Shown: one piece after another, positions 1 through 64,000 of the stretch | Position numbering within the stretch: position 1 is the first letter of the stretch | Layout: each line of letters begins with the position of its first letter | DNA from: Roseibium sediminicola | Lineage (GTDB): Bacteria; Pseudomonadota; Alphaproteobacteria; Rhizobiales; Stappiaceae | Direction of reading: 5' to 3' | DNA length: 64,000 bases | Assembly (NCBI RefSeq): GCF_023156505.1 | Contig: NZ_JALNMJ010000004.1 | Location: 124,001 to 188,000, forward strand | Program-made: the position numbers and the translations under genes | The notes under the pieces: generated by a model | Told to the model about the DNA's origin: nothing | Seen by the model: only the letters and a program-made list of their open reading frames with translations | The model's database searches: none

Positions 1-2789
1 TCGGCGTCTACCGCAACGGCGACCAGACGCCGAACCTGCGCGCCACCCAGGTTGAGCTCTACCAGGGCCTGGAAGCGATCTCGCAGAACCGCTTCCCGTC
101 GCTCGGTTTCGACATCGGCGCTGTCAACGACCTGATGTCGCCGCTGTTCCCGGCCGGCTTCTACTACAAGACCTTCATGTGGCCGAAGTCCTTCTGGGAC
201 CGGGTCTATGAGCCCATCATCCGCGCCGCGGCCGGTCTCGGCAAACCGCCGAAAAACCCGGACCACGATGTCTATGGCAACATCTATGTCCATTGCGACG
301 TCCTGGTCGCAGGCTCCGGCCCGTCTGGTCTGGCGGCCGCTCTTGCGGCAGCGGAAACCGGCGCAAAGGTCATCCTGTGTGACGAACAGGCCGAATTCGG
401 CGGCTCTCTTCTGAGCGAGACCAGCGCCAGCATCGACGGCAAGGATCCGTGTGACTGGGTCGCGGAAACCATCGCCAAGCTGATGACGATGGACAACGTC
501 ACCCTGCTGCCGCGCACCACCGCTTTCGGCTATTTCGCGCATAATTTTGTCGCCCTGGCCGAGCGCGTGACCGAGCACCTCTCCAACCCGGACCCGAAAC
601 TGCCACGCGAACGGCTGTGGCAGGTCCGTGCCAAGGAAGTCGTGATTGCAGCTGGCGCCATCGAACGGCCGATGGTGTTCCCGGAAAACGACCGCCCGGG
701 CATTCTCATGGCCGAATCCGGCCGGACCTATCTCAACCGCTACGGCGTCAAGGTCGGTCACAAGGTTCTGGTCACGACGGCGTGCGACACGGCCTGGCAG
801 GCCGCCTTCGATCTGAAGGACCATGGTGTCGAAGTGGTCGCCATCGCAGACATGCGCGAAACCCCGCCGGCAAACCTGATCTCGATCGCGGAAGCTCGCG
901 GCATCCGCGTGGAAGCCGGCTGTGTCGTCACCGGCACCCTCGGCCGCAAGCGGGTCAAGGGCGCGTTGCTCGGCAAGCTGATGACCTCCGGCAAGGTCGC
1001 CTCGGGTGGCCAGGTCGCCTGCGACGCGATCCTGATGTCCGGTGGCTGGACCCCGACGGTCAGCCTTTATTCCCAATCCCGCGGCAAGGTTGTGTGGGAT
1101 GCGGACAAGGGCGCCTATGTGCCCGGCAAATCCGTCCAGAACGAACGTTCCACGGGCGCTTCCAAAGGCCTCTACGGCCTGCAGGCCACCTTGGAGGACG
1201 GCTACGCGGCCGGCGAGGAAGCCGCCAAGGCGGCCACCGGCAAGTCCGCCAAGATCACCTATTCGGTCGCGACCGGCGGCGAAGCCGGTGCGGGCGGGAC
1301 CCTCGGCGCCCTTCCGCATGACCGCAACGCCGCCCGCGTGAAGGCCTTTGTCGACTACCAGAACGACGTCACCGCGAAGGACGTCAAGCTGGCCGTGCGC
1401 GAAGGCATGCAGTCCATCGAACACATCAAGCGCTACACCACGACCGGCATGGCGACCGACCAGGGACGCCTGTCCAACATGAACGCGCTGCAGATCGCCT
1501 CCGGGGCGCTGGAACGTCCGGTGACGGATGTCGGCCTGACTACCTTCCGCCTGCCGTTCACGCCGACAACCTTCGGCCTGTTCGCCGGTGTCTCGCGCGG
1601 GGATTTCTTCGACCCGGTCCGCAACACCCCGTCCCATGACTGGGTCGTGGCAAACGGTGGCGTCTATGAAGATGTCGGCCAGTGGAAGCGTACCTGGTAT
1701 TTCCCGAAAGACGGCGAAGACATGCACGCCGCCGTCGCCCGGGAATGCAAGACGGCCCGCGAAAGCGTCGGCCTGTTCGATGCCTCCACCCTCGGCAAGA
1801 TCGAGGTGGTCGGTCCGGACGCGGCCGAATTCCTGGAGCGGATGTACACCAACCCGTGGAAGAAACTTGCGCCGGGACGCTGCCGCTACGGCCTGCTCCT
1901 GAACGATGCCGGCTTCATCGTTGATGACGGTGTCATTGGCCGTCTCGCCGAGGACCGCTTCCACGTGACCACCACAACAGGCGGCGCGCCAAGCGTGTTC
2001 GCGACCATGGAAGACTACCTGCAGACCGAATGGCCGGATCTCGATGTCTGGATCACCTCGACCACCGAGCAATTCGCCGTGGCCGCGGTCCAGGGACCGA
2101 AAGCGCGTGAGGTCATCGCCCCCTTCATCGAGGGTGTCGATCTTTCCGCGGAAGCCTTCCCGCATATGAGTGTCGTGGAAGCAACCTTCTGCGGCGTTCC
2201 CTGCCGCCTGTTCCGCATCTCCTTCACCGGCGAACTCGGCTTCGAAATCAACGTGCCGCGCCGCCATGGCAAGATGATGTGGGAAACACTGGCCAAGGAA
2301 ATCGAGAAGCACAACGGTACGGTTTACGGTACCGAGACCATGCATGTGCTGCGTGCCGAAAAGGGCTACATCATTGTCGGCCAGGATACGGACGGCACGG
2401 TGACCCCGCAGGACGCGGGCATGAGCTGGGCCATCGGCAAGAAGAAGCTGGATTTCGTCGGCAAACGCGGTCTGGAGCGGCCGGATCTGGTGGCGGAAAA
2501 CCGCAAGCAGTTCGTCGGTCTCCTGACCAAGGATCCAAAGGTGAAGCTGGAGGAAGGCGCGCAGATCACGGTCGCCGAGAACCCGGCCACCGGCACGCCG
2601 GCCGAAGGCCACGTGACCTCGTCCTATTACAGCCCGGCGCTTGACCGCAACATCGCGCTGGCCATCGTCAAGAACGGTCACGCCCTGGAAGGCAAGACCC
2701 TCTATGTGCCGATGCCCAATGGCAGCATCCCGGTCGAAGTGACCGGTCCGGTGTTCTATGACAAGGAAGGAGCACGGCTCAATGTCTGA
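1..2789 (+). CDS. soxA: Sarcosine oxidase alpha subunit, 5' end outside window
   Basis: Large subunit of heterotetrameric sarcosine oxidase, which oxidises sarcosine to glycine and passes the one-carbon unit to tetrahydrofolate. The reading frame is open from the first complete codon at base 3, so the start lies upstream and at least 928 residues are visible; the family is about 1000 residues. A dinucleotide-binding GSGPSG motif lies near base 315 (NAD-binding Rossmann part). The C-terminal third (from about base 1620) resembles the GcvT/aminomethyltransferase folate-binding module. The missing N-terminus would carry the 2Fe-2S-type domain. The stop codon overlaps the start of soxG by 8 bases, so the two are translationally coupled. 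soxB and soxD are expected just upstream, outside the window. Confidence 0.95.
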   Translation, partial: GVYRNGDQTPNLRATQVELYQGLEAISQNRFPSLGFDIGAVNDLMSPLFPAGFYYKTFMWPKSFWDRVYEPIIRAAAGLGKPPKNPDHDVYGNIYVHCDVLVAGSGPSGLAAALAAAETGAKVILCDEQAEFGGSLLSETSASIDGKDPCDWVAETIAKLMTMDNVTLLPRTTAFGYFAHNFVALAERVTEHLSNPDPKLPRERLWQVRAKEVVIAAGAIERPMVFPENDRPGILMAESGRTYLNRYGVKVGHKVLVTTACDTAWQAAFDLKDHGVEVVAIADMRETPPANLISIAEARGIRVEAGCVVTGTLGRKRVKGALLGKLMTSGKVASGGQVACDAILMSGGWTPTVSLYSQSRGKVVWDADKGAYVPGKSVQNERSTGASKGLYGLQATLEDGYAAGEEAAKAATGKSAKITYSVATGGEAGAGGTLGALPHDRNAARVKAFVDYQNDVTAKDVKLAVREGMQSIEHIKRYTTTGMATDQGRLSNMNALQIASGALERPVTDVGLTTFRLPFTPTTFGLFAGVSRGDFFDPVRNTPSHDWVVANGGVYEDVGQWKRTWYFPKDGEDMHAAVARECKTARESVGLFDASTLGKIEVVGPDAAEFLERMYTNPWKKLAPGRCRYGLLLNDAGFIVDDGVIGRLAEDRFHVTTTTGGAPSVFATMEDYLQTEWPDLDVWITSTTEQFAVAAVQGPKAREVIAPFIEGVDLSAEAFPHMSVVEATFCGVPCRLFRISFTGELGFEINVPRRHGKMMWETLAKEIEKHNGTVYGTETMHVLRAEKGYIIVGQDTDGTVTPQDAGMSWAIGKKKLDFVGKRGLERPDLVAENRKQFVGLLTKDPKVKLEEGAQITVAENPATGTPAEGHVTSSYYSPALDRNIALAIVKNGHALEGKTLYVPMPNGSIPVEVTGPVFYDKEGARLNV

Positions 2790-3357
2790 TCTTCTGGCAA
2801 ACGACCTGATCACGCCGGACGCGGGCGAAGCGCCGCTCCTCGCCCAAGCGGATGTGTCGATCCTGAAAGCGGTGCCGGTGACGCGCCTGTCCTATCGCGG
2901 CCGTGAAGGGTCCCTCAAGGCCGCCGGCAAAGCCTTTGGTGTCGCCCTGCCCGTCCAGCCGCTTTCCAACAGCACAGCCCCGAAACGGGCCGCGCTCTGG
3001 ATGGGACCGGACGAGTGGACGCTTCTGGCTCCCGAAGAGGAGCTGAACGCGGTATTCGAGGCAATCGAGAAAGGTCTTGGCGACACGCCGCATGCCCTCG
3101 TCGACGTGTCCCATCGCTCCCTGGCGGTGATCGTCAGTGGTGCCAAGGCCGAATGGCTGCTCAACACGGGCATCTTCATCGATCTGTCGCTGGAGGCCTT
3201 TCCGGTCGGCACCGTCACCCGGACGATCTTCCACAAGGCACCGGTGATGCTGTGGCGGACGGGGCCGGACACCTTCGTGGTCGAATCCTGGGTGTCGTTC
3301 ATGGATTATGTCTCCGGCCTGCTGGTCCAGGTAGGCCAGGAACTGGCCGCCGCCTGA
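2782..3357 (+). CDS. soxG: Sarcosine oxidase gamma subunit
   Basis: A 191-residue protein, the usual length of SoxG, the smallest subunit of heterotetrameric sarcosine oxidase. I chose the ATG at 2782 rather than the in-frame ATG at 2758 because a purine-rich AAGGAAGGA (2763-2771) sits about 10 bases upstream, and because this start gives the ATG/TGA overlap with soxA that is typical of the operon. The sequence has the family's GcvT-like fold features, including the segment with a Trp-MGPDEW core near residue 75. It is the last gene of the sox operon; the next gene starts 80 bases downstream, behind a large hairpin. Regulation is not visible because the operon promoter is outside the window. 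Confidence 0.93.
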   Translation: MSDLLANDLITPDAGEAPLLAQADVSILKAVPVTRLSYRGREGSLKAAGKAFGVALPVQPLSNSTAPKRAALWMGPDEWTLLAPEEELNAVFEAIEKGLGDTPHALVDVSHRSLAVIVSGAKAEWLLNTGIFIDLSLEAFPVGTVTRTIFHKAPVMLWRTGPDTFVVESWVSFMDYVSGLLVQVGQELAAA

Positions 3358-3395
3358 TGGCCTCCTTCGGGAACACCCGATCTTAACAAAGCCCT

Positions 3396-3432
3396 GCAAT
3401 CCTTGCGAACCAACTGGTTCTGCAAGGATTGC
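3396..3432 (+). promoter_or_regulatory. Long hairpin covering the ribosome binding site of the HD-GYP gene
   Basis: An inverted repeat pairs 3396-3406 (GCAATCCTTGC) with 3422-3432 (GCAAGGATTGC), 11 of 11 bases. An inner repeat pairs GAACCA (3407-3412) with TGGTTC (3415-3420), with one bulged T at 3421. The right arm contains AAGGA (3424-3428), the only plausible ribosome binding site for the ATG at 3438. The structure could hide that site in mRNA, act as a DNA operator, or end soxG transcription, though no T-run follows it. Confidence 0.6.
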
Positions 3433-3437
3433 CGTTC

Positions 3438-4799
3438 ATGTCCGATCTCGTCTCGAAACAGCTGCGACTGGCGGAACTGCTCGGCGCACTCAGCCATGCA
3501 TTGGACATCACGGAAGGCCAGCCCCGCGGTCATTGTGTGCGCTGTTGCTGGATCGGCATTCACGTCGGCCGCCAGATCGGCTTGAGCGAAGCTCAGTTGA
3601 GCGATCTCTACTACACGCTGCTCCTGAAGGACCTCGGCTGCTCCAGCAACGCGGCCAGAATCTGCGAGCTCTATCTCACCGACGACCTGACCTTCAAACA
3701 CGACTACAAGACCATCAGCGACAGCCTGCCGGCCGCGCTGCGGTTCGTGCTGGGCCATACAGGTCTCAAACACGGTTTCGCAGAGCGCGTCCGCGCCATC
3801 GTCAACATCCTGCAAAACGGCGGCGACATCGCCAACGAGATGATCGAGACCAGATGCCAGCGCGGCGCGGATATCGCCCGGCAGATGCATTTCTCGGATT
3901 TGGTGGTCGACGGCATTTTCAGCCTGGACGAACACTGGGACGGCCAGGGACGCCCCATGGGCCTTCAGGGCAAAAGTATCCCTGTGTTCTCGCAAATCGC
4001 TCTGCTGGCCCAGGTTATGGACGTCTTCCAGATCAATTCCGGTCCGGAGAGCGCCCTCAAGGAATTGCGCGAGCGCGCCGGTGGCTGGTTCGATCCAGCC
4101 CTGGTGGAAGCGGCGGAAATCGTCGCCCGCAACCCGACCTTCTGGACCACCTTGAGATCGGACAGGATCGACGCCATCGTTTACGGGCTCGAACCGGCGC
4201 AGAATGTGCGTTTTGCCAGTGAAGACCAGCTCGACGACATCGCGCACGGCTTTGCGCTCGTGATCGACAGCAAGAGCCCGTTTACGGCCGGCCACAGCGA
4301 GCGGGTGACGCTTTATACGGACATGATCGCCGAAGAACTGGGTTACAGCCCCCGTGACCGGCAACTCCTGCGACGCGCCGCCCTGCTGCATGACATCGGC
4401 AAACTCGGCGTCAGCAATTCCGTTCTCGACAAGCCCGGCAAGCTCGATGACCAGGAATGGCAGCAGATCCGCATGCACCCGGTCTATTCCGACGAGATTC
4501 TCTCCCGGATCGAGACCTTCAAGGACCTGTCGCCGATTGCCCGCGGGCATCATGAGAAGCTGGACGGAAGGGGCTATCCGGACGGCCTGACGGCCAGCCG
4601 GATTTCGATGGAGACGCGCATCGTGACGACGGCGGATATTTTCGACGCCCTGACGGCTGAGCGGCCCTATCGCGGCCCGATGTCTTTGCCCAAGGCCCTC
4701 GGGATCATGGAAGAAGACGTCGGACCGGCGCTCGACAAGAAGTGCTTTGACGCCCTGAAACGCGCAACCGAACGCATGGACCAGATCAAGGCTGCCTAA
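3438..4799 (+). CDS. HD-GYP domain protein, probable cyclic-di-GMP phosphodiesterase
   Basis: A 453-residue soluble protein. The C-terminal half is an HD-GYP domain: HD at residues 318-319 (HDIGK context), a downstream HHEKLDGRGYP with GYP at 379-381. The family hydrolyses cyclic-di-GMP with a di- or tri-metal centre. The N-terminal half looks like a second, degenerate HD fold in which the HD dyad is replaced (LLKDLG near residue 65), so it is likely a sensory or dimerising part. No transmembrane segment is seen. The start is the ATG at 3438; an upstream in-frame TTG at 3429 falls inside the hairpin and would use the same AAGGA. The hairpin over that site suggests translational control. Confidence 0.88.
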   Translation: MSDLVSKQLRLAELLGALSHALDITEGQPRGHCVRCCWIGIHVGRQIGLSEAQLSDLYYTLLLKDLGCSSNAARICELYLTDDLTFKHDYKTISDSLPAALRFVLGHTGLKHGFAERVRAIVNILQNGGDIANEMIETRCQRGADIARQMHFSDLVVDGIFSLDEHWDGQGRPMGLQGKSIPVFSQIALLAQVMDVFQINSGPESALKELRERAGGWFDPALVEAAEIVARNPTFWTTLRSDRIDAIVYGLEPAQNVRFASEDQLDDIAHGFALVIDSKSPFTAGHSERVTLYTDMIAEELGYSPRDRQLLRRAALLHDIGKLGVSNSVLDKPGKLDDQEWQQIRMHPVYSDEILSRIETFKDLSPIARGHHEKLDGRGYPDGLTASRISMETRIVTTADIFDALTAERPYRGPMSLPKALGIMEEDVGPALDKKCFDALKRATERMDQIKAA

Positions 4800-4871
4800 A
4801 TTGGCCGCAATTTCCGTGTCAAAGCGCTGTTCCGCTTGCATTCCGCCCCGTTCGCCCGCCAATAGACTGAC

Positions 4872-5597
4872 ATGCTCAAGATCGGTTCCTACAACATCCA
4901 AAAAGCGATCGGCGTCGATGCCCGCCGCCGTCCGGAGCGGACTCTCAAGGTCATACGCGAGCTGGACTGCGATATTCTGGCGCTGCAGGAGGCCGACAAG
5001 CGCTTCGGCCCCCGTGAAAGCACGCTGGATCCCGAAAGCATCCTGGCGGAAACCGATTATCGCCCCGTGCCCTTCGCAACCCGGGACCGGAGCCTTGGCT
5101 GGCACGGCAATGCCATCCTTGTGCGCAACTCGATCGGCATTGTCGATCACCGGCGGATCGACCTGCCCACGCTGGAACCGCGCGGCGCAGTGGCCGCGGA
5201 CCTGGATGTCGGCGGGGAAAAGATCCGGGTCGCCGCGATGCATCTCAGCCTTGTCGGCCATTTCCGCAAGAAGCAGATCACGTCACTGATGCACCAGCTG
5301 CACGAACATCTGGACTATTTGCCGACCGTGCTGATCGGCGATCTCAACGAGTGGCGCGACACTGCCGGCAGCATCAAGCTGTTCGAGCAGCATTACGAAG
5401 TGACAACGCCGGGCAAGAGCTTTCCGAGCCCCCTGCCCGTCGGCAGTCTCGATCGGATCATCACCAGCCCGGAATTCACTGTTGAAAAGGCCGGCGTGCA
5501 CAAGTCCAAAACAGCCCGGGTCGCTTCAGACCACCTGCCGGTCTGGGCACATCTGACCCTGGAACCGGCAGGACATCTGGCCGCCCGCCAGGATTGA
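4872..5597 (+). CDS. Endonuclease/exonuclease/phosphatase family hydrolase
   Basis: A 241-residue single-domain member of the EEP (DNase I-like) superfamily. Visible signature positions are SYNIQK near residue 6, LQEAD near residue 38 (metal-binding Glu), GDLNEW near residue 156 and the terminal SDHLPVWA. The family includes nucleases, inositol-phosphate phosphatases and sphingomyelinases; this short cytosolic form without a signal peptide is usually left as a metal-dependent hydrolase. It follows the HD-GYP gene by 72 bases on the same strand and converges with the phosphate transporter gene, whose stop lies 10 bases away. The substrate is unknown. Confidence 0.85.
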   Translation: MLKIGSYNIQKAIGVDARRRPERTLKVIRELDCDILALQEADKRFGPRESTLDPESILAETDYRPVPFATRDRSLGWHGNAILVRNSIGIVDHRRIDLPTLEPRGAVAADLDVGGEKIRVAAMHLSLVGHFRKKQITSLMHQLHEHLDYLPTVLIGDLNEWRDTAGSIKLFEQHYEVTTPGKSFPSPLPVGSLDRIITSPEFTVEKAGVHKSKTARVASDHLPVWAHLTLEPAGHLAARQD

Positions 5598-5618
5598 TCG
5601 GTACCGGTTAGCCGATCA
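5595..5618 (+). terminator. Hairpin between convergent genes
   Basis: TGATCGG (5595-5601) pairs with CCGATCA (5612-5618) around a 10-base loop. It overlaps the stop codons of both the EEP gene and the converging PiT gene. There is no clear T-run on either strand, so terminator function is only a suggestion. Confidence 0.3.
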
Positions 5619-7101
5619 GCTTGATCATGACAAAATAGAGCGCGCCGGACAGCACGGCGGCTGCCGGCACCGTCACGATCCACGCTGCTATGATGGTCAT
5701 GAAATGCGCCCGGCGCACCAGATGCCGGCGCGCCTGCTCTTCCCGGTTGCGAACCGGGCGAACCTGGGGTCCACCTGCCGCCTGATGCTTGTTGACATAG
5801 TCCAGACGACGTTTGGAGCGCTCGGTATACCACTCCCGGAAGAATCCGACCCCGAACACGGCACCGACCGCGATATGCGTCGAACTGACCGGAAGACCCA
5901 GACCGGAGGCGATGATGACGGTGATCGCTGCGGAGAGCGACACGCAGTAAGCGCGCATCGGGTTCAGCTTGGTGATCTGCTGACCGACCATGTTGATCAG
6001 CTTCGGACCGAACAGCAGCAATCCGAACGAGATGCCAAAAGCGCCAACGGCCATGACCCAGAGCGGGATGCTCACCTTGGTCGCCACTTCGCCAAGCTCG
6101 GCCGTGTGGACGATGGCTGCTAGCGGACCGACCGCATTGGCCACATCGTTGGCGCCGTGGGCAAAGGACAACAGCGCAGCGGAACAGACCAGCGGAACGG
6201 AAAAAAGAATGCGAAGAGACTGGTTCCGGTTTTCAAGTCCCTCGGACTGCCGGCGAATGAAGGGACGGACAAAGAACCATACGGCCAGGCCGACCAGAAA
6301 GCCCAGAAGCAGCGACATCGGCAAATCGATCTTGACGATCTTCTTGAGACCTTTCAGCGCCAGATAGCTGGCGAACGCGCCGGCCATGACGCCGATCAGG
6401 ACCGGCACCCATCTTCGCGCGGCGGCGATCTTGTCGTCCTGGTAGATGATGAAGGACTTGATGAAGGCAAGAAAACCGGCTGCGATCAGCCCGCCGAGAA
6501 AGGGCGATATCACCCAGCTGGCAGCGATGCTGCCCATGGTCACCCAGTTGACCGCGCTGAAACCGGCCGCGGCAATGCCCGCGCCCATGACGCCACCGAC
6601 GATCGAGTGCGTCGTCGATACCGGCGCGCCGATCCAGGTTGCCAGATTGATCCAGAGCGCGGACGACACCAAGGCCGCCATCATCGCGGCCATGAAAACG
6701 GAGGCGCTGGAGATCGATTGCGGGCTGATGATGCCCTTCGAAATCGTTCCGACAACATCGCCGCCGGCAATCAGAGCGCCTGCGCTCTCGAACACCGCCG
6801 CAATGATCAGGGCCGTCACCAAGGTCATGGCGCGCGACCCGACGGCCGGACCGACATTGTTGGCAACGTCGTTGGCGCCGATGTTCAGCGCCATATAGGC
6901 ACCGATGGCCGCTGCGGCGACGATCACAACCGCACCAGGAGCACCGGACATCGAGGCTCTGGCACCGAGTGCGCACAACACTATGAAGACCAGCGCGATA
7001 CCGGGTGCAATCAGGCCGCGCCCGAGAGACCCGGCCGCCTCCTCCATGTAGCTGAACTTGTCGAGATCCTTGTCGAGCGTCGGCTTTTTCAAATTCGGCA
7101 T
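5608..7101 (-). CDS. PiT-family inorganic phosphate transporter (copy 1)
   Basis: A 497-residue inner-membrane protein of the PiT family (low-affinity, proton- or sodium-coupled phosphate symport). It carries the two inverted family signatures, GANDVANNVGP near residue 77 and HGANDVANAVGP near residue 318, each within a hydrophobic half. The N-terminus (LDKDLDKFSYMEEAAGSLGRG) closely matches that of the second PiT protein at 7872-9386, showing that they are paralogues from a duplication. The ATG at 7101 is the natural start. It lies 121 bases downstream of a Nudix gene on the same strand, as does copy 2, so the transcription order is Nudix-PiT-Nudix-PiT. I see no convincing Pho box. Confidence 0.93.
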   Translation of the reverse strand: MPNLKKPTLDKDLDKFSYMEEAAGSLGRGLIAPGIALVFIVLCALGARASMSGAPGAVVIVAAAAIGAYMALNIGANDVANNVGPAVGSRAMTLVTALIIAAVFESAGALIAGGDVVGTISKGIISPQSISSASVFMAAMMAALVSSALWINLATWIGAPVSTTHSIVGGVMGAGIAAAGFSAVNWVTMGSIAASWVISPFLGGLIAAGFLAFIKSFIIYQDDKIAAARRWVPVLIGVMAGAFASYLALKGLKKIVKIDLPMSLLLGFLVGLAVWFFVRPFIRRQSEGLENRNQSLRILFSVPLVCSAALLSFAHGANDVANAVGPLAAIVHTAELGEVATKVSIPLWVMAVGAFGISFGLLLFGPKLINMVGQQITKLNPMRAYCVSLSAAITVIIASGLGLPVSSTHIAVGAVFGVGFFREWYTERSKRRLDYVNKHQAAGGPQVRPVRNREEQARRHLVRRAHFMTIIAAWIVTVPAAAVLSGALYFVMIKLIG

Positions 7102-7222
7102 GACAGTCCAGTTCGCGGCTTACCGGCATCCCATCGGGAATGCCGGACGGTCTCGGTTGGCGATTGCCATAAACAATCGCTCCAAAAGGTCAACCGGAAC
7201 TGCGTGAATTGGACGATTTTTC

Positions 7223-7708
7223 TTAGCCGTACAAGTGTTCGAGTTTGCGGAACACGTCTGCCAGACCAGAATCATTGGTAATTTTGATAGCTTCCTCGAT
7301 GGAAACCCAGCGACTGTCCCGTTCCGCCGAATCCGGAAATTCCTCGGCAACGCTGTCTACATCGACAAGAAACACAAGAATTTCCGTCCGGATCTTCAAT
7401 CCGGCCTCACCGCCCTTGTAGGAAGAAAAGCTGGCAAAGGGATTCTTGTGAACTCTGCCGACCACACCGGCTTCCTCGAACGCTTCAATCGCCGCGGTTC
7501 GGTGAGCCCGGTGCGACAGGATCGGCCATCCCTTCGGCAGGATCCAGCGACGGGTCGACTTGGACGTGACCAGCAGAACCTCCGCCCGACCATCACGCAT
7601 CCGGTGACAAAGCGCCGCGATCTGCAACCGTGCCGGCCGGCGAAACATCGCGAACACGCTTTGCAGGAAGGAGGGACGGTAGTCGGGACCTGAATACGAA
7701 AAAGCCAT
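7223..7708 (-). CDS. Nudix hydrolase, DIPP-like (copy 1)
   Basis: A 161-residue Nudix hydrolase. The box region reads LPKGWP, then about ten residues, then IEAFEEAGV, so the catalytic EE pair and closing Gly are present while the Arg of the usual REUXEE is replaced by Ile. The LPKGWP entry and tail resemble diphosphoinositol-polyphosphate/diadenosine-polyphosphate hydrolases (DIPP type) rather than MutT. The start is supported by AAGGA 5 bases upstream of the ATG. It sits directly upstream of PiT copy 1 and has a same-length paralogue at 9529-10014. The context suggests a role in turnover of a phosphate-rich signal or store linked to phosphate uptake; that is inference. Confidence 0.87.
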   Translation of the reverse strand: MAFSYSGPDYRPSFLQSVFAMFRRPARLQIAALCHRMRDGRAEVLLVTSKSTRRWILPKGWPILSHRAHRTAAIEAFEEAGVVGRVHKNPFASFSSYKGGEAGLKIRTEILVFLVDVDSVAEEFPDSAERDSRWVSIEEAIKITNDSGLADVFRKLEHLYG

Positions 7709-7871
7709 GATGTCCTTACGAATGCGTTGGTCTTCAACCTGAAGGGTATCAGAAATACGCCGTCAAACAAATGCACTGAGTGCTCATTTTAGTCAAAAAC
7801 ACTTACGCTGGCGTCAGCGGCAGCTCTCTTCGGGAACATCGGAACCTGTCAACGGACCTCGCCAGGGCACG

Positions 7872-9386
7872 TCAGCTGACCGACATCACCAGGCTCAACA
7901 GATGAAACAGTCCCGCCGCAAGGAGGGCCGCAGCCGGCACCGTCACGGCCCAGGCCGCGACGATCGTGAGCAGGTTGGAGCGGCGGACGAGCAGCCTGCG
8001 TCGGCGTTCTTCCCGGTTCTTGAGCATCTTGCGCGGCTTCATGACGCCGTTTTCCGCGTAATATCTGTTGCGGTACCATTCCCGGTAAAAACCGACACCG
8101 AACAAGGCGCCAACTGCGATATGCGTCGACGATACCGGCAAGCCGAGCGCGGACGCTCCCAGAACCGTGGATGCCGTTGCCAGCGTGATGCAAAACGCCC
8201 GTACCGGATTCAGCTTGGTGATCTTCTTGCCGACAACCGTGATCAACCGGCGGCCGAACAGCAAAAGACCTGCAGAGATCCCGAAGGCACCGACGGCGCT
8301 CACCCAAAGCGGAACAACCGGATTAAGGGCTCCCAGATACCAGAACACCAGATCCGGAAAGTCGGTCGAAAGACTGAGAACGATCGCGGCAAGAGGCCCA
8401 ATCGCATTCGCCACGTCATTGGCGCCATGGGCAAAGGACAACAGCCCTGCGGTCACCATGAGAGGAACGGCAAACAGGTTTCTGAGGGCGCGCGCGCTGT
8501 CTTCCGTCATGACGGTCTGCGCCATGACCAGCCGCCGGTAGAGCGACCAGATCAACAGTCCGACCAGGACTGAAAGACCGGGCGACAGTCCGTCAGGAAG
8601 CGTGAAGAAACGACTGGAGGTCTTCAGGAGAATGAACGCCGTGAAAGTCGCCCCCATCAGACCGAGCAGGATCGGCAACCAAAAACGGGCCGCAGCAATC
8701 CTGTTGGCCGTATAAACGACACGGGCGTTGATAAACGCCATGAGACAGGCGCCGATCAGCCCGCCCAGCACGGGCGAAAACACCCAGGACGCAGCGATAA
8801 CGGAGACCGTTGTCCAGTTGATCGCACCGAAACTGCTTGCCGCGATCCCGGCCCCGACCACGCCGCCAATGATTGAATGTGTCGTTGACACCGGCGCGCC
8901 GATCAGCGTTGCGAAGTTGATCCAGAGCGCGGCAGCGGCCATCGCCGTCAGCATGGCCTGCATGAAGACAAAGTTGTGCGGAACGTCTGCCGGGCTCAGG
9001 ATCTGGCTGGAAACAGTCGTCACGACGCTGCCACCCGCCAGCAGCGCGCCGGCACTTTCGCAGATCGCCGCGAGGATGAGCGCGCCCCCAAGAGTGATCA
9101 CACGCGCGCCGACGGCGGGACTGACATTGTTGGCGACGTCATTCGCCCCGATGTTGAGCGCCATGTAACCGCCGATCGCGCTGGCGGATACCAGGATCAG
9201 CATGTCCGAAACATCGGTCGACACGATCTGGGTTGCTGCAACGGCGGCGCACAGCCCCAGAAAGATGACGGCGAGGCCGAGCCCCGTCAGCCGTCGCCCC
9301 ATCGCTTCGGCGGCGTCGCTCAAAAATCCAAGTCTGTCGAGGTCCTTGTCCAGAGCCTTTGGTTTAAGGTCTCTGTTCGTCAGCAC
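7872..9386 (-). CDS. PiT-family inorganic phosphate transporter (copy 2)
   Basis: A 504-residue paralogue of the PiT protein at 5608-7101, with the same N-terminal LDKDLDRLGFLSDAAEAMGRR segment, GANDVANNVSP near residue 96 and HGANDVANAIGP near residue 330. Extra residues near position 355 (VLSLSTDFPDLVFWYLGALNPV) separate it from copy 1, so the duplication is not recent. The start codon is a GTG at 9386 with GAGG eight bases upstream; no ATG suits. It is preceded by a hairpin (9477-9505) and by Nudix copy 2. The role is low-affinity phosphate uptake at the inner membrane; the two copies may differ in affinity or expression. Confidence 0.92.
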   Translation of the reverse strand: MLTNRDLKPKALDKDLDRLGFLSDAAEAMGRRLTGLGLAVIFLGLCAAVAATQIVSTDVSDMLILVSASAIGGYMALNIGANDVANNVSPAVGARVITLGGALILAAICESAGALLAGGSVVTTVSSQILSPADVPHNFVFMQAMLTAMAAAALWINFATLIGAPVSTTHSIIGGVVGAGIAASSFGAINWTTVSVIAASWVFSPVLGGLIGACLMAFINARVVYTANRIAAARFWLPILLGLMGATFTAFILLKTSSRFFTLPDGLSPGLSVLVGLLIWSLYRRLVMAQTVMTEDSARALRNLFAVPLMVTAGLLSFAHGANDVANAIGPLAAIVLSLSTDFPDLVFWYLGALNPVVPLWVSAVGAFGISAGLLLFGRRLITVVGKKITKLNPVRAFCITLATASTVLGASALGLPVSSTHIAVGALFGVGFYREWYRNRYYAENGVMKPRKMLKNREERRRRLLVRRSNLLTIVAAWAVTVPAAALLAAGLFHLLSLVMSVS

Positions 9387-9476
9387 GCAGTCGGCCTCAC
9401 CGTTCTTCCATTCTTTTTACAAGGCCCACATCGGGCTAAACATCTTCAGGTCGCAAAACCCACAGTTGCATATTTA

Positions 9477-9505
9477 GACGACAGCGATGCGTCATCGCTG
9501 TCGTC
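9477..9505. repeat. Perfect 13-bp inverted repeat between Nudix 2 and PiT 2
   Basis: GACGACAGCGATG (9477-9489) and CATCGCTGTCGTC (9493-9505) are perfect complements around CGT. It lies 24 bases past the Nudix 2 stop and 91 bases before the PiT 2 start. No T-run follows on the minus strand, so an operator, a mRNA-processing hairpin or an attenuator are as likely as a terminator. Confidence 0.75.
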
Positions 9506-9528
9506 CAAACGCAATAGTCACAGAGTGA

Positions 9529-10014
9529 TTACGTGAGATCGTGTCGGTGTTTGCGCAGGAACCGTCTCAAGGCGGGCTCGTCCGCCGTCTCGATGGCTTT
9601 CGACAGCGGCAGCCAGAGACATTCTCTCTGCCCCGCTTCCGGAAAATCCTTCAACTGCTTTTCAAGCCGGATCTTGAAGACCAGCACTTTGGTCCTGATC
9701 CTGATCCCGTCGGACAATCCCTTAAACGACCGGAAACTGCCAATCGGACGCGGATCCGCCTTGCCGACAACTCCGGCTTCCTCATAGGCCTCGATAATTG
9801 CAGTCTGGCTGGCCGGCTTGTCCGTTTCGGGCCACCCCTTGGGCAGGATCAGACGCCCGGTGCCCCGCGTGGAGACAAGCAGGATCTCCGGTTCCTGGTC
9901 GCCCTGGCGAAAGCACAGGGCCGCGATCTGCAAACGGAGCGGCTTGAAGAACAAACCACTTAAACCGTGCAGCCACGAGCCGTCCTGCGCTGTCATTGCC
10001 TTTGCGACACTCAT
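9529..10014 (-). CDS. Nudix hydrolase, DIPP-like (copy 2)
   Basis: A 161-residue Nudix hydrolase, paralogue of copy 1 at 7223-7708. The shared core is LQIAALC, then LPKGWP and IEAYEEAGVVG, with the same replacement of the usual Arg before the EE pair. The open frame extends to 10077, but I chose the ATG at 10014: AGGTGG lies seven bases upstream and the resulting protein has exactly the length of copy 1. It stands at the head of the Nudix-PiT-Nudix-PiT array. DIPP-type enzymes cleave diphosphoinositol phosphates or dinucleoside polyphosphates; the substrate here is not known from sequence. Confidence 0.87.
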   Translation of the reverse strand: MSVAKAMTAQDGSWLHGLSGLFFKPLRLQIAALCFRQGDQEPEILLVSTRGTGRLILPKGWPETDKPASQTAIIEAYEEAGVVGKADPRPIGSFRSFKGLSDGIRIRTKVLVFKIRLEKQLKDFPEAGQRECLWLPLSKAIETADEPALRRFLRKHRHDLT

Positions 10015-10128
10015 CTCCAAACCACCTGTTGTCGAATGAGCGCTGTATAGACGTTTGTCGCAGTGCCGTAAAGTCAAATGTGCACACCGTGCACATTGCT
10101 GCAGACCTAACTTTCTCCGGAATTTCGC

Positions 10129-11019
10129 TTAGCCAGCTAAAACCCTGACATGATCTGCCGACCAGGCACCGGGCCAAACCTCTGCTTTTCCTGACTTTAG
10201 GTCACGGAGTTGCTTCAAGGGCACATTGGCAACCAGGAACGGTTCTTCCAGGTTCTTGCCATCAGTCGGTGCAATCTCCGCGGCAACGCCCGTGAACCCG
10301 AATTCCTCTTCGCATGGCAGGTAAAGCGCGGCGCCGGACACATTCGATTCGTTTTGGGTGGTGCCCTTGGACGCGCCGACCACACCGCATACGGCCACCG
10401 CGCACATGAGTTCCACGGCCCGCGCCTTGGCACAGCAGAAAACGCGGTGATATCCGGAAAGCATCTCGGTCATGGATGGCACCAGCAGAAGATCGAGATC
10501 CGTTTTCGCCAGCAGGCTGCTGAGGGCCGGCATTTCGACATCCAGACAGATCAGGATCGCCATTTTCAGTCCGTCCAGCTCGAACAGCTTCAGCTCGGTT
10601 CCCGGTATCAGCCGCCAGGCGTCGGAGCCCTGTTCGAACGGGGTCAGGCACAATTTGTCCTGCCGGATTTCCCGGCCGTCCGAAGTCAGGAGAAAAGCGG
10701 TGTTTGTGATCCCTGCCGCGGTCTTGACCGGCATGGACCCGGCGAGCAGCGAGACACCATATTTTTCAGGCAGAGGCGACAGTTTCGGAACGAGGTCCGT
10801 GGCGACATCCGCCAGAAAATCCATTTCCTGGTCCGGCCGCAACCCGTCCGGTTTGAAGGCAAGGCAGCACTCGTTCAGGTATTCCGGCAGCATCAGGAGT
10901 TTCGCGCCGGCCTCCGACGCCCGAAGCATGCCCTCTTCGATCTGCGCCGCAAACGCTTCGACGGAATCGGGTGCGCGCCCGAGATTGAAGGACCAAAGTG
11001 CGATCGGATAGCCAGCCAT
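10129..11019 (-). CDS. Carbon-nitrogen hydrolase (nitrilase superfamily)
   Basis: A 296-residue cytosolic amidase-type enzyme. The nitrilase-fold triad is clear: Glu46 in LMLPEYL, Lys122 in RQDKLCLTP and Cys158 in ILICLDVEMP. Such enzymes hydrolyse amides or nitriles through a Cys thioester. The substrate cannot be read from the sequence; omega-amidases and carbamoylputrescine amidases are the nearest broad relatives. The ATG at 11019 has AGGG a few bases upstream. It is on the same strand as the Nudix-PiT array but separated from it by 114 bases, and is probably its own unit. Confidence 0.88.
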   Translation of the reverse strand: MAGYPIALWSFNLGRAPDSVEAFAAQIEEGMLRASEAGAKLLMLPEYLNECCLAFKPDGLRPDQEMDFLADVATDLVPKLSPLPEKYGVSLLAGSMPVKTAAGITNTAFLLTSDGREIRQDKLCLTPFEQGSDAWRLIPGTELKLFELDGLKMAILICLDVEMPALSSLLAKTDLDLLLVPSMTEMLSGYHRVFCCAKARAVELMCAVAVCGVVGASKGTTQNESNVSGAALYLPCEEEFGFTGVAAEIAPTDGKNLEEPFLVANVPLKQLRDLKSGKAEVWPGAWSADHVRVLAG

Positions 11020-11105
11020 GATGCCCTGCGTCTTGTTACAATCAAGACGGCAGAGATAACGGCAGCGCGAAGGTCAGGACAAGCCGCAAAAAGCAGAAAT
11101 TCGGA

Positions 11106-11297
11106 TCAGTCGAGGAACAATCCGACAAAAGCCACAAGAGCGATCAGCAGTCCTGTGCCGACAACGCCTGATGTCGGCTCCTTGGGCAAGGCTTTGAGTT
11201 TGGCTGATCTTCTGACTTCACGGATGCCCTTCAGGGCATTGTCCGTGCGTCGATCAATTTCCGCGAAATAAGGCGAGAGCTCGTTCTGAGCGCGCAT
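11106..11297 (-). CDS. Small tail-anchored membrane protein
   Basis: A 63-residue protein I do not recognise. The first 45 residues are hydrophilic with many basic positions; the last 17 (GTGLLIALVAFVGLFLD region) form one hydrophobic helix at the very C-terminus, a tail-anchor layout. GAGG lies seven bases upstream of the ATG, which supports translation. It follows recJ on the same strand by 84 bases. It could be a small accessory of a membrane complex; no function is assigned. Confidence 0.55.
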   Translation of the reverse strand: MRAQNELSPYFAEIDRRTDNALKGIREVRRSAKLKALPKEPTSGVVGTGLLIALVAFVGLFLD

Positions 11298-11381
11298 GTC
11301 GGATCCTCACGATTCCTTCGTGGACTCGCAGGATGATGAAAGACCCTTATCGTTTGGTTAACAACTTTTACCAGGCGGGCA

Positions 11382-13199
11382 TCAAAGCCTGGTTTTCTGC
11401 GGATCCGCGACATCGAGAATGCGCAGCTGGACTTTGGGCGTGCCCTGCCAGGTGTCGATCGACAGGGTTCCGGCGACATGGAGGTTCCGGCCCCTGCCCT
11501 CCAGCAGCATCTTGCCATGCGGCTTGTCATCCGCCTTGAAACAGATGCCTTTCAGGCCCGTACCGTCCCCGGAAGCGAGCGTCGCACGGACATGGCCCTT
11601 GCCGACGACGTCCGCGAAGGAGACGCGGTGGGCGGGAAACACGAACACCGGCTCCGAATGGCCGGCCCCGTAAGGCCCTGCTTTTTCGAGAAGCTCCAGA
11701 AGATCCAAGGTTGCGCCCGTCGCCGTCAGCGCCGCGTCGATCTTGAGTTCACGATGCGAGGAAGCAGCTTCGACGTCGTCTTTCAGGACATCGTTGAAAA
11801 ACGTTTCCAGCTCGCCTGCCTTGTCCCTCTGAACCGTGAGGCCTGCCGCCATGGCGTGCCCCCCGCCCTTTTCCAGAAGCCCCTCCTCGACCGCCCGCCG
11901 CACCGCCCTGCCGAGATCGACACCCGGAATGGAACGCCCGGAGCCTGTCCCCTTGCCGGTCTCGTCAAAGGCAATCGCAAAGGCCGGCCGACGATGGGCT
12001 TCCTTCAGCCGGGAGGCGATCAGGCCGACAATGCCCGGATGCCAGTCTTCCGAGCCGGTCAAGAGCACCGCCGGGTCCCTGGCCTCTATGGCAAGGGTGG
12101 CCTCGACGCCTGCTTGCTCCAGCATGACCGCTTCCATCGCCTGGCGTTCGCTGTTGAGCTGATCGAGCCGCTCGGCGATCGCCCGGGCTTCATGCGGGTC
12201 TTCGGTGGTCAGCAAGCGCGCGCCGAGCGCGGCATCGCCGATCCGACCGCCCGCATTGATCCGGGGGCCGACCAGAAAGCCGAGATGATAGGGTGCCGGC
12301 TTGCCGCTCACCCGCGCGGCGTCGGCCAGCGCCGTCAGGCCGTAATTGCGCCGCTGATGCATCACGGCGAGCCCTCGGTTGACATAGGCCCGGTTGAGCC
12401 CCTGAAGCGGCACCACGTCACAAACGGTTCCGAGCGCGACCAGGTCGAGCAGCGCCATCAGGTCCGGCTGGCGGCCGGTCTGAAAAGCTCCGCGCTTGCG
12501 CAGTTCCCGGTTCAGACCGACCAGAAACAGGAAGGTCACCCCGACCGCAGCCAGATGGCCCTGACCGGAAAGATCGTCCTGCCGGTTCGGATTGACCAGC
12601 GCGCGGACCTCCGGCAGCGCCTCGCCCACCTGGTGATGGTCGATGACCACCACATCCAGATCCAGCCGCTTTGCGGTTTCAAAGGCTTCGAAAGATGTGC
12701 TGCCGCAGTCGAGCGTCACCAGCAGCTCCGCACCGCCCTCGCGCAGGGCCTCGATGGCCGGGCCGTTCGGGCCATAGCCTTCGATGATGCGGTCCGGGAT
12801 ATGGATCACCGGGTCTAGGCCAAGCCACTGAAGGTATTTGGCGAAAATCGCCGAAGACGTCGCGCCGTCGACGTCATAATCGCCGAAGATGGCGATCTTC
12901 TTGCCGGCTTCGACCGCGTCCGCAACACGGGCCACTGCCTCATCCATGTCCACCAGCGTGGACGGATCCGGCATCAGCGCCTTGAGAGACGGTTCCAGGA
13001 AGGCTGCGGCGTCATCGGGCTGGACGCCTCGCGCCGCCATCACCCGGGCGAGAACGTCAGGAAGGCCGTGGGTCTGGGACATGGCCATGGCTGCACGCGT
13101 GTCGTCAGCCGACAAGCGCTCGCGCCAGGCATTGTCATTTGCCGACCGGGCGACCCCGAGAACGAGCCGCCGGTCTTCTTCCACGGTGTTTCCCAGCAT
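11382..13199 (-). CDS. recJ: Single-stranded-DNA-specific exonuclease RecJ
   Basis: A 605-residue 5'-to-3' single-strand exonuclease used in recombination and mismatch repair. The DHH-family phosphoesterase motifs are present: FGDYDVDGATS near residue 102, VIDHHQVG near residue 175, and the DHHA1 glycine motif GGGHAMAAG near residue 450, followed by a C-terminal OB-fold part. The length fits the family. It starts 11 bases after glpX and is the last of an alaC-hom-glpX-recJ run, an order common in alphaproteobacteria. Confidence 0.96.
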   Translation of the reverse strand: MLGNTVEEDRRLVLGVARSANDNAWRERLSADDTRAAMAMSQTHGLPDVLARVMAARGVQPDDAAAFLEPSLKALMPDPSTLVDMDEAVARVADAVEAGKKIAIFGDYDVDGATSSAIFAKYLQWLGLDPVIHIPDRIIEGYGPNGPAIEALREGGAELLVTLDCGSTSFEAFETAKRLDLDVVVIDHHQVGEALPEVRALVNPNRQDDLSGQGHLAAVGVTFLFLVGLNRELRKRGAFQTGRQPDLMALLDLVALGTVCDVVPLQGLNRAYVNRGLAVMHQRRNYGLTALADAARVSGKPAPYHLGFLVGPRINAGGRIGDAALGARLLTTEDPHEARAIAERLDQLNSERQAMEAVMLEQAGVEATLAIEARDPAVLLTGSEDWHPGIVGLIASRLKEAHRRPAFAIAFDETGKGTGSGRSIPGVDLGRAVRRAVEEGLLEKGGGHAMAAGLTVQRDKAGELETFFNDVLKDDVEAASSHRELKIDAALTATGATLDLLELLEKAGPYGAGHSEPVFVFPAHRVSFADVVGKGHVRATLASGDGTGLKGICFKADDKPHGKMLLEGRGRNLHVAGTLSIDTWQGTPKVQLRILDVADPQKTRL

Positions 13200-13210
13200 T
13201 CAGTCCCGGC

Positions 13211-14206
13211 TCAGTCCAGATGGAATTTTTCAAGATCCGTGTGCTGGGCCTTGATATAGCGCACCGTCCCGGTGGAGGAACGCATCACCACTGTGTGCGT
13301 GGTGATGTGATGACGGCCGAAGCGCACCCCTTGCAGGAAATTGCCATCGGTGACGCCGGTGGCTGCGAACAGCACATCCGGTCCTGCCATTTCCTCAAGC
13401 GTATACTTCTTCTTGATGTCCTCGATGCCCATGCGGTGCGCGCGCTCGACTTGCTCGTCGCGGGTGATCACCAGGCGCGACTGCATCTGGCCGCCGATGC
13501 AGCGCAACGCCGCCGCCGCCAGAACGCCTTCCGGCGCACCGCCGATACCGGCATAGATGTCGATGCCGGTTTCTTCCGGGTCGGTGGTATGGATGACACC
13601 GGCCACGTCGCCATCGCCGATCAGGCGAATCGCCGCGCCGGTCGCACGGATGTCCTCGATCAGGCGGGCGTGACGCGGACGGTCGAGCACGCAGGCCGTC
13701 ACTTCATCGACCTTGACGCCCTTTTCCTTGGCAACGGCGGCGATGTTTTCCGCAATCGGTGCATCCAGATCGATCAGGCCGGCTGGATAGCCCGGACCGA
13801 TCGCGATCTTGTCCATGTAGCTGTCCGGCGCATTCAAAAGGTCACCGGCCGGCGCCAGCGCGATCACGGCCAGGGAATTCGGCAGGTTTTTGGCACAAAT
13901 CGTAGTGCCTTCGAGGGGGTCGAGGGCGATGTCCACTTTCGGGCCCTGCTTGGTGCCGACATTTTCGCCGATATAGAGCATCGGCGCTTCGTCGCGCTCC
14001 CCCTCGCCGATCACCACCGTGCCGTCGATCGGCAACCGGTTGAGTTCCCGGCGCATTGCGTCCACCGCCGCCTGATCGGCGGCCATTTCATCGCCATGAC
14101 CGCGCAGGCGCGCCGCGGACACCGCCGCGCGCTCGCTGACGCGGGCCAGCTCCAGCGTCAGAATGCGGTCCAGGCCGCTCGACGGCTGATTTTCAGTATT
14201 GGACAT
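13211..14206 (-). CDS. glpX: Class II fructose-1,6-bisphosphatase GlpX
   Basis: A 331-residue class II fructose-1,6-bisphosphatase (gluconeogenesis; in some relatives also sedoheptulose-1,7-bisphosphate). Family motifs are IGEGERDEAPMLYIGE near residue 60 and LDPLEGTT near residue 86, which bind metal and phosphate. The frame is open to 14254; I chose the ATG at 14206 (N-terminus MSNTENQ) because GGAG lies six bases upstream and the length fits, but the ATG at 14212 is nearly as good. It lies between hom and recJ with short gaps. Confidence 0.95.
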   Translation of the reverse strand: MSNTENQPSSGLDRILTLELARVSERAAVSAARLRGHGDEMAADQAAVDAMRRELNRLPIDGTVVIGEGERDEAPMLYIGENVGTKQGPKVDIALDPLEGTTICAKNLPNSLAVIALAPAGDLLNAPDSYMDKIAIGPGYPAGLIDLDAPIAENIAAVAKEKGVKVDEVTACVLDRPRHARLIEDIRATGAAIRLIGDGDVAGVIHTTDPEETGIDIYAGIGGAPEGVLAAAALRCIGGQMQSRLVITRDEQVERAHRMGIEDIKKKYTLEEMAGPDVLFAATGVTDGNFLQGVRFGRHHITTHTVVMRSSTGTVRYIKAQHTDLEKFHLD

Positions 14207-14257
14207 CAACATCTCCAGTCTCTCCCCCCGCAAGACGCCTGGGCGGGCACTCACGCA

Positions 14258-15580
14258 TCAATTCAGTTTTTCAATCCGGATCATCTGCGGCTGTTCGGCC
14301 ACGACGCCCTTGGACATGATGGTCTCCAGCGCCTGCTTGATCGCGACCTCGGTGGTCTCATACGTGATCAAGATGACAGGCTGAGGCACATCCGCGTTGT
14401 ATTTCACATGCACATCGCCTGTCGAATGGCGCTTCTGGACGATCGATTCAAGCGAAATGCCGGCTTCTCCCATGCAGCGGGCAATCTCGCCAAACGCACC
14501 CGGCCGATCGTTGACCGCAAGGCGGATATAATAGCCGCCTTCATGCATGCGCATGCGCGCCCGCTGATAGTCCTTAAGATCCTCCGCCGGCATGCCGAGA
14601 ACCGGCGTCTCGTCTCCCCGAGCGATATCGGCGATGTCGGCAACGACGGAGGACGCCGTCGCGTTGCCACCGGCTCCCGGTCCGACCAGGATCACCTCGC
14701 CGACAAAATCGCCATCGACCGCGACGGCGTTCAACACGCCGTCGATGCGGGCAATCGCCGACGATTTCGGCACCATGGTCGGGTGGACGCGCTGTTCGAT
14801 CCCGGTTTCGGTGCGCTGAGCCACGCCCAAAAGCTTGATACGGAACCCGAGTTCGTCGGCAGCCTGAATATCGGCGGTGGTGATCGATGTGATCCCCTCC
14901 AGATAAATGTCGTCGCTCGCAATCTTGGTGCCGAACGCCAGGCTGGTCAGGATGGCAAGCTTGTGCGCGGTGTCGTTGCCCTCGATATCAAAGGTCGGGT
15001 CGGCCTCGGCATATCCGAGACGCTGCGCGTCGGCGAGGCAGTCTTCGAAACTGATGCCGTCGGCCTCCATCCGTGTCAGGATGTAATTGCAGGTCCCGTT
15101 CAGGATGCCGTAGATGCGGCTGACATCGTTGCCGGCCATGGATTCGCGCAGGGTCTTGACGATCGGGATACCGCCGGCCACCGCGGCCTCGTAGTTCAGG
15201 CAGGCCTTGTTGGCCTCGGCGAGACCGGCGAGATCCACGCCATGCCTGGCCAGCAGCGCCTTGTTTGCGGTCACCACATGGATGCCGCGCTTGAGCGCGG
15301 CACGGACGCTGTCCTCGGCCGGACCGTTGTCGCCGCCGATCAGTTCGACAAAGATGTCGATATCGGCCTTCTCGGCCATCTCGACCGGATCGGTGAACCA
15401 TTCGAAACCGGAGGCATCAAACCCTCTGTCACGGGACCGGTCGCGGGCGCTGACCGCGGTCACGGTGACGGCGCGGCCGGCCTTGCGGGCAATCTGACCG
15501 CCATGTTTCGACAGGAGCTGCACGACGGCCGCTCCAACGGTGCCAAGACCAGCAACGCCTATTTTCAATGCTTCAGCCAT
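14258..15580 (-). CDS. hom: Homoserine dehydrogenase
   Basis: A 440-residue monofunctional homoserine dehydrogenase (aspartate semialdehyde to homoserine, on the way to threonine and methionine). The N-terminal Rossmann motif GVAGLGTVGAAV is at residue 8, the catalytic domain holds the NGTCNYILTRM segment near residue 180, and a C-terminal ACT domain (about residues 355-430, YIRLAVNDRPGAFGEIA) suggests allosteric feedback by threonine. It starts 22 bases downstream of alaC and is likely co-transcribed with it. Confidence 0.96.
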   Translation of the reverse strand: MAEALKIGVAGLGTVGAAVVQLLSKHGGQIARKAGRAVTVTAVSARDRSRDRGFDASGFEWFTDPVEMAEKADIDIFVELIGGDNGPAEDSVRAALKRGIHVVTANKALLARHGVDLAGLAEANKACLNYEAAVAGGIPIVKTLRESMAGNDVSRIYGILNGTCNYILTRMEADGISFEDCLADAQRLGYAEADPTFDIEGNDTAHKLAILTSLAFGTKIASDDIYLEGITSITTADIQAADELGFRIKLLGVAQRTETGIEQRVHPTMVPKSSAIARIDGVLNAVAVDGDFVGEVILVGPGAGGNATASSVVADIADIARGDETPVLGMPAEDLKDYQRARMRMHEGGYYIRLAVNDRPGAFGEIARCMGEAGISLESIVQKRHSTGDVHVKYNADVPQPVILITYETTEVAIKQALETIMSKGVVAEQPQMIRIEKLN

Positions 15581-15602
15581 GCAGAAAAAAGTCCAGTTCT
15601 AA

Positions 15603-16823
15603 TCAGCCAGAGGTTCCGAGCGGGATGACGTTGTGCAGCTTTTGCTCCGCTGTTTCAAGGAAGCGGCGGATATTTCTGGCCGCCTGGCGCAGCCTTTGCT
15701 CGTTTTCCACCAGACCGATGCGAACATATTCGTCGCCGTGCTCGCCGAAACCGATGCCCGGCGCGACCGCGACCTCGGCCCGTTCCAGAAGCAGCTTGGA
15801 ATATTCCAGACTGCCGAGGGCACGGAACTTCTCCGGGATCGGCGCCCAGCAGAACATGCTGGCCTGGGGGGCCGGAATGTCCCACCCCGCCCGTCCGAAG
15901 CTGTCAACGACAACGTCGCGGCGCTTCTTGTAGATTTCCCGGGTTTCGCGAATGCAGTCTTCCGGTCCGTTGAGAGCGGCTGCCGCCGCCACCTGGATTG
16001 GCGTGAAGGCACCATAATCCAGATAGGATTTCACCCGGGCAAGAGCGCCGATCAGCCGCTCGTTGCCGACCGCAAAGCCCATGCGCCAACCGGGCATGGA
16101 GAAGGTCTTGGACAGGGACGTGAACTCGACCGTAACGTCCTTGGCCCCCGGAACCTGCAACACGGAGGGCGGCGGTGCGGCTTCGTCGAAATAGATCTCA
16201 GAATAGGCCAGGTCCGACAGGATGAAGATGTTGTGCTTGCGCGCGAACGCGACCACATCCTTGTAGAAATCCAGGTCCGCGCAATAGGCGGTCGGGTTCG
16301 CCGGGTAACACAGGATGATGGCGATCGGCTTCGGCACGGAGTGGATCACGGCCCGTTCCAGCGCATCGAAGAAAGCCGGCCCCGGCTCGGCCGGAATGTT
16401 GCGGATCGAGGCGCCGGCCATCAGAAAGCCGAACGTGTGGATCGGATAGCTCGGGTTCGGGCTCAGGATCACGTCCCCGGGCGCGGAAATCGCCTGCGCC
16501 ATGTTGGCAAAGCCTTCCTTGGAGCCGAGGGTGGCAATCACTTCCGTATCCGGATCGAGCTTGACGCCGAAGCGGCGGCCGTAATAGGCGGCCTGGGCCT
16601 TGCGCAACCCTTGTATGCCCTTGGAGGCGGAATAGCGATGCGTGCGCGGGTCCTGCACCACTTCGGTCAGCTTGTCGACAATGTGCTGCGGTGTCGGCAG
16701 GTCCGGATTGCCCATGCCAAGATCAATGATGTCCGCACCCGCCGCTCGCGCCTTCGCTTTCAGGCGGTTGACCTGTTCGAAGACATATGGCGGTAGCCGC
16801 TTGATCTTGTGGAATTCCTCCAT
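15603..16823 (-). CDS. alaC: PLP-dependent aminotransferase, AlaC-like
   Basis: A 406-residue class I/II aminotransferase. The N-terminal IKRLPPYVFEQV and DLGMGNPDLPTP segments match the AlaC (glutamate-pyruvate transaminase) branch. The PLP lysine is in SLSKTFSMPGWRMGF near residue 233, and the phosphate-binding Tyr and Asp/Asn positions are in YPANPTAYCAD. Genes of this type are often labelled LL-diaminopimelate aminotransferase, so the exact substrate is less sure than the family. AAGGAAA lies about eight bases upstream of the ATG. It heads the alaC-hom-glpX-recJ unit. Confidence 0.9.
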   Translation of the reverse strand: MEEFHKIKRLPPYVFEQVNRLKAKARAAGADIIDLGMGNPDLPTPQHIVDKLTEVVQDPRTHRYSASKGIQGLRKAQAAYYGRRFGVKLDPDTEVIATLGSKEGFANMAQAISAPGDVILSPNPSYPIHTFGFLMAGASIRNIPAEPGPAFFDALERAVIHSVPKPIAIILCYPANPTAYCADLDFYKDVVAFARKHNIFILSDLAYSEIYFDEAAPPPSVLQVPGAKDVTVEFTSLSKTFSMPGWRMGFAVGNERLIGALARVKSYLDYGAFTPIQVAAAAALNGPEDCIRETREIYKKRRDVVVDSFGRAGWDIPAPQASMFCWAPIPEKFRALGSLEYSKLLLERAEVAVAPGIGFGEHGDEYVRIGLVENEQRLRQAARNIRRFLETAEQKLHNVIPLGTSG

Positions 16824-17077
16824 GGCGCGTTTCCTTGCGAGTTAACATCAACACCGGCGCCGGTCATCTGGCACAATGGCGGCGTAGCGGGGCTCTTTTA
16901 GCAGCAAGGAAAAAAATGTTCACCCGTCTTTGCGTGTCTAGCCGCCTAATTTTGTCTCCAATTTTGGAATGCTGTTCCGCAAACACGGAACGGCTGGCCG
17001 GCACACCTCCACCTCGGCGCGGATGTCAGACAAATATGCATCGGACTTTGGGTGGAAAGCTTCGAATCGCCGCCTGT

Positions 17078-18313
17078 TCAAGCGGCATTCTTGCGCTGAA
17101 GGGAAAACGCCGATTGGCCAGCGGATTTCTTGACGGTCCCGTTCGGCGCCAGGTCCAGGGTCACGATCTGGGCCTTGCCCTGCTTCGTTGCCTTGTCCAG
17201 GGCCTGCTCCGCGGTCACCATGGCCCTGGAAAGACCGGTCGACACGCGCGCGGAAACCGCGCCGACGCTGATGGTGACCACAAGTTTGCCGCCGGAGGCC
17301 TCATGGCAGCCGAGGGCGAACCGCCGGCACAGGCGCTGAGCGCTCAAATGGGTCAGTTCCTTGTCGGTTTCCGGCAGGAAGACCGCGAATTTCGTGCCTG
17401 AAAGGCGGCCGGAGACCGCGCCTTCGCTCAAGGTGTCCTTGAGAATACGGGCGAACAACTGCAGCAGCGCGTCGCCCATGGCCGGGCTGTATTTTTCGTT
17501 GACCGTTTTGAACTCCTCCATCTCGAAGAGAAGCAGGCTGTAGCTCGTATCGGCCTGGCTGTTTTCCTGAAGCCAATCCTCGGCGGCATCCAGAAAGGAA
17601 CACCGGTTTGCGAGGCCTGTCAGGTCATCCTGGGACGCTTTCTCGCGAAAGCGCTGCAGCGACCTTTCGATGACCATTGAGGCCGGCAACACGATGGTCA
17701 TGATCATGGAGAACAGCAGAGTGACCAGGAAAATGACCGTGAACCCTTCCGGAAAAGCAGCCAGGAATGACGGAAACAGCAAGATGTTCTGGTTCAAGGT
17801 GAACCAGACAAAACCGGCGCATTCAATCAGCGTCACGATGCCCAGCAGCTTGACGGAGTAGAGGCGCTCGCGGTTTTCCCAAAACGCCATGGCGACCACC
17901 CAAAGCCCGCTGACGATCAGTGTTCCCTGAACGAAATTCGTCCGCATCAGGAAGCTGCCCATGAATTCGGGAACCATGCACAGAACCAGCCAGGCGGTCG
18001 CCACGATGGAAAACAGCCAGACATGACCGCGCAGCCCCAGAAAAACGGCAAAGCCGCTGCGCCGCATCCCCGTTCCCAGAATGATCAGGAAATTCGCCGC
18101 GATGATGCTGAGCGCATCGGGAATGGTGCCCCGCAGGGCAATCAGCACGGTGCCCCAGGCCGCCAGGAACATGCCCAGCGACCACATCGCCAGGCTGCGC
18201 TTGCTGTCGGCGTTTTTCGACGGCCAGAACAGGTAAAACAGCAAAAGGATCACGCTGCCGGCAAATTCGGCAATCATGAGACAGGTAAAGAGTGTCGGCG
18301 TATCGAGCTGCAT
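17078..18313 (-). CDS. Membrane protein with degenerate GGDEF domain
   Basis: A 411-residue protein. Residues 1-210 contain about six hydrophobic helices, a membrane sensory module. A GGDEF-type domain follows (DDLTGLANR near residue 230), but the active-site loop reads SGTKF at 305-309 instead of GGDEF, and the metal-binding Asp of the usual D-x-D-x-FK segment is replaced (EMEEFKTVNE). It is therefore unlikely to make cyclic-di-GMP; inactive members often bind GTP or act as receptors or partners. The ATG at 18313 is preferred to the TTG just before it. It is a single gene with 148 bases to the next. Confidence 0.85.
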   Translation of the reverse strand: MQLDTPTLFTCLMIAEFAGSVILLLFYLFWPSKNADSKRSLAMWSLGMFLAAWGTVLIALRGTIPDALSIIAANFLIILGTGMRRSGFAVFLGLRGHVWLFSIVATAWLVLCMVPEFMGSFLMRTNFVQGTLIVSGLWVVAMAFWENRERLYSVKLLGIVTLIECAGFVWFTLNQNILLFPSFLAAFPEGFTVIFLVTLLFSMIMTIVLPASMVIERSLQRFREKASQDDLTGLANRCSFLDAAEDWLQENSQADTSYSLLLFEMEEFKTVNEKYSPAMGDALLQLFARILKDTLSEGAVSGRLSGTKFAVFLPETDKELTHLSAQRLCRRFALGCHEASGGKLVVTISVGAVSARVSTGLSRAMVTAEQALDKATKQGKAQIVTLDLAPNGTVKKSAGQSAFSLQRKNAA

Positions 18314-18471
18314 CAAAGGAAAAACCTTGGAAAAATCACCGACACCCTAGCCGCTCAGTCGTAAAAGAATGCTTAGTCTACATATTCGCATATTTGCAAA
18401 TGGCCGGGATGTCCCCATTCCCGAACGCCGGCGGGCGTCACGCACGGGCCCTGCCCGAGGTGTTGCCTCTG

Positions 18472-18723
18472 CTATTCCGAAGCCAGGGACTTGAGATAGG
18501 CTTCTGTTGCCTGACGCTCCTGGGGATTGATCAACCCGGTGGAATTCACGGTGCCGATCGGCGGTCCGTAGCCCTTGGGCGGCGGCACGTTGCTGCTGCC
18601 CTGCCCCGGATTGGTCTTCATCGCGTCGATGAGCGGTGTCCCCGGTCCAACGGCACAGCCGGCAACGAGCAGCAAACAGGCGGCCCCGACCCCCCCGAAC
18701 CGCACCACATCCATTCTGGTCAC
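18472..18723 (-). CDS. Small lipoprotein of unknown function
   Basis: An 83-residue protein with a lipoprotein signal: basic start (MTRMDVVR), hydrophobic stretch and the lipobox LVAGC, with Cys near residue 23. The mature part of about 60 residues is rich in Pro and Gly and unlike anything I recognise. I chose the GTG at 18723 because AGGAGG lies five bases upstream; the ATG at 18714 has no well-spaced site. It is divergent from phaC. Confidence 0.62.
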   Translation of the reverse strand: MTRMDVVRFGGVGAACLLLVAGCAVGPGTPLIDAMKTNPGQGSSNVPPPKGYGPPIGTVNSTGLINPQERQATEAYLKSLASE

Positions 18724-18841
18724 CCACGCCTCCTTTGCCGCCCAAACGGCTTCCATCCCATTGTCACAAATTTGCTCTAGCCAGTGAGCTTACCGTACGT
18801 TGAAATCCAATCGACGGAACCGGCACCTTGTGTCATAAATA

Positions 18842-18863
18842 GCTGATAGTTCAAAATATCAGC
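18842..18863. promoter_or_regulatory. Inverted repeat upstream of phaC
   Basis: GCTGATA (18842-18848) and TATCAGC (18857-18863) are perfect 7-base arms around an eight-base A/T-rich spacer, 72 bases before the phaC start in an AT-rich stretch. Size and position suit a repressor or activator site. It does not match the TGCAGC-type sites known for PhaR, so the factor is unknown. Confidence 0.45.
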
Positions 18864-18934
18864 GAAAATATAACAAGATACGCGTTTGAACAGATAAGGG
18901 CTCTCAGGCCTTCCCAGGGCCGCAAGGAGCTGAA

Positions 18935-20764
18935 ATGAACCGGAGGGAACACCTGCCTATGGCTGATGACCGCCAGCATCCCATGTTGCAGTACATAATC
19001 AACAATCCCGAAGCCTTTGCCCAGAATCTGGCCAAGACGATCGAACAGGCCGGCAAGGCGATGGCCGCCTATATCGAGCCGCGCGAACAGGGCAAGATCA
19101 AACACGATTCGACCGACGAGTTGACGGGTGTCGTCAAGACCCTGGCGCAGGTCGGCGAATATTGGGCCTCCGATCCCCAGCGCGCCATCGAAGCCCAATC
19201 GCGCTTGTGGAGCGGCTACATCGACCTCTGGAACTCCTCCCTGAAACGGATGATGGGCGAACCGTCGACACCGGCCGTTGAAACCCCTGCACGGGACAAG
19301 CGCTTTGCCGATCCGGACTGGGAAAACAACCAGTTTTTCGACTTCATAAAACAGCTCTACCTGATCACCAGCAAATGGGCCGAGGACATGGTCCACGATG
19401 CCCAGGGCCTCGACGAGCACACCCGCCACAAGGCGGAATTCTACGTCACCCAGATTGCCAATGCGGTTTCACCGTCCAACTTCGTGCTGACCAACCCGGA
19501 ACTCCTGCGTCTGACCATGGAGAGCAATGGCGAGAATCTCGTCAAGGGCATGCAGCACCTGGTCGAGGACCTGAAGACCGGCAAGGGCGAGTTGAAAATC
19601 CGCCAGACGGATCCGTCGAAATTCAAGCTCGGCGAAAATCTCGGCAACACGCCGGGCAAGGTGATCGCCCAGAACGACGTCTGTCAGGTGATCCAGTATT
19701 CGCCGACGACGGAGGAAGTGCTGAAACGGCCGCTCCTGATCGTGCCGCCCTGGATCAACAAGTTCTATATTCTAGACCTCAACCCGGAAAAATCCTTCAT
19801 CAAATGGGCCGTCGACCAGGGTCACACGGTGTTCGTGATCTCGTGGGTCAATCCGGACGAGCGCCAGGCCCAGAAGAGCTTCGAGCACTACATGAAGGAA
19901 GGCATCCTCGAGACGCTCGACATCATCAAGAAGGCAACGCGCCAGTCGGAGGTCAACGCCATCGGCTATTGCGTCGGCGGAACGCTGCTGGCGGTTACCC
20001 TCGCCTATATGGCCAAGATGGGCGACGAGCGCATCAAGACGGCGACTTTCTTCACCACCCAGGTGGATTTCACCTTTGCCGGCGACCTCAAGGTTTTCGT
20101 CGACGAGGAACAGATTTCGGCTCTGGAAAAGCGCATGGAAGAGCAAGGCTATCTGGACGGCTCTAAAATGTCGTCGGCCTTCAACATGCTGCGCTCCAAC
20201 GACCTGATCTGGTCCTATGTGGTCAACAACTACCTGAAGGGCCAGGAGCCCTTCCCGTTCGACCTGCTCTACTGGAACTCCGACAGCACGCGCATGCCGG
20301 CGGCGAACCATTCCTTCTATCTGCGCAACTGTTATCTCGACAACAAGCTGTCCAAGGGCGAGATGGAGATCGCCGGCGAGCGGCTTGACCTGTCCAAGGT
20401 AACGATCCCGATCTTCAACCTGGCAACGCGCGAGGACCACATCGCCCCGCCGAAATCCGTCTTTCTCGGCTCCGGCTGCTTCGGCGGCCCGGTCAATTAC
20501 GTTCTGGCCGGCTCCGGCCACATTGCTGGCGTGGTCAATCCGCCGGCCAAGAACAAGTATCAGTACTGGACCGGACCGGAACCCAGAGGTCTTCTGGAAA
20601 ACTGGCTCAAGAACGCCGAGGAACATCCGGGCTCCTGGTGGCCCTACTGGGACGAATGGATCCGCTCCAACGACAACGCCAAGGCCAAGGCCCGCAAGCC
20701 GGGCGCCAACCGGATGAAGATCCTGGAAGACGCGCCGGGATCCTATGTGATGACGAAAGTTTAG
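18935..20764 (+). CDS. phaC: Class I poly(3-hydroxyalkanoate) synthase
   Basis: A 609-residue PHA synthase that polymerises 3-hydroxyacyl-CoA (mainly 3-hydroxybutyryl-CoA) on storage granules. The alpha/beta-hydrolase nucleophile is Cys346 in the lipase-box-like GYCVGGT; the catalytic Asp is in REDHIAP and the catalytic His in GSGHIAG. The length and N-terminal domain fit class I. The start at 18935 has AAGGAG six bases upstream. phaA, phaB and phaR are not adjacent. The gene is alone on its strand, with an inverted repeat in its promoter region. Confidence 0.96.
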
Positions 20765-20801
20765 GGTCGGGCCTGTCATTCACTGACAAGGCGCATCGGC
20801 C

Positions 20802-23123
20802 TCACCCGAAATGCGCGTCCAGCGGCGTCAGGGTCATGCCGAGCAGCTTGCCGAATTTGTTGGCGCTCATCGGCCGGCCAAAATGGAAGCCCTGCACCAC
20901 TTCGCAGCGGCAGCTGGCAAGAAACGCCTGTTGTTTCGCGGTTTCCACGCCCTCGGCCACCACACAAAGGCCTAGCTCGCGGCCGAGTGACACGATCGCC
21001 CGGGCGATGCTGCGGTCGTTCTCGTCATAGTCGAGATCGCGGATGAAGCTGCGGTCGATCTTGAGCCGCGTCAGCGGAAAGCTCTTCAGCGCCACCAGGC
21101 TGGAATAGCCGATGCCGAAATCGTCGATGGCCAGCTTCAGGCCAATGCGGCGGAAATCGTCCATCAGCTCGACCGCCTGCTCGGCATTCTGGATCAGGAG
21201 GCTTTCGGTGAGCTCCAGTTCCAGATAGGTGGCGCGCATACCGCTTTCCTCGAGCGCGGCCGTCACATCGGCGACAAGGCCGACATCGCTGAACTGGCGC
21301 GCAGAGACATTCACCCCGATGGTGATAGGGGTCAGACCGGCATCCTGCCAGGCCTTGTTCTGGCGGCAGGCTTCCTTCATCACCCAGCGGCCAAGCGGCA
21401 CGATCAGGCCGCTCTCCTCCGCCAACCCGATGAACTCGCCCGGCATCAACCTGCCGAGTGACGGATGCTGCCAGCGCACCAGCGCTTCCGCGCCGATGAT
21501 CCGGCCACTGACCAGATTGTATTGCGGCTGGTATTCCAGGAAAAAATCGCCGTTTTCGATACCGGAACGCATTTCCTCCAGAAGGGTCAGCTTGTTGACC
21601 GAGCGTTCCGGCCGGGTCTGCTCGTAGATCTGATAGCCGTTCCGGCCCGAGGACTTGGCCTCGAACATGGCCTTGTCTGCGTTCCTGAGCAATTGCGCGG
21701 CATTCTCGGCATCTTCCGGGAAGCAGGCGGCGCCGATGCTGCAGGTGACATGGAAGGAGAGATCGCCGATCTGGATTGTCTTGGTGATTTCGTCCTTGAG
21801 CCGGGCCATGAAGTCCCGCAAAGCGGGCTTCTGGGCGGTTTCGCCTTCAACTATAAGCACAAATTCATCGCCGCCAAACCGGATCGCCTGATGGGCGCCA
21901 TCATGCACGGTCATGATCCGTTCGGCGGCGATCATCAGCACCTGATCGCCAATGGCGTGACCGAAACTGTCATTGACGAATTTGAAATTGTCGAGATCGA
22001 CAAAAACCACAGCCACGTGATTGCCGCTTGTCCGGCTTTCGGCGACCTTCTCTTCAAGCTTGGATTTGAATTCCTGGCGGTTGGGCAGACCTGTCAGAAC
22101 ATCGTGGTTGGCCAGATAGCGGATCTTGCGCTCGTCCTGGTCGCGTTCGACGGCGACTGCCGCCAGCCGCGCGGCCTCCAGCGCCAGTTTCAGTTCATAG
22201 TCGGTCGGGCTGCGCACCGTGCGCGAGTAAAGGCCAAAGGTGCCAAGCACCTTTTTGTCGCGGCCGAAGAACGGCACGGACCAGCAGGAGCGAAGCCCGA
22301 AAGGTTCGACGGCCTCACGCACGTCCTCCCAAAGCGGGTCCACGAGAATATCATCCACGACGACGCTTTCTCGGCGATAGACAGCTGTGCCGCAGGACCC
22401 CATCTTCGGGCTGACCTCGATGCCATCAGTGAGAGCAACGTAGTCTACCGGCAGGTTCGGGGCCACGCCCGACTTTAGATGCATTCCGCTGTCGTCAACC
22501 AGCATCACAGAGCCGAAGATGCCGTCGCACTGTTGTTCGATCATGAGCACAAGTGTTTCGAGGACCTGAGGGAGCGGCTTGCCGGTCGCGATCTGCTGCA
22601 AAACCTTGTTCTGGCCCTGCTGAAGCTGATTGGCGCGCTTGCGTTCCGTTATGTCGCGTGACATGCCGACAAGGCCGACCACCACGCCCTCGCTGTTGCT
22701 GACCGGAAACTTGGAAGAGGCAAACCATTTGCGCTTGCCGTTTGACAGGATGGACGGTTCTTCGAAATCGATCCTCGGAATGTTCGAGGACATAATTTCC
22801 TGTTCGATTGCCATGAACTTTTCCGCCGTCTCACGCGGATGCAATTCCAGATCCGTCTTGCCGATCAGCTGCGAAGCGTCGTCCAGGCCGACATCGAGGG
22901 CCACCTGCCTGTTTGCCATCACAAACCGCGATTTGCGGTCCTTGACGTAAAAGTAATCGGAGACCTCGTTGAGGAGCTTGTGCAGCCAATCTCCACTAAG
23001 ACTGAGGTGCACGCTATCGCTGAGCTTTTCGAGAAGGTTCAGCCGGTCCAGTTCCGCTGCCAGGAACGCGAATTCGTTGTGTCCGTTGGCCCCGCCAAAT
23101 TCCCGACTTTTCTTTAAAACCAT
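20802..23123 (-). CDS. PAS-GAF-GGDEF-EAL cyclic-di-GMP turnover protein
   Basis: A 773-residue soluble signalling protein. Domains in order are PAS (about 45-165), GAF (about 185-325), GGDEF (about 335-495, with intact GGDEF at 417-421) and EAL (about 515-765, with EAL at 546-548 followed by VRW). Later EAL positions such as DDFGIGYSSL and KIDRSF are kept, so both synthesis and breakdown of cyclic-di-GMP are possible. No transmembrane helix is seen; PAS and GAF suggest sensing of redox state or small ligands in the cytosol. It converges with phaC. The upstream 324 bases are unusually AT-rich. Confidence 0.93.
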   Translation of the reverse strand: MVLKKSREFGGANGHNEFAFLAAELDRLNLLEKLSDSVHLSLSGDWLHKLLNEVSDYFYVKDRKSRFVMANRQVALDVGLDDASQLIGKTDLELHPRETAEKFMAIEQEIMSSNIPRIDFEEPSILSNGKRKWFASSKFPVSNSEGVVVGLVGMSRDITERKRANQLQQGQNKVLQQIATGKPLPQVLETLVLMIEQQCDGIFGSVMLVDDSGMHLKSGVAPNLPVDYVALTDGIEVSPKMGSCGTAVYRRESVVVDDILVDPLWEDVREAVEPFGLRSCWSVPFFGRDKKVLGTFGLYSRTVRSPTDYELKLALEAARLAAVAVERDQDERKIRYLANHDVLTGLPNRQEFKSKLEEKVAESRTSGNHVAVVFVDLDNFKFVNDSFGHAIGDQVLMIAAERIMTVHDGAHQAIRFGGDEFVLIVEGETAQKPALRDFMARLKDEITKTIQIGDLSFHVTCSIGAACFPEDAENAAQLLRNADKAMFEAKSSGRNGYQIYEQTRPERSVNKLTLLEEMRSGIENGDFFLEYQPQYNLVSGRIIGAEALVRWQHPSLGRLMPGEFIGLAEESGLIVPLGRWVMKEACRQNKAWQDAGLTPITIGVNVSARQFSDVGLVADVTAALEESGMRATYLELELTESLLIQNAEQAVELMDDFRRIGLKLAIDDFGIGYSSLVALKSFPLTRLKIDRSFIRDLDYDENDRSIARAIVSLGRELGLCVVAEGVETAKQQAFLASCRCEVVQGFHFGRPMSANKFGKLLGMTLTPLDAHFG

Positions 23124-23447
23124 TCTTCAGCCCAGTTTGCTTCCACCTCGATCAGGCAGATTGAGATTTTCGCTGATTTCAAGCTAAGAAACAATGAACT
23201 CAACAGCTAGTGAACCAAAATACACATTAAGAATTTGGAATTCAAAACACGGAAACTCTGCCAAGAGACGTTAAACTTCGAAATTCTCCAAAAAATTGTT
23301 ATTTTAGGAAGTATTGACTTCCACTTTCAGCTATTTTTGATTGTAATTTTTGACAGATCACAAATTGAATGTGTAAAGAAACCTATTTGCCAAACAACCG
23401 CCTCGCCCTGTATGATCATCCTCTGCCCGACAGCCTGGCTCCGATAG
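23124..23447. other. AT-rich intergenic region between divergent genes
   Basis: 324 bases without a supportable gene, clearly richer in A and T than the surroundings. It separates the GGDEF-EAL gene (minus) from a membrane-protein gene (plus) and must hold both promoters. A short inverted repeat GGAAGT (23307-23312) / ACTTCC (23317-23322) is the only structure I see. Confidence 0.5.
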
Positions 23448-24065
23448 ATGCAAAACACGTTACCCCACCCAGCCCTCAAGGCCTCAAGCGGAAACTACGC
23501 TGCTGCAGGCATGCAGATGCCGAATCTGCTGAAAACCGCGAGGACCGGCAAACCGGCTTCCGCGGTGGCGGTGCTGTTCAAGATTCTGGCTCCGGCTCTG
23601 CTGACCGCCTGTCTTTGGTCCAAGATCTGGCTTGGCGCCGCGGGGGCGTCGGTTTTGGGCCTTGGCGCTCTGGTGTTTTTGGTTTTCGTTCCGAAATTCT
23701 TTGAGCGGCCCTTTTCCAGGCTCGAATGGGCCCGATCCGTGGGCTTTGGCGAAAAAATCTGGTTGAACCGGATTTTCGTTCCGGTGCCCCAGAACCTGAG
23801 CTTTCGCCTGACCACGCTATACCTTGTGTTCTGGGCCGGCGTTCTTGTTGCTCTTTGGGGCGCCTTCGCAACCTTGCCATTGCTCTCCGCGACTGGCCTT
23901 GCCGTCGCCTACAGCGCGCAATTTACCTGTTTCGGAAAACTAATCCACCTCTACAAGGTGATGCGCGACCGGTATCCGCTCTACCGCTTCTGGGCAGCCG
24001 CACCGGTGAACGACAACAATGCGCGTGCCGCGAACCGCCGCGTGCCCACACGCCAATCCGCCTGA
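23448..24065 (+). CDS. Unrecognised membrane protein
   Basis: A protein of up to 205 residues that I cannot assign. It has hydrophobic segments at about residues 40-75 (two close helices with a short turn) and 122-160, joined by a conserved-looking polar loop (FERPFSRLEWARSVGFGEKIW) and a basic C-terminal tail. This looks like a four-helix inner-membrane protein with the loop in the cytosol. The start is uncertain: ATG 23448 or ATG 23511, neither with a strong ribosome binding site. It is a lone gene facing the agmatinase pair. Confidence 0.6.
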   Translation: MQNTLPHPALKASSGNYAAAGMQMPNLLKTARTGKPASAVAVLFKILAPALLTACLWSKIWLGAAGASVLGLGALVFLVFVPKFFERPFSRLEWARSVGFGEKIWLNRIFVPVPQNLSFRLTTLYLVFWAGVLVALWGAFATLPLLSATGLAVAYSAQFTCFGKLIHLYKVMRDRYPLYRFWAAAPVNDNNARAANRRVPTRQSA

Positions 24066-24098
24066 GCCATCCGCATCAGGCGGGGCGCGCGCGGACGT

Positions 24099-24725
24099 TC
24101 AATCCGGCGAACTGAATTCAAGACTGACAATTGCCGAGAGCGACAAGGCCAGGAGGGCAATGCGATGGCCGGTGGATATACTGGCCACGTCCATTGCCGG
24201 GCGTTGCAGGTCGAGCACCCAGTCGCGCCCCTGAACGAAGCGTTTCATTCCGGACAGAAAGCCGCCCCCAGATGAACGGTGTTGTTTTGCGAGCCCACCG
24301 ACGGGATCCTGGTTCAAGGTCAGAACCAGGCCCTCGGTTTCTCCGTCCAGCATCGTTCTCACGACCTGCTTGGCGAAACTCTTGGGATCGGCCAGCTCAA
24401 GAACCGGCCCGGAGCCCGGAAACGACAGGTGCCAGCTTTGCGTCAGAACGCCCTTTCCGGCAATCTCGGCCACGGTGTCGCCCTGCACCGTCTGAAGCGC
24501 CCACCGGCCACCGCCGACCTTCTCAAGGCAGGACAGAACCAGACCGTTCACCACCGGTGAGCGGACCCAGGTGGTACCGCGCATGTGCGGCTTGTCGAGA
24601 TCGAAGCTCAGTTCGGGCTCGCCCGCTGCCGAACCGGCAAAGACCTGGTATTGCCGGCTGACACCGTCCGGCAGCGGCAGGCTGCCTGGCGTTTTCACAA
24701 AGCGCAGCCTGGTTCCCTTCCCCAT
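24099..24725 (-). CDS. Unrecognised protein next to agmatinase
   Basis: A 208-residue protein of unknown function. It is rich in beta-type segments and ends in one hydrophobic helix (about residues 185-203), so it may be attached to the membrane by its tail. It starts 13 bases after the agmatinase-family gene and has AGGG four bases upstream of its ATG, so the two are probably co-transcribed. The neighbourhood is the only hint of a role. Confidence 0.6.
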   Translation of the reverse strand: MGKGTRLRFVKTPGSLPLPDGVSRQYQVFAGSAAGEPELSFDLDKPHMRGTTWVRSPVVNGLVLSCLEKVGGGRWALQTVQGDTVAEIAGKGVLTQSWHLSFPGSGPVLELADPKSFAKQVVRTMLDGETEGLVLTLNQDPVGGLAKQHRSSGGGFLSGMKRFVQGRDWVLDLQRPAMDVASISTGHRIALLALSLSAIVSLEFSSPD

Positions 24726-24738
24726 CGGCCCTGATCCC

Positions 24739-25701
24739 TCAAACGGCTTGGCGGCGTTTTTCCGCCAGCAGCCCGATATAGGTCAGCGCGACACTTGCCC
24801 CGGCAATCGAGGTGATGTCGGCGTGGTCATAGGCGGGCGCGACCTCGACGACATCGCCACCGACGAAATCGATCGTTCCAAGTCCGCGCAGCACCGACAG
24901 CGCTTCCCGGGAGGACAGCCCGCCGGAGACCGGCGTGCCTGTTCCAGGTGCAAAGGCCGGATCGAGACAGTCAATGTCGAAGGTCATGTAGGCTGGCCCC
25001 GCCCCCACGCGGGCCTTGATCCGTTCGATCACTCCGTCAATGCCAAGCACATCCATTTCGTGTCCGAAGATGATTTCCAGACCGCAGGTTTCCGGCGCGT
25101 GGGTCCGGATGCCGATCTGGATCGACCGCTGCGGATCGATCAGCCCCTCGCGCACCGCCCGCCCGGTAAAGGTGCCGTGGTCGATCCGGTCGCCTTCGTC
25201 CGACCAGGTGTCCTGGTGCGCGTCGAACTGCACCAGGGCGAGCGGACCATGCTTGGCCACATGCGCCTTCAACAGCGGATAGGTGACGAAGTGATCGCCA
25301 CCGATAGAAAAGAGATGCGTGTCGGTAGCCAGGATGCCCGCCGCCTGGGTCTGGATATGTCCGGGGATATCCGGATTGCGGCCGTAATCGAACACGCAGT
25401 CGCCATAATCGACGCAGGCCAGGGTTTCGAACGGATCGAATTGGAAGGGATATTGCGGGTCGCCGTCGAAAATGGCCGAAGCCCGGCGCACACCTTGAGG
25501 CCCGAACCGGGCGCCAGGCCGGTTGGAGACCGACGCATCGAAGGGGATGCCCCAGACGGCCAGATCGACACCGGTCAGGTCGCGGCTGTAGCGGCGGCGC
25601 ATGAAGGACAGAGCGCCGGCATAGGTCGGCTCATGCGACCCGCCCTTGATCTCCTGTCCCAAAAACGCGTTGTCGGTCTGGCGCGGTAATTCGGAAGACA
25701 T
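24739..25701 (-). CDS. Agmatinase-family ureohydrolase
   Basis: A 320-residue binuclear manganese ureohydrolase, likely agmatinase or a guanidino-acid hydrolase that releases urea. Metal-binding motifs are GGDHF near residue 135, DAHQDTW near residue 158 and FDIDCLDPAFAPGTGTP near residue 240. Arginase-type substrate loops are absent. The open frame extends to 25845, but the ATG at 25701 has AAGGG eight bases upstream and gives the family's usual length. It is followed by an unknown gene in the same unit and is divergent from the CDF transporter gene. Confidence 0.88.
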   Translation of the reverse strand: MSSELPRQTDNAFLGQEIKGGSHEPTYAGALSFMRRRYSRDLTGVDLAVWGIPFDASVSNRPGARFGPQGVRRASAIFDGDPQYPFQFDPFETLACVDYGDCVFDYGRNPDIPGHIQTQAAGILATDTHLFSIGGDHFVTYPLLKAHVAKHGPLALVQFDAHQDTWSDEGDRIDHGTFTGRAVREGLIDPQRSIQIGIRTHAPETCGLEIIFGHEMDVLGIDGVIERIKARVGAGPAYMTFDIDCLDPAFAPGTGTPVSGGLSSREALSVLRGLGTIDFVGGDVVEVAPAYDHADITSIAGASVALTYIGLLAEKRRQAV

Positions 25702-25899
25702 AGTCTGGACCCTTGGTTTTGATGTCTGGGGGAAAATCGATGGCGTTCCAACCGCTACCTTGTTCACAAATTCCTGTTCTGGCAATTGGGGATGCGTGCA
25801 CGCTCGCAGTCTTCCAGAACAAAACCTGCCCTGGCCCGAAAACACGAGCAGGGCCTTGAACCCAGAGCTGTCGACAGGTCATATCTGTTAAAGAGAACA

Positions 25900-25916
25900 G
25901 GCTCCGAACCGGAGCC
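25900..25916. repeat. Short inverted repeat upstream of the CDF gene
   Basis: GGCTCCG (25900-25906) and CGGAGCC (25910-25916) pair perfectly around AAC, 35 bases before the CDF transporter start. It may be a leader hairpin or an operator; it does not look like a Zur or Fur box. Confidence 0.35.
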
Positions 25917-25951
25917 CTGACCGTGATGATCAAGCCGACAGGAGCGTTTCC

Positions 25952-26875
25952 ATGCATGACCATGCATCTCACGATCACGGGTCCGGATCCGACCATGGTC
26001 ATGATCACAACCACGATCACACACCGGAAGTGACGGACAGAAACGCCCGCGCGGTTGCCTGGGCCGGGCTCCTGATCGCAAGTTTCATGTTTGCGGAACT
26101 GATCGGCGGCTGGCTGGCCGGATCGCTCGCCCTCATGGCGGACGCGGTGCACATGGTCACCGATGCCGCGTCGCTCGGGCTGGCATGGTGGGCCTTTCAG
26201 CAGGCGAAGAAACCGGCGGATGCCCGCCTGACCTATGGCCGCGACCGGTTGCCTGTTCTGATCGCCTTTGCCAACGCGATCTTTCTGCTTGTGGTCACGG
26301 CCTGGATCTGCGTTGAAGCGGTCGGGCGCTTTGTCGAACCGGAAACCGTCCTGGCCGGACCGATGTTTATCATCGCCGTGCTTGGTCTTCTGGTGAATAT
26401 CGGTGCTTTTTTCATCCTGCAGCGCGGCGGGGACGGGTCGCTCAACATCCGCTCCGCCATCCTGCATGTGCTCGGCGACCTGCTCGGCTCAGTCGGCGCG
26501 ATCGCGGCCGCGATCGTCATCTATTTCACCGGCTGGTATCCGATCGACCCGATCCTGTCGGTGTTCGTGGCGCTACTGATTGTCCGCTCCGCCGTGTCCG
26601 TTATGCGGCAATCCGCGCACATCCTCCTGGAAGGCGCACCCTCGGACATAGACCGGGACAAGCTCAAGACTGACCTTCTTTCCGAGGTCCCCGGCCTGTC
26701 GGATGTCTATCATATCCATCTCTGGTCGCTCGCCGAAGGCAAGGTCAACGCCACCATGCACGCCGTCATTTCCCCTGAGGGCCAATCCGAAGCCGTTCTG
26801 GACGAGATGCGGCGGCGCCTGGAAAGTCATCACGGCATCGCCCATGTGACCATTGAAACAAAGACGGGCTCCTGA
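25952..26875 (+). CDS. Cation diffusion facilitator (Zn/Cd/Co efflux type)
   Basis: A 307-residue inner-membrane metal/proton antiporter of the CDF family. The first 30 residues are His-rich (HDH repeats), typical of the ZitB/CzcD branch. Six hydrophobic helices follow. The metal-site motif HxxxD occurs in helix II (HMVTD, about residue 68) and again in helix V (HVLGD, about residue 171), the pattern of zinc exporters. A C-terminal cytosolic domain covers about residues 220-300. AGGAG lies seven bases upstream of the ATG. No metal regulator is adjacent. Confidence 0.93.
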   Translation: MHDHASHDHGSGSDHGHDHNHDHTPEVTDRNARAVAWAGLLIASFMFAELIGGWLAGSLALMADAVHMVTDAASLGLAWWAFQQAKKPADARLTYGRDRLPVLIAFANAIFLLVVTAWICVEAVGRFVEPETVLAGPMFIIAVLGLLVNIGAFFILQRGGDGSLNIRSAILHVLGDLLGSVGAIAAAIVIYFTGWYPIDPILSVFVALLIVRSAVSVMRQSAHILLEGAPSDIDRDKLKTDLLSEVPGLSDVYHIHLWSLAEGKVNATMHAVISPEGQSEAVLDEMRRRLESHHGIAHVTIETKTGS

Positions 26876-26997
26876 TCGGGTGGAGACCACAACCACGCAA
26901 CTCTATCTATAAGGGAAACTGATACCGCATCTCCTGTTGATTGAGATTCCATTCGATTTACGCTACGTTAGGAACAAATATCAACGGAGGGCTGACC

Positions 26998-27924
26998 ATG
27001 CCTGAAGTGCAGGAAACCGCGCCGCAAAACGCTGCGCCCTCGACCAACACCCAGCAAAATTCCAAACCGGCCGCGCAGCGCGGTGGTGTGACCATGCTCA
27101 CCATCTATGCTTGCGCGGCCATCGGCGGAACCATCGCCGCGATCGCCGATCTGGTGCAAAAGGAAAAAGCCTCGGCGGTCCTGAAGATGACCACCATCTC
27201 CGCCCGCCATCTCGACCTGGCGGTTCCGCCTCTCTACATCTTCCTGGTCGTTGTGTTTCTGGGCGTACTGTTGTGCTTCGTCTTTCAACCCAGCAACCGC
27301 CGCGCCGGTTTCGCAGTCGGTGCCGGGGTGATTGCCTCCATCATGACGGTGACACCCTATCAGCCGCTGCAAACAGGACAGCCCTCGGAAGCGGGCGAAA
27401 CCACGTGGCATTTCCCCGCCGGCAGCAACCTGCAACTTGCGAGTTCCGACATCGCTGTGCTCCGCCTGGCCGGCACGCAGACCGACATGGCCGTCATTCC
27501 CGTCACCAACGATCTCGCCATCCCGGTCGAAGTCAAGGTGTCCTTCTACGACCGCAACAACCGCCGCGCCTATGAGCAGGTTCAGGCGATTTCTGCCGGC
27601 GCGACCCGGACCTTCGAATTTGCGGCGCAATCCCGGAACGGGCAAGTCAATGGCGAGCTCTTCCTGGAGGTTGCGGGGGAACGGTCCGGTTTTGTCAGCG
27701 TGTCCGGTCCGGCGCCTTATCACAGCAACACACTGTCGCTGACACGGTCGGTTCCCGCTTTTGCCAAGGCGCAGATCAACCAGGACGCCCTCAATACCTT
27801 TTCGCAAACGACCGGTCCCACGCCGCGGCCTGCCAAGGAAGCGGAGGTCCGGGCGATTTACAACAAGCCCACCGGCATCATCGATCAGCTGCAGCGGCAG
27901 CTGTTGTCACCGCGCAAGTGGTAG
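26998..27924 (+). CDS. Unrecognised membrane protein with C-terminal beta domain
   Basis: A 308-residue protein of unknown function. After a Gln/Pro/Ala-rich head there are three hydrophobic helices (about residues 33-50, 75-95 and 100-118), then a soluble beta-rich part (about 125-290) that looks like an immunoglobulin-type or carbohydrate-recognition-like domain. The ATG at 26998, with GGAGGG seven bases upstream, is chosen over the upstream ATG at 26941. It is a single gene between the CDF transporter and guanine deaminase. Confidence 0.65.
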   Translation: MPEVQETAPQNAAPSTNTQQNSKPAAQRGGVTMLTIYACAAIGGTIAAIADLVQKEKASAVLKMTTISARHLDLAVPPLYIFLVVVFLGVLLCFVFQPSNRRAGFAVGAGVIASIMTVTPYQPLQTGQPSEAGETTWHFPAGSNLQLASSDIAVLRLAGTQTDMAVIPVTNDLAIPVEVKVSFYDRNNRRAYEQVQAISAGATRTFEFAAQSRNGQVNGELFLEVAGERSGFVSVSGPAPYHSNTLSLTRSVPAFAKAQINQDALNTFSQTTGPTPRPAKEAEVRAIYNKPTGIIDQLQRQLLSPRKW

Positions 27925-28081
27925 CAGCCAAGCGCAAGACAACTGTTGTCCGGGGCCTATTTTCAACCGCTAATGCCGGCGTGCGCGCCGAACCGGGTGC
28001 TTGATCATTGTTCGGGTCGAACGGCTGGATTATGACTCAGAGAGTTCCCAGCATCGGCTCTAACGAACAAGGAAGAATGCC

Positions 28082-29386
28082 GTGACAGATCAGGTCCCTA
28101 CCCTCCTGCGCGGCAGATTGCTGAGTTTCCATTCGGCGCCCGCCGGACCGCAGGACACGGCTGCATACTCCTATCTGGAAGACGGCGCGCTACTGCTGAT
28201 CGACGGCAAGATTGCGGCGCAAGGTGCCTATGATGCGGTTCGCGTACAAGCCCCGGAAAACGTCCGCACTGTCGACCACCGGCCGAACCTGATCCTGCCC
28301 GGTTTCATCGACACCCACATTCACTTTCCGCAGGCCCAGGTGATCGCCTCCTGGGCCGATCAGCTGCTCGACTGGCTCAATGACTACACGTTTCCCGCCG
28401 AAATGCGCTTCGCCGACAAGGCCCACAGCGCCCGGATCGCAACGGAGTTCTACGATGCCCTGGTTGCGCAGGGGACCACCACCGCTGTTGCCTATTGTTC
28501 CAGCCACCCGGCCTCGGTCGATGCCTATTTCGAGGAAGCCGAACGGCGCGGCATGCTGATGCTCGGCGGCAAGACCATGATGGACCGCAACGCGCCGGCG
28601 GAGCTTTGTGACACCCCGCAAAGCGCCTATGACGACAGCAAGGCCCTGCTGGCGAAATGGCATGGCCGGGGCCGGGCGCATTACGTGATCACGCCCCGCT
28701 TTGCGATCACCTCGACACCGCAGCAGCTCGAGGCCGCCGGCACGCTTCTCAAGGAGCACCCGGGCTGCCACCTGCAAACCCATATCAACGAGAACCACAA
28801 CGAGATTGCCCTCACCCGTGAGCTTTATCCGGATGCCGCCCATTATCTGGGGGTCTATGAAAGCTTCGGTTTGCTGGGTCCAAAGACCCTGCTCGGCCAT
28901 TGCATCCACATGACCGGTCCTGAAATGCGGATCATGCGCGAGACCGGTTCCGTCGCGGTGTTCTGCCCGACCTCGAACCTCTTTCTCGGAAGCGGGCTAT
29001 TCGACAAGGCCGGACTGGAAGGCGCCGGGATTCGCACGGCGATTGCCACCGATGTCGGCGGTGGCACCAGCTATTCCATGCTGCGGACCCTGGACGAGGG
29101 CTACAAGATCCTGCAGCTGCAACGCCAGCGCATGCATCCTCTGACCGGCTTCTATTGGGCGACGCGCGGCAACGCGGACGCCCTGTCGCTGACGGACAGG
29201 ATCGGTACGCTCGACGCAGGCTCTGACGCGGATCTCGTGGTCCTTGATGCCCGCGCGACGCCTCCGATGGCGCTGCGCATGGAGACCGTCGAAACGCTCT
29301 CGGAGGAACTCTTCGTGCTGCAGACACTCGGCGACGACCGGGCGGTTGTGCAAACCTACGCCGCGGGGCAGGCCCTGAAAGTCTGA
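28082..29386 (+). CDS. guaD: Guanine deaminase
   Basis: A 434-residue amidohydrolase that converts guanine to xanthine. Zinc ligands are visible: His79 and His81 in FIDTHIHFPQ, a His in QTHINENHNE near residue 240, HCIHMTG near residue 278 and the Asp of ATDVGGG near residue 327. The WADQLLDWLNDYTFPAE segment just after HIH is characteristic of guanine deaminase rather than other amidohydrolases. The start is GTG at 28082, preceded by AAGGAAG; the ATG five bases upstream is out of frame. No other purine catabolism gene is adjacent. Confidence 0.93.
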   Translation: MTDQVPTLLRGRLLSFHSAPAGPQDTAAYSYLEDGALLLIDGKIAAQGAYDAVRVQAPENVRTVDHRPNLILPGFIDTHIHFPQAQVIASWADQLLDWLNDYTFPAEMRFADKAHSARIATEFYDALVAQGTTTAVAYCSSHPASVDAYFEEAERRGMLMLGGKTMMDRNAPAELCDTPQSAYDDSKALLAKWHGRGRAHYVITPRFAITSTPQQLEAAGTLLKEHPGCHLQTHINENHNEIALTRELYPDAAHYLGVYESFGLLGPKTLLGHCIHMTGPEMRIMRETGSVAVFCPTSNLFLGSGLFDKAGLEGAGIRTAIATDVGGGTSYSMLRTLDEGYKILQLQRQRMHPLTGFYWATRGNADALSLTDRIGTLDAGSDADLVVLDARATPPMALRMETVETLSEELFVLQTLGDDRAVVQTYAAGQALKV

Positions 29387-29447
29387 AGGCCAGGATGGCA
29401 ACGCTCCCGGCCGTTTCTCCAAAAACGCTCAGCACAACGGGCTGCCC

Positions 29448-29903
29448 TCAGGCGCCGGTATCCTGAAGGAACAGGTTCAACCCCGTTGTCCTGGAAGCCT
29501 CTGGATCGGTCTTATGGGCATGCACCTGGATCATCTTGCCCTCTCTGACACCATCGACGTCGCCGGTGCGCATGAAATCGCCGGAATAGACCCGACCATC
29601 AACCGGTGACCGGTAGTCGTAGCTCACCTTGACGCGTTTCTTGATAGCGCTTTCCTTGAAACCGTGCTGCTTCGCGACGATCGGTGCCAGGTCGCAGTCC
29701 ATATAGGCCAGCTCGTCGGTGTCCTTGGTGACGATCTTTTCCTTGCCGGCCTTAATGAAACACTCGGTTTTCACCGACATGATCTTGGCATCGACCAGCG
29801 TGTAATTCGTATTCAGATCATAGGCCTGTGCCATCATGAGACCGGCACCGCCTACGCCGATCACGACAATGGCAAGTGCAATTAACTTCAGTCTTCCAAA
29901 CAT
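29448..29903 (-). CDS. Unrecognised single-pass membrane or exported protein
   Basis: A 151-residue protein. The first 25 residues form a signal peptide or membrane anchor (basic start, then hydrophobic); the rest is a small soluble domain with two Cys residues about 22 apart that could form a disulphide. The DYRSPVDGRVYSGDF segment resembles DUF3592-type domains, a weak resemblance. GGAGG lies six bases upstream of the ATG. It converges with guanine deaminase. Confidence 0.65.
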   Translation of the reverse strand: MFGRLKLIALAIVVIGVGGAGLMMAQAYDLNTNYTLVDAKIMSVKTECFIKAGKEKIVTKDTDELAYMDCDLAPIVAKQHGFKESAIKKRVKVSYDYRSPVDGRVYSGDFMRTGDVDGVREGKMIQVHAHKTDPEASRTTGLNLFLQDTGA

Positions 29904-30073
29904 GTTTAGCCTCCAGAAACCCCACTTGCGGTTGTGGTTCTAGTGGCAAGGCGTATAGGGTGCGTAAAGAAACAGCGTTAACAACCACAGGTTTTACGAC
30001 CCTGTGAAAAACGTCGAGGTCGTTCCCGGTGCAATGGAGCGGGACTGCCAGGCGGCGGTCCCGCCTGAAGGTG

Positions 30074-31294
30074 TTAACCGGAGTGCTCCGGCCGATGCGG
30101 CCGTAGCACCAGGGACGTCAAAGCGCCAAGCGCAAACAGAGCAAACACAAGCGCCGCGCCAAGGAAGACAGAAGCAAATCCAAGCGCCTGGATAAACGGC
30201 GTCAGCGTCAGCGGCGAGACCACCTGCCCCAAAAACATGGCTGTCGTGATCATTCCGGAGACACTGCCGCGTCGATGCTCAGGAGCCACTTGCAGTGCCA
30301 GGGTCAGAAAAGCCGGTTGCACCAGAGCATAACCGGCCCCGACCAGCGCGGCCCCACCCAGAATAAAAATCCAGAGCGCTCCAATCGCCAGGACCGCCAG
30401 TCCGGCGCCCATCAGCAAGAACCCAAGTCCGAACGTGGCGGAAAGTCCCAATGACCCGCTGATCCGTTTGAAGACCATGGCGACACAACCGCCGGTCAGA
30501 GTAAGTGCGCCAAGGCCGAACGCCGTGCCGGAAGCCCCATCGAAACCGTTTGCTTCCAGATAGAACGGGAGCTGGCTGGGCATCAGGAAAAACATCATGA
30601 CGGTCACCATGGTCGGCACGGCGACCAGGAACGCCGGCAGAAGCCAGGCCGCCGGTGAAGCGTCGGCGGGTCCAAGATCGTTTCGAGCGCCGGCGGCCTC
30701 CTGCTGCCGCGGACCATGCAGAAACGGCAACAGCAGCGGCACCAGCAACACGGGCAGCGCATAGACCAGAAACGGCAGGCGCGGCGAAAGACCGGCGAGC
30801 CAGCCCGCAAGGCCGATATAGAGAAAGCCGCTGAAATTGATGGCTGCCGTCTGCAGCCCCATGAAAGCATTGCGGCGCGCGCCGGCAAACAGGTCACCAA
30901 CCAGGGCAACCTGGGCCGTCATGGTCAGGGCGACAGCAACACCGAGCAGAAGCCGGCTTGCCAGAATGGCCTGCAGGTCGGGCAAATACGCCCCGGCGCT
31001 GCCGCTAATAGCAAACAGCAGCACGCCCGCCAGCAGCAGTGGCACACGGCCGAACCGGTCGGCGGCCATGCCCGCGAAGGGGGCGACCAGAACCACGGAC
31101 AGCGACGGTGCGGCCACCAGAAAGCGGGTCAGGTAGGCCGCGTTCGGGTCCTCGGGGAAACTTGCCGCCAGTCCCGGCAATGCCGGACTGATGGTGGCAT
31201 TGGCCATGATCTTGAGGGTTGCGGTCATCAGCAGCGCGATGGCTGCCGATTCCAGCCAGAGCGGACGCTCTGAAGGGATTGCGTGGGATGTCAT
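30074..31294 (-). CDS. MFS efflux transporter
   Basis: A 406-residue major facilitator with about twelve helices. The loop between helices 2 and 3 carries GMAADRFGRVPLL, the MFS motif A, and helix 5 has a drug/proton-antiporter-like glycine pattern. It is probably an exporter of drugs or small metabolites. The ATG at 31294 has AAGGA eight bases upstream; the longer frame to 31360 runs through the operator and is rejected. It is divergent from the MerR regulator at 31364 and shares a MerR-type promoter with it, so expression is likely induced by the regulator's ligand. Confidence 0.9.
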   Translation of the reverse strand: MTSHAIPSERPLWLESAAIALLMTATLKIMANATISPALPGLAASFPEDPNAAYLTRFLVAAPSLSVVLVAPFAGMAADRFGRVPLLLAGVLLFAISGSAGAYLPDLQAILASRLLLGVAVALTMTAQVALVGDLFAGARRNAFMGLQTAAINFSGFLYIGLAGWLAGLSPRLPFLVYALPVLLVPLLLPFLHGPRQQEAAGARNDLGPADASPAAWLLPAFLVAVPTMVTVMMFFLMPSQLPFYLEANGFDGASGTAFGLGALTLTGGCVAMVFKRISGSLGLSATFGLGFLLMGAGLAVLAIGALWIFILGGAALVGAGYALVQPAFLTLALQVAPEHRRGSVSGMITTAMFLGQVVSPLTLTPFIQALGFASVFLGAALVFALFALGALTSLVLRPHRPEHSG

Positions 31295-31329
31295 CTTATT
31301 TTTCCTTGCGTTTCCGACACGTTGAGGCC

Positions 31330-31360
31330 AGCCTACAAATTCAAGTCGACTTGAGGTCAA
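31330..31360 (-). promoter_or_regulatory. MerR-type promoter and palindromic operator for the MFS gene
   Basis: On the minus strand, TTGACC (31360-31355) is a -35 box and TAGGCT (31335-31330) a -10 box, separated by exactly 19 bases, the over-long spacer that MerR-family activators correct by twisting DNA. The spacer contains a perfect 14-bp palindrome, TCAAGTCGACTTGA (31341-31354). The site resembles the SoxR box of enterobacteria. The ribosome binding site of merR (GAGG, 31353-31356) overlaps it, implying autoregulation. Confidence 0.8.
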
Positions 31361-31363
31361 GAG

Positions 31364-31801
31364 ATGAAATTGCTGGATATTTCAGAAGTGTCGAAACAGA
31401 CCGGCGTCGCTGCTTCGGCCATCCGCCATTACGAGGAAAAAGGCCTGATCTCCTCGCTCGGCCGGCGCGGCCTGAAACGGCTGTTCGCGCCGGAAGTCCT
31501 GGACCAGCTGGCCCTGATCACGCTCGGCAAGGCCGGCGGGTTTTCGCTGGAGGAGATCAAATCCATGTTCGGCCCGGACGGCCGCCCGGCCCTCTCGCGG
31601 GACAAGCTTCACCAAAGGGTGAGCGAACTGGACCGCCAGATCGAGCGCCTCGCCTCCCTGCGCGACATGATCCGCCACGTCGCCGACTGCCCGGCGCCCA
31701 GCCACATGGAATGTGAGAAATTTCAGCAGCTGATCCGCATCAGCGGAAAAATGAGAGAAAACACGCCCTCTTCTCGTAGCAAATCCTCGTTCAAGAATTG
31801 A
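31364..31801 (+). CDS. MerR-family transcriptional regulator
   Basis: A 145-residue regulator. The N-terminal winged helix-turn-helix (residues 4-70; ISEVSKQTGVAASAIRHYEEKGLI) is typical of MerR; a dimerising coiled coil covers about 80-108. Two cysteines (109 and 117, C-x7-C) near the end of the coil could bind a metal or form a redox switch. The four-cysteine iron-sulphur motif of SoxR is absent although the operator looks SoxR-like. It is divergent from the MFS gene and the natural regulator of it. Confidence 0.9.
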   Translation: MKLLDISEVSKQTGVAASAIRHYEEKGLISSLGRRGLKRLFAPEVLDQLALITLGKAGGFSLEEIKSMFGPDGRPALSRDKLHQRVSELDRQIERLASLRDMIRHVADCPAPSHMECEKFQQLIRISGKMRENTPSSRSKSSFKN

Positions 31802-31900
31802 ACTACTGTAGAAACTACCTAGGTTTGAATCGGTCGAATTGGCGACTGTTCAACCTTGAACCATCAGGCTCAAAAAAACTGGCATTTTGCGGGAGACGGA

Positions 31901-32473
31901 ATGGCGTTTTGGAATTGGCTCTTTGGCCGCAAAAAGCCGCCGACCGTTTTTCTCGGCGATGTCCAGATGCATCTCGACTGGAACGTCGTCAGTTCCTTTT
32001 GTCATTATTTCGGCGCCCCCGTTCAAGTAGAACCTGATCCAGACCAGCTGCGGAGCTATTTTGCGCGGACACTCGGTTTGCCACTGTTTGCGCCCGATGC
32101 GGACCTGAAGCCCGGGGACCAGCTCCTGCATCTGGCAATCACCGACTTGCGCTACGGATTTCTTGCATCACTCAACACGAACGACACCTGGATACCGCTG
32201 CTCATCCGCCCTTCCGTCACGCTTTACGGCTATCTTCTGGACATCGACAGCGGTCAGGTTCTGGCGGAAAAGCGGGTCACGCAAAAGCCCAGCTGGTTGC
32301 GCTCGGCCGATCCGGTCCTGTTCGCCTGGACCTATTTCACCGGCGATTTCGGCCCGGCACCATCGCGGCCGATGACGGATATTGCGGCCGTCAAGGCATT
32401 GCGCCAGCTGCAAAAACTTGCCGCGCACACAGCCAGGACCGGTCACCTTCTGGAAAAGAACAGGACCACCTGA
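31901..32473 (+). CDS. Unrecognised cytosolic protein
   Basis: A 190-residue protein of unknown function with no signal peptide beyond a short aromatic start (MAFWNWLFGRKK), which could be an amphipathic membrane-binding segment. The body is a mixed alpha/beta domain. GGGAG five bases upstream supports the ATG at 31901 over the one at 31856. Its last 31 bases overlap the end of the converging MATE gene. Confidence 0.6.
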   Translation: MAFWNWLFGRKKPPTVFLGDVQMHLDWNVVSSFCHYFGAPVQVEPDPDQLRSYFARTLGLPLFAPDADLKPGDQLLHLAITDLRYGFLASLNTNDTWIPLLIRPSVTLYGYLLDIDSGQVLAEKRVTQKPSWLRSADPVLFAWTYFTGDFGPAPSRPMTDIAAVKALRQLQKLAAHTARTGHLLEKNRTT

Positions 32474-33840
32474 CGGGCCTGGCGCTGGAACAGGCCCGGT
32501 CCTTTGGAGACCTCGTGATGCTGCTCGACATCGCGGATCACGAACCGGACCAACAGGATCGCGCCAAGACCGAAGACGATCCCGCCGGCCGCCTGGCCGA
32601 TCAGGACGCCCGGTGCGCCGTAAAGCACGCCACCCGCCCAGACAAACGGGATCGTGCCGAGCGTGTGCCGGCCCCAGTTCATCCAGGTGGAATAGAACGG
32701 CCGGCCCAGATTGTTGAAAAAGGCATTGGCGACAAACAGCGCGCCATTGAAGAAGAAGGCCAGCGCAAGCGGGCCGCAGAACAGATAGATCAGCGTCAGC
32801 GCCAGACCATCCGCGTCGAACAGCCGGGCGATCGGGGTTCTCAGGACAAACAGGACGAGGGCAGCCAGGCCGACGACCAGCGCGGTGAACAGCAGCGCCT
32901 CGCGCAACGTGCCGCGCACCCGGTCATAATGACCGGCGCCGTAATTCTGGCCGACGATTGGTCCGACGGCACCGGACAGGGCGAAGATCGTCGCAAAGGC
33001 CAGCGGTGTCATGCGGGCGACCACCGCCATGCCGGCAACCGCCTCCTCGCCGAACTCAGCCATCGACCGGGTCACCCAGGCCTGACCGACAGGCGTTGCC
33101 AGCTGGGTCAGGATCGCGGGGCAGGCAATCGCCGTGATCGGCGGCAATTCCTTCAGGAGGGAAAGGGGCCGCGGCAGACTGAGCCCGCCATGATACCGGA
33201 AGATCGGCGCCAGCGAGAAAAAGGCGATCGCAACGCGCGAGGCCGCGCTGGCAAGCGCCGCGCCGGTCAGTTCCATATCCAGTCCGAAGATCAGGATCGG
33301 GTCCAGCACCGCATTGACGATGCCGCCTGCGATTGTCGCCATCATGGCCCGTTTGGCATCGCCATGGGCTCTCAGGATCGCGCCTCCCGCCATGCCAAGC
33401 AGCAGCAGTGGCAGGGTCGGCACGATGATCTGCAGATATTCGACAGCCAGATCGTGTGTGTCCGCGCGCGCGCCGATCAGGCTGACCAGCTGGTTCAGCG
33501 AGAGCCAGACGGCAAGCGCAAACACGCCGCTGAAGATCACCCCGGCCGCGAGCGCGTTGGAGGCCTGCTGCCGTGCCCCTTCCCGGTCGCTGGCGCCAAG
33601 CGCCCGCGCGACGAGCGCACCCGCGGCAATGGCCACACCGATGTTGAAGGACGTGGTGAAAAACAGGATCGCGCCGGCATAGCCGACCGCGGCCGCCAGT
33701 TCCGCCTTGCCGAGCATGGAGATGAAGATCATGTCGACGAAATCGACGGCAAAGATCGCCATCAGACCGACGGAAGAGGTCAGCGACATGACCGTGACAT
33801 GCCGGAACAAGCTGCCCGTGACGAATTTGGCCTGAGCCAT
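32443..33840 (-). CDS. MATE-family efflux transporter
   Basis: A 465-residue inner-membrane multidrug/toxin exporter with about twelve helices in two halves. The start of each half carries the family pattern (VDFVDMIFISMLGKAELAAVG-like segment near residue 30, and a second such segment near residue 255). MATE proteins export cationic compounds using sodium or proton gradients. I chose the ATG at 33840 (MAQAKF) over that at 33855 because GGTGG lies just upstream. It is convergent with an unknown gene, with a 31-base overlap. Confidence 0.9.
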   Translation of the reverse strand: MAQAKFVTGSLFRHVTVMSLTSSVGLMAIFAVDFVDMIFISMLGKAELAAAVGYAGAILFFTTSFNIGVAIAAGALVARALGASDREGARQQASNALAAGVIFSGVFALAVWLSLNQLVSLIGARADTHDLAVEYLQIIVPTLPLLLLGMAGGAILRAHGDAKRAMMATIAGGIVNAVLDPILIFGLDMELTGAALASAASRVAIAFFSLAPIFRYHGGLSLPRPLSLLKELPPITAIACPAILTQLATPVGQAWVTRSMAEFGEEAVAGMAVVARMTPLAFATIFALSGAVGPIVGQNYGAGHYDRVRGTLREALLFTALVVGLAALVLFVLRTPIARLFDADGLALTLIYLFCGPLALAFFFNGALFVANAFFNNLGRPFYSTWMNWGRHTLGTIPFVWAGGVLYGAPGVLIGQAAGGIVFGLGAILLVRFVIRDVEQHHEVSKGPGLFQRQARQVVLFFSRR

Positions 33841-34066
33841 GAAACCACCCGACATTTGGGGTCAAAACTGAGCCGTGCGCCCAGTTGGAATGGAAGGCGC
33901 ATCGACTTGCCACAACTTCTTGTGGCCCACGTGAGCCTGTTTCTAAGTCGATTCATGGGCCAAGCAAACAGGCGTGCCTTTTAGCACTTTCCGTGTAGGG
34001 CATTGTCAGTTCTCTTACGTTGCGTCCTGGTCTGCCCTGCCCCTACACTCGCTTTCAGGAGGAGCT

Positions 34067-35899
34067 ATGACCCGAATGTTAGCAGCATTGATGGTCGCGG
34101 ATGCGGTCGGCTACAGCCGCAGGATGGAAGCCGATGAAGCTGCGACCGTTGCTGCGCTCACGGAATCCCGCAAAACCATCGACCAGGAGATAGAAACCTT
34201 CAATGGCACTATCATCGGGACTGCTGGTGATAGCGTCGTTGCCCGTTTTCCATCGGTTCGTGAAGCCGTTCTTGCGGCCGTGTCCTTCCAAAAACGATTA
34301 TCGGAAACACCTGAAGACGCTGCCCTGCGCTTTCGTGTCGGCATTCACTTCGGTGACGTTCTCGTCACGGACACGGAAACCTTGGGTGATGGAGTGAACA
34401 TTGCCGCTAGGGTCGAACCAACTGCCCCTCCTGAAGGAATTTGCATTTCAGCTGTCGCGTTTGACCAGCTGACGGGAGTGCCCGACCTCGAGTTCCGATC
34501 GCTTGGCAAGCGCCGGCTGAAAAACATCGCGCGTCCGGTTGAGCTCTTCTGTTGGCCACCGGATGCGGCAAGGCAAATTCAGAGACGCCGCACCCTGCGC
34601 CGCGCCGGCCAGGCCGCGGCGGTCCTAGTCCTTATTGGGGTCGGTGCCCTCTACTATGTCCAGCAGACCGCACCTGCATATGAAATGCCGACCGGCCCAC
34701 GCATAGCTGTCATGCCGTTTGACGAAATTGGATCCGGTGATGCCGGCGGGTATTTTGCTGCCGGCCTCAGCCGCGACATCAGTGCGCTTCTGTCGGAATT
34801 TTCCAATCTGTTCGTGCTCGGCCCGACGGCAACCAGCAGCCTCGATAGCAAAACAAGTTGTCGGAGCATCGCGTCCAATCTGAATGCGGATTTCATCCTG
34901 TCGGGCACCGTGCAGCTACAGGACCCGGACTTGCGGGTAACGACCCGCTTCATGGATGCAAATACCTGCCGGGAATTAAACGCACCAGGTCCGTTCACCA
35001 GAGATCTGTCGGCAACCAGCATTCTGGATGTGCAGCTTGATATTGCGCAAAAAGTTGTTGCGCAAATCGGATCCAGCGATGCACCGATTTTCGACACACG
35101 CATTATCAACGGCTTGGAGGACAAGGCACCCGAATCGCTGTCTGCCTATGAATGTGTGCTTTTGTCCTACTGGTTTTATGAAAACTTTGATCCTGACAGG
35201 CATCGCCGGGCCCGAGACTGTCTGAAACGCGCTGTCAGGATTGATCCTGACTATGCACTTGCCTGGTCGCGGTTGGCGTTTTCATACATTGAGTCAAAAA
35301 AGTACTCGATAGACACACAAGCCGACTGGGCCGAGAGGTCCTGGTCAGCAGCGCAGAAGTCTCTGGAGCTGGATCCCGGAAATCCGGACGCCTACTACGC
35401 TCTCGCCATCAGGAGCCAGATACTTGGAGAGGACAGGTCGGTATTCGCCAATCATGCCAGAAAGGCAATCGATCTCAATCCGCACGATGCATTCATTCTG
35501 GCCGATCTCGGGACCTGGATGGCCTATTCAGGGGAATGGGAACAAGGCAAGGAATGGGTCAGCCGGGCCAAACTGCTCAATCCCAACCATCAGAGCTGGT
35601 GGGACTTCATCTGGCAGCTACACGCATTTCTGGAGGGCGATTATGAAGCCTCCATTGACTACGCAATGAAAGTCAATTTGCCAAAGAACTACATGGTTCA
35701 GGCCGCCCTCACCGCAGCCTATGCCGAGGCAGACAAGATGGATCTCGCACGGTCAACCTTGGACGTGGTCCTGACCCTCAAACCCGATTACCCCGAGAAC
35801 CCCGGCGAACCCTTTCAGGCGCGCGGCATGCCTGACCAACTGATCGACAAGATCATAGAAGGCGTGAAAAAGGCCGGGCTGCCTGAAACCTCGGCATGA
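34067..35899 (+). CDS. Class III adenylate/guanylate cyclase with FlgO/TolB-like and TPR domains
   Basis: A 610-residue protein. Residues 1-165 are a class III nucleotide cyclase domain: Asp12 in MVADAVGYS and the second metal Asp in HFGDVLVTD, with the GDGVNIAARVE segment that supplies transition-state Asn and Arg. A hydrophobic helix near residues 188-205 crosses the membrane. Next come a FlgO/TolB-amino-terminal-like domain (RIAVMPFDEIG, about 218-345) and TPR repeats (about 360-570), both probably periplasmic. Cyclase activity is expected from the residues. AGGAGGAGCT precedes the ATG at 34067. It is a stand-alone gene ended by a strong hairpin. Confidence 0.88.
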   Translation: MTRMLAALMVADAVGYSRRMEADEAATVAALTESRKTIDQEIETFNGTIIGTAGDSVVARFPSVREAVLAAVSFQKRLSETPEDAALRFRVGIHFGDVLVTDTETLGDGVNIAARVEPTAPPEGICISAVAFDQLTGVPDLEFRSLGKRRLKNIARPVELFCWPPDAARQIQRRRTLRRAGQAAAVLVLIGVGALYYVQQTAPAYEMPTGPRIAVMPFDEIGSGDAGGYFAAGLSRDISALLSEFSNLFVLGPTATSSLDSKTSCRSIASNLNADFILSGTVQLQDPDLRVTTRFMDANTCRELNAPGPFTRDLSATSILDVQLDIAQKVVAQIGSSDAPIFDTRIINGLEDKAPESLSAYECVLLSYWFYENFDPDRHRRARDCLKRAVRIDPDYALAWSRLAFSYIESKKYSIDTQADWAERSWSAAQKSLELDPGNPDAYYALAIRSQILGEDRSVFANHARKAIDLNPHDAFILADLGTWMAYSGEWEQGKEWVSRAKLLNPNHQSWWDFIWQLHAFLEGDYEASIDYAMKVNLPKNYMVQAALTAAYAEADKMDLARSTLDVVLTLKPDYPENPGEPFQARGMPDQLIDKIIEGVKKAGLPETSA

Positions 35900-35928
35900 G
35901 GGCTTCGACAAAGCGGCAACGACGAAAA

Positions 35929-35954
35929 AACCCGCCGGATCGCTCCGGCGGGTT
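35929..35954. terminator. Bidirectional Rho-independent terminator
   Basis: AACCCGCCGGA (35929-35939) pairs perfectly with TCCGGCGGGTT (35944-35954) around a TCGC loop. An A-run precedes it and a T-run follows it, so it can end both the cyclase gene (plus) and the rplM-rpsI operon (minus). Confidence 0.9.
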
Positions 35955-35986
35955 TTCCATAAGCTTTGTACCAGTTGGTCCGGCGA

Positions 35987-36463
35987 TTAACGCTTGGAGA
36001 ACTGGAAGGACCGGCGAGCCTTGCGGCGGCCGAACTTCTTACGTTCGACGACGCGGCTGTCGCGGGTCAGGAAGCCGTTTTTCTTCAGAACGCCACGCAA
36101 TTCCGGCTCGTAGTGCGTCAGGGCCTTGGAAAGGCCGTGGCGCACGGCGCCGGCCTGACCGGACAGACCACCACCGGTAACAGTGGCAACAACGTCATAC
36201 TGGCCGGCACGGTCGGTCAGCATGATCGGCTGCTGAAGGATCATCTGAAGAACCGGGCGAGCGAAATACTCGGTGAAGTCCTTCTTGTTGACGATGATCT
36301 TGCCGGTGCCCGGCTTGATCCAGACGCGGGCGATCGCGTCTTTACGTTTGCCGGTTGCGTATGCGCGGCCCTGTGCGTCCAGCTTCTGGACGTGGACCGG
36401 AGCTTCGGGGGCTGCGGTTTCGACCGCGCCGCCCAGTTCTTCCAGGGATTGCAGCTCAGCCAT
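35987..36463 (-). CDS. rpsI: 30S ribosomal protein S9
   Basis: A 158-residue S9 protein of the small ribosomal subunit. The family body begins at [17 protein letters not shown] near residue 36 and ends in the conserved basic tail [17 protein letters not shown], whose last residue reaches the P-site tRNA. The first 30 residues are an acidic, Ala/Pro-rich extension usual in alphaproteobacteria. It follows rplM by two bases and is ended by a strong terminator. Confidence 0.99.
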
Positions 36464-36465
36464 TG

Positions 36466-36933
36466 TTAAGCCCTCTTGCCGTCATTCTTTGCATTGAGGC
36501 CCTTAACGTCGACGAGTTCCGGCGACTGAGCTTCATGCGGGTGGGTCGGACCAGCGTAAACCTTGAGGTTTTTCAGCTGCTTGTTGGACAGCGGACCGCC
36601 CGGCATCATACGCTGCACGGCTTTTTCCAGGACGCGCTCCGGAAAACGGCCTTCCAGGATGGCACGTGCGGTGCGCTCCTTGATGCCGCCCGGATGGCCG
36701 GTGTGCCAGTAGTACTTCTTGTTGTCGTACTTGCGGCCGGTGAACACGACTTTGTCCGCATTGACGACGATGACGTTGTCACCGGTGTCGATGTGAGGCG
36801 TGTAGGTCGGCAGATGCTTGCCGCGCAGGTGATTGGCGATGAAAGCGGCGAGACGGCCGACAACCATTCCTTCTGCGTCGATCAAGATCCACTTTTTTTC
36901 GACCTCAGCCGGCTTGGCAGAGAAGGTCTTCAT
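36466..36933 (-). CDS. rplM: 50S ribosomal protein L13
   Basis: A 155-residue L13 protein of the large ribosomal subunit, full length. Signature segments are [17 protein letters not shown] near the start, VTGRKYDNK-like KVVFTGRKY, and [21 protein letters not shown] near residue 112. The ATG at 36933 gives the family start; the longer frame to 37008 is rejected. It forms the usual rplM-rpsI pair. The leader contains a possible hairpin between CGAACG (36995-37000) and CGTTCG (37012-37017). Confidence 0.99.
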
Positions 36934-37261
36934 GAGTTTGATCCGTACTGAGCGGTTAAAGAAAAGGCCCGCGCGGCTCCAGCAAGGGAGACAGCGAACG
37001 GACCTCAAATTCGTTCGAGGCAGCTTATACGCCTACATCAAAGTGTCGTCAATCACATTTTTTCCGCCCATCTACCAAATTAGTGTTTGTTTTCAATGCG
37101 TTAAAAAAACGGTATCCCGATACCGCATAAAATTCAACAATCCTTCACCCACGCCGGAGCGCACTTTGCCGCACTAGCGACAAATCCTCCAGTGGACTTT
37201 ACGTCAGTTTAAGATCGAGGATGCACTGATGGGGTCTTGAAGATTGCCCAAAAGGGAACGC
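36934..37261. other. Divergent intergenic region of rplM and a diguanylate cyclase gene
   Basis: 328 bases with no supportable gene. It should hold the rplM promoter (minus) and the promoter of the GGDEF gene (plus). It is AT-rich in the middle and includes the terminator-like hairpin listed separately. Confidence 0.6.
37103..37125 (-). terminator. Terminator-like hairpin upstream of rplM
   Basis: Read on the minus strand, CGGTAT and ATACCG form a six-base stem with a CGGG loop (37110-37125), followed by seven T residues (37109-37103). No protein gene on that strand ends here. It could end a small RNA, protect the rplM promoter, act as an rplM attenuator, or be an operator (16-bp palindrome). 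Confidence 0.45.
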
Positions 37262-38470
37262 ATGGCTGTGTCCGAGTTGAAGTCCAGGCTGAATAAGCCT
37301 TTGGTACTCGCCGTTGTCGCGAGCGGACTTCTGCTGGCCGGCGTTGCGGGCGCTGTCCATGGGCTTCTCGACTGGCAGGTCATGAATTCGATCCGCCACA
37401 ACGCCGAAGTCAAGGCGGTGACCTGGTCCGAACGATTTTTCAGGAATGTGCCCAATGCGGCCCAGATGTTCGAAGAAGATGCCGTCGCGGACGCCGATGT
37501 CCTGAATCTCGTCGATTCCTTCGCCATGATCGATATCGTGCGCTTCGAACTGTTCGACATCCACGGCCACCAGACATTCAAGGTCGGCGATCTGAATGTC
37601 GATCACAACGAAGTCGTCAACCTGAACGCCCTGAATGTGTTTCAGACGGGAACGCCCAAGCTGATCGTCATCCATGACGACGAAGCCGAAGAGGCCGGCG
37701 GGCCGGACACCTTTGTCGAAGCTTACGTGCCGGCCGTGACGCCCTCGGGTGAACGGATCGGCACGATCGAGCTTTATGTCGATGTCAGCCCCCTGGAATC
37801 GGCGCTGGAAGAAGCTTTCCAGCAGATCGGCTGGCTGCTTGTTCTTGGTACCACCATCGTTCTGTCCATTCCGGCCACAGCCTATGTGTACCGGACCCGG
37901 CAATTGCGCAAACAAGACCGCAGGCTTCTGGAGCTGACCCGTTACGATCAACTGACCGGCATTCTCAACCGAAATTCGGTGTCCGAAATTCTCGACGGCC
38001 TGTTCGAGGGAGGTGACACTGCCACCGGGCTGGGCGTGCTGTTCGTCGATGTCGACTATTTCAAACAGGTCAATGACCAATACGGCCATGCTTGCGGCGA
38101 TCTTCTGCTGAAACACATTGCCGGAATTCTGCGCGACAGCACCCGCAGAAACACCGACATTGTCGGCCGTTTCGGCGGCGATGAGTTTGTCGTGCTCGCA
38201 CCTGGGATCACCCGCGAGGAATTCCGCAAGCTCTATGGCCGGGTGATGGAAGGCGCCAAGACGCCTTGCACCCATGGCGACAAGAGTTACGTGCCGAGCC
38301 TCAGTGTCGGTGCCTATCTCACCCAGGCCGGCGACACGGAAAAGACTGCGCTGCACCGGGCCGACCTTGCCGTCTACGCCGCCAAGCGCCGCGGCCGCGG
38401 TCAGGTGGTCGAGTATTCGGAAGACCTGGAAGGCCTGTTCAAGCAGGACGCGGCCCGGCAAACCGCCTGA
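37262..38470 (+). CDS. Membrane diguanylate cyclase (GGDEF)
   Basis: A 402-residue inner-membrane enzyme. Two helices (about residues 15-38 and 190-213) frame a periplasmic sensor domain of about 150 residues, unrecognised but PAS/Cache-like in size. The C-terminal GGDEF domain (about 225-390) is intact: DVDYFKQVND for metal binding and GGDEF at 305-309, so it should make cyclic-di-GMP. I see no RxxD inhibitory site just before GGDEF. The ATG at 37262 follows AAAGGG; the upstream TTG is not needed. Confidence 0.92.
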   Translation: MAVSELKSRLNKPLVLAVVASGLLLAGVAGAVHGLLDWQVMNSIRHNAEVKAVTWSERFFRNVPNAAQMFEEDAVADADVLNLVDSFAMIDIVRFELFDIHGHQTFKVGDLNVDHNEVVNLNALNVFQTGTPKLIVIHDDEAEEAGGPDTFVEAYVPAVTPSGERIGTIELYVDVSPLESALEEAFQQIGWLLVLGTTIVLSIPATAYVYRTRQLRKQDRRLLELTRYDQLTGILNRNSVSEILDGLFEGGDTATGLGVLFVDVDYFKQVNDQYGHACGDLLLKHIAGILRDSTRRNTDIVGRFGGDEFVVLAPGITREEFRKLYGRVMEGAKTPCTHGDKSYVPSLSVGAYLTQAGDTEKTALHRADLAVYAAKRRGRGQVVEYSEDLEGLFKQDAARQTA

Positions 38471-38491
38471 GGTGCCAAGGCCTGTGGGAAC

Positions 38492-38917
38492 CTAGCGCGG
38501 CGGCACCGAGTAGGTCGCCGTCGCATGTGCGACGAGGTCTTCCTGCCCTTCCCCCGCAATCCCGCAATCGACTACGGCCAGCCGCTTGCCGAGTTTCAGC
38601 AGGCGGCAGGTGGCGATCAGGTCGCCGGGCTCCGGCTTGCGCAGGAAATTGATGTTGAGATTGGTGGTGACCGCCAGCGCTTCCGGGCCGATATGGGCCA
38701 GGATCACCACATAGGCCGCCAGGTCGGCGAGCGCCATCATCGACGGACCCGAGACGGTGCCACCAGGCCGTAGATGCAGCTCGTTGGCGCTGAGACGGAC
38801 CGCGGCCTCACCAGGCAAGACGCTGTCAATCGCATAGACCCGCCCGCCCGCGTGGATCTGCGGGAACACCTCGTCCAGCAGATCCATGATCTCGTCGCCC
38901 TTCATCACCGGCTGCAT
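38492..38917 (-). CDS. PaaI-family hotdog thioesterase
   Basis: A 141-residue hotdog-fold acyl-CoA thioesterase of the PaaI/YdiI type. The HLRPGGTVSGPSMMALADLAAYVV segment holds the Gly-rich turn and the Asp that acts as catalytic residue, followed by TNLNINFLRKPEPGDL, the family's second signature. The ATG at 38917 has GGGGGAG seven bases upstream. It converges with the diguanylate cyclase gene. The acyl substrate is not predictable. Confidence 0.88.
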   Translation of the reverse strand: MQPVMKGDEIMDLLDEVFPQIHAGGRVYAIDSVLPGEAAVRLSANELHLRPGGTVSGPSMMALADLAAYVVILAHIGPEALAVTTNLNINFLRKPEPGDLIATCRLLKLGKRLAVVDCGIAGEGQEDLVAHATATYSVPPR

Positions 38918-39020
38918 TGACCACTCCCCCTACACTCTTCAAACAAGACAATTTTTTCGCCTCGCTTTTACGTAAGGGTCAAACCGTCAGGAATGCAAGT
39001 GCGTGTTTGCCGGGGTTCGC

Positions 39021-40364
39021 CTACTCCGCCGGCTGTGTCTTCGCCGCCCGGCGTTTTTCGATGGCGTAGATGCCCTGATCCCACAACCATGCCGCCAGCG
39101 CGTTGAGCCCGATGCCGGTGCGCATTTCAAACTGCTCGAAATGGAACCGGCTGGCCCGCAAGCCTTTCAGTACGAGGCCGGTTTTGAGAGCCTTGCGCAT
39201 GGCGACCGGACCGCAGAAGAACACATGAGCATCGCGCACGGAGCCGCCGAGATCTTCGGAGATGCGCTCGGGTGTCAGGCGAACGCCTTCGTTGGAGTTG
39301 ACGATCACCAGTTCCAGGTCGCCGACTTCCTCGGCAATCCGCTCAAGATCGACCGCGTAGGGAATGTCGTCCCTCTCGCGCACGCAATAATAGAGTTTGA
39401 CCGGACCGGTTTCCCGCGTCTTGAGACTTTCGGCAAACGCCAGAAACGGCGTGATGCCGACGCCGGCGCCGATCCACACTTGTGGGTCCCGCCCGGACGG
39501 CATGGTAAAATGACCGAACGGACCGGAAACCGTGGCTTCCATGCCTTCCTTCAGCTCACGACGCAGACGGTGTGTGTAGTCGCCGAGATCCTTGATCGAA
39601 AAGCGCAGGGCTCGGTCCTCACGCGGCGCGCCGCTCAGGGAGAAGGGATGTTCTTCGGACAGGCCGCTGCCCTTGACCGCCAGAAAGGCGAATTGGCCGG
39701 GCTTGTGGCGCAGGCCGCGTCGCTTCGGCTTAAGCACCACCTCGGTCAGGCCGCCGAGGTGGCGGACCGTATCGACCGTGTAGCCATGCCCGCGCGGTGC
39801 CATCGGCCGCAGCAGCGACATCCAGAGATAGCTGACGATGCCGAGGACACAGAAGGCGGAGACGTAAAGTCCAAGCGGATCCGAATTCGAAAACGGCTTT
39901 TCGATGAAGAAGAAATGGAACGCGCCCATGAAGAAGAAAATACCGATCAGCCGATGGCTCCATTTCCAAAGGTGATAGGGAATGAAGGTGATGACGGAGG
40001 CGAGCACCAGGATCAGCAGGCCGTAGAGACTGACTTCGCCGATGTCTTCCGCGATCCCGGCAAGTGCCCCCCCGCGCAATCCGTTCATCTCCGCATCGAT
40101 GATGTCATGCAGACCCAGGCAGACCATCGCGATGACGCCCAGCCATTTGTGCAGCACATAAATCCGGTCCAGTGGACCGAAGATGGTTTCAAGCCCCGGT
40201 GCGCGTGTCGCCAGAAACTGGTTGATCCCCATCACGATCAGCGCCGCGACCCCGAGATACTGGCTGAAAAGTGCAATCGGGTCGCGCGCGGCAGCCAGCG
40301 GGGCAAACCAGACAATCGGCGCCAGGCAAGCCAACGCGATCAAAACCAAACCGAAAATCCGCAA
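39021..40364 (-). CDS. Ferric-reductase-like transmembrane flavoprotein
   Basis: A 447-residue membrane oxidoreductase. The N-terminal part (about 1-205) has six helices of the ferric reductase/NADPH-oxidase type with spaced His residues (LHKWLG, LHDII, WKWSHRLIG) that probably bind haem. The C-terminal part is a ferredoxin-NADP reductase module: FAD-binding HPFSLSGAP near residue 236 and NAD(P)-binding WIGAGVGITPF near residue 296. Electrons would pass from NAD(P)H via FAD and haem to an outside acceptor. The start is TTG at 40364, decided by GGGGAGAG just upstream. Confidence 0.86.
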   Translation of the reverse strand: MRIFGLVLIALACLAPIVWFAPLAAARDPIALFSQYLGVAALIVMGINQFLATRAPGLETIFGPLDRIYVLHKWLGVIAMVCLGLHDIIDAEMNGLRGGALAGIAEDIGEVSLYGLLILVLASVITFIPYHLWKWSHRLIGIFFFMGAFHFFFIEKPFSNSDPLGLYVSAFCVLGIVSYLWMSLLRPMAPRGHGYTVDTVRHLGGLTEVVLKPKRRGLRHKPGQFAFLAVKGSGLSEEHPFSLSGAPREDRALRFSIKDLGDYTHRLRRELKEGMEATVSGPFGHFTMPSGRDPQVWIGAGVGITPFLAFAESLKTRETGPVKLYYCVRERDDIPYAVDLERIAEEVGDLELVIVNSNEGVRLTPERISEDLGGSVRDAHVFFCGPVAMRKALKTGLVLKGLRASRFHFEQFEMRTGIGLNALAAWLWDQGIYAIEKRRAAKTQPAE

Positions 40365-40547
40365 GACCCTCTCCCCTGCAGCCCAAGGTCCCGCGCCGTC
40401 CCGGGACCGATTTCGCGCCTGCCTAACATGCCCGGTCTCAAAAACAATAAACTTTCGATTGCGTCATGAAAGTTTCGCGGAATGGATTGCGAAGCTTACA
40501 AAACTGTCGGAAGACATTGCTCCCGGCAAAGACACAGGAACCAATGG

Positions 40548-40844
40548 ATGATCTTCGTAATTGCGACTTTGAAAACCACCGAGAAAGACCGAGACGCCCT
40601 GCTTGAGGCTTGCAAAGCCTGTATCGTTGAAACGCAGAAGGAAGACGGCTGCCTGTCCTATGATCTGCATGCAAACATCAACGCCCCGGAAACGCTTGTA
40701 TTCGTCGAGCGCTGGCGAGACCGGGAAGCGCTTGAGGCTCATTTCAAGTCACCGCATATTTCTGTCTTGAAGGAGGTAGCCGGGCCACTCATTGTCGAGC
40801 AATCCGTAGAAATCATTTCGCCGGATGCCGTCGAGAAGAAATAG
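40548..40844 (+). CDS. Antibiotic-biosynthesis-monooxygenase-fold protein (YgiN-like)
   Basis: A 98-residue dimeric alpha/beta-barrel protein of the ABM family, which includes quinol monooxygenase YgiN and other cofactor-free oxygenases. Family features are the Glu-x-Gly-Cys-Leu-Ser-Tyr segment (EDGCLSYDLH) and the Phe-Val-Glu-Arg-Trp segment (FVERWRDREALEAH) with the buried His near residue 67. AGGAA precedes the ATG at 40548. The substrate is unknown. Confidence 0.86.
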   Translation: MIFVIATLKTTEKDRDALLEACKACIVETQKEDGCLSYDLHANINAPETLVFVERWRDREALEAHFKSPHISVLKEVAGPLIVEQSVEIISPDAVEKK

Positions 40845-40985
40845 ACACACAGCATTTGCATCAGACTCTCTTCCGGCTTGCTGATGCAAGCCAGTTGCTT
40901 TGCAGGTGAATTCGAGCGCATGTGTGGATTTCCAGCCATCACGCGCGTCTTTCGCTTAACTGCGCCCTGGCACCAGGAGGCCATC

Positions 40986-41480
40986 ATGACCAATATGCGC
41001 GCCCAAAAGCCCTTGCTCCAACTGGCTCTGGTTTTCGTGCTCGTGGCCCCGGTGCCGGCATTTTCGGAAGACTGGGCCTATCTGGACGACCGCTCCACAC
41101 CGCAAAAACTGGTGGAGAGCTATTATTTTGCCATCAGCCACCGCTATTACGCGCAGGCCTATGGTTATTTCCAGGATGGCGCCGCGCCCGCGGATTTCGA
41201 CAGCTGGGCAAAAGGCTATTCGGACACCGGCACGGTTACGGTCAAGTTTGGCGCGACGGCGCCGGATCCAGGTGCCGGACAGATTTTCTGGGCCCTTCCC
41301 GTCGCAATCTCGGCGGCAAAGACTGACGGTACGACGCAGGTGTTTACCGGCTGCTACAAGATCCACATGGCCAATCCCGGCATGCAGACCGACCCGCCCT
41401 ACCAGCCGATGGGCATTGTCTCGGCCACGCTGAAGGAAACGAAGAAGGCGTTTGACACCATCGCCCCCGGGCCCTGTTGA
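40986..41480 (+). CDS. Secreted protein of unknown function
   Basis: A 164-residue protein with a clear Sec signal peptide (hydrophobic residues 10-24, cleavage near AFS-ED). The mature part, about 138 residues, includes SPEQ-like STPQKLVESYYFAIS and a pair of Cys residues (near 128 and the last residue) that could form a disulphide. Its repeat-free alpha/beta pattern recalls NTF2-like folds, a guess. AGGAGG six bases upstream decides the start at 40986. Confidence 0.72.
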   Translation: MTNMRAQKPLLQLALVFVLVAPVPAFSEDWAYLDDRSTPQKLVESYYFAISHRYYAQAYGYFQDGAAPADFDSWAKGYSDTGTVTVKFGATAPDPGAGQIFWALPVAISAAKTDGTTQVFTGCYKIHMANPGMQTDPPYQPMGIVSATLKETKKAFDTIAPGPC

Positions 41481-41538
41481 TTGATGCCTTGGCTGAATAG
41501 GGCTCGCGATGACCGCAAGCCCTTTTAAGTAATTGGCG

Positions 41539-42564
41539 TCAGCCGCGGCGGCGGCCACGGCGGCGGCCGCCGCCCTCACCGTCTTCGGCACGTGCGGCAT
41601 CGGCCGCCTTGTTCGGTGGTGACACCAGAGGACCGATTTCCGCAATCACCTGGTCGAGCGTCGGCCGCAGGCCGGCCGTGTGGTTGTCCAGGGCGGCCCG
41701 CATGGCGGCCAGATGGACCGGCGATGTGCCACAGCAGCCGCCAATGATACGTGCCCCGGCATCAAGCGCCTTGTGGGTGTACTTGGCCATCAGTTCCGGC
41801 GTGCCGGTATAAACGACCTCATCGCCGCGGATCTGCGGGATGCCGCAATTGGCCTTGGCGACCACGATGGCCTCCGGATAGGCCTCGGTGATGTCGATGA
41901 TTGCGGCCAGAAGGTCCGAAGCGCCAACGCCGCAATTCGAGCCGATGGCAACAGGCGTGCAGGCGAATTGCGACTGCAGGTCCCCAAGACCTGTCGGCGA
42001 AAGACCCATCATGGTCTTGCCGGCCGTGTCGAAGCTGGCTGTAATGACCAAAGGCAGGTCAAAGTCCTGAGCCGCTTCCGCCGCCGCCTTCATCTCCTCG
42101 ACAGCGGACATGGTTTCCACCCACAGGATATCCGCGCCGCCCTCGACGAGCCCCGCCATCTGCTCCTTGAAGGCAGCGACGCCATCTTCGTAGCTGAGGG
42201 CGCCAAGCGGCTGGAAGAGCTCGCCGGTCGGTCCGATGGAACCGCCGATCAAGACCTCGCGGTCGACTGTGGCAGCCACTTCCCGGGCAAGTGCCACCCC
42301 TGCCATATTGAGTTCCCTGACCCGCCCCTCGGCGTTGTGAAGTTTCAGGCGATGCCGGTTGCAGCCGAAGGTGTTGGTCAAGATGATGTCGGAACCGGCA
42401 TCCACGAAGGACTGATGCAGTGCCTTGATCTTCTCCGGTTCATCGGTGTTCCAGAGTTCGGGAGCGTCACCGGACACAAGTCCCATGTCAAAGAGGTTGG
42501 TGCCGGTCGCGCCATCGGCGAGGAGCGCGCCTTTCTGTGCCAGCAGGTCTTCGAACTTGGACAT
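41539..42564 (-). CDS. bmt: Homocysteine S-methyltransferase (betaine-homocysteine type)
   Basis: A 341-residue zinc methyltransferase of the BHMT/MetH-N family that moves a methyl group to homocysteine. The zinc thiolates are visible in GSNCGVG near residue 215 and in GGCCGTSP near residue 280. The body ends at about residue 318 and is followed by an unusual acidic then Arg/Gly-rich tail (last twelve residues are mostly R and G). It is divergent from an MttB-family gene, suggesting use of methyl groups from quaternary amines such as glycine betaine. The leader (42565-42906) may be structured. Confidence 0.85.
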   Translation of the reverse strand: MSKFEDLLAQKGALLADGATGTNLFDMGLVSGDAPELWNTDEPEKIKALHQSFVDAGSDIILTNTFGCNRHRLKLHNAEGRVRELNMAGVALAREVAATVDREVLIGGSIGPTGELFQPLGALSYEDGVAAFKEQMAGLVEGGADILWVETMSAVEEMKAAAEAAQDFDLPLVITASFDTAGKTMMGLSPTGLGDLQSQFACTPVAIGSNCGVGASDLLAAIIDITEAYPEAIVVAKANCGIPQIRGDEVVYTGTPELMAKYTHKALDAGARIIGGCCGTSPVHLAAMRAALDNHTAGLRPTLDQVIAEIGPLVSPPNKAADAARAEDGEGGGRRRGRRRG

Positions 42565-42906
42565 GTCTTTCGTCTTTCATTGTGTTGCACGGAACAGCGC
42601 GAGTCTCAGCGTCGAATTGCAATATCAGACCGCACAAAAAAATCCATGTGCTGTTTCGCAGTCCCGAAATCCGGCGTTGCCGGCGTGACCGCCACGCAGC
42701 TTGCTCCTGCCGGCCGAACCCGTCTGGCGCAATCGCGGCTCTAAGGCGGTCCCGGTAACGAAGTCAATGGACTTCAGAGACAAAATGGAGCAACAAAGCG
42801 ACATGACGCATTTAAGGTATTGCGCGACGGATCTGGAGCCGGGTTGTCGAGGCACCTGATCAAGACTACGCGCAACAAAATCGCATCTTTCTGGGAGCTA
42901 AAAACA
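42565..42906. other. Divergent intergenic region between bmt and mttB
   Basis: 342 bases with no supportable gene. On the minus (bmt) strand, 42715-42665 can fold into adjacent hairpins: GCGTG/CACGC with a five-base loop and CCGGC/GCCGG with an AAC loop. A methyl-cycle riboswitch is conceivable, but I cannot match a known consensus. No clear sigma-70 promoter is seen on either strand. Confidence 0.35.
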
Positions 42907-44445
42907 ATGTCAGACGCCGCCCCATCTGGCCGTCGAGGAAGAAACGCCCGCCGCGAGCGCCGGCAAGCCGGTCCCGCCGGTCAGGCCGTTCCCTATATTT
43001 CGCGCAATATACCGAATTTCGAGATTCTCAGCGACGAAGGCGCGGAGAAGATCGAGGCGAATACAGACCGCATTCTTGCCGAAATCGGTCTGGAATTCCG
43101 AGAAGACCCCGAAGTCCTGGAGATCTGGAAAAAGGCTGGCGCAAAGGTCGATGGCGAGCGCGTCCGTTTTGAAAAGGGCATGTTGCAGGAGCTCGTCAAG
43201 ACCGCCCCTGCCCAATTCACCCAGCATGCCCGCAATCCGGCGCGCAATGTGGAAATCGGCGGCAACAACCTCGTGCTGGCACCCGTTTACGGGCCTCCGT
43301 TCGTTACCGATCTCGATCAGGGCCGTCGCTACGGCACGATCGAGGATTTCCGCAATTTCGTGAAGCTGGCCTACATGTCGCCGTGGCTGCATCATTCTGG
43401 CGGCACGGTCTGCGAACCGGTCGACCTGCCGGTGAACAAGCGCCACTTCGATATGGTCTATTCCCATATCAAATACTCCGACAAGCCGTTCATGGGATCC
43501 GTGACCGCGCCGGAACGAGCGGAAGATTCCGTCAAAATGGCCCAGATCACGTTCGGCGAGGAATTCGTCGATCAGAACTGCGTCATGATCCAGCTGATCA
43601 ATGCCAACTCGCCGCTGGTCTTCGACGCCACCATGCTCGGAGCGCTCAAGGTTTATGCGCGGCACAACCAGGCCTGTATCGTTTCACCGTTCATTCTCGC
43701 CGGTGCCATGAGCCCGGTGACCGTTGCCGGAACCCTGTCCCAGGTGCTGGCCGAAGCGCTGGCCGGCTGCGCCCTCACCCAGCTGATCCGCCCGGGGGCG
43801 CCTGTCGTGTTCGGTGCCTTCGTGAGCTCCATATCCATGCAGTCTGGTGCACCGACCTTCGGCAGCCCGGAAGGCTCGCTGCTCCTCAACGGCGCAGCCA
43901 AGCTTGCCCGCAGGCTCAATCTGCCGTTCCGTTCAGGCGGTTCGTTCACTGCCTCCAAGGTGCCGGACGCCCAGTCGGCACAGGAATCTGCACAGACTAT
44001 CCTTGCTACGGTCCAATCCGGCGTGAACTTCTGCCTGCACGCCGCCGGTTGGCTCGAAGGCGGCCTGTGTTCTTCCTACGAGAAATTCGTCATGGATGCC
44101 GATCAGCTCGGCATGATGCATGTGCTTGCCAAGGGGATCGATATCTCTGAGGAGTCGTTGGCGATGGACGCGCTCCAGGAAGTCGGACCCGGCGGTCACT
44201 TCCTCGGCGCGGCGCACACCCAGCGCAACTTCGAGAGCGCCTTCTTCCGCTCGTCGATCGCCGACAACAATTCCTATGAACAATGGCTGGCGGATGGCGA
44301 ACTGGATGCCGCACGGCGGGCAAACACCCGTTGGAAGGAACAGCTTAGAGCCTATACCGGGCCGGAACTCGATCCGGGGATCGACGAAGCCCTGCAAGCC
44401 TTCATGACGGAAAGGAAGGCATCCTTCCCCGACAGCAACGTGTAA
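42907..44445 (+). CDS. Non-pyrrolysine MttB-family methyltransferase
   Basis: A 512-residue member of the trimethylamine methyltransferase superfamily (COG5598). True trimethylamine enzymes have an in-frame TAG for pyrrolysine; this frame has none, so it is the non-pyrrolysine type, whose characterised members demethylate quaternary amines such as glycine betaine, carnitine or proline betaine and pass the methyl to a corrinoid protein. No corrinoid protein gene is in the window. The N-terminal 30 residues are Arg-rich (GRRGRNARRERR), mirroring the Arg-rich tail of the divergent homocysteine methyltransferase. A strong terminator follows. Confidence 0.87.
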   Translation: MSDAAPSGRRGRNARRERRQAGPAGQAVPYISRNIPNFEILSDEGAEKIEANTDRILAEIGLEFREDPEVLEIWKKAGAKVDGERVRFEKGMLQELVKTAPAQFTQHARNPARNVEIGGNNLVLAPVYGPPFVTDLDQGRRYGTIEDFRNFVKLAYMSPWLHHSGGTVCEPVDLPVNKRHFDMVYSHIKYSDKPFMGSVTAPERAEDSVKMAQITFGEEFVDQNCVMIQLINANSPLVFDATMLGALKVYARHNQACIVSPFILAGAMSPVTVAGTLSQVLAEALAGCALTQLIRPGAPVVFGAFVSSISMQSGAPTFGSPEGSLLLNGAAKLARRLNLPFRSGGSFTASKVPDAQSAQESAQTILATVQSGVNFCLHAAGWLEGGLCSSYEKFVMDADQLGMMHVLAKGIDISEESLAMDALQEVGPGGHFLGAAHTQRNFESAFFRSSIADNNSYEQWLADGELDAARRANTRWKEQLRAYTGPELDPGIDEALQAFMTERKASFPDSNV

Positions 44446-44457
44446 AACCCACTGCCC

Positions 44458-44490
44458 AAACGCCCCGCCCTCAGCGGGGCGTTTCTTTTT
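44458..44490 (+). terminator. Rho-independent terminator after the MttB-family gene
   Basis: AAACGCCCCGC (44458-44468) pairs with GCGGGGCGTTT (44474-44484) around a five-base loop, followed by CTTTTT. It is a textbook terminator 13 bases past the stop codon. Confidence 0.93.
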
Positions 44491-44797
44491 GACGTTGCAA
44501 TTGCCGATTTGATCCGCCTATTAAGCAATTCGCGATAGAGTGAGGAAGATCTGCAGTTTTTGCGCATTGCGTCTTCCGCATCTATTCAGCTTAGGATAAA
44601 GAATGCCGGGCTCGGCGTGTACCACGCAGGTGGAAACAGCCGGGACCATAAGATAAGCTCGGTTTGGCAGTAGTGGGACCAGCCATCCCGAGTGGAGTCG
44701 GATTTTGAGGGAGCATATTGCAATGAGCATTCCAAAGTTTTGATTTTCCTCAGATAACACTCGATAACTTGACGGTCCCCATCATATAAAAACAGGT
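44491..44797. other. Intergenic region upstream of the rkpA-like gene
   Basis: About 300 bases between a terminator and the synthase gene. It is less GC-rich than its neighbours and should hold the synthase promoter. The short open frames in it have no ribosome binding site or coding look. I see no convincing -35/-10 pair. Confidence 0.5.
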
Positions 44798-47700
44798 TTG
44801 TCTGTGGCGTCGCTTACCTCCGATATCGATATTCTTGGTTATTCCACCCGCCTTCCGGGAGCCAAAGATTCTGCCGAATTTTGGTCGCTTCTGAAAAACG
44901 GTGAATGTGCGGTCACCTCCGTTTCCGAAGATCGCTGGCCGCTGGCAAGATTTGGTCACCCCACCCAAAGCACCTCAGGCAAAACCTACACATGGGCTGC
45001 AGGTCAGCTTGACGATGTCTGGGGATTTGATCCGGCCTTTTTCGGCATTTCCCCGCGGGAGGCCGTCCAGATGGACCCTCAGCAGCGTCTCTTGCTGCAG
45101 CTCGTCTGGGAGGCCCTTGAACACGCCAATATCCGCCCGAGCGATCTGGCTGGAACGACGACCGGCGTTTATGTCGGAGCGTCTTCGCTGGACTATCACC
45201 ATCGCTTTCTCGTCGATCCGGCGATGGCGGACATGCAGTTCATGACGGGCAACACCCTGTCAATCGTCTCAAATAGAATTTCCTACATCTACGACCTGCG
45301 CGGCCCGAGCTTCACCGTCGACACCGCCTGTTCGTCATCCATCGTTGCTCTCCATGAAGCCGTGTCGGCCATTGAAAGCGGCCAGATCGATACCGCAATC
45401 GTATGCGGAGTCAGCCTGCTGCTGAGCCCGTTTGCCTTTGTCGGTTTCTCCCGTGCAACCATGCTGTCTCCGACGGGCCTGTGTCAGGCCTTCGACGCCA
45501 ATGGCGACGGTTACGTCAGATCCGAAGGCGGCGCGGTGCTGGTCTTGCGTGCCGCGCGGGCCGGATTGCCGAAAGGCGCAAAAAGCCACGGCAAATTGCT
45601 GGCGACCGGCATCAACGCGGATGGCCGGACCGTCGGCCTGTCCTTGCCGTCCCCATACGCGCAGGCCGATCTGCTGCGCGAAATCTACGAAGGGCTCGAC
45701 ATCGACCCGTCCGCGCTCGCTTTTGTCGAGGCGCACGGAACCGGTACGCGCGTCGGCGACCCGGCCGAAGCGGATGCTCTTGGACGGGTGATTGGCCAGA
45801 AACGCAGCGACGCCTTGCCGATCGGTTCGGTGAAAACGAATATCGGCCATCTGGAGCCGGTATCGGGCCTCGTCGGTCTGATCAAGTCGGTCATGGCCCT
45901 GCGCGAAGACCTTCTGCCGAAGTCTCTGCATTTCCGGACCCCGAACCCCGACATTCCATTCGAAGACCTGAACCTGAAGGTGGCCGGCAGGGCCATCGAA
46001 CTGCAGCGTACCAGCAACCGTCGTCTGGCCGGCGTCAACTCCTTCGGCTTCGGCGGCACGAATGCGCATGCCGTGATCGGTGACGCAGACCCCGTGGCCG
46101 AGGAAAGTTCGTCCACGTCCAGCGAAGCGCCGCTGGTCCTCAGTGCCCGCTCGACAGGTGCCTTGAAGGATCTGGCTGCCCGCTATGCCGACCAGCTGGA
46201 CAGCGCTTCGGACGAGCTCGCAGGTGACGTGATTGCCACCAGCGCCCATGCCAGGGACCTGCTTTCGGAACGCCTGGTGGTGCTTGGAAAGTCCAGGGAA
46301 GAAAAGCTCGCGGCTCTGCGGACCTTTTCCGAGGAAGGCGAAGATCTGCCGGATCTGGTGTCCGGCAGCATCATCAAGCCCGAAGCCAAGATCGGATTTG
46401 TTTTCTCCGGCAACGGCTCGCAATGGGCCGGTATGGGTCAGGAAGCCTACCAGGCCGACGCGGATTTCCGCAAAGCTTTCGACAATGTCGACAAGCTGTT
46501 CATGGCCCTTAGTGGCTGGTCGCTGGTTACGACCATGTTCGCGGAAGATCTGGAAGCGGATCTTGAGCGCTCCGAGATCGCGCAGCCCCTGCTGTTTGCG
46601 ATTCAGGTCGGGATTGTCGAATCGCTGCGCGCGCGCGGCATAACCGCCGACGGAACCACCGGCCACTCGGTCGGTGAAGTCGCCGCGGCCTGGTGTTCGG
46701 GCGCTCTCGATCTTGAGCAGGCCGTCCGGGTGATCCGGGCCCGTTCCAGTGAACAGGAGGTCGTCCGCGACCTCGGTTCCATGGCGGCCCTTCTGCAGCC
46801 CGCGGATCTTGCGGTTGCGGCAATCGCGGAAAGCGGATTGCCGCGTCTCGAACTGGCCGCCGACAACAGCCCTCGCAGCGTGACCATTTCCGGTGACAGC
46901 GAAAGTCTGGACGCCTTTGCCAAATTTGCCCGCAAGAAGAAGTGGGCGATGCGCCGGCTCAATCTGGCCTACCCGTATCACAGTGCCCTGGTCGACCTGA
47001 TCGAGAAGCCTCTGCTGGAAGCGCTCGAAGGCCTGGCCCCGAAAGCGCCTGAATTGCCGTTCTATTCGACGGTCACGCCGGGCGAAACCGACATCAGTGT
47101 TTCGGCCGACTATTGGTGGAGCAATGTGCGCCGGCCCGTGCGCTTCGCGGCCGCCGTAGAAAACATGGCGATGGACGACTTTGCCGTGCTGCTTGAAATC
47201 GGTCCCAAGCCGGTTCTGGGCACCTATATAAACGATGTCCTGCGCGCGAAGGGCAAGAAGGCCAAGTTCCTGGAAACGCTGAAGGAACCGTCAAAGAAAG
47301 CGGCAGCGGCTCCCCTCGGCAACCCGCTGGACCGGATCGCGGCGACCATTCTTGCAAACGGTGGCAAAACCAACCTCGAGCAGTATGTTGGCGCGAAGCC
47401 GGCCACGCTTGTGCCGTTGCCCTCCTATCCATGGCAAAACACGGAATTCCGTCCGGAAAACAGCCCGGAACGGGTCGATTTCATGTTCGGCCAGACCTGG
47501 CCTCTGCTTGGCTACCGGCTGCGCCAGGATGCCGCCGAGTGGTTCAACCACATCGACAGCGGATCCCTGGCTTTCCTGAACGATCACAAGGTCGAGGACA
47601 GCGTCGTCTTCCCGGCAGCCGGCTACATCGAGATGAGCCTCAGGGCCGCCTTGCGCTGGTCCCGGAACGACCAGATTGAACTGCGCGATTTCGACATCCT

Positions 47701-50700
47701 GCGGCCGCTGGTGATCGAGGGCGACGAGATCTGGGAAACGCAGGTCCGGATTTCACCGGACGATCATGTGGTGGAAATTCTGTCCCGGCCGCGCCTTTCG
47801 GACAATGACTGGTCGCTGAACGCCCGCGGCACATTCATGACTCCGTCGACCACGACGCGTTCTCCTTGGCTGAAGGAAAACTCGGAAACCGTGGCCGAGC
47901 TGGATCACGTGGCGCTTTACGAGCTCACGAAAACCTTCGGGCTCAATTACGGTCCGGCGTTCCGGCGTGCCGACAAGGTTGTCAAGCATTCCAAGACCAG
48001 CGCGACGGTGACTCTGCTCGCGCAGGACGAATGCATTTCGAAATATCCCTTCTCGCTGTGCCCGACCCTTGTGGACTCGGGCTTCCACGGGCTGTTCGCG
48101 CTGCTAGACGGCGTCGAAAACGTCCCCCAGAACACCTCCTTCCTGCCGATCCGCATGGGCGCGCTGCGTCTTCTGGCGCCCGAAACCCATCCGGCGTCGG
48201 TACGCATCGAAGTCACCAAGGCCTCGCCGCGCTCGATCGAGGCAAGCTTCGAATTCCTGGGCGAAGACGGCCTGGTGGTCGCGCGGTTGACCAAGGCCCG
48301 ATTCAAGTCGGTTTCTCTTGGCCAAGACACACGTCCCGACGACCTGGTCTATCGCCAGATCGCGACCATTCTGCCGGAACGCGACCGCGTTTCGCCGCTG
48401 GACGACAGCTACCGGGGACTTCAGGCACTGGCGGCCAAGCTGGACCTGGCCGGTTCGGAAGATCAGGAGCTCGACGACAGCCGCGTGCTGATCGAGGCTC
48501 TTGGCCGGACCATCGTGCACCAGACACTGTTCGATCTTTACGGCGACGGCCAGCTTGTCCTGCAGAACCTGGTCGAGGCGGAAACCTTGCACGAAAGCGC
48601 GGTTCCGCTCGCGGCAAGCATGCTGAATTGGCTCACCGAGAGTGGTCTTTGCGAGGAAGGCGACGACGGCTACCAGCTGACGGATCCGTCTGGCAATCCA
48701 TCCGCGTCCCAACTGTTGCAGGCGCTGACGGACGGCGGCGGCGAGCATATCGCCGAAGCCGCTCTGCTCGCACGCCTCTGGACGGGCTTGAGCGATGTCT
48801 TGCGCACCGGGCTCGTGGAGACTGCCGGCCAGGAATACGCTTCCAGCCTTTTCGAAGCCTACCGGTCGTCCTCCCCCGGCAAGCGAGCGCTTTCAGCTGC
48901 CCTGAGAGCTTCTGTCGAGACCTTGATCGGCGACTGGCCGGCCACCCAGGCTCTTCGTGTCTTGCTTGTTGGCGCCACCGGTGGCCTTGCGTCTTCCATC
49001 GACGCCCTGCTCGATCCGACCTACATGGCGCTCGTTGTCACCGATGCGAGCGCATCTGCGGTCGGCCGCGGCGAACGCCTTTGGCAGGGAAGCTCGGCTA
49101 CGGCCTTCGTCGAACCGACGGAAGCCGATTTCACCTTTGAGAACCACTTCGACATCGTCCTGTTCGACACGTCACTCGCTGAGTTCGACACCGATACACT
49201 GAAGCGTCTTGCCCGTTCCATGGTAGCGGGCGGCGTCATGCTGGGCGCGGAAGCCTTGCCGCATCCGTTGACGGATCTGATCATGGGTGTGGGCGCCGAT
49301 TGGTGGAGCGAAAGCGCAAGCGCAGAATTCCCCGTGTCCAAGCAGCAATCCGACTGGACAAAGTCGCTCGAGACCGCCGGTCTGCGTTGCGTGGAAACAC
49401 TGCCGCTCAAGAGCCTGCTGATTGAGGCCGACCTTATCAGTGCCCGGGCTGTCGAGACCCAGGACGCTCAGACCGAAGTTGACGCGGAAGAAGGCGAGCA
49501 GACGGAAAACCTGCAGAAATCCTATCTTCTTCTGACGGATTCCGAGGGCCCTGCACATCGCCTGGCCGAAGGTTTGAAGGCCTGCCTGGAGCGCACCGGC
49601 CATAGGGCGACATTGCTCGTCCCCGGCGATGTTACCGAGCAACTCGGCGACAATATCTGGAGCGCGGCGCTGGATGCCGATCGTCAATCGGAAGAGGCGG
49701 ATGAGGCACTTAACACGCTGCTGAAGGAACACAACGGCCGGGTGGTCCATCTCCTCGGCGCCTATGCAAAACCGGGCAACGCACTGGCCACGGTGGATTC
49801 GCGCGCCTATAGCCTGATGGCGATCCTGAAAGCGCTTGGCGCCGACAGCGGTGAAGTGTCCCTGCTCGCCCCCGCGGGTGCCCAGGACATTGCCGGCGGC
49901 AAGGCTGCCGCGCCGGACCAGGCCGGTATCTGGGCCTTCGGCCGCGTCGTGATGAACGAATACCCTGACGCGAACCTGAAGCTGATCGACGTGTCTCCGG
50001 ACCTTGAGCCCGGGATCGCAGCGGCGCGAGTCGCTGACGAAATCCTCACCATGAATGGCGAACGGGAGATTGTGCTGGACAGCAAGACGCGCTCCGGCAT
50101 CCGTCTCCTGAGCGGTGGTGTCCTTTCCGACACAAACCTGCCCGAAGGCGCCAGCCCGGCCATGCGGCTGGACATTCTGCGCCAGGGTTCGCTTGACCAG
50201 CTGGCCTGGCAGGCCGTCGAACGCAAGCCGATCGCGGGCAAGGATGTCGAGATCGCCGTTGAAGCCAGCGGCCTGAACTTCCGCGATGTCATGTGGGCGC
50301 TTGGCCTGCTTCCGGAAGAAGCCCTGGAAGACGGTTTTGCGGGCCCGACCCTCGGCATGGAGTGCTGCGGACATGTGGTTTCCGTCGGACCGGATGTGAC
50401 CAGGTTCCAACCGGGCGACAAGGTGATCACGTTCGCACCGGCCTGTTTCGCGACCCATGTCACGGTGGACGAAAGCGGCTGTGCGCCGATGCCGAGCACC
50501 GTGTCTGCCGAGGAAGCCGCCACCATTCCGGTGACTTTCCTGACCGCCTATTACGCCCTGGTGCATCTTGCCGAGCTTTCCGAAGGCGATACGGTGCTGA
50601 TCCATGGCGGTGCCGGCGGTGTCGGTCTTGCTGCTCTGCAAATCGCCAAGTGGCGCGGCGCGAAAATCATCGCGACCGCCGGATCCGAGGACAAGCGCAA

Positions 50701-52417
50701 CACGCTGTCGCTTCTCGGCGCCGACGTGGTGCTCGATTCCCGCAGCCTTGCCTTCGTAGATGCCGTCATGGCGGAAACGGGTGGCGAAGGGGTCGATGTG
50801 GTGCTGAACTCGCTGTTCGGCGAGGCGATGGAGCGCAGCATTGATGTTCTGAAACCCTTCGGACGGTTCCTGGAACTTGGCAAACGCGACTATTACGGCA
50901 ACACCCGCATCGGTTTGCGCCCCTTCCGGCAGAACCTGACCTATTTCGGCATCGATGCCGACCAGCTGCTGACCCGCCAGCCGAAGCTTGCAGAGGCGCT
51001 GTTCGTCAAGCTGGTGGAGCTGTTCGAGGACGGCACACTCCGTCCGCTTCCGCACCGTGTGTTCGAAGCACCGGATGTGGTCGACGCGTTCCGCCTGATG
51101 CAGCAGGCCGGCCATATCGGCAAGATCGTCATTCGGCCACCCGAAGCGCCGGAATCTGTGCCGGCAGCGCGTGAAATCGCGTTTGACAGCAACGCTGTTT
51201 ATCTGATTGCCGGCGGTTTTGGTGGATTTGGCGCAGCGCTGTTGCACCGACTGGCCGATCACGGTGCGACCTCACTGGCCGTGCTCAGCCGCCGTGGCGA
51301 CAGCAGTGACGAGGCGCAACAGGTCATCGCCGAGCTTGCCGAACGCGGTGTCTCCGTCAAAGGCTATGCTTGCGACATCACCGACGTTGCCGCCATCAAG
51401 ACGGCGCTTGCCGCGATCCGCGCTGACGGCAAGCCACTGAAGGGTGTCTTCCACACCGCCATGGTGCTGAACGACGTTCTGCTTGCCAATATGGATCACA
51501 ACGGATTGACCAGCGTTCTGGCACCGAAGATTCAGGGCGCGGAACTGCTCGATCAGTTGACTGCGGACGATCCGCTTGACCACTTCGTCCTGTATTCGTC
51601 CGCGACGACGCTTGTCGGCAACCCCGGCCAGGCGAACTATGTCGCTGCCAACGGTTATCTGGAAGGCCTGGCCCGAAAGCGCCGGTCCGAAGGCAGGCCG
51701 GCTCTGGCCGTCGCCTGGGGCGCCATTTCCGATGCCGGTTATCTTGCCCGCAACGAAGACGTCAACGATTTGCTGTCGCGCAAGCTCGGCCGCCATGCCC
51801 TCACGGCAAAAGAGGCGCTCGACGGCCTGATGGCACTTATGGCGCTCCCGGATGGGACCGACGTCCAGCACGCGGCCCTTGGCTATGCCCGTATCGACTG
51901 GCAGGCTGCCCGCAAGGATCTCGCGCTGGTCGGCACGCCTCTTGTCAGCCTGCTGGGCCTCGGAGATGAGGACGATGCCGGTGCGGATGGCGTGATCGAT
52001 CTGGCGGCCATGCTGGAAGGTATGGATCAGGTCACCGCGGCGCAAACGGTTGCCAAGCTGCTGGCTGCTGAAATCGGCAAGATCCTTCGGATTGCACCGG
52101 AGGAAATCGACCCGCACAAGCCGCTGTCGGACATTGGTATGGACTCGCTGATGGCGCTGGAGCTGCGCATGAGCGCAGAACGCCAGCTGGGCATCGACAT
52201 TCCGCTGATGTCGCTCGCCAACGGCGCAACGCTGATTGATCTGTCCGGACGTGTTGCCAATCGCGTTCTGGGAGAGGAAAATGCGTCGGGCATCTCCGAC
52301 GAGACTCAGCAGCTCGCAAGCCTGCATATGGACGACAACCGGCCGGAAACGGAAGATCTGTCCGACGTTGCCGCAGAAGTTGAGAACAAGAGCCGGGAAC
52401 TCGGGTCCTTCCTGTAA
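44798..52417 (+). CDS. rkpA: RkpA-like reducing type I polyketide/fatty acid synthase
   Basis: A 2539-residue synthase. Domains in order: KS (about 5-430; Cys178, His313, His351), AT (about 530-830; GHSVGE with Ser624), DH (about 905-1180; His930 and Asp1093), a degenerate methyltransferase-like region (about 1190-1640), a structural pseudo-KR (to about 1780), ER (about 1790-2115; HGGAGGVG at 1939), KR (about 2120-2330; GGFGGFG, Ser2268, Tyr2281) and ACP (about 2380-2480; GMDSL with Ser2450). All reducing sites look intact, so a saturated chain is expected. There is no thioesterase. The layout and the following rkpG-like gene match Sinorhizobium meliloti RkpA, needed for capsular (K) polysaccharide. 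The start is TTG 44798 or GTG 44804. Confidence 0.9.
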   Translation: MSVASLTSDIDILGYSTRLPGAKDSAEFWSLLKNGECAVTSVSEDRWPLARFGHPTQSTSGKTYTWAAGQLDDVWGFDPAFFGISPREAVQMDPQQRLLLQLVWEALEHANIRPSDLAGTTTGVYVGASSLDYHHRFLVDPAMADMQFMTGNTLSIVSNRISYIYDLRGPSFTVDTACSSSIVALHEAVSAIESGQIDTAIVCGVSLLLSPFAFVGFSRATMLSPTGLCQAFDANGDGYVRSEGGAVLVLRAARAGLPKGAKSHGKLLATGINADGRTVGLSLPSPYAQADLLREIYEGLDIDPSALAFVEAHGTGTRVGDPAEADALGRVIGQKRSDALPIGSVKTNIGHLEPVSGLVGLIKSVMALREDLLPKSLHFRTPNPDIPFEDLNLKVAGRAIELQRTSNRRLAGVNSFGFGGTNAHAVIGDADPVAEESSSTSSEAPLVLSARSTGALKDLAARYADQLDSASDELAGDVIATSAHARDLLSERLVVLGKSREEKLAALRTFSEEGEDLPDLVSGSIIKPEAKIGFVFSGNGSQWAGMGQEAYQADADFRKAFDNVDKLFMALSGWSLVTTMFAEDLEADLERSEIAQPLLFAIQVGIVESLRARGITADGTTGHSVGEVAAAWCSGALDLEQAVRVIRARSSEQEVVRDLGSMAALLQPADLAVAAIAESGLPRLELAADNSPRSVTISGDSESLDAFAKFARKKKWAMRRLNLAYPYHSALVDLIEKPLLEALEGLAPKAPELPFYSTVTPGETDISVSADYWWSNVRRPVRFAAAVENMAMDDFAVLLEIGPKPVLGTYINDVLRAKGKKAKFLETLKEPSKKAAAAPLGNPLDRIAATILANGGKTNLEQYVGAKPATLVPLPSYPWQNTEFRPENSPERVDFMFGQTWPLLGYRLRQDAAEWFNHIDSGSLAFLNDHKVEDSVVFPAAGYIEMSLRAALRWSRNDQIELRDFDILRPLVIEGDEIWETQVRISPDDHVVEILSRPRLSDNDWSLNARGTFMTPSTTTRSPWLKENSETVAELDHVALYELTKTFGLNYGPAFRRADKVVKHSKTSATVTLLAQDECISKYPFSLCPTLVDSGFHGLFALLDGVENVPQNTSFLPIRMGALRLLAPETHPASVRIEVTKASPRSIEASFEFLGEDGLVVARLTKARFKSVSLGQDTRPDDLVYRQIATILPERDRVSPLDDSYRGLQALAAKLDLAGSEDQELDDSRVLIEALGRTIVHQTLFDLYGDGQLVLQNLVEAETLHESAVPLAASMLNWLTESGLCEEGDDGYQLTDPSGNPSASQLLQALTDGGGEHIAEAALLARLWTGLSDVLRTGLVETAGQEYASSLFEAYRSSSPGKRALSAALRASVETLIGDWPATQALRVLLVGATGGLASSIDALLDPTYMALVVTDASASAVGRGERLWQGSSATAFVEPTEADFTFENHFDIVLFDTSLAEFDTDTLKRLARSMVAGGVMLGAEALPHPLTDLIMGVGADWWSESASAEFPVSKQQSDWTKSLETAGLRCVETLPLKSLLIEADLISARAVETQDAQTEVDAEEGEQTENLQKSYLLLTDSEGPAHRLAEGLKACLERTGHRATLLVPGDVTEQLGDNIWSAALDADRQSEEADEALNTLLKEHNGRVVHLLGAYAKPGNALATVDSRAYSLMAILKALGADSGEVSLLAPAGAQDIAGGKAAAPDQAGIWAFGRVVMNEYPDANLKLIDVSPDLEPGIAAARVADEILTMNGEREIVLDSKTRSGIRLLSGGVLSDTNLPEGASPAMRLDILRQGSLDQLAWQAVERKPIAGKDVEIAVEASGLNFRDVMWALGLLPEEALEDGFAGPTLGMECCGHVVSVGPDVTRFQPGDKVITFAPACFATHVTVDESGCAPMPSTVSAEEAATIPVTFLTAYYALVHLAELSEGDTVLIHGGAGGVGLAALQIAKWRGAKIIATAGSEDKRNTLSLLGADVVLDSRSLAFVDAVMAETGGEGVDVVLNSLFGEAMERSIDVLKPFGRFLELGKRDYYGNTRIGLRPFRQNLTYFGIDADQLLTRQPKLAEALFVKLVELFEDGTLRPLPHRVFEAPDVVDAFRLMQQAGHIGKIVIRPPEAPESVPAAREIAFDSNAVYLIAGGFGGFGAALLHRLADHGATSLAVLSRRGDSSDEAQQVIAELAERGVSVKGYACDITDVAAIKTALAAIRADGKPLKGVFHTAMVLNDVLLANMDHNGLTSVLAPKIQGAELLDQLTADDPLDHFVLYSSATTLVGNPGQANYVAANGYLEGLARKRRSEGRPALAVAWGAISDAGYLARNEDVNDLLSRKLGRHALTAKEALDGLMALMALPDGTDVQHAALGYARIDWQAARKDLALVGTPLVSLLGLGDEDDAGADGVIDLAAMLEGMDQVTAAQTVAKLLAAEIGKILRIAPEEIDPHKPLSDIGMDSLMALELRMSAERQLGIDIPLMSLANGATLIDLSGRVANRVLGEENASGISDETQQLASLHMDDNRPETEDLSDVAAEVENKSRELGSFL

Positions 52418-52443
52418 CCGGCGTTATTTAAGGAATAACAGGA

Positions 52444-53802
52444 ATGGGCGCAGATGATCGCGCCAAGCTGATGGACAGCTTGAAAGCCAACCGCCGCTCC
52501 GCACGCGGTCGGGCCGCATCGACCGCGGCCCGGCCTGCTGCTGCCGCACCCAAGCGCAAGGTTTACGACTTCAAGGAACTGCCGCAGGTCAAGCAGCTTC
52601 AGATGCACCGTGCCGCGGCGGACATGATGGGCATCGAAAACCCGTTTTTCCGGCCGCATGACGGCCTGGCCGCAGGCACCAGTGTCATCAACGGTGGCAA
52701 CTACGATAATTTTGCGTCCTACAACTACCTGGGCCTGAACGGACACCCGAAGGTCAACCAGACCGCCAAGGCCTATCTGGACCAATTCGGAACAAGCGTA
52801 TCGGCGAGCCGGATCGTCGCGGGCGAGCGGCCCTTCCACGGGGAACTGGAAGCCGCTCTGGCGCGTATCCACGGTGTGGAATCGTCCATCGTCATGGTGT
52901 CGGGACACGCCACCAACGTGACCACGATCGGCCACATGATGCACAAGGGCGACCTGGTGCTGACCGATGCCTTCGTGCACAACTCGATTGCCGAAGGCGT
53001 TCGGCTGTCCGGCGCCACCCGAATGAATTTCCCCCATGACGATCTGGACGGTCTTGAAAAGATGCTGTCCGATCATCGGCACAAATTCGACAAGGTGCTG
53101 ATTGTTGTCGAGGGGCTCTATTCCATGGACGGGGATTTCCCCGACCTCAGGCGGATCGTGAAGCTGAAGCAGGCCTATGACGCCTGGCTCATGGTCGACG
53201 AAGCCCATTCCATCGGCGTGCTCGGCAAGACCGGCAAGGGCATCGCCGAACACTTTGGCATCGACCCCAATGAGGTCGAGATGTGGATGGGTACGCTCAG
53301 CAAGACATTTTCGTCCTGCGGCGGCTACATCGCCGGGTCCAAAGTCCTGTGCGACTATCTGAAGGTGTCCGCTCCGGGGTTTGTTTTTTCCGTCGGACTG
53401 TCGGCTGCCCTTGCCGGCGCGGCGATTGCCTCCGCCGAGCTGCTGGAGCAGGAACCGGATCGTGTCGAGCGCCTGCAGAAGAACGGCGCCCTGTTCCTGA
53501 AGCTGGCCAAGGAAGCCGGGTTGAACACGGGTCCGAGCGCGGGCTACGCGGTTGTTCCGGTCATTGTCGGCGATTCCGCTGGCGCGGCCACGCTGTCCAA
53601 TCGCTTGCTGGCAAAGGGCATCAACGCCCTGCCGATCATTTTTCCCGCGGTACCCGAAAAGTCTGCGCGGATCCGTTTCTTCATCACCAGCGAGCACACG
53701 GAAGAGCAGATCGCCCGCGCCGTGGAAACAACCGCAGCCGAACTGGACGCCATGCGCGCGGATGGAACGGCCGTCGATCGCCTGATCAAGGCGGCCCGGT
53801 AA
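52444..53802 (+). CDS. rkpG: RkpG-like alpha-oxoamine synthase (serine palmitoyltransferase/AONS family)
   Basis: A 452-residue PLP enzyme. The core shows DEAHSIGVLG near residue 254 (PLP-binding Asp and His) and GTLSKTFSSCGGY with the internal aldimine Lys287, both typical of alpha-oxoamine synthases, which join an acyl thioester to an amino acid with loss of CO2. An N-terminal extension of about 50 residues, basic and Ala-rich, is not found in AONS or KBL and may dock to the synthase ACP. It follows rkpA by 26 bases and is surely co-transcribed. S. meliloti RkpG is the closest named relative I know. The most likely role is release of the RkpA product as an aminoketone. Confidence 0.87.
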   Translation: MGADDRAKLMDSLKANRRSARGRAASTAARPAAAAPKRKVYDFKELPQVKQLQMHRAAADMMGIENPFFRPHDGLAAGTSVINGGNYDNFASYNYLGLNGHPKVNQTAKAYLDQFGTSVSASRIVAGERPFHGELEAALARIHGVESSIVMVSGHATNVTTIGHMMHKGDLVLTDAFVHNSIAEGVRLSGATRMNFPHDDLDGLEKMLSDHRHKFDKVLIVVEGLYSMDGDFPDLRRIVKLKQAYDAWLMVDEAHSIGVLGKTGKGIAEHFGIDPNEVEMWMGTLSKTFSSCGGYIAGSKVLCDYLKVSAPGFVFSVGLSAALAGAAIASAELLEQEPDRVERLQKNGALFLKLAKEAGLNTGPSAGYAVVPVIVGDSAGAATLSNRLLAKGINALPIIFPAVPEKSARIRFFITSEHTEEQIARAVETTAAELDAMRADGTAVDRLIKAAR

Positions 53803-53809
53803 GCCCTTC

Positions 53810-53829
53810 GCGGCGCTCACAAGCGCCGC
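53810..53829. terminator. Hairpin between convergent rkpG- and rkpH-like genes
   Basis: GCGGCGCT (53810-53817) pairs with AGCGCCGC (53822-53829) around CACA, between the two stop codons. The T-runs are weak on both strands, so it may stop transcription only in part. Confidence 0.55.
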
Positions 53830-53837
53830 AGTTTGCT

Positions 53838-54662
53838 TCAGCCGGCATTTTCCTGCCGGCGGTCCGCTTCCCGGTACCTCGGATCCTGCTCGATCTCCAC
53901 ATCAAAGCCGCCCATGAACAGATCGCCGAGCTTTGCCGGCAGGAGGTTCTGAAGGCGGATGCCAAAGGCAAGCAAGAACGGAAAGGCATAGAAGGCCTTG
54001 CGTTTCTCGATTGCTTTGCGCATCAGCTTGGCCGCCCGATCCGCCGGCATTTCGAAAGGCTTAGCACCTTTGTGGCGGGCGGACATCGGTGAGGTGACAA
54101 ATCCCGGGCAAATGATCGTCACGGAAACCCCGAACGGCTTCAGCCAGCCGCGCAGGGAATGGCCATAGGCAATGAGCGCGGCCTTGGTGGCGCTGTAGCT
54201 CGGCATGTCCGGCAATGCCCGCATCCCTGCCAGCGAGGAAATCAGAACCACCTGGCCGCGCCGCCGGGCCTGCATGGCGTCGATGGCGCCGGTCACCGTG
54301 TTGACCACGCCCCGGTAATTGACGTCGATCTGCCGGTCGCTGTCGGCGTCGCTTTCGCGTGTGCGGTTGGGGCCGAGACCAGCGGTCACGCCCGCATTGG
54401 CGATGACCAGGTCAATCGGATGGCGTTTGTCCAGATCCTTCAGGTAGGCGTGAAGGGCATCGCGGTCGCGAATGTCGATTGCCTTGGTCTCGCCGTCGCT
54501 GCCCGCTGCCTTTATTTCCTCCAGCAAGGGCAGCAAACGCGCTTCGTCCCTGGCAATCAGAGCAAAATAGGTTCCGGCACCGGCAAACTCCCGGGCAAGC
54601 GACTGGCCGATCCCGCCGCTTGCGCCGGTCAGCACGATGACCCTGTCTTGAACGCCTGTCAT
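53838..54662 (-). CDS. rkpH: RkpH-like short-chain dehydrogenase/reductase
   Basis: A 274-residue classical SDR. The cofactor motif TGASGGIG is at 12-19, NAG near 89, catalytic Ser142/143, Tyr156 and Lys160. The C-terminal part (about 215-245) is hydrophobic, as in membrane-associated 3-ketosphinganine reductases. It is the last gene of the minus-strand export operon, 18 bases after the kpsC-like gene, and converges with rkpG. The likely reaction is reduction of the 3-keto group made by the RkpG-like enzyme; RkpH of S. meliloti is the named parallel. Confidence 0.86.
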   Translation of the reverse strand: MTGVQDRVIVLTGASGGIGQSLAREFAGAGTYFALIARDEARLLPLLEEIKAAGSDGETKAIDIRDRDALHAYLKDLDKRHPIDLVIANAGVTAGLGPNRTRESDADSDRQIDVNYRGVVNTVTGAIDAMQARRRGQVVLISSLAGMRALPDMPSYSATKAALIAYGHSLRGWLKPFGVSVTIICPGFVTSPMSARHKGAKPFEMPADRAAKLMRKAIEKRKAFYAFPFLLAFGIRLQNLLPAKLGDLFMGGFDVEIEQDPRYREADRRQENAG

Positions 54663-54680
54663 GGCCCGTCCTTCTACTCG

Positions 54681-56420
54681 TTACAGTCCGATCTTCCGGC
54701 CAAACCAGGAAGCATGCCGCTTGACGGCGGTGATCAACAGGTGCCTGCGATCGGCCCTTTGTTCGGCCAGTCGCGACACCAGAAACTCCGGTGAGCACGG
54801 CAGAAGTGTGACCGGATCGATAGTGCGTGCATAAATCACAAGTGACAGAAAAACCAGTTCGGCCAGACTGCGCTGCCGTCCCCTGCCCTCCAGATGTGTC
54901 AGATCCTCGCACAGCCCCCAGCCGGCGTAAAACGGGGCGCCGTGCACCGACACTTTCTTTCCGCGCAACAATGCCTCGAACCCTGAAAGGGATGAGAAGG
55001 TTTCCACCGCATCCACCGCTTCCAGGAGATCGATGATGTTGGCGTCTTCGGCGAAGTCATCCGCGAATGCCAACGCTTCCTGCCGGGAAAGCTTGCCTTT
55101 GCGCAATCCGGTTTCAACATCCGGATGCGGCTTAAACACCAGAAAGGCATCTGGATTGCGGTCACGTGCAAGTTGCAAAAGATCGAGATTTACATTGGGC
55201 GTGTTTGCGCAGTCGATTGTTGCCGAGCGCGATTTCCGGATGGCGGCGTCATCGGCGACCTGTCCGGGGACGAGTATCTTTGTTTTTCTTGCTGGAAATT
55301 CGAAACTGCGGGCCGATCCGAAATTGTATTTAGACACCTTGGCTTTGCGAATGAGCTCAATCAGCGTGTGCCCACGTTCGATCTCATCCGGTGTCAGATC
55401 ATGGTCCCGCAACAAGACCTCAAGCCGGCTGGGCCGGGACGGATCATAGTAGATGCCCAAGTCGTCTGCGGCGAGCATTGCGCCACGGGCGAGTCCAGCG
55501 CCGAGCCCCACGGAACGCAGGAACCCGTCCTCTATCCGCACCAGAGACAGGCCCTCGCGCGCGCAGTCGGCTTCAAAAGCCGCATCGGTACGGCCGGCCC
55601 AGGACAGGATGCGCCCCCCAGTCGCCTTGGCGGCGGCAATCGCTTCTTCCTGGGTTTCGGGAAAGGTGGCTTCCCCTCCTTTCCCGGAGAAGGTTGCCCG
55701 GATGGACGGGTGGTTCCAGTACTGCGCGCCGTAACAATGGGCCGGTTGCGCGTTTTCCTGCCAGTGGGTGAACATCAATCGGCAAATCTCAGCGGCGGCC
55801 TCGGCAGAGATGGACGCGCCGGTGTAAGGCGAATACCAGACGGTCCGGTAAGTCAGCACATGATCGAGCAGTGGTTCGAGTGGAATCCCTTCCACCGCGC
55901 AGATCGTCGACAGGGTGGACCAGAAAGGGTGTTTCGACTGCGCATCATCCTTTCCGCTCAACAGCTGCTCGAGGCAACGCCCGGAGCAGCCGAGCGGTGC
56001 GCTTTCGCCGGACGCCTGCGCAGAAAAATTGCTTAGCTGCCACAGTCCGGAAAAATCGACAGTGTCTCTGTTCGGCGATTGCCGAAAAGAACGAAGGAGC
56101 GACCTGCCCACAAGTTCTTCTGAAGGTTGCTGGTCTTGCTGGTCTTGTTCGACCGGCAGCAAGATCAGGCTTGGCGGCATTCGTCGTGCGTTTTGCGGCG
56201 TCGGTCCATCAAGTACCAGAAGAGGTGTCGCGCCGGCCCGCATCCAGGCTTTTCCGGGCCCGAAAAATGCCCCCTCGCCAACTGCGACGTAGGGACGGCC
56301 GTCAGGCGGCGGTTGGAGCGCACCGTTTGTCAGTGCTGCAGCCAGACGCTTCCGAAGCGGCTTCAGCGACGGATCGGCGAAACGGATGTCCCTGCGCCAT
56401 GACCTGGTTCTTTCCGTCAT
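54681..56420 (-). CDS. kpsC: KpsC-like capsule polysaccharide protein (beta-Kdo transferase family)
   Basis: A 579-residue cytosolic protein of the KpsC/LipA family. In E. coli KpsC and KpsS build a short beta-linked Kdo linker on the lipid end of group 2 capsules. The hallmark segment IEDGFLRSVGLGAGLA, then GIYYDPSRPSRLE (about residues 320-360), and the late FKPHPDVETG and FSSLSGFEALLRGKKVSVHG are all present. It is shorter than E. coli KpsC (675 residues), and the N-terminal half is divergent, so one of the two transferase modules may be lost or reduced. Its ATG overlaps the stop of the upstream kpsS-like gene by four bases. Confidence 0.86.
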   Translation of the reverse strand: MTERTRSWRRDIRFADPSLKPLRKRLAAALTNGALQPPPDGRPYVAVGEGAFFGPGKAWMRAGATPLLVLDGPTPQNARRMPPSLILLPVEQDQQDQQPSEELVGRSLLRSFRQSPNRDTVDFSGLWQLSNFSAQASGESAPLGCSGRCLEQLLSGKDDAQSKHPFWSTLSTICAVEGIPLEPLLDHVLTYRTVWYSPYTGASISAEAAAEICRLMFTHWQENAQPAHCYGAQYWNHPSIRATFSGKGGEATFPETQEEAIAAAKATGGRILSWAGRTDAAFEADCAREGLSLVRIEDGFLRSVGLGAGLARGAMLAADDLGIYYDPSRPSRLEVLLRDHDLTPDEIERGHTLIELIRKAKVSKYNFGSARSFEFPARKTKILVPGQVADDAAIRKSRSATIDCANTPNVNLDLLQLARDRNPDAFLVFKPHPDVETGLRKGKLSRQEALAFADDFAEDANIIDLLEAVDAVETFSSLSGFEALLRGKKVSVHGAPFYAGWGLCEDLTHLEGRGRQRSLAELVFLSLVIYARTIDPVTLLPCSPEFLVSRLAEQRADRRHLLITAVKRHASWFGRKIGL

Positions 56421-57739
56421 AGCGGCACCCCAAGCTCGCGCGCTTTTTCCAGTCTCGGCGGCGGATCGACATAAGCACCGAGCGGATTGAGGGCACGGGC
56501 CGCGATCTTCTCGGCCATGTTTTCAGCGGCCACCGCAACACCGTCCCTGTTGTGAATCGAGCCTCTGACCTGGGTCGTTGCCGCGAGCGCAGTGACATAG
56601 GCCGCCAGAAGACCGGCATCCGGCAACTCAGGTTTCGACCAGAATGTGTCCAGCGTCCCCTGATGGGTTAATCCGGCAATATCAAAATGCGCCGGCACCA
56701 GTGTCTTGACCGGAAGACCGGCCTGCAGCGCTTCGAGACCGGCCGTGGAGTTGAGTGTCGCTATGCCTGACGCTTTCTCGAACGGCTTCGCCAGGCCGCC
56801 GCCGTCCAGATAGTGGACCCGCTCGCCCAAGCCATGCGCGTTCGCAAGTTCTGCCGCGACCTGAGGCCAGGTCTCGAAGCCGACATCGAGCGGGTGGCTC
56901 TTCAAGAGCAGTTGGGCCTCGTATGGAGCTGCCCTGGCGAAGGAGCGAAAGACGGTTTCCAGCACGTCAGTGAAACTGTCATAAGGCGAATGACGGCGGA
57001 GCTGGAAATCGCCTTCCAGCTGTATCGGGAGAACGAAATACGGCCTCCCTACCGCCTGCACCTTCGCGACAACCTCCCTCGCCTTTCTATCGCGAATTCC
57101 CTGACGCAGGAGCCGCGCCGCACCGCGAAGATATTCCTCGACCGGTGGATAGATCGTATGGCGCTGATAGTGCGGGTAAAGCGGCTTCAAAAACACATTT
57201 GCCAGATTGTAGAGGACGTCCGGTCCCGTTTGCAGCCAGAAGGATGACGGGAACCGGGGGCTCAAATCTATTGCGCCCGCCCGATCCGCGATTTTGCGAA
57301 TTGCGTCGGGGTCGTTCGGAAAATGACTAAGGGTCGACAGGCCGTCGCGCTCCAGGGTCATCCAGCCTGGTCGCAAGGCACCGAGTTCAGTCACGGCAAT
57401 GTAAATACCCAGCTTCCGGGCCTTTTCAATCGCAATGCGGTGATAGAGCCTTTGATCCCCGTGCAGGACAAGATCGGTGATGTGGTTGCTTGTCAGGTAG
57501 TCACTGATAAAGGCCGGCCAGTCCCCGGGCGTTCCTTTGAAACTGCTGCACCCGTCGCCGTGCCAGTGTATCCAGTCCCCGGCACAAAAATTGATGCGGC
57601 TCACCGGAAATCCACGTTCACGCAGACGGGCGCCGATCATCTTGAACAACGGCGACAACGGTCCTTGCAAAAACAACACGCGACGGCCGGAGGTGAGGCT
57701 CAACGGTGATTGAGCCTGTGCCTTACCCGTCCCAGGCAT
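56417..57739 (-). CDS. KpsS-like capsule polysaccharide protein (copy B)
   Basis: A 440-residue protein of the KpsS/LipB family. Recognisable parts are RVLFLQGPLSP near the start, NFCAGDWIHWH, ELGALRPGWMTLERDG near residue 120, LLLKSHPLD near residue 275 and LNSTAGLEALQAGLPV near residue 325. KpsS adds the first Kdo to the lipid acceptor in E. coli. The open frame extends to 57796, but the ATG at 57739 with GGTGG just upstream reduces the overlap with copy A to 17 bases. It shares the N-terminal GDW segment with copy A, pointing to tandem duplication and divergence. Confidence 0.84.
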   Translation of the reverse strand: MPGTGKAQAQSPLSLTSGRRVLFLQGPLSPLFKMIGARLRERGFPVSRINFCAGDWIHWHGDGCSSFKGTPGDWPAFISDYLTSNHITDLVLHGDQRLYHRIAIEKARKLGIYIAVTELGALRPGWMTLERDGLSTLSHFPNDPDAIRKIADRAGAIDLSPRFPSSFWLQTGPDVLYNLANVFLKPLYPHYQRHTIYPPVEEYLRGAARLLRQGIRDRKAREVVAKVQAVGRPYFVLPIQLEGDFQLRRHSPYDSFTDVLETVFRSFARAAPYEAQLLLKSHPLDVGFETWPQVAAELANAHGLGERVHYLDGGGLAKPFEKASGIATLNSTAGLEALQAGLPVKTLVPAHFDIAGLTHQGTLDTFWSKPELPDAGLLAAYVTALAATTQVRGSIHNRDGVAVAAENMAEKIAARALNPLGAYVDPPPRLEKARELGVPL

Positions 57740-59072
57740 GAGTCCACCGCTCGGTCTTGCCGCGTTTTCGCAGTTGTTCCGCAAAATTCGTGGCAATGCC
57801 GCGCGATTTCGCTATTGCCAGTCGCGGGGGGGGCTCGCAAAGAGCTTGAGGCTGGTTGACCGTGTCGTTCACGATACGCTCCGCCATGAGGGTCGCCGCG
57901 GCTTCACGGCCTTCCTTCGTATAGAAGCATCCCTTGACTTGAATGGCGGCAGCCAACAGGCGTTCGAGGCAGTCGAGCAAATGAGTGTCCGGCGCCGTCC
58001 CATTTCGCCAAAATGCGTCCAGGTCCTTCTGACAGGTCAATCCGGGAATATCATACGTGGCGATGCCCAAGACCTTTGTCGGGCATCCCACACGCAATGC
58101 ATGAAGCCCAGTTGTGCTGTTGATCGTCAGAGATCCTGCCGCGTGGGTCAGCAACTGATTGAGGTCACCGCCATCCACCAGAAGAACACGTTTTTTCACG
58201 CGATGTTTTTTGGCAAGTGTTCTGAGAATTTTAGCCCACGGTTCCATGCCATTGTCGAGCGGATGGATTTTGAAAACCAGACGCGCGGCGCTGGGGGCAT
58301 GTGCCGCAAAAGACACGATGACTTCCTCGGCGGCTTCGGCAATGTGGTCATATTGGGAATTGAAACGCAGCTGGTAGTCGCTCTGCAACTGTAGAGGAAA
58401 CACGTAATAGGGCAGATTTGTGGAGATAATATCGTCAATCACGTGCTTAGCGTGCCGATTTCGGCGTCTTGCCAAAGAAAATCGCGGGATGTTGCTCAGA
58501 TAGTCGATTAGCGGGTGATAGAGCTTGTCCCGCACGTATCCCGGAAAGGCCAACGGAAAAATCACATTGGCCATGTTCCAGGACACCTCGTTCAGTGCCT
58601 CATTGATAAACGGATATCGATACAGCGGCGTGCGATCGATTTCAGGAAGATCTGCCCCCAGCCGGCGGATCAGGTCTGGATCTGCCGGGAAACGGGAATG
58701 GGCGGACATGCCGTAATGTTCCAGCGTGATCCAGTCTGGCCTCAAATAACCGTTTTCATAGGCAAGGCATGTGAGACCGAGTTCTGCCCCAATTTCCGCT
58801 GCTGCAACATGGTAAGGCACGCGGTCGGCATAATAGATGATATGCGTGACGTTGTTTTCACGGCAAAAGGATCGGAGCCAGTTCGGCCAGTCCCGCAGGC
58901 TGCCTCCATACGACGTACAGCGATTGTCATGCCAGTTCAACCAGTCTCCCGCGCACAGATTGACACGACAAGTCTTCGCGCCAACCGCTTCAAGGCTGTC
59001 CGCGATCGTGCGCGCAAACTTGCCAGGCGGGCCCTGCAAAAAAAGCGCCACCAAGGAGTCGACTGAACCCAT
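57723..59072 (-). CDS. KpsS-like capsule polysaccharide protein (copy A)
   Basis: A 449-residue KpsS/LipB-family protein. Matching segments to copy B are ALFLQGPPG, NLCAGDWLNWHDNRC, YENGYLRPDWITLE, FKIHPLDNG and INSTTGLHALRVGCP. I chose the ATG at 59072; an in-frame TTG at 59138 would add 22 residues and put the start ten bases after the wza-like gene, so the start is not certain. It is the second gene of the operon. Two KpsS-like proteins side by side is unusual; one may act on a different acceptor lipid. Confidence 0.84.
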   Translation of the reverse strand: MGSVDSLVALFLQGPPGKFARTIADSLEAVGAKTCRVNLCAGDWLNWHDNRCTSYGGSLRDWPNWLRSFCRENNVTHIIYYADRVPYHVAAAEIGAELGLTCLAYENGYLRPDWITLEHYGMSAHSRFPADPDLIRRLGADLPEIDRTPLYRYPFINEALNEVSWNMANVIFPLAFPGYVRDKLYHPLIDYLSNIPRFSLARRRNRHAKHVIDDIISTNLPYYVFPLQLQSDYQLRFNSQYDHIAEAAEEVIVSFAAHAPSAARLVFKIHPLDNGMEPWAKILRTLAKKHRVKKRVLLVDGGDLNQLLTHAAGSLTINSTTGLHALRVGCPTKVLGIATYDIPGLTCQKDLDAFWRNGTAPDTHLLDCLERLLAAAIQVKGCFYTKEGREAAATLMAERIVNDTVNQPQALCEPPPRLAIAKSRGIATNFAEQLRKRGKTERWTHAWDG

Positions 59073-59148
59073 ACTTATTTGCCAATCCACAGGCCTGCCC
59101 ACGGCGACCTTTAGGGGCCGTAGTGCGCTCCGTTCCAATCAACAACAC

Positions 59149-60279
59149 TTAATCGGTAATGCGCTGCACAGTCGAGTAGTTGCTGATGAGCGGAGCGATA
59201 ATCTGCAGGAATTTGCCGAGTTCCGCAGTCGGATGGTTGGACACATAAAGAATGTCCTTGTCCCGCATCTCGAAATGCTGAGACATGAAGAAACCCTTCG
59301 GGTCACGCAAACCGAGCTTGTATACAAGCGGTACGGTCTCTGCCCCAGCAAGCTTTTCTGCAAGCTCCGGCTTCAAACGACGCACAAGTTCCGCATCTTC
59401 GTAACGGAACAGGAACACACCATTGGCGTCCGCGCGCTCATCCCTCAAGCCGCCGACGGTTGCCAACGCCTCCGCCATCGTAACGCTTTTGGTCCTGAAA
59501 GGCACCAGCTGGTTCGCTTTGACAGCGCCAAAGGCAGAGAATGTACGTGGCCGGTGTGACAACAGAATATTGTCGTTGGGAGAAATCAGGACGTTGTTTT
59601 CCGGATAGTCGATCAGATCTTCCAGGCGCGTCGTACCTGCCCGGTTTCCGCGCTTGAGCGTAACAACAGTTTCGTAAGTCGCCTCCCGCGCGCCACCAGC
59701 CTGAGCAACAAGATCGAGCAACCGGGTATCGCGTAGTGGCAGCGGATAAACACCGGGTTTGGCGACATCGCCAACAACAACAGCAGTTGAACTGAGCTTG
59801 TCACGTAGGGAAATGAGAACCTGCGGCTCAACAGCCTTGCCAATAAGTTTCTTCTGAACAGACTGTCTCAAGCCTTCGATCGAAAGACCGGCAGCGCGCA
59901 CACGCCCCGCATAGGGGACGAAAATGTACCCGTGCTCGTCAACAACCGAAGGGATTTGGCTAGAACCGCTGTCTCCACTTGAAAAAAGGCCATCGGGAGA
60001 AGCTTCCCAGATGGAAACGGTCAGGGTGTCACCGACACCAAGAAGGGTTGGCGAGCCTCCGCGACCGACACCACGAAACTGGTTGGCGAATGCCATAGGT
60101 CTGTAGCTTCTGATCGCATCAATATTCCCAGGATCGATCGTAACGACCGTGTAATCTCCTGATTGAGCGCTGTCTTCAACATCCTGAGTGGTAATGTTGA
60201 TGGCTGCCGGCCCATCGCCAGGCAATGCGGCGCATCCGAACAAGCCCGCCGCAGCCACCAAAACTAACAAAATCCGCAT
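59149..60279 (-). CDS. Outer-membrane polysaccharide export lipoprotein (Wza/KpsD type)
   Basis: A 376-residue lipoprotein of the OPX family. The signal ends in the lipobox LFGC (Cys near residue 16). A poly-export domain covers about residues 80-170 (LLGVGDTLTVSIWEAS), followed by SLBB-type segments (VVGDVAKPGVYPL near 190 and FGAVKANQLVPF near 255) and a C-terminal amphipathic helix of the kind that spans the outer membrane. The ATG at 60279 gives a good signal; the longer frame to 60324 does not. It heads the five-gene minus-strand operon that ends with the rkpH-like gene. No ABC transporter partner is in the window. Confidence 0.9.
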   Translation of the reverse strand: MRILLVLVAAAGLFGCAALPGDGPAAINITTQDVEDSAQSGDYTVVTIDPGNIDAIRSYRPMAFANQFRGVGRGGSPTLLGVGDTLTVSIWEASPDGLFSSGDSGSSQIPSVVDEHGYIFVPYAGRVRAAGLSIEGLRQSVQKKLIGKAVEPQVLISLRDKLSSTAVVVGDVAKPGVYPLPLRDTRLLDLVAQAGGAREATYETVVTLKRGNRAGTTRLEDLIDYPENNVLISPNDNILLSHRPRTFSAFGAVKANQLVPFRTKSVTMAEALATVGGLRDERADANGVFLFRYEDAELVRRLKPELAEKLAGAETVPLVYKLGLRDPKGFFMSQHFEMRDKDILYVSNHPTAELGKFLQIIAPLISNYSTVQRITD

Positions 60280-60516
60280 TAGTACCCGTTCCACCCTTAT
60301 TGCTGCCAGTCTGGTAGCACCCAATCGCGGTCATGTCCAAGATGCATACGCGCTATCCCCCGGAGAAACATCCCAGCTGTGACTTTGCTGTAACAGTAGA
60401 CCAGTTTTTCCTAGTCAATTGATTAATTTCCGATTTATCGTCTTCTGGCAGGCGTCCGCGACACATAAAATCGACGAAGCGAACCGTTGGCAACCCCAGG
60501 AGCTCCGACCCTTTTC

Positions 60517-61701
60517 ATGACCGCTTCACTTCATACCAGCACTGTTCATACAGTTAAAAGTTTATCGTTAGATTTAACAGGCTGGCTCGTTGATAGCGCG
60601 CTTCCCGTCTGGTCGGAAAAAGGTATCGATTCCGAGCGAGGCACGTGTCACGAGGCGATTGAATTGGCCACGCTGACGGGAACCGCATCTCCATGCAGGG
60701 CGCGCGTTGTCGCAAGACAGATTTATTCCTTTTTGGAAGGTGCGAAACTTGGCTGGACCGGACCGGCGGAAGACATCGTGACCACGCTCCATGACTGGTA
60801 TGCGGCAACATTCCTTTCTGAAGCAGGACATTTTGCAGCAGCAGTCGATAGCAGCAACAACATCTGCGACCCCACATTCGATCTCTACAACCAGGCCTTT
60901 TCCCTGTTCGGATTTGCGCAGGTCGCGGCGGCTCTTCCCGCGCGCAGCGCCGGTGCCACCGAACTTGCTTCCAACCTTCTCAAACTCCTGCTCGAAAAAT
61001 ATCGTCACCCCGAGACCGGTTTTCGGGAGGACAATCCAGATCGCCTTCCCTTGCGATCAAATCCGCATATGCACTTGTTCGAAGCCTGCCTTGCCTGGGA
61101 AAGCGTTTCCGATGACCCGGCGTGGCGGGATCTGTCCGACGAGATCGCGGAACTCGCCTTGACGCGCTTCATAGACCCTGTCTCCGGCGGGCTGCGTGAG
61201 TTCTTTGCGATGGACTGGTCCCCTAGCCCGGATGATACAGGCAGGACCGTGGAACCCGGGCATCAATTCGAGTGGGCCTGGCTGCTGGTCAAATGGGGTC
61301 AGGCGCGCGGCGATGCCGGTGCGCTCATCGCGGCGCGGCGCCTTTACGACATTGGCTGGACCTACGGCATCGACGAAAGCCGCGGTGTTGCGTTCATGGC
61401 CCTGAACGACGACTTCACTGTACGCGACCCGCTCGCGCGCCTGTGGGCGCAAACAGAATGGATCAAGGCGGCTGTGGCGCTCGCACGCCTGTCGAGCGGC
61501 CCCGAACGGGACGCCTATCTTGCCGACATCCCGGATGCCGTGCGTGCGCTGCAAACCTATTTTGAAGATGTACCCGCTGGTCTTTGGCGCGACAAGATGA
61601 CTGCCGACGGCACATTCGTTGAAGAAGCGTCCCCCGCCAGCTCACTTTATCACATCGTCTGCGCCATATCCGAACTGGACGCCTTTGCGAGATCGATTTA
61701 G
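60517..61701 (+). CDS. N-acylglucosamine 2-epimerase/mannose isomerase family protein
   Basis: A 394-residue (alpha/alpha)6-barrel sugar epimerase or isomerase. The active-site signature EPGHQFEWAWLL near residue 247 and a second His in PHMHLFEACLAW near residue 180 identify the AGE/mannose isomerase superfamily. Members interconvert ManNAc and GlcNAc, or mannose-type sugars and their phosphates; the substrate is not clear. The ATG at 60517 has a distant AGGAG, and TTG 60487 is an alternative. It is divergent from the export operon, sharing 237 AT-rich bases, so it may supply a capsule sugar. Confidence 0.85.
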   Translation: MTASLHTSTVHTVKSLSLDLTGWLVDSALPVWSEKGIDSERGTCHEAIELATLTGTASPCRARVVARQIYSFLEGAKLGWTGPAEDIVTTLHDWYAATFLSEAGHFAAAVDSSNNICDPTFDLYNQAFSLFGFAQVAAALPARSAGATELASNLLKLLLEKYRHPETGFREDNPDRLPLRSNPHMHLFEACLAWESVSDDPAWRDLSDEIAELALTRFIDPVSGGLREFFAMDWSPSPDDTGRTVEPGHQFEWAWLLVKWGQARGDAGALIAARRLYDIGWTYGIDESRGVAFMALNDDFTVRDPLARLWAQTEWIKAAVALARLSSGPERDAYLADIPDAVRALQTYFEDVPAGLWRDKMTADGTFVEEASPASSLYHIVCAISELDAFARSI

Positions 61702-61827
61702 CTGTCCTTGCCGGGATGGCGAAACCAGAGCACGAAACGACGCAAACGGCCTTTTTCATTTGCCGCCAGCTCTTTATAGCTTGAGCCCGGATTAACAGCG
61801 ACGACGCAAGACGGCGAAGGAGGCCGA

Positions 61828-62739
61828 ATGCCCCAGGCTCAAATCATCGACGGCAAAGCCATAGCGGAATCCGTCCGCCAGGAGATCACCAACCGGGCAG
61901 CCAAATTGCTCGAGACCAGCGGCAAACGCCCCGGCCTTGCGGTTGTCCTTGTCGGTGAAGACCCGGCGAGCCAGGTTTATGTGCGCAACAAGGACCGGGC
62001 AGCGGAGGCCTGCGGCTTCCATTCGGTCAAGCACACCCTTGGCGCCGAAACCAGCGAAGCCGACGTTCTTGCGCTTGTCGAGCAGCTGAACAACGATCCG
62101 GAAATCCACGGCATCCTGGTGCAGTTGCCCCTGCCCGGCCATATCGATGAAAGCAAGGTTCTGAGGCTGATCCGCCCGGAAAAGGATGTCGACGGGTTTC
62201 ATCCGGTCAATGTCGGCCTGCTGACCGCAGGCGAACGCGACAGTGCCCTTGTCCCCTGCACCCCCGCCGGCAGTCTCGTGCTCCTGAAGCGGACACTGGG
62301 CGATACCCTGTCCGGCAAGAATGCCGTCGTCATTGGCCGGTCCAACATTGTCGGCAAGCCGATGGCAAGCTTGCTGCTGCAGGAAAGCTGCACCGTCACG
62401 ATTGCGCATAGCCGCACACGCGACCTGCCGGACGTTGTCCGTGCCGCCGACATTGTCGTTGCTGCCGTCGGCCGTCCCGAAATGATCAAGGGTGACTGGA
62501 TCAAGCCCGGCGCCACGGTGATCGACGTCGGCATCAACCGCATCCCCGCACCGGAGCTCGGCGAAGGCAAGAACCGCCTTGTCGGTGACGTCGCCTTTAA
62601 CGAGGCGGTCGATCATGCCGGAGCCATCACACCGGTCCCGGGTGGCGTCGGCCCGATGACGATCGCCATGCTGATGGTCAACACCCTGACCGCCGCGCGG
62701 CGCCTATTGGGTCTGCCAGACGAAGAACCGCTGTTCTAA
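61828..62739 (+). CDS. folD: Bifunctional methylenetetrahydrofolate dehydrogenase/cyclohydrolase
   Basis: A 303-residue FolD, which interconverts 5,10-methylene- and 10-formyl-tetrahydrofolate in the cytosol. Signatures are [16 protein letters not shown] near residue 36 (catalytic Lys), the NADP-binding [16 protein letters not shown] near residue 165 and [10 protein letters not shown] near residue 270. AAGGAGG lies five bases upstream of the ATG. It connects to the folate-linked sarcosine oxidase and methyl-transfer genes in the window only by theme, not by operon. Confidence 0.98.
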
Positions 62740-63103
62740 GGCGCCGCCACGTCTCTTCTGGCCACGTCTCTTCTGGCCACGTCTCTTCTGGCCACGCCCC
62801 TCTTGGGCGCGCGGCCGGATTTCCCAGCATTTTCCCTATGCTTGCAGAAACGTCACAGCTGCGTAAAAACCCGTACCGACGCAACAGCCGCGGTACACCT
62901 TCACCCTTGCGCTTCCTTCAGGGGCATGGTCTATCGTGTTCGGATTGTTTTAACCATGGCACCTTAGGCTTGGTAACGTAGGGGCTGCATAAGCAGTGGG
63001 CCGGAATTTGACAGAATGCTCTGTGATCAATCGGCCCTGCCAATCCGTCAGGCGGCAGTGAGTGAAGGGTCTACCGTCCTGCAAGTCCGGCCACAGGGCC
63101 GGC
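62740..63103. other. Intergenic region between folD and tamA
   Basis: 364 bases with no supportable gene. It begins with the 15-base tandem repeats listed separately; the rest holds no recognised RNA or palindrome and presumably includes the tamA promoter. Confidence 0.55.
62746..62805. repeat. Four tandem copies of a 15-base repeat
   Basis: GCCACGTCTCTTCTG occurs three times without change (62746-62760, 62761-62775, 62776-62790), followed by a diverged fourth copy (62791-62805). The array begins seven bases after the folD stop codon. Copies this exact suggest slippage-prone, variable-number DNA. Confidence 0.95.
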
Positions 63104-64000
63104 ATGCGCAACGCGCTTCCTTCGCTGGCTGACCGTATTGGTGCTGGCGCCTTTTGGTGTGCCCGCAAATCGGCCCTTCCCGGACTGACAAGCTTGCTGC
63201 TCGCAACGGCGTCTCTCCCGGGCCATGCCTTTGAGATTTTCGGCTGGAAGTTTTTTGAAGCGTCCCAGGAACAGGCCGAAGCCGTTCCGGACCCGACGCC
63301 CTATGAGGCCGAACTGAGCGTCTCCAGCGGGTCTGAAGAGCTGACGGACCAGCTGAAATCCGCGTCTCTTCTCATCCAGCAACAGGACAAGCCGCCTTCC
63401 GGCGAAGCTGGGCTGATCGCCAGGGCCTTGTCGGATCGCGAGCGGCTGATTGCGCAGCTTTATGCCGACGGCCGCTATGGCGGCACCGTTGACGTCTCTC
63501 TGGCCGGCCTCCCGCTGGAAACGGCCCTGGAGCAGAGCGATCTTCCGGACGGACGTCCGGTCAAGGTTGCAATCCTGGTTTCGCCGGGGCCGGTGTTCAC
63601 ATTCGGCAAAGTCGCAGTGGACACCCGCGGCAGTGATCTGTCGACCGATCCAACCTTTTGGGGACTGACCAGCGGCGAAACCGCTGCGTCCGGCAAGATC
63701 CTTTCTGCCGAAAGGCAGCTCGTCAGCGTGCTGCGCGGCCGGGGTTATCCAAAGGCGAGGATCGCGGAACGCCGGATTACAGCGGACCACGCCAGCAACA
63801 CCCTTGATGTGACGCTGATCTCCGATACGGGCCCGCAGGCCCGCTTCGGCCGGGTCTCCGTCAGCGGCACCGAAGTGACCGACCCGGACTTCGTGGTGCA
63901 GCAGGCCATGCTGCCCCAAGGCGGCATCTATTCGCCGGAGGACCTCGCCCGCGCGCGCAAGCGGCTAAACGAACTGGGTATTTTTTCGTCCATCCGCTTT
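63104..64000 (+). CDS. tamA: TamA-like outer-membrane assembly protein, 3' end outside window
   Basis: The first 299 residues of an Omp85-type protein. A signal peptide with a long basic lead (to about residue 43, ending HAFE) is followed by POTRA-type domains, seen in FGKVAVDTRG, VLRGRGYPKARI and FGRVSVSGTEVTDPDFVVQQ, each a beta-alpha-alpha-beta-beta unit with the usual Gly-Tyr turn. The barrel lies beyond the window edge. TamA with TamB helps insert outer-membrane proteins; tamB is expected downstream. The ATG at 63104 has AGGG five bases upstream. Confidence 0.85.
   Translation, partial: MRNALPSLADRIGAGAFWCARKSALPGLTSLLLATASLPGHAFEIFGWKFFEASQEQAEAVPDPTPYEAELSVSSGSEELTDQLKSASLLIQQQDKPPSGEAGLIARALSDRERLIAQLYADGRYGGTVDVSLAGLPLETALEQSDLPDGRPVKVAILVSPGPVFTFGKVAVDTRGSDLSTDPTFWGLTSGETAASGKILSAERQLVSVLRGRGYPKARIAERRITADHASNTLDVTLISDTGPQARFGRVSVSGTEVTDPDFVVQQAMLPQGGIYSPEDLARARKRLNELGIFSSIRF

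What the first reader, a model, noticed from the sequence alone, without database searches (positions are those of the whole stretch)
44798..54662. A synthase, alpha-oxoamine synthase and ketoreductase that together look like a sphingoid-lipid pathway inside a capsule locus
The RkpA-like fully reducing synthase lacks a thioesterase, the next gene is a serine-palmitoyltransferase-type enzyme, and a 3-ketosphinganine-reductase-like SDR is convergent to it. In sphingolipid and fumonisin pathways this enzyme set converts an acyl thioester plus an amino acid into a long-chain amino alcohol. Here the genes are packed with kpsC/kpsS-like and export genes. I infer a sphingoid-like lipid made on a type I synthase and used as capsule carrier or anchor in place of the phosphatidylglycerol of E. 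coli. The rkp genes of S. meliloti are known to be needed for K polysaccharide, but to my knowledge the lipid product is not settled.
Basis: partly seen in the sequence, partly recalled or inferred. Interest (0 to 1): 0.85.

Follow-up and report, generated by a model that had tools for sequence, protein, structure and literature searches.

The report
Sphingolipid-type anchor pathway for capsules
Three genes beside a bacterial capsule operon very likely build a long-chain sphingolipid base on a polyketide synthase, probably as the greasy end on which the capsule sugar chain is started and held, a lipid whose identity had been left open in root-nodule bacteria.

Summary
In detail: a complete KS-AT-DH-ER-KR-ACP synthase without thioesterase, an alpha-oxoamine synthase (AOS) 26 bp downstream, and a convergent SDR that ends a Wza-KpsS-KpsS-KpsC-SDR operon. 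The AOS groups with Pseudomonas SgaB-type enzymes; MYb115 SgaB is a published serine palmitoyltransferase, giving C24-28 sphinganines and probable phosphoglycerol sphingolipids (PMC12134224). Close MYb115 orthologues, found with its published primers, lie beside KpsC, KpsS, the SDR and an LtaS/GacH-type protein (RkpI), a setting that paper does not mention. Of AOS loci with enough flank, 51 of 52 have the synthase and 40 of 52 a capsule gene; 20 control loci have neither. The 21 tested genomes without capsule genes in the fetched flank all carry strong KpsS/KpsC-family genes elsewhere, against 0 of 29 comparison genomes. Best reading: a PKS-made sphingoid lipid is acceptor and anchor for a Kdo-linked capsule; sphinganine-phosphoglycerol would mimic E. 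coli's lyso-PG. Not shown: the product here, covalent attachment, or the head group here (RkpI was not found in this genome). A lipid carrier for rkp-1 was already proposed; its sphingoid identity is the new part.

The parts
44798..52417 (+). Iterative type I PKS/FAS (RkpA/WcbR/SgaA type), KS-AT-DH-ER-KR-ACP, no thioesterase; proposed to make the long saturated acyl-ACP
   Evidence: Pfam; catalytic residues and 36% identity to the L176 sga-type PKS over 2461 columns
52444..53802 (+). PLP-dependent alpha-oxoamine synthase (RkpG/SgaB type); proposed acyl-ACP + L-serine to 3-ketosphinganine
   Evidence: tree; 51% identity to the L176 SgaB orthologue
53838..54662 (-). SDR (SgaC-like); proposed 3-ketosphinganine reductase; last gene of the apparent kps operon
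   Evidence: 37% identity to the L175 sgaC orthologue, TGASGGIG and YSATK motifs present
54681..56420 (-). KpsC-like beta-Kdo transferase, one KpsC module at residues ~263-536
   Evidence: solved KpsC 6mgd E 6.9e-52; PF05159
56417..57796 (-). KpsS-like Kdo transferase, copy 1
   Evidence: PF05159 and NF050054 (below its cut-off)
57723..59138 (-). KpsS-like Kdo transferase, copy 2 (39% identical to copy 1)
59149..60324 (-). Wza/KpsD-type outer-membrane polysaccharide export protein
   Evidence: Poly_export and SLBB domains

Best explanation
The synthase builds a long saturated acyl chain on its own C-terminal ACP. The AOS condenses it with L-serine, which releases the chain without a thioesterase, giving a 3-ketosphinganine; the SDR reduces this to a long-chain sphinganine. 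The sphingoid lipid, bare or carrying a phosphoglycerol head group, is the acceptor on which KpsS and KpsC build the beta-Kdo linker. The capsule then grows on it and is exported by KpsMTE and Wza with the sphingoid lipid as its anchor. In relatives with RkpI, that LtaS/GacH-type enzyme would move glycerol phosphate from phosphatidylglycerol to sphinganine, giving a single-chain phosphoglycerol lipid shaped like the lyso-PG acceptor of E. coli. Shown by tools: gene content, catalytic residues, relatedness, synteny, co-occurrence. Shown in print for relatives: SPT activity of SgaB, sphinganines and probable phosphoglycerol sphingolipids in MYb115, need for rkp-1 in capsule secretion (as reviewed). 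Inferred: product here, head group, covalent attachment.
For: (1) AOS tree: window and sga AOS lie together among PKS-linked AOS (46 rows, SH-aLRT 92; with more distant PKS-linked rows 55, 99*), apart from 7 SPT rows, KBL and ALAS. (2) Loci L175-L177 match the MYb115 sgaA start primer 22 of 22 and its end 21-22 of 23; L176 ends its PKS with PNRLIE and its AOS with ELAKIG, as the MYb115 primers translate. (3) L175 has a full two-module KpsC, KpsS, SDR and RkpI beside the PKS-AOS pair; the named plasmid pL21564-1 has the same order plus kdsA, kdsB and a KpsF-family gene. Four genes separate AOS and SDR there, the number the MYb115 locus tags imply. (4) Of 52 AOS loci (of 80) with at least 7.5 kb on both sides: PKS 51, SDR 38, KpsS 34, RkpI 30, any capsule gene 40; controls 0 of 20 for PKS and capsule genes; 14 of 18 family-level bins have a capsule gene. 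(5) The 21 tested genomes whose locus showed no capsule gene in the fetched flank all have strong PF05159 genes (best E 6.5e-71 or lower); 0 of 29 comparison genomes do. (6) The RkpI profile matches GacH phosphoglycerol transferase (E 1.8e-31) and lipoteichoic acid primase/synthases, in line with the phosphoglycerol sphingolipids proposed for MYb115. (7) Rkp-1 is described in print as making a lipid carrier for capsule secretion. (8) No classical SPT seen in the genome: its other three AOS are ALAS, KBL, ALAS; KpsM-, KpsT- and KpsE-type genes are on contig C51. (9) SPTs of three proteobacteria prefer an acyl-ACP (PMC9386255 abstract).
Against: No product, lipid or capsule of this organism was measured. 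Fraysse 2005 (title only, in reference lists) reports a phospholipid anchor on the S. meliloti 1021 poly-Kdo capsule; a sphingoid phosphoglycerol would also be a phospholipid, but ordinary PG is not excluded. RkpI was not found in this genome (one hit, E 0.009) or in R. marinum (none at E 1e-10). RkpI has N-terminal hydrophobic segments and by analogy a periplasmic catalytic domain, whereas KpsS works in the cytoplasm (recalled), so its product would have to cross the membrane. The MYb115 phosphoglycerol structures are proposed from mass alone, and more sphinganine did not give more of them. The sgaB-end primer matches less well than the sgaA primers: 18, 14 and 16 of 21 bases in L176, L175 and L177, while unrelated loci reach 13-16. 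The SDR is only 27% identical to the S. meliloti one, and an SDR was seen in 38 of 52 loci. Many enterobacterial plasmid records carry KpsS, and none of these genera is among the 14 plasmid records with this AOS, so KpsS does not need such a lipid in general.
Confidence: 0.66

Rival explanations
1. The three genes make a free sphingoid lipid, a secondary metabolite or outer-membrane lipid as proposed for MYb115, that supports or travels with the capsule but is not its covalent anchor.
For: MYb115 accumulates free sphinganines, and raising sphinganine did not raise phosphoglycerol sphingolipids. Its paper treats them as secondary metabolites. Related AOS occur without capsule genes nearby in Streptomyces, Planktothrix and the short-PKS group.
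Against: The SDR lies inside apparent kps operons; 21 of 21 against 0 of 29 genome co-occurrence; rkp-1 is described as needed for capsule secretion.
Confidence: 0.2
2. The AOS joins the acyl chain to another amino acid (glycine, alanine or other), giving a different amino alcohol or amino ketone that plays the same anchor role.
For: The window AOS matches no SPT equivalog above cut-off and scores best with bioF. It is only 51% identical to the SgaB orthologue.
Against: [quoted passage not shown]
Confidence: 0.1
3. The capsule ends in ordinary (lyso-)phosphatidylglycerol-Kdo as in E. coli; the PKS product only helps export, for example as an allosteric or chaperone lipid.
For: Review passages give PG-Kdo as the conserved terminus of ABC-dependent capsules. 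Fraysse 2005 title: phospholipid anchor in S. meliloti 1021.
Against: It leaves unexplained why a whole PKS pathway tracks KpsS/KpsC in these lineages, and why an LtaS/GacH-type protein so often accompanies it.
Confidence: 0.12

Closest known systems
PfSgaAB(C) sphinganine cluster of Pseudomonas fluorescens MYb115 (PMC12134224; abstract, sections 7, 8, 9, 15 and passages read)
   Same: Single reducing PKS, separate AOS directly downstream, KDSR-like SDR nearby; sga-type AOS group with the window's; kps genes beside the pair in primer-matched orthologues.
   Different: AOS 51% and PKS 36% identical to the L176 orthologues. The Pseudomonas loci add PhyH, GNAT and RkpI genes, not seen in the window locus. 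The paper has 0 occurrences of 'capsul' or 'rkp'.
rkp-1 cluster (rkpA, rkpGHIJ) of Sinorhizobium meliloti; locus L222
   Same: PKS-AOS-SDR-(RkpI)-KpsS with an export-protein gene on the other side. Described in print as making a lipid carrier or anchor.
   Different: Its SDR is a different subtype (27% identity). Window gene order differs: SDR convergent, at the end of a KpsC/KpsS/Wza operon; no RkpI.
wcb (wcbR) capsule clusters of Burkholderia, as described in PMC3908369 (passage), and the Caballeronia and Paraburkholderia plasmid loci L226, L227
   Same: Type I PKS inside a capsule cluster; L226 and L227 have SDR-LTA synthase family-PKS-x-AOS with export genes or a capsular biosynthesis gene.
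   Different: An LpxC-like deacetylase gene lies between PKS and AOS; no such gene in the window.
E. coli group 2 capsule glycolipid (KpsS, KpsC on lyso-PG)
   Same: KpsS- and KpsC-type enzymes and KpsMTE/Wza-type export.
   Different: Its acceptor is PG-derived (review passage); that E. coli lacks a PKS-AOS module is recalled, not searched here.
Classical bacterial SPT route (Caulobacter AcpR/AasR/SPT, PMC9386255, abstract and passages)
   Same: AOS chemistry, ACP-bound acyl donor.
   Different: Acyl chain comes from fatty acid via a separate ACP and ligase; the SPT rows form another group in the tree.

Membership tests
SgaAB-type PKS/AOS sphinganine pathway | Single-module KS-AT-DH-ER-KR-ACP synthase without thioesterase | tested here: met
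SgaAB-type PKS/AOS sphinganine pathway | AOS gene directly downstream, grouping with SgaB-type AOS | tested here: met
   gap 26 bp; one side of a branch of 46 rows, SH-aLRT 92, quick tree
SgaAB-type PKS/AOS sphinganine pathway | KDSR-like SDR nearby | tested here: met
   SDR 53838-54662, 37% identical to the L175 sgaC orthologue
SgaAB-type PKS/AOS sphinganine pathway | L-serine use and sphinganine product | not testable with these tools
   needs enzyme assay or lipidomics
Classical serine palmitoyltransferase (NCBIfam SPT equivalogs) | Score above curated cut-off | tested here: not met
   289 of 640, 259 of 500, 196 of 670 bits; outside the SPT group
ABC-transporter-dependent (kps) capsule | KpsS and KpsC family Kdo transferases | tested here: met
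   curated KpsS cut-off of 600 bits not reached (187 and 223)
ABC-transporter-dependent (kps) capsule | KpsM, KpsT, KpsE and outer-membrane export protein in the genome | tested here: met
   Wza-like in window; ABC-2 permease, ATPase and BexC/CtrB/KpsE-family protein on contig C51, KpsM and KpsE models below curated cut-offs
ABC-transporter-dependent (kps) capsule | Poly-Kdo linker on a lipid | not testable with these tools
   needs chemistry
RkpI / LtaS-GacH-type phosphoglycerol transferase step | Gene present in the genome | tested here: not met
   one hit at E 0.009 in the own genome; none at E 1e-10 in R. marinum G145

The most novel reading that the evidence does not exclude
A second class of Kdo-linked capsules across Alpha-, Beta- and Gammaproteobacteria is built not on lyso-phosphatidylglycerol but on a PKS-made sphinganine-phosphoglycerol. 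PKS, AOS and ketosphinganine reductase make the base, RkpI or a substitute adds phosphoglycerol from PG, and KpsS/KpsC add Kdo. The rkp-1 lipid of rhizobia, the wcb PKS product of Burkholderia and the MYb115 'secondary metabolite' sphingolipids are then one and the same capsule-anchor pathway.
Probability: 0.45. Interest if true: 0.92.

Novelty: new variant of a known kind. Interest (0 to 1): 0.82.

Why it matters
The rkp-1 fatty-acid-synthase-like genes have been tied to K polysaccharide since the 1990s (titles of Petrovics 1993 and Kiss 1997 in reference lists), and the papers I could read leave the lipid product open. Joining them to a pathway with a measured product gives a named, testable molecule. 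It would also recast a recently described host-protective bacterial sphingolipid as part of capsule assembly. It predicts sphingolipids in many bacteria not counted as sphingolipid producers, and it would add a second lipid class to the capsule glycolipid terminus described as conserved.

Tried and rejected
Rejected: (a) that the AOS is only a BioF, KBL or ALAS paralogue: the genome's other three AOS are ALAS, KBL and ALAS, and the window AOS groups elsewhere. (b) That PKS and capsule genes are neighbours by chance (controls). (c) That RkpI is universal: it was not found in this genome or in the six full-flank Stappiaceae loci. (d) That the shorter PKS-AOS genes (L147-L151, L156) belong here: no capsule genes nearby, no PF05159 gene in the genomes, and the one aligned (L149) shows no ER motif. 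Led nowhere: a wrongly built 16S pattern (no matches); full texts of Kiss 1997, Muller 2009 and Fraysse 2005 are not held. Not done: acceptor-specific KpsS tree, structure prediction, search for a PPTase gene. The ten paper searches listed, in the rows shown (several lists were cut), no paper that by title or abstract start joins sgaAB/rkp/wcb genes to a sphingoid capsule anchor; I opened ten papers. The library holds open-licence papers only.

The gamma set holds the 20 best of 104 matching genomes (15 long-PKS loci, 5 short). The profiles were seeded from the window and about a dozen of these loci, which match by construction; thresholds were E 1e-10 and, for SDR, KpsT and PKS, 90, 100 and 150 bits. 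The 21 genomes are all full-flank loci without capsule genes in the three sets plus two cut by contig ends; loci with short flanks were not otherwise tested. The AOS tree is a quick one of 66 rows chosen by hand from 135, no bootstrap, midpoint-rooted; the tool warned of long branches (KBL row L003, L199, L015) that may meet falsely. Of its seven SPT rows, four pass a curated SPT cut-off; L193, L196 and L197 were named by score alone. That MYb115 itself has the kps genes is inferred from orthologues and locus-tag spacing; its own genome was not seen, and L176 has an unexamined 1.6-kb gap between PhyH and AOS. Catalytic motifs of PKS, SDR and LtaS families are recalled.
Full report
Observation. 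Pfam finds KS, AT, DH, ER, KR and one C-terminal ACP, and no thioesterase; the catalytic residues looked at are present, as in ten long-PKS relatives aligned with it, though the DH motif lacks its usual glycine (motifs recalled). The SDR closes a leftward operon Wza - KpsS - KpsS - KpsC - SDR with gaps of 10, -74, -4 and 18 bp. The 579-aa protein matches solved KpsC over one module (6mgd, E 6.9e-52); the two others match the KpsS model below its cut-off. KpsM-, KpsT- and KpsE-type genes and another Capsule_synth gene lie on the 5.7-kb contig C51 of the same genome. The nearest named relatives are Roseibium (R. marinum AOS 91% identical).

What the AOS is. It is no classical SPT by the curated models. 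The genome's other AOS are two ALAS and one KBL, and its best match to the alphaproteobacterial SPT model is 236 bits against a cut-off of 670, so this gene is the only candidate seen for sphingoid synthesis. In a quick 66-row tree it lies among PKS-linked AOS (46 rows, SH-aLRT 92; with the more distant PKS-linked rows 55, 99*), apart from seven SPT rows, KBL and ALAS; five Pseudomonas sga-type AOS are in the same group. The tool warned of long branches among the outgroup rows.

The experimental bridge. PMC12134224 (abstract, sections 7, 8, 9, 15 and passages read) shows that P. fluorescens MYb115 makes C24, C26 and C28 sphinganines through the PKS SgaA and the AOS SgaB, and proposes phosphoglycerol sphingolipids from mass. 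Purified SgaB condenses L-serine with acyl-CoA surrogates, with virtually exclusive preference over alanine and glycine; the SDR SgaC is presumed to be the ketoreductase. The paper counts 6,101 homologous clusters, dominantly in Burkholderia, and has no occurrence of 'capsul' or 'rkp'. I found close orthologues by the paper's primers: in L175-L177 the sgaA start primer matches 22 of 22 bases and its end 21-22 of 23; the sgaB end matches 18 of 21 in L176 but only 14 and 16 of 21 in L175 and L177, no better than unrelated loci. L175 and L176 PKS end in PNRLIE and the L176 AOS ends in ELAKIG, exactly as the primers translate. These came from 16 of 398 genomes of one Pseudomonas-type genus with such an AOS.

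Their neighbourhood is a capsule locus. In L175 the order is KpsC (673 aa, both modules matching solved KpsC) - KpsS (272 bits, below cut-off) - SDR - RkpI - GNAT - second Capsule_synth - PhyH, then the convergent AOS and PKS (Pfam naming on the like locus L155). Four genes lie between AOS and SDR, the number implied by the MYb115 tags RS19800 and RS19775 if tags step by five. The named plasmid pL21564-1 of Pseudomonas sp. TMW 2.1634 has the same order with kdsA, kdsB and a KpsF-family isomerase in front, and its RkpI is annotated as an LTA synthase family protein. Caballeronia p2 reads SDR - LTA synthase family - PKS - deacetylase - AOS - export protein - ABC permease - ATPase - chain-length protein. 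Paraburkholderia dioscoreae pII reads capsular biosynthesis protein - SDR - LTA synthase family - PKS - deacetylase - AOS. A Shinella plasmid has an RkpI-like protein (60% over 518 aa), capsule genes, PKS, AOS and SDR, and S. meliloti Ak57 is similar, with rkpI seen in two pieces.

Statistics and controls. PKS and AOS are on one strand less than 200 bp apart or overlapping in 73 of 74 scorable loci of 80. With profile searches, 52 of 80 loci have at least 7.5 kb on both sides: PKS 51, SDR 38, KpsS 34, KpsC 10, RkpI 30, Wza 27, any capsule gene 40. In the Pseudomonas set 15 of 17 have full flanks: PKS 15, KpsC 13, KpsS 11, RkpI 13, SDR 11. In the other gamma set 10 of 15 have full flanks: PKS 10, SDR 7, RkpI 7, any capsule gene 4. 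In 20 control neighbourhoods of SPT, KBL, ALAS and BioF-like genes: PKS 0, capsule genes 0, SDR 1. In six shorter-PKS loci: capsule genes 0, SDR 3 (all). By family-level bins, 14 of 18 have a capsule gene, but Rhizobiaceae supply 17 of 52 loci.

A test that could have failed. If the pathway serves KpsS/KpsC, genomes whose PKS-AOS locus shows no capsule gene in the fetched flank should have them elsewhere. They do: 21 of the 21 tested (12 loci, 5 other gamma genomes, 4 Pseudomonas-type, two of these cut by contig ends) carry Capsule_synth genes with best E 6.5e-71 or lower. Of 29 comparison genomes (6 with the shorter PKS-AOS, 23 of a Pseudomonas-type genus without this AOS) none has a strong one; three of the 23 have weak matches (best 4e-16). 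In Vreelandella (G142) the KpsS match starts about 1 kb beyond the fetched stretch L152, with KpsC next to it. The reverse does not hold: 99 plasmid records, most of the listed ones enterobacterial, carry KpsS at E 1e-20, and no enterobacterial genus is among the 14 plasmid records with this AOS at E 1e-100, so KpsS as such does not need the pathway.

Head group. RkpI, found in 30 of 52 full-flank loci and with the SDR in 28 of those 30, is a sulfatase-superfamily protein whose profile matches the phosphoglycerol transferase GacH (E 1.8e-31), lipoteichoic acid primase and lipoteichoic acid synthases. E277, T317, H437, D487 and H488 (L074 numbering) are invariant in six aligned members. This fits the phosphoglycerol sphingolipids proposed for MYb115. 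A sphinganine-phosphoglycerol would be single-chained with a terminal glycerol, like the lyso-PG that KpsS uses in E. coli (lyso-PG is recalled; the review passage says PG). The fit is imperfect: RkpI has N-terminal hydrophobic segments and family members work outside the cytoplasm (recalled). RkpI was not found in the window genome or in the Stappiaceae loci (0 of 6), so here the head group is open: another enzyme may add it, or Kdo may sit directly on sphinganine.

What was already known. In print, rkp-1 products take part in making and modifying a specific lipid carrier for K-polysaccharide secretion (PMC4881576 passage); rkpA seems to make, and rkpGHIJ to modify and transport, a lipophilic molecule that may be carrier or anchor (PMC3557214 passage); and wcbR/rkpA lie in capsule clusters (PMC3908369 passage). 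S. meliloti 1021 poly-Kdo is titled as harbouring a phospholipid anchor (Fraysse 2005, title only). PMC9386255 (abstract and passages) shows that the SPTs of Caulobacter crescentus, E. coli B and Sphingomonas wittichii prefer an acyl-ACP, which makes direct transfer from the PKS ACP plausible; the passages mention RkpF only as a capsule ACP. In the rows listed by my ten searches I saw no paper that names a sphingoid base as the rkp/wcb lipid.

Verdict. Sphingoid-base synthesis by these three genes: about 0.85. Its use as acceptor and anchor of the capsule: about 0.66 together with the former. The specific sphinganine-phosphoglycerol anchor as a general second class: about 0.45.

Noticed in passing
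   Followed up: partly
L223 (Streptomyces anthocyanicus), L224 (Planktothrix agardhii): The AOS match lies inside one large protein (1607 aa in Streptomyces, rest not examined; a 2532-aa protein annotated type I PKS in Planktothrix), with no capsule genes annotated in the stretch seen.
   Followed up: no
L226 10898-11824, L227 10887-11801: A gene annotated as UDP-3-O-acyl N-acetylglycosamine deacetylase (LpxC-like) sits between PKS and AOS in Caballeronia and Paraburkholderia plasmids; role unknown.
   Followed up: no
L221 14114-14716 and 16832-17875; L155, L175: GNAT acyltransferase and phytanoyl-CoA dioxygenase genes in the Pseudomonas loci could N-acylate or hydroxylate the sphingoid base.
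   Followed up: no
L222 7270-8870: In the S. meliloti Ak57 record rkpI is unannotated and matches as two pieces in different frames, so it may be broken in that strain or sequence. The record is called pSymB but is 3.7 Mb long.
   Followed up: partly
G000 contig C51 (L016), 5732 bases: KpsM-, KpsT- and KpsE-type genes and a 344-aa Capsule_synth gene, 31% identical to the window KpsC-like protein, on a separate small contig of the window's genome.
   Followed up: partly
window 52444-53802: At one aligned site the window AOS, the sga AOS and L149 read HNS where the SPT, KBL and ALAS rows read HAS; probably close to the PLP site, meaning unknown.
   Followed up: no
L036, L222 against window and L175: Two SDR subtypes: rhizobial RkpH is about 26-27% identical to the window SDR, which is closer to the Pseudomonas SgaC type (37%).
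   Followed up: partly
window 42820-44445 and 60487-61701: The module is flanked by a trimethylamine methyltransferase (MttB) family gene and a GlcNAc 2-epimerase family gene.
   Followed up: no
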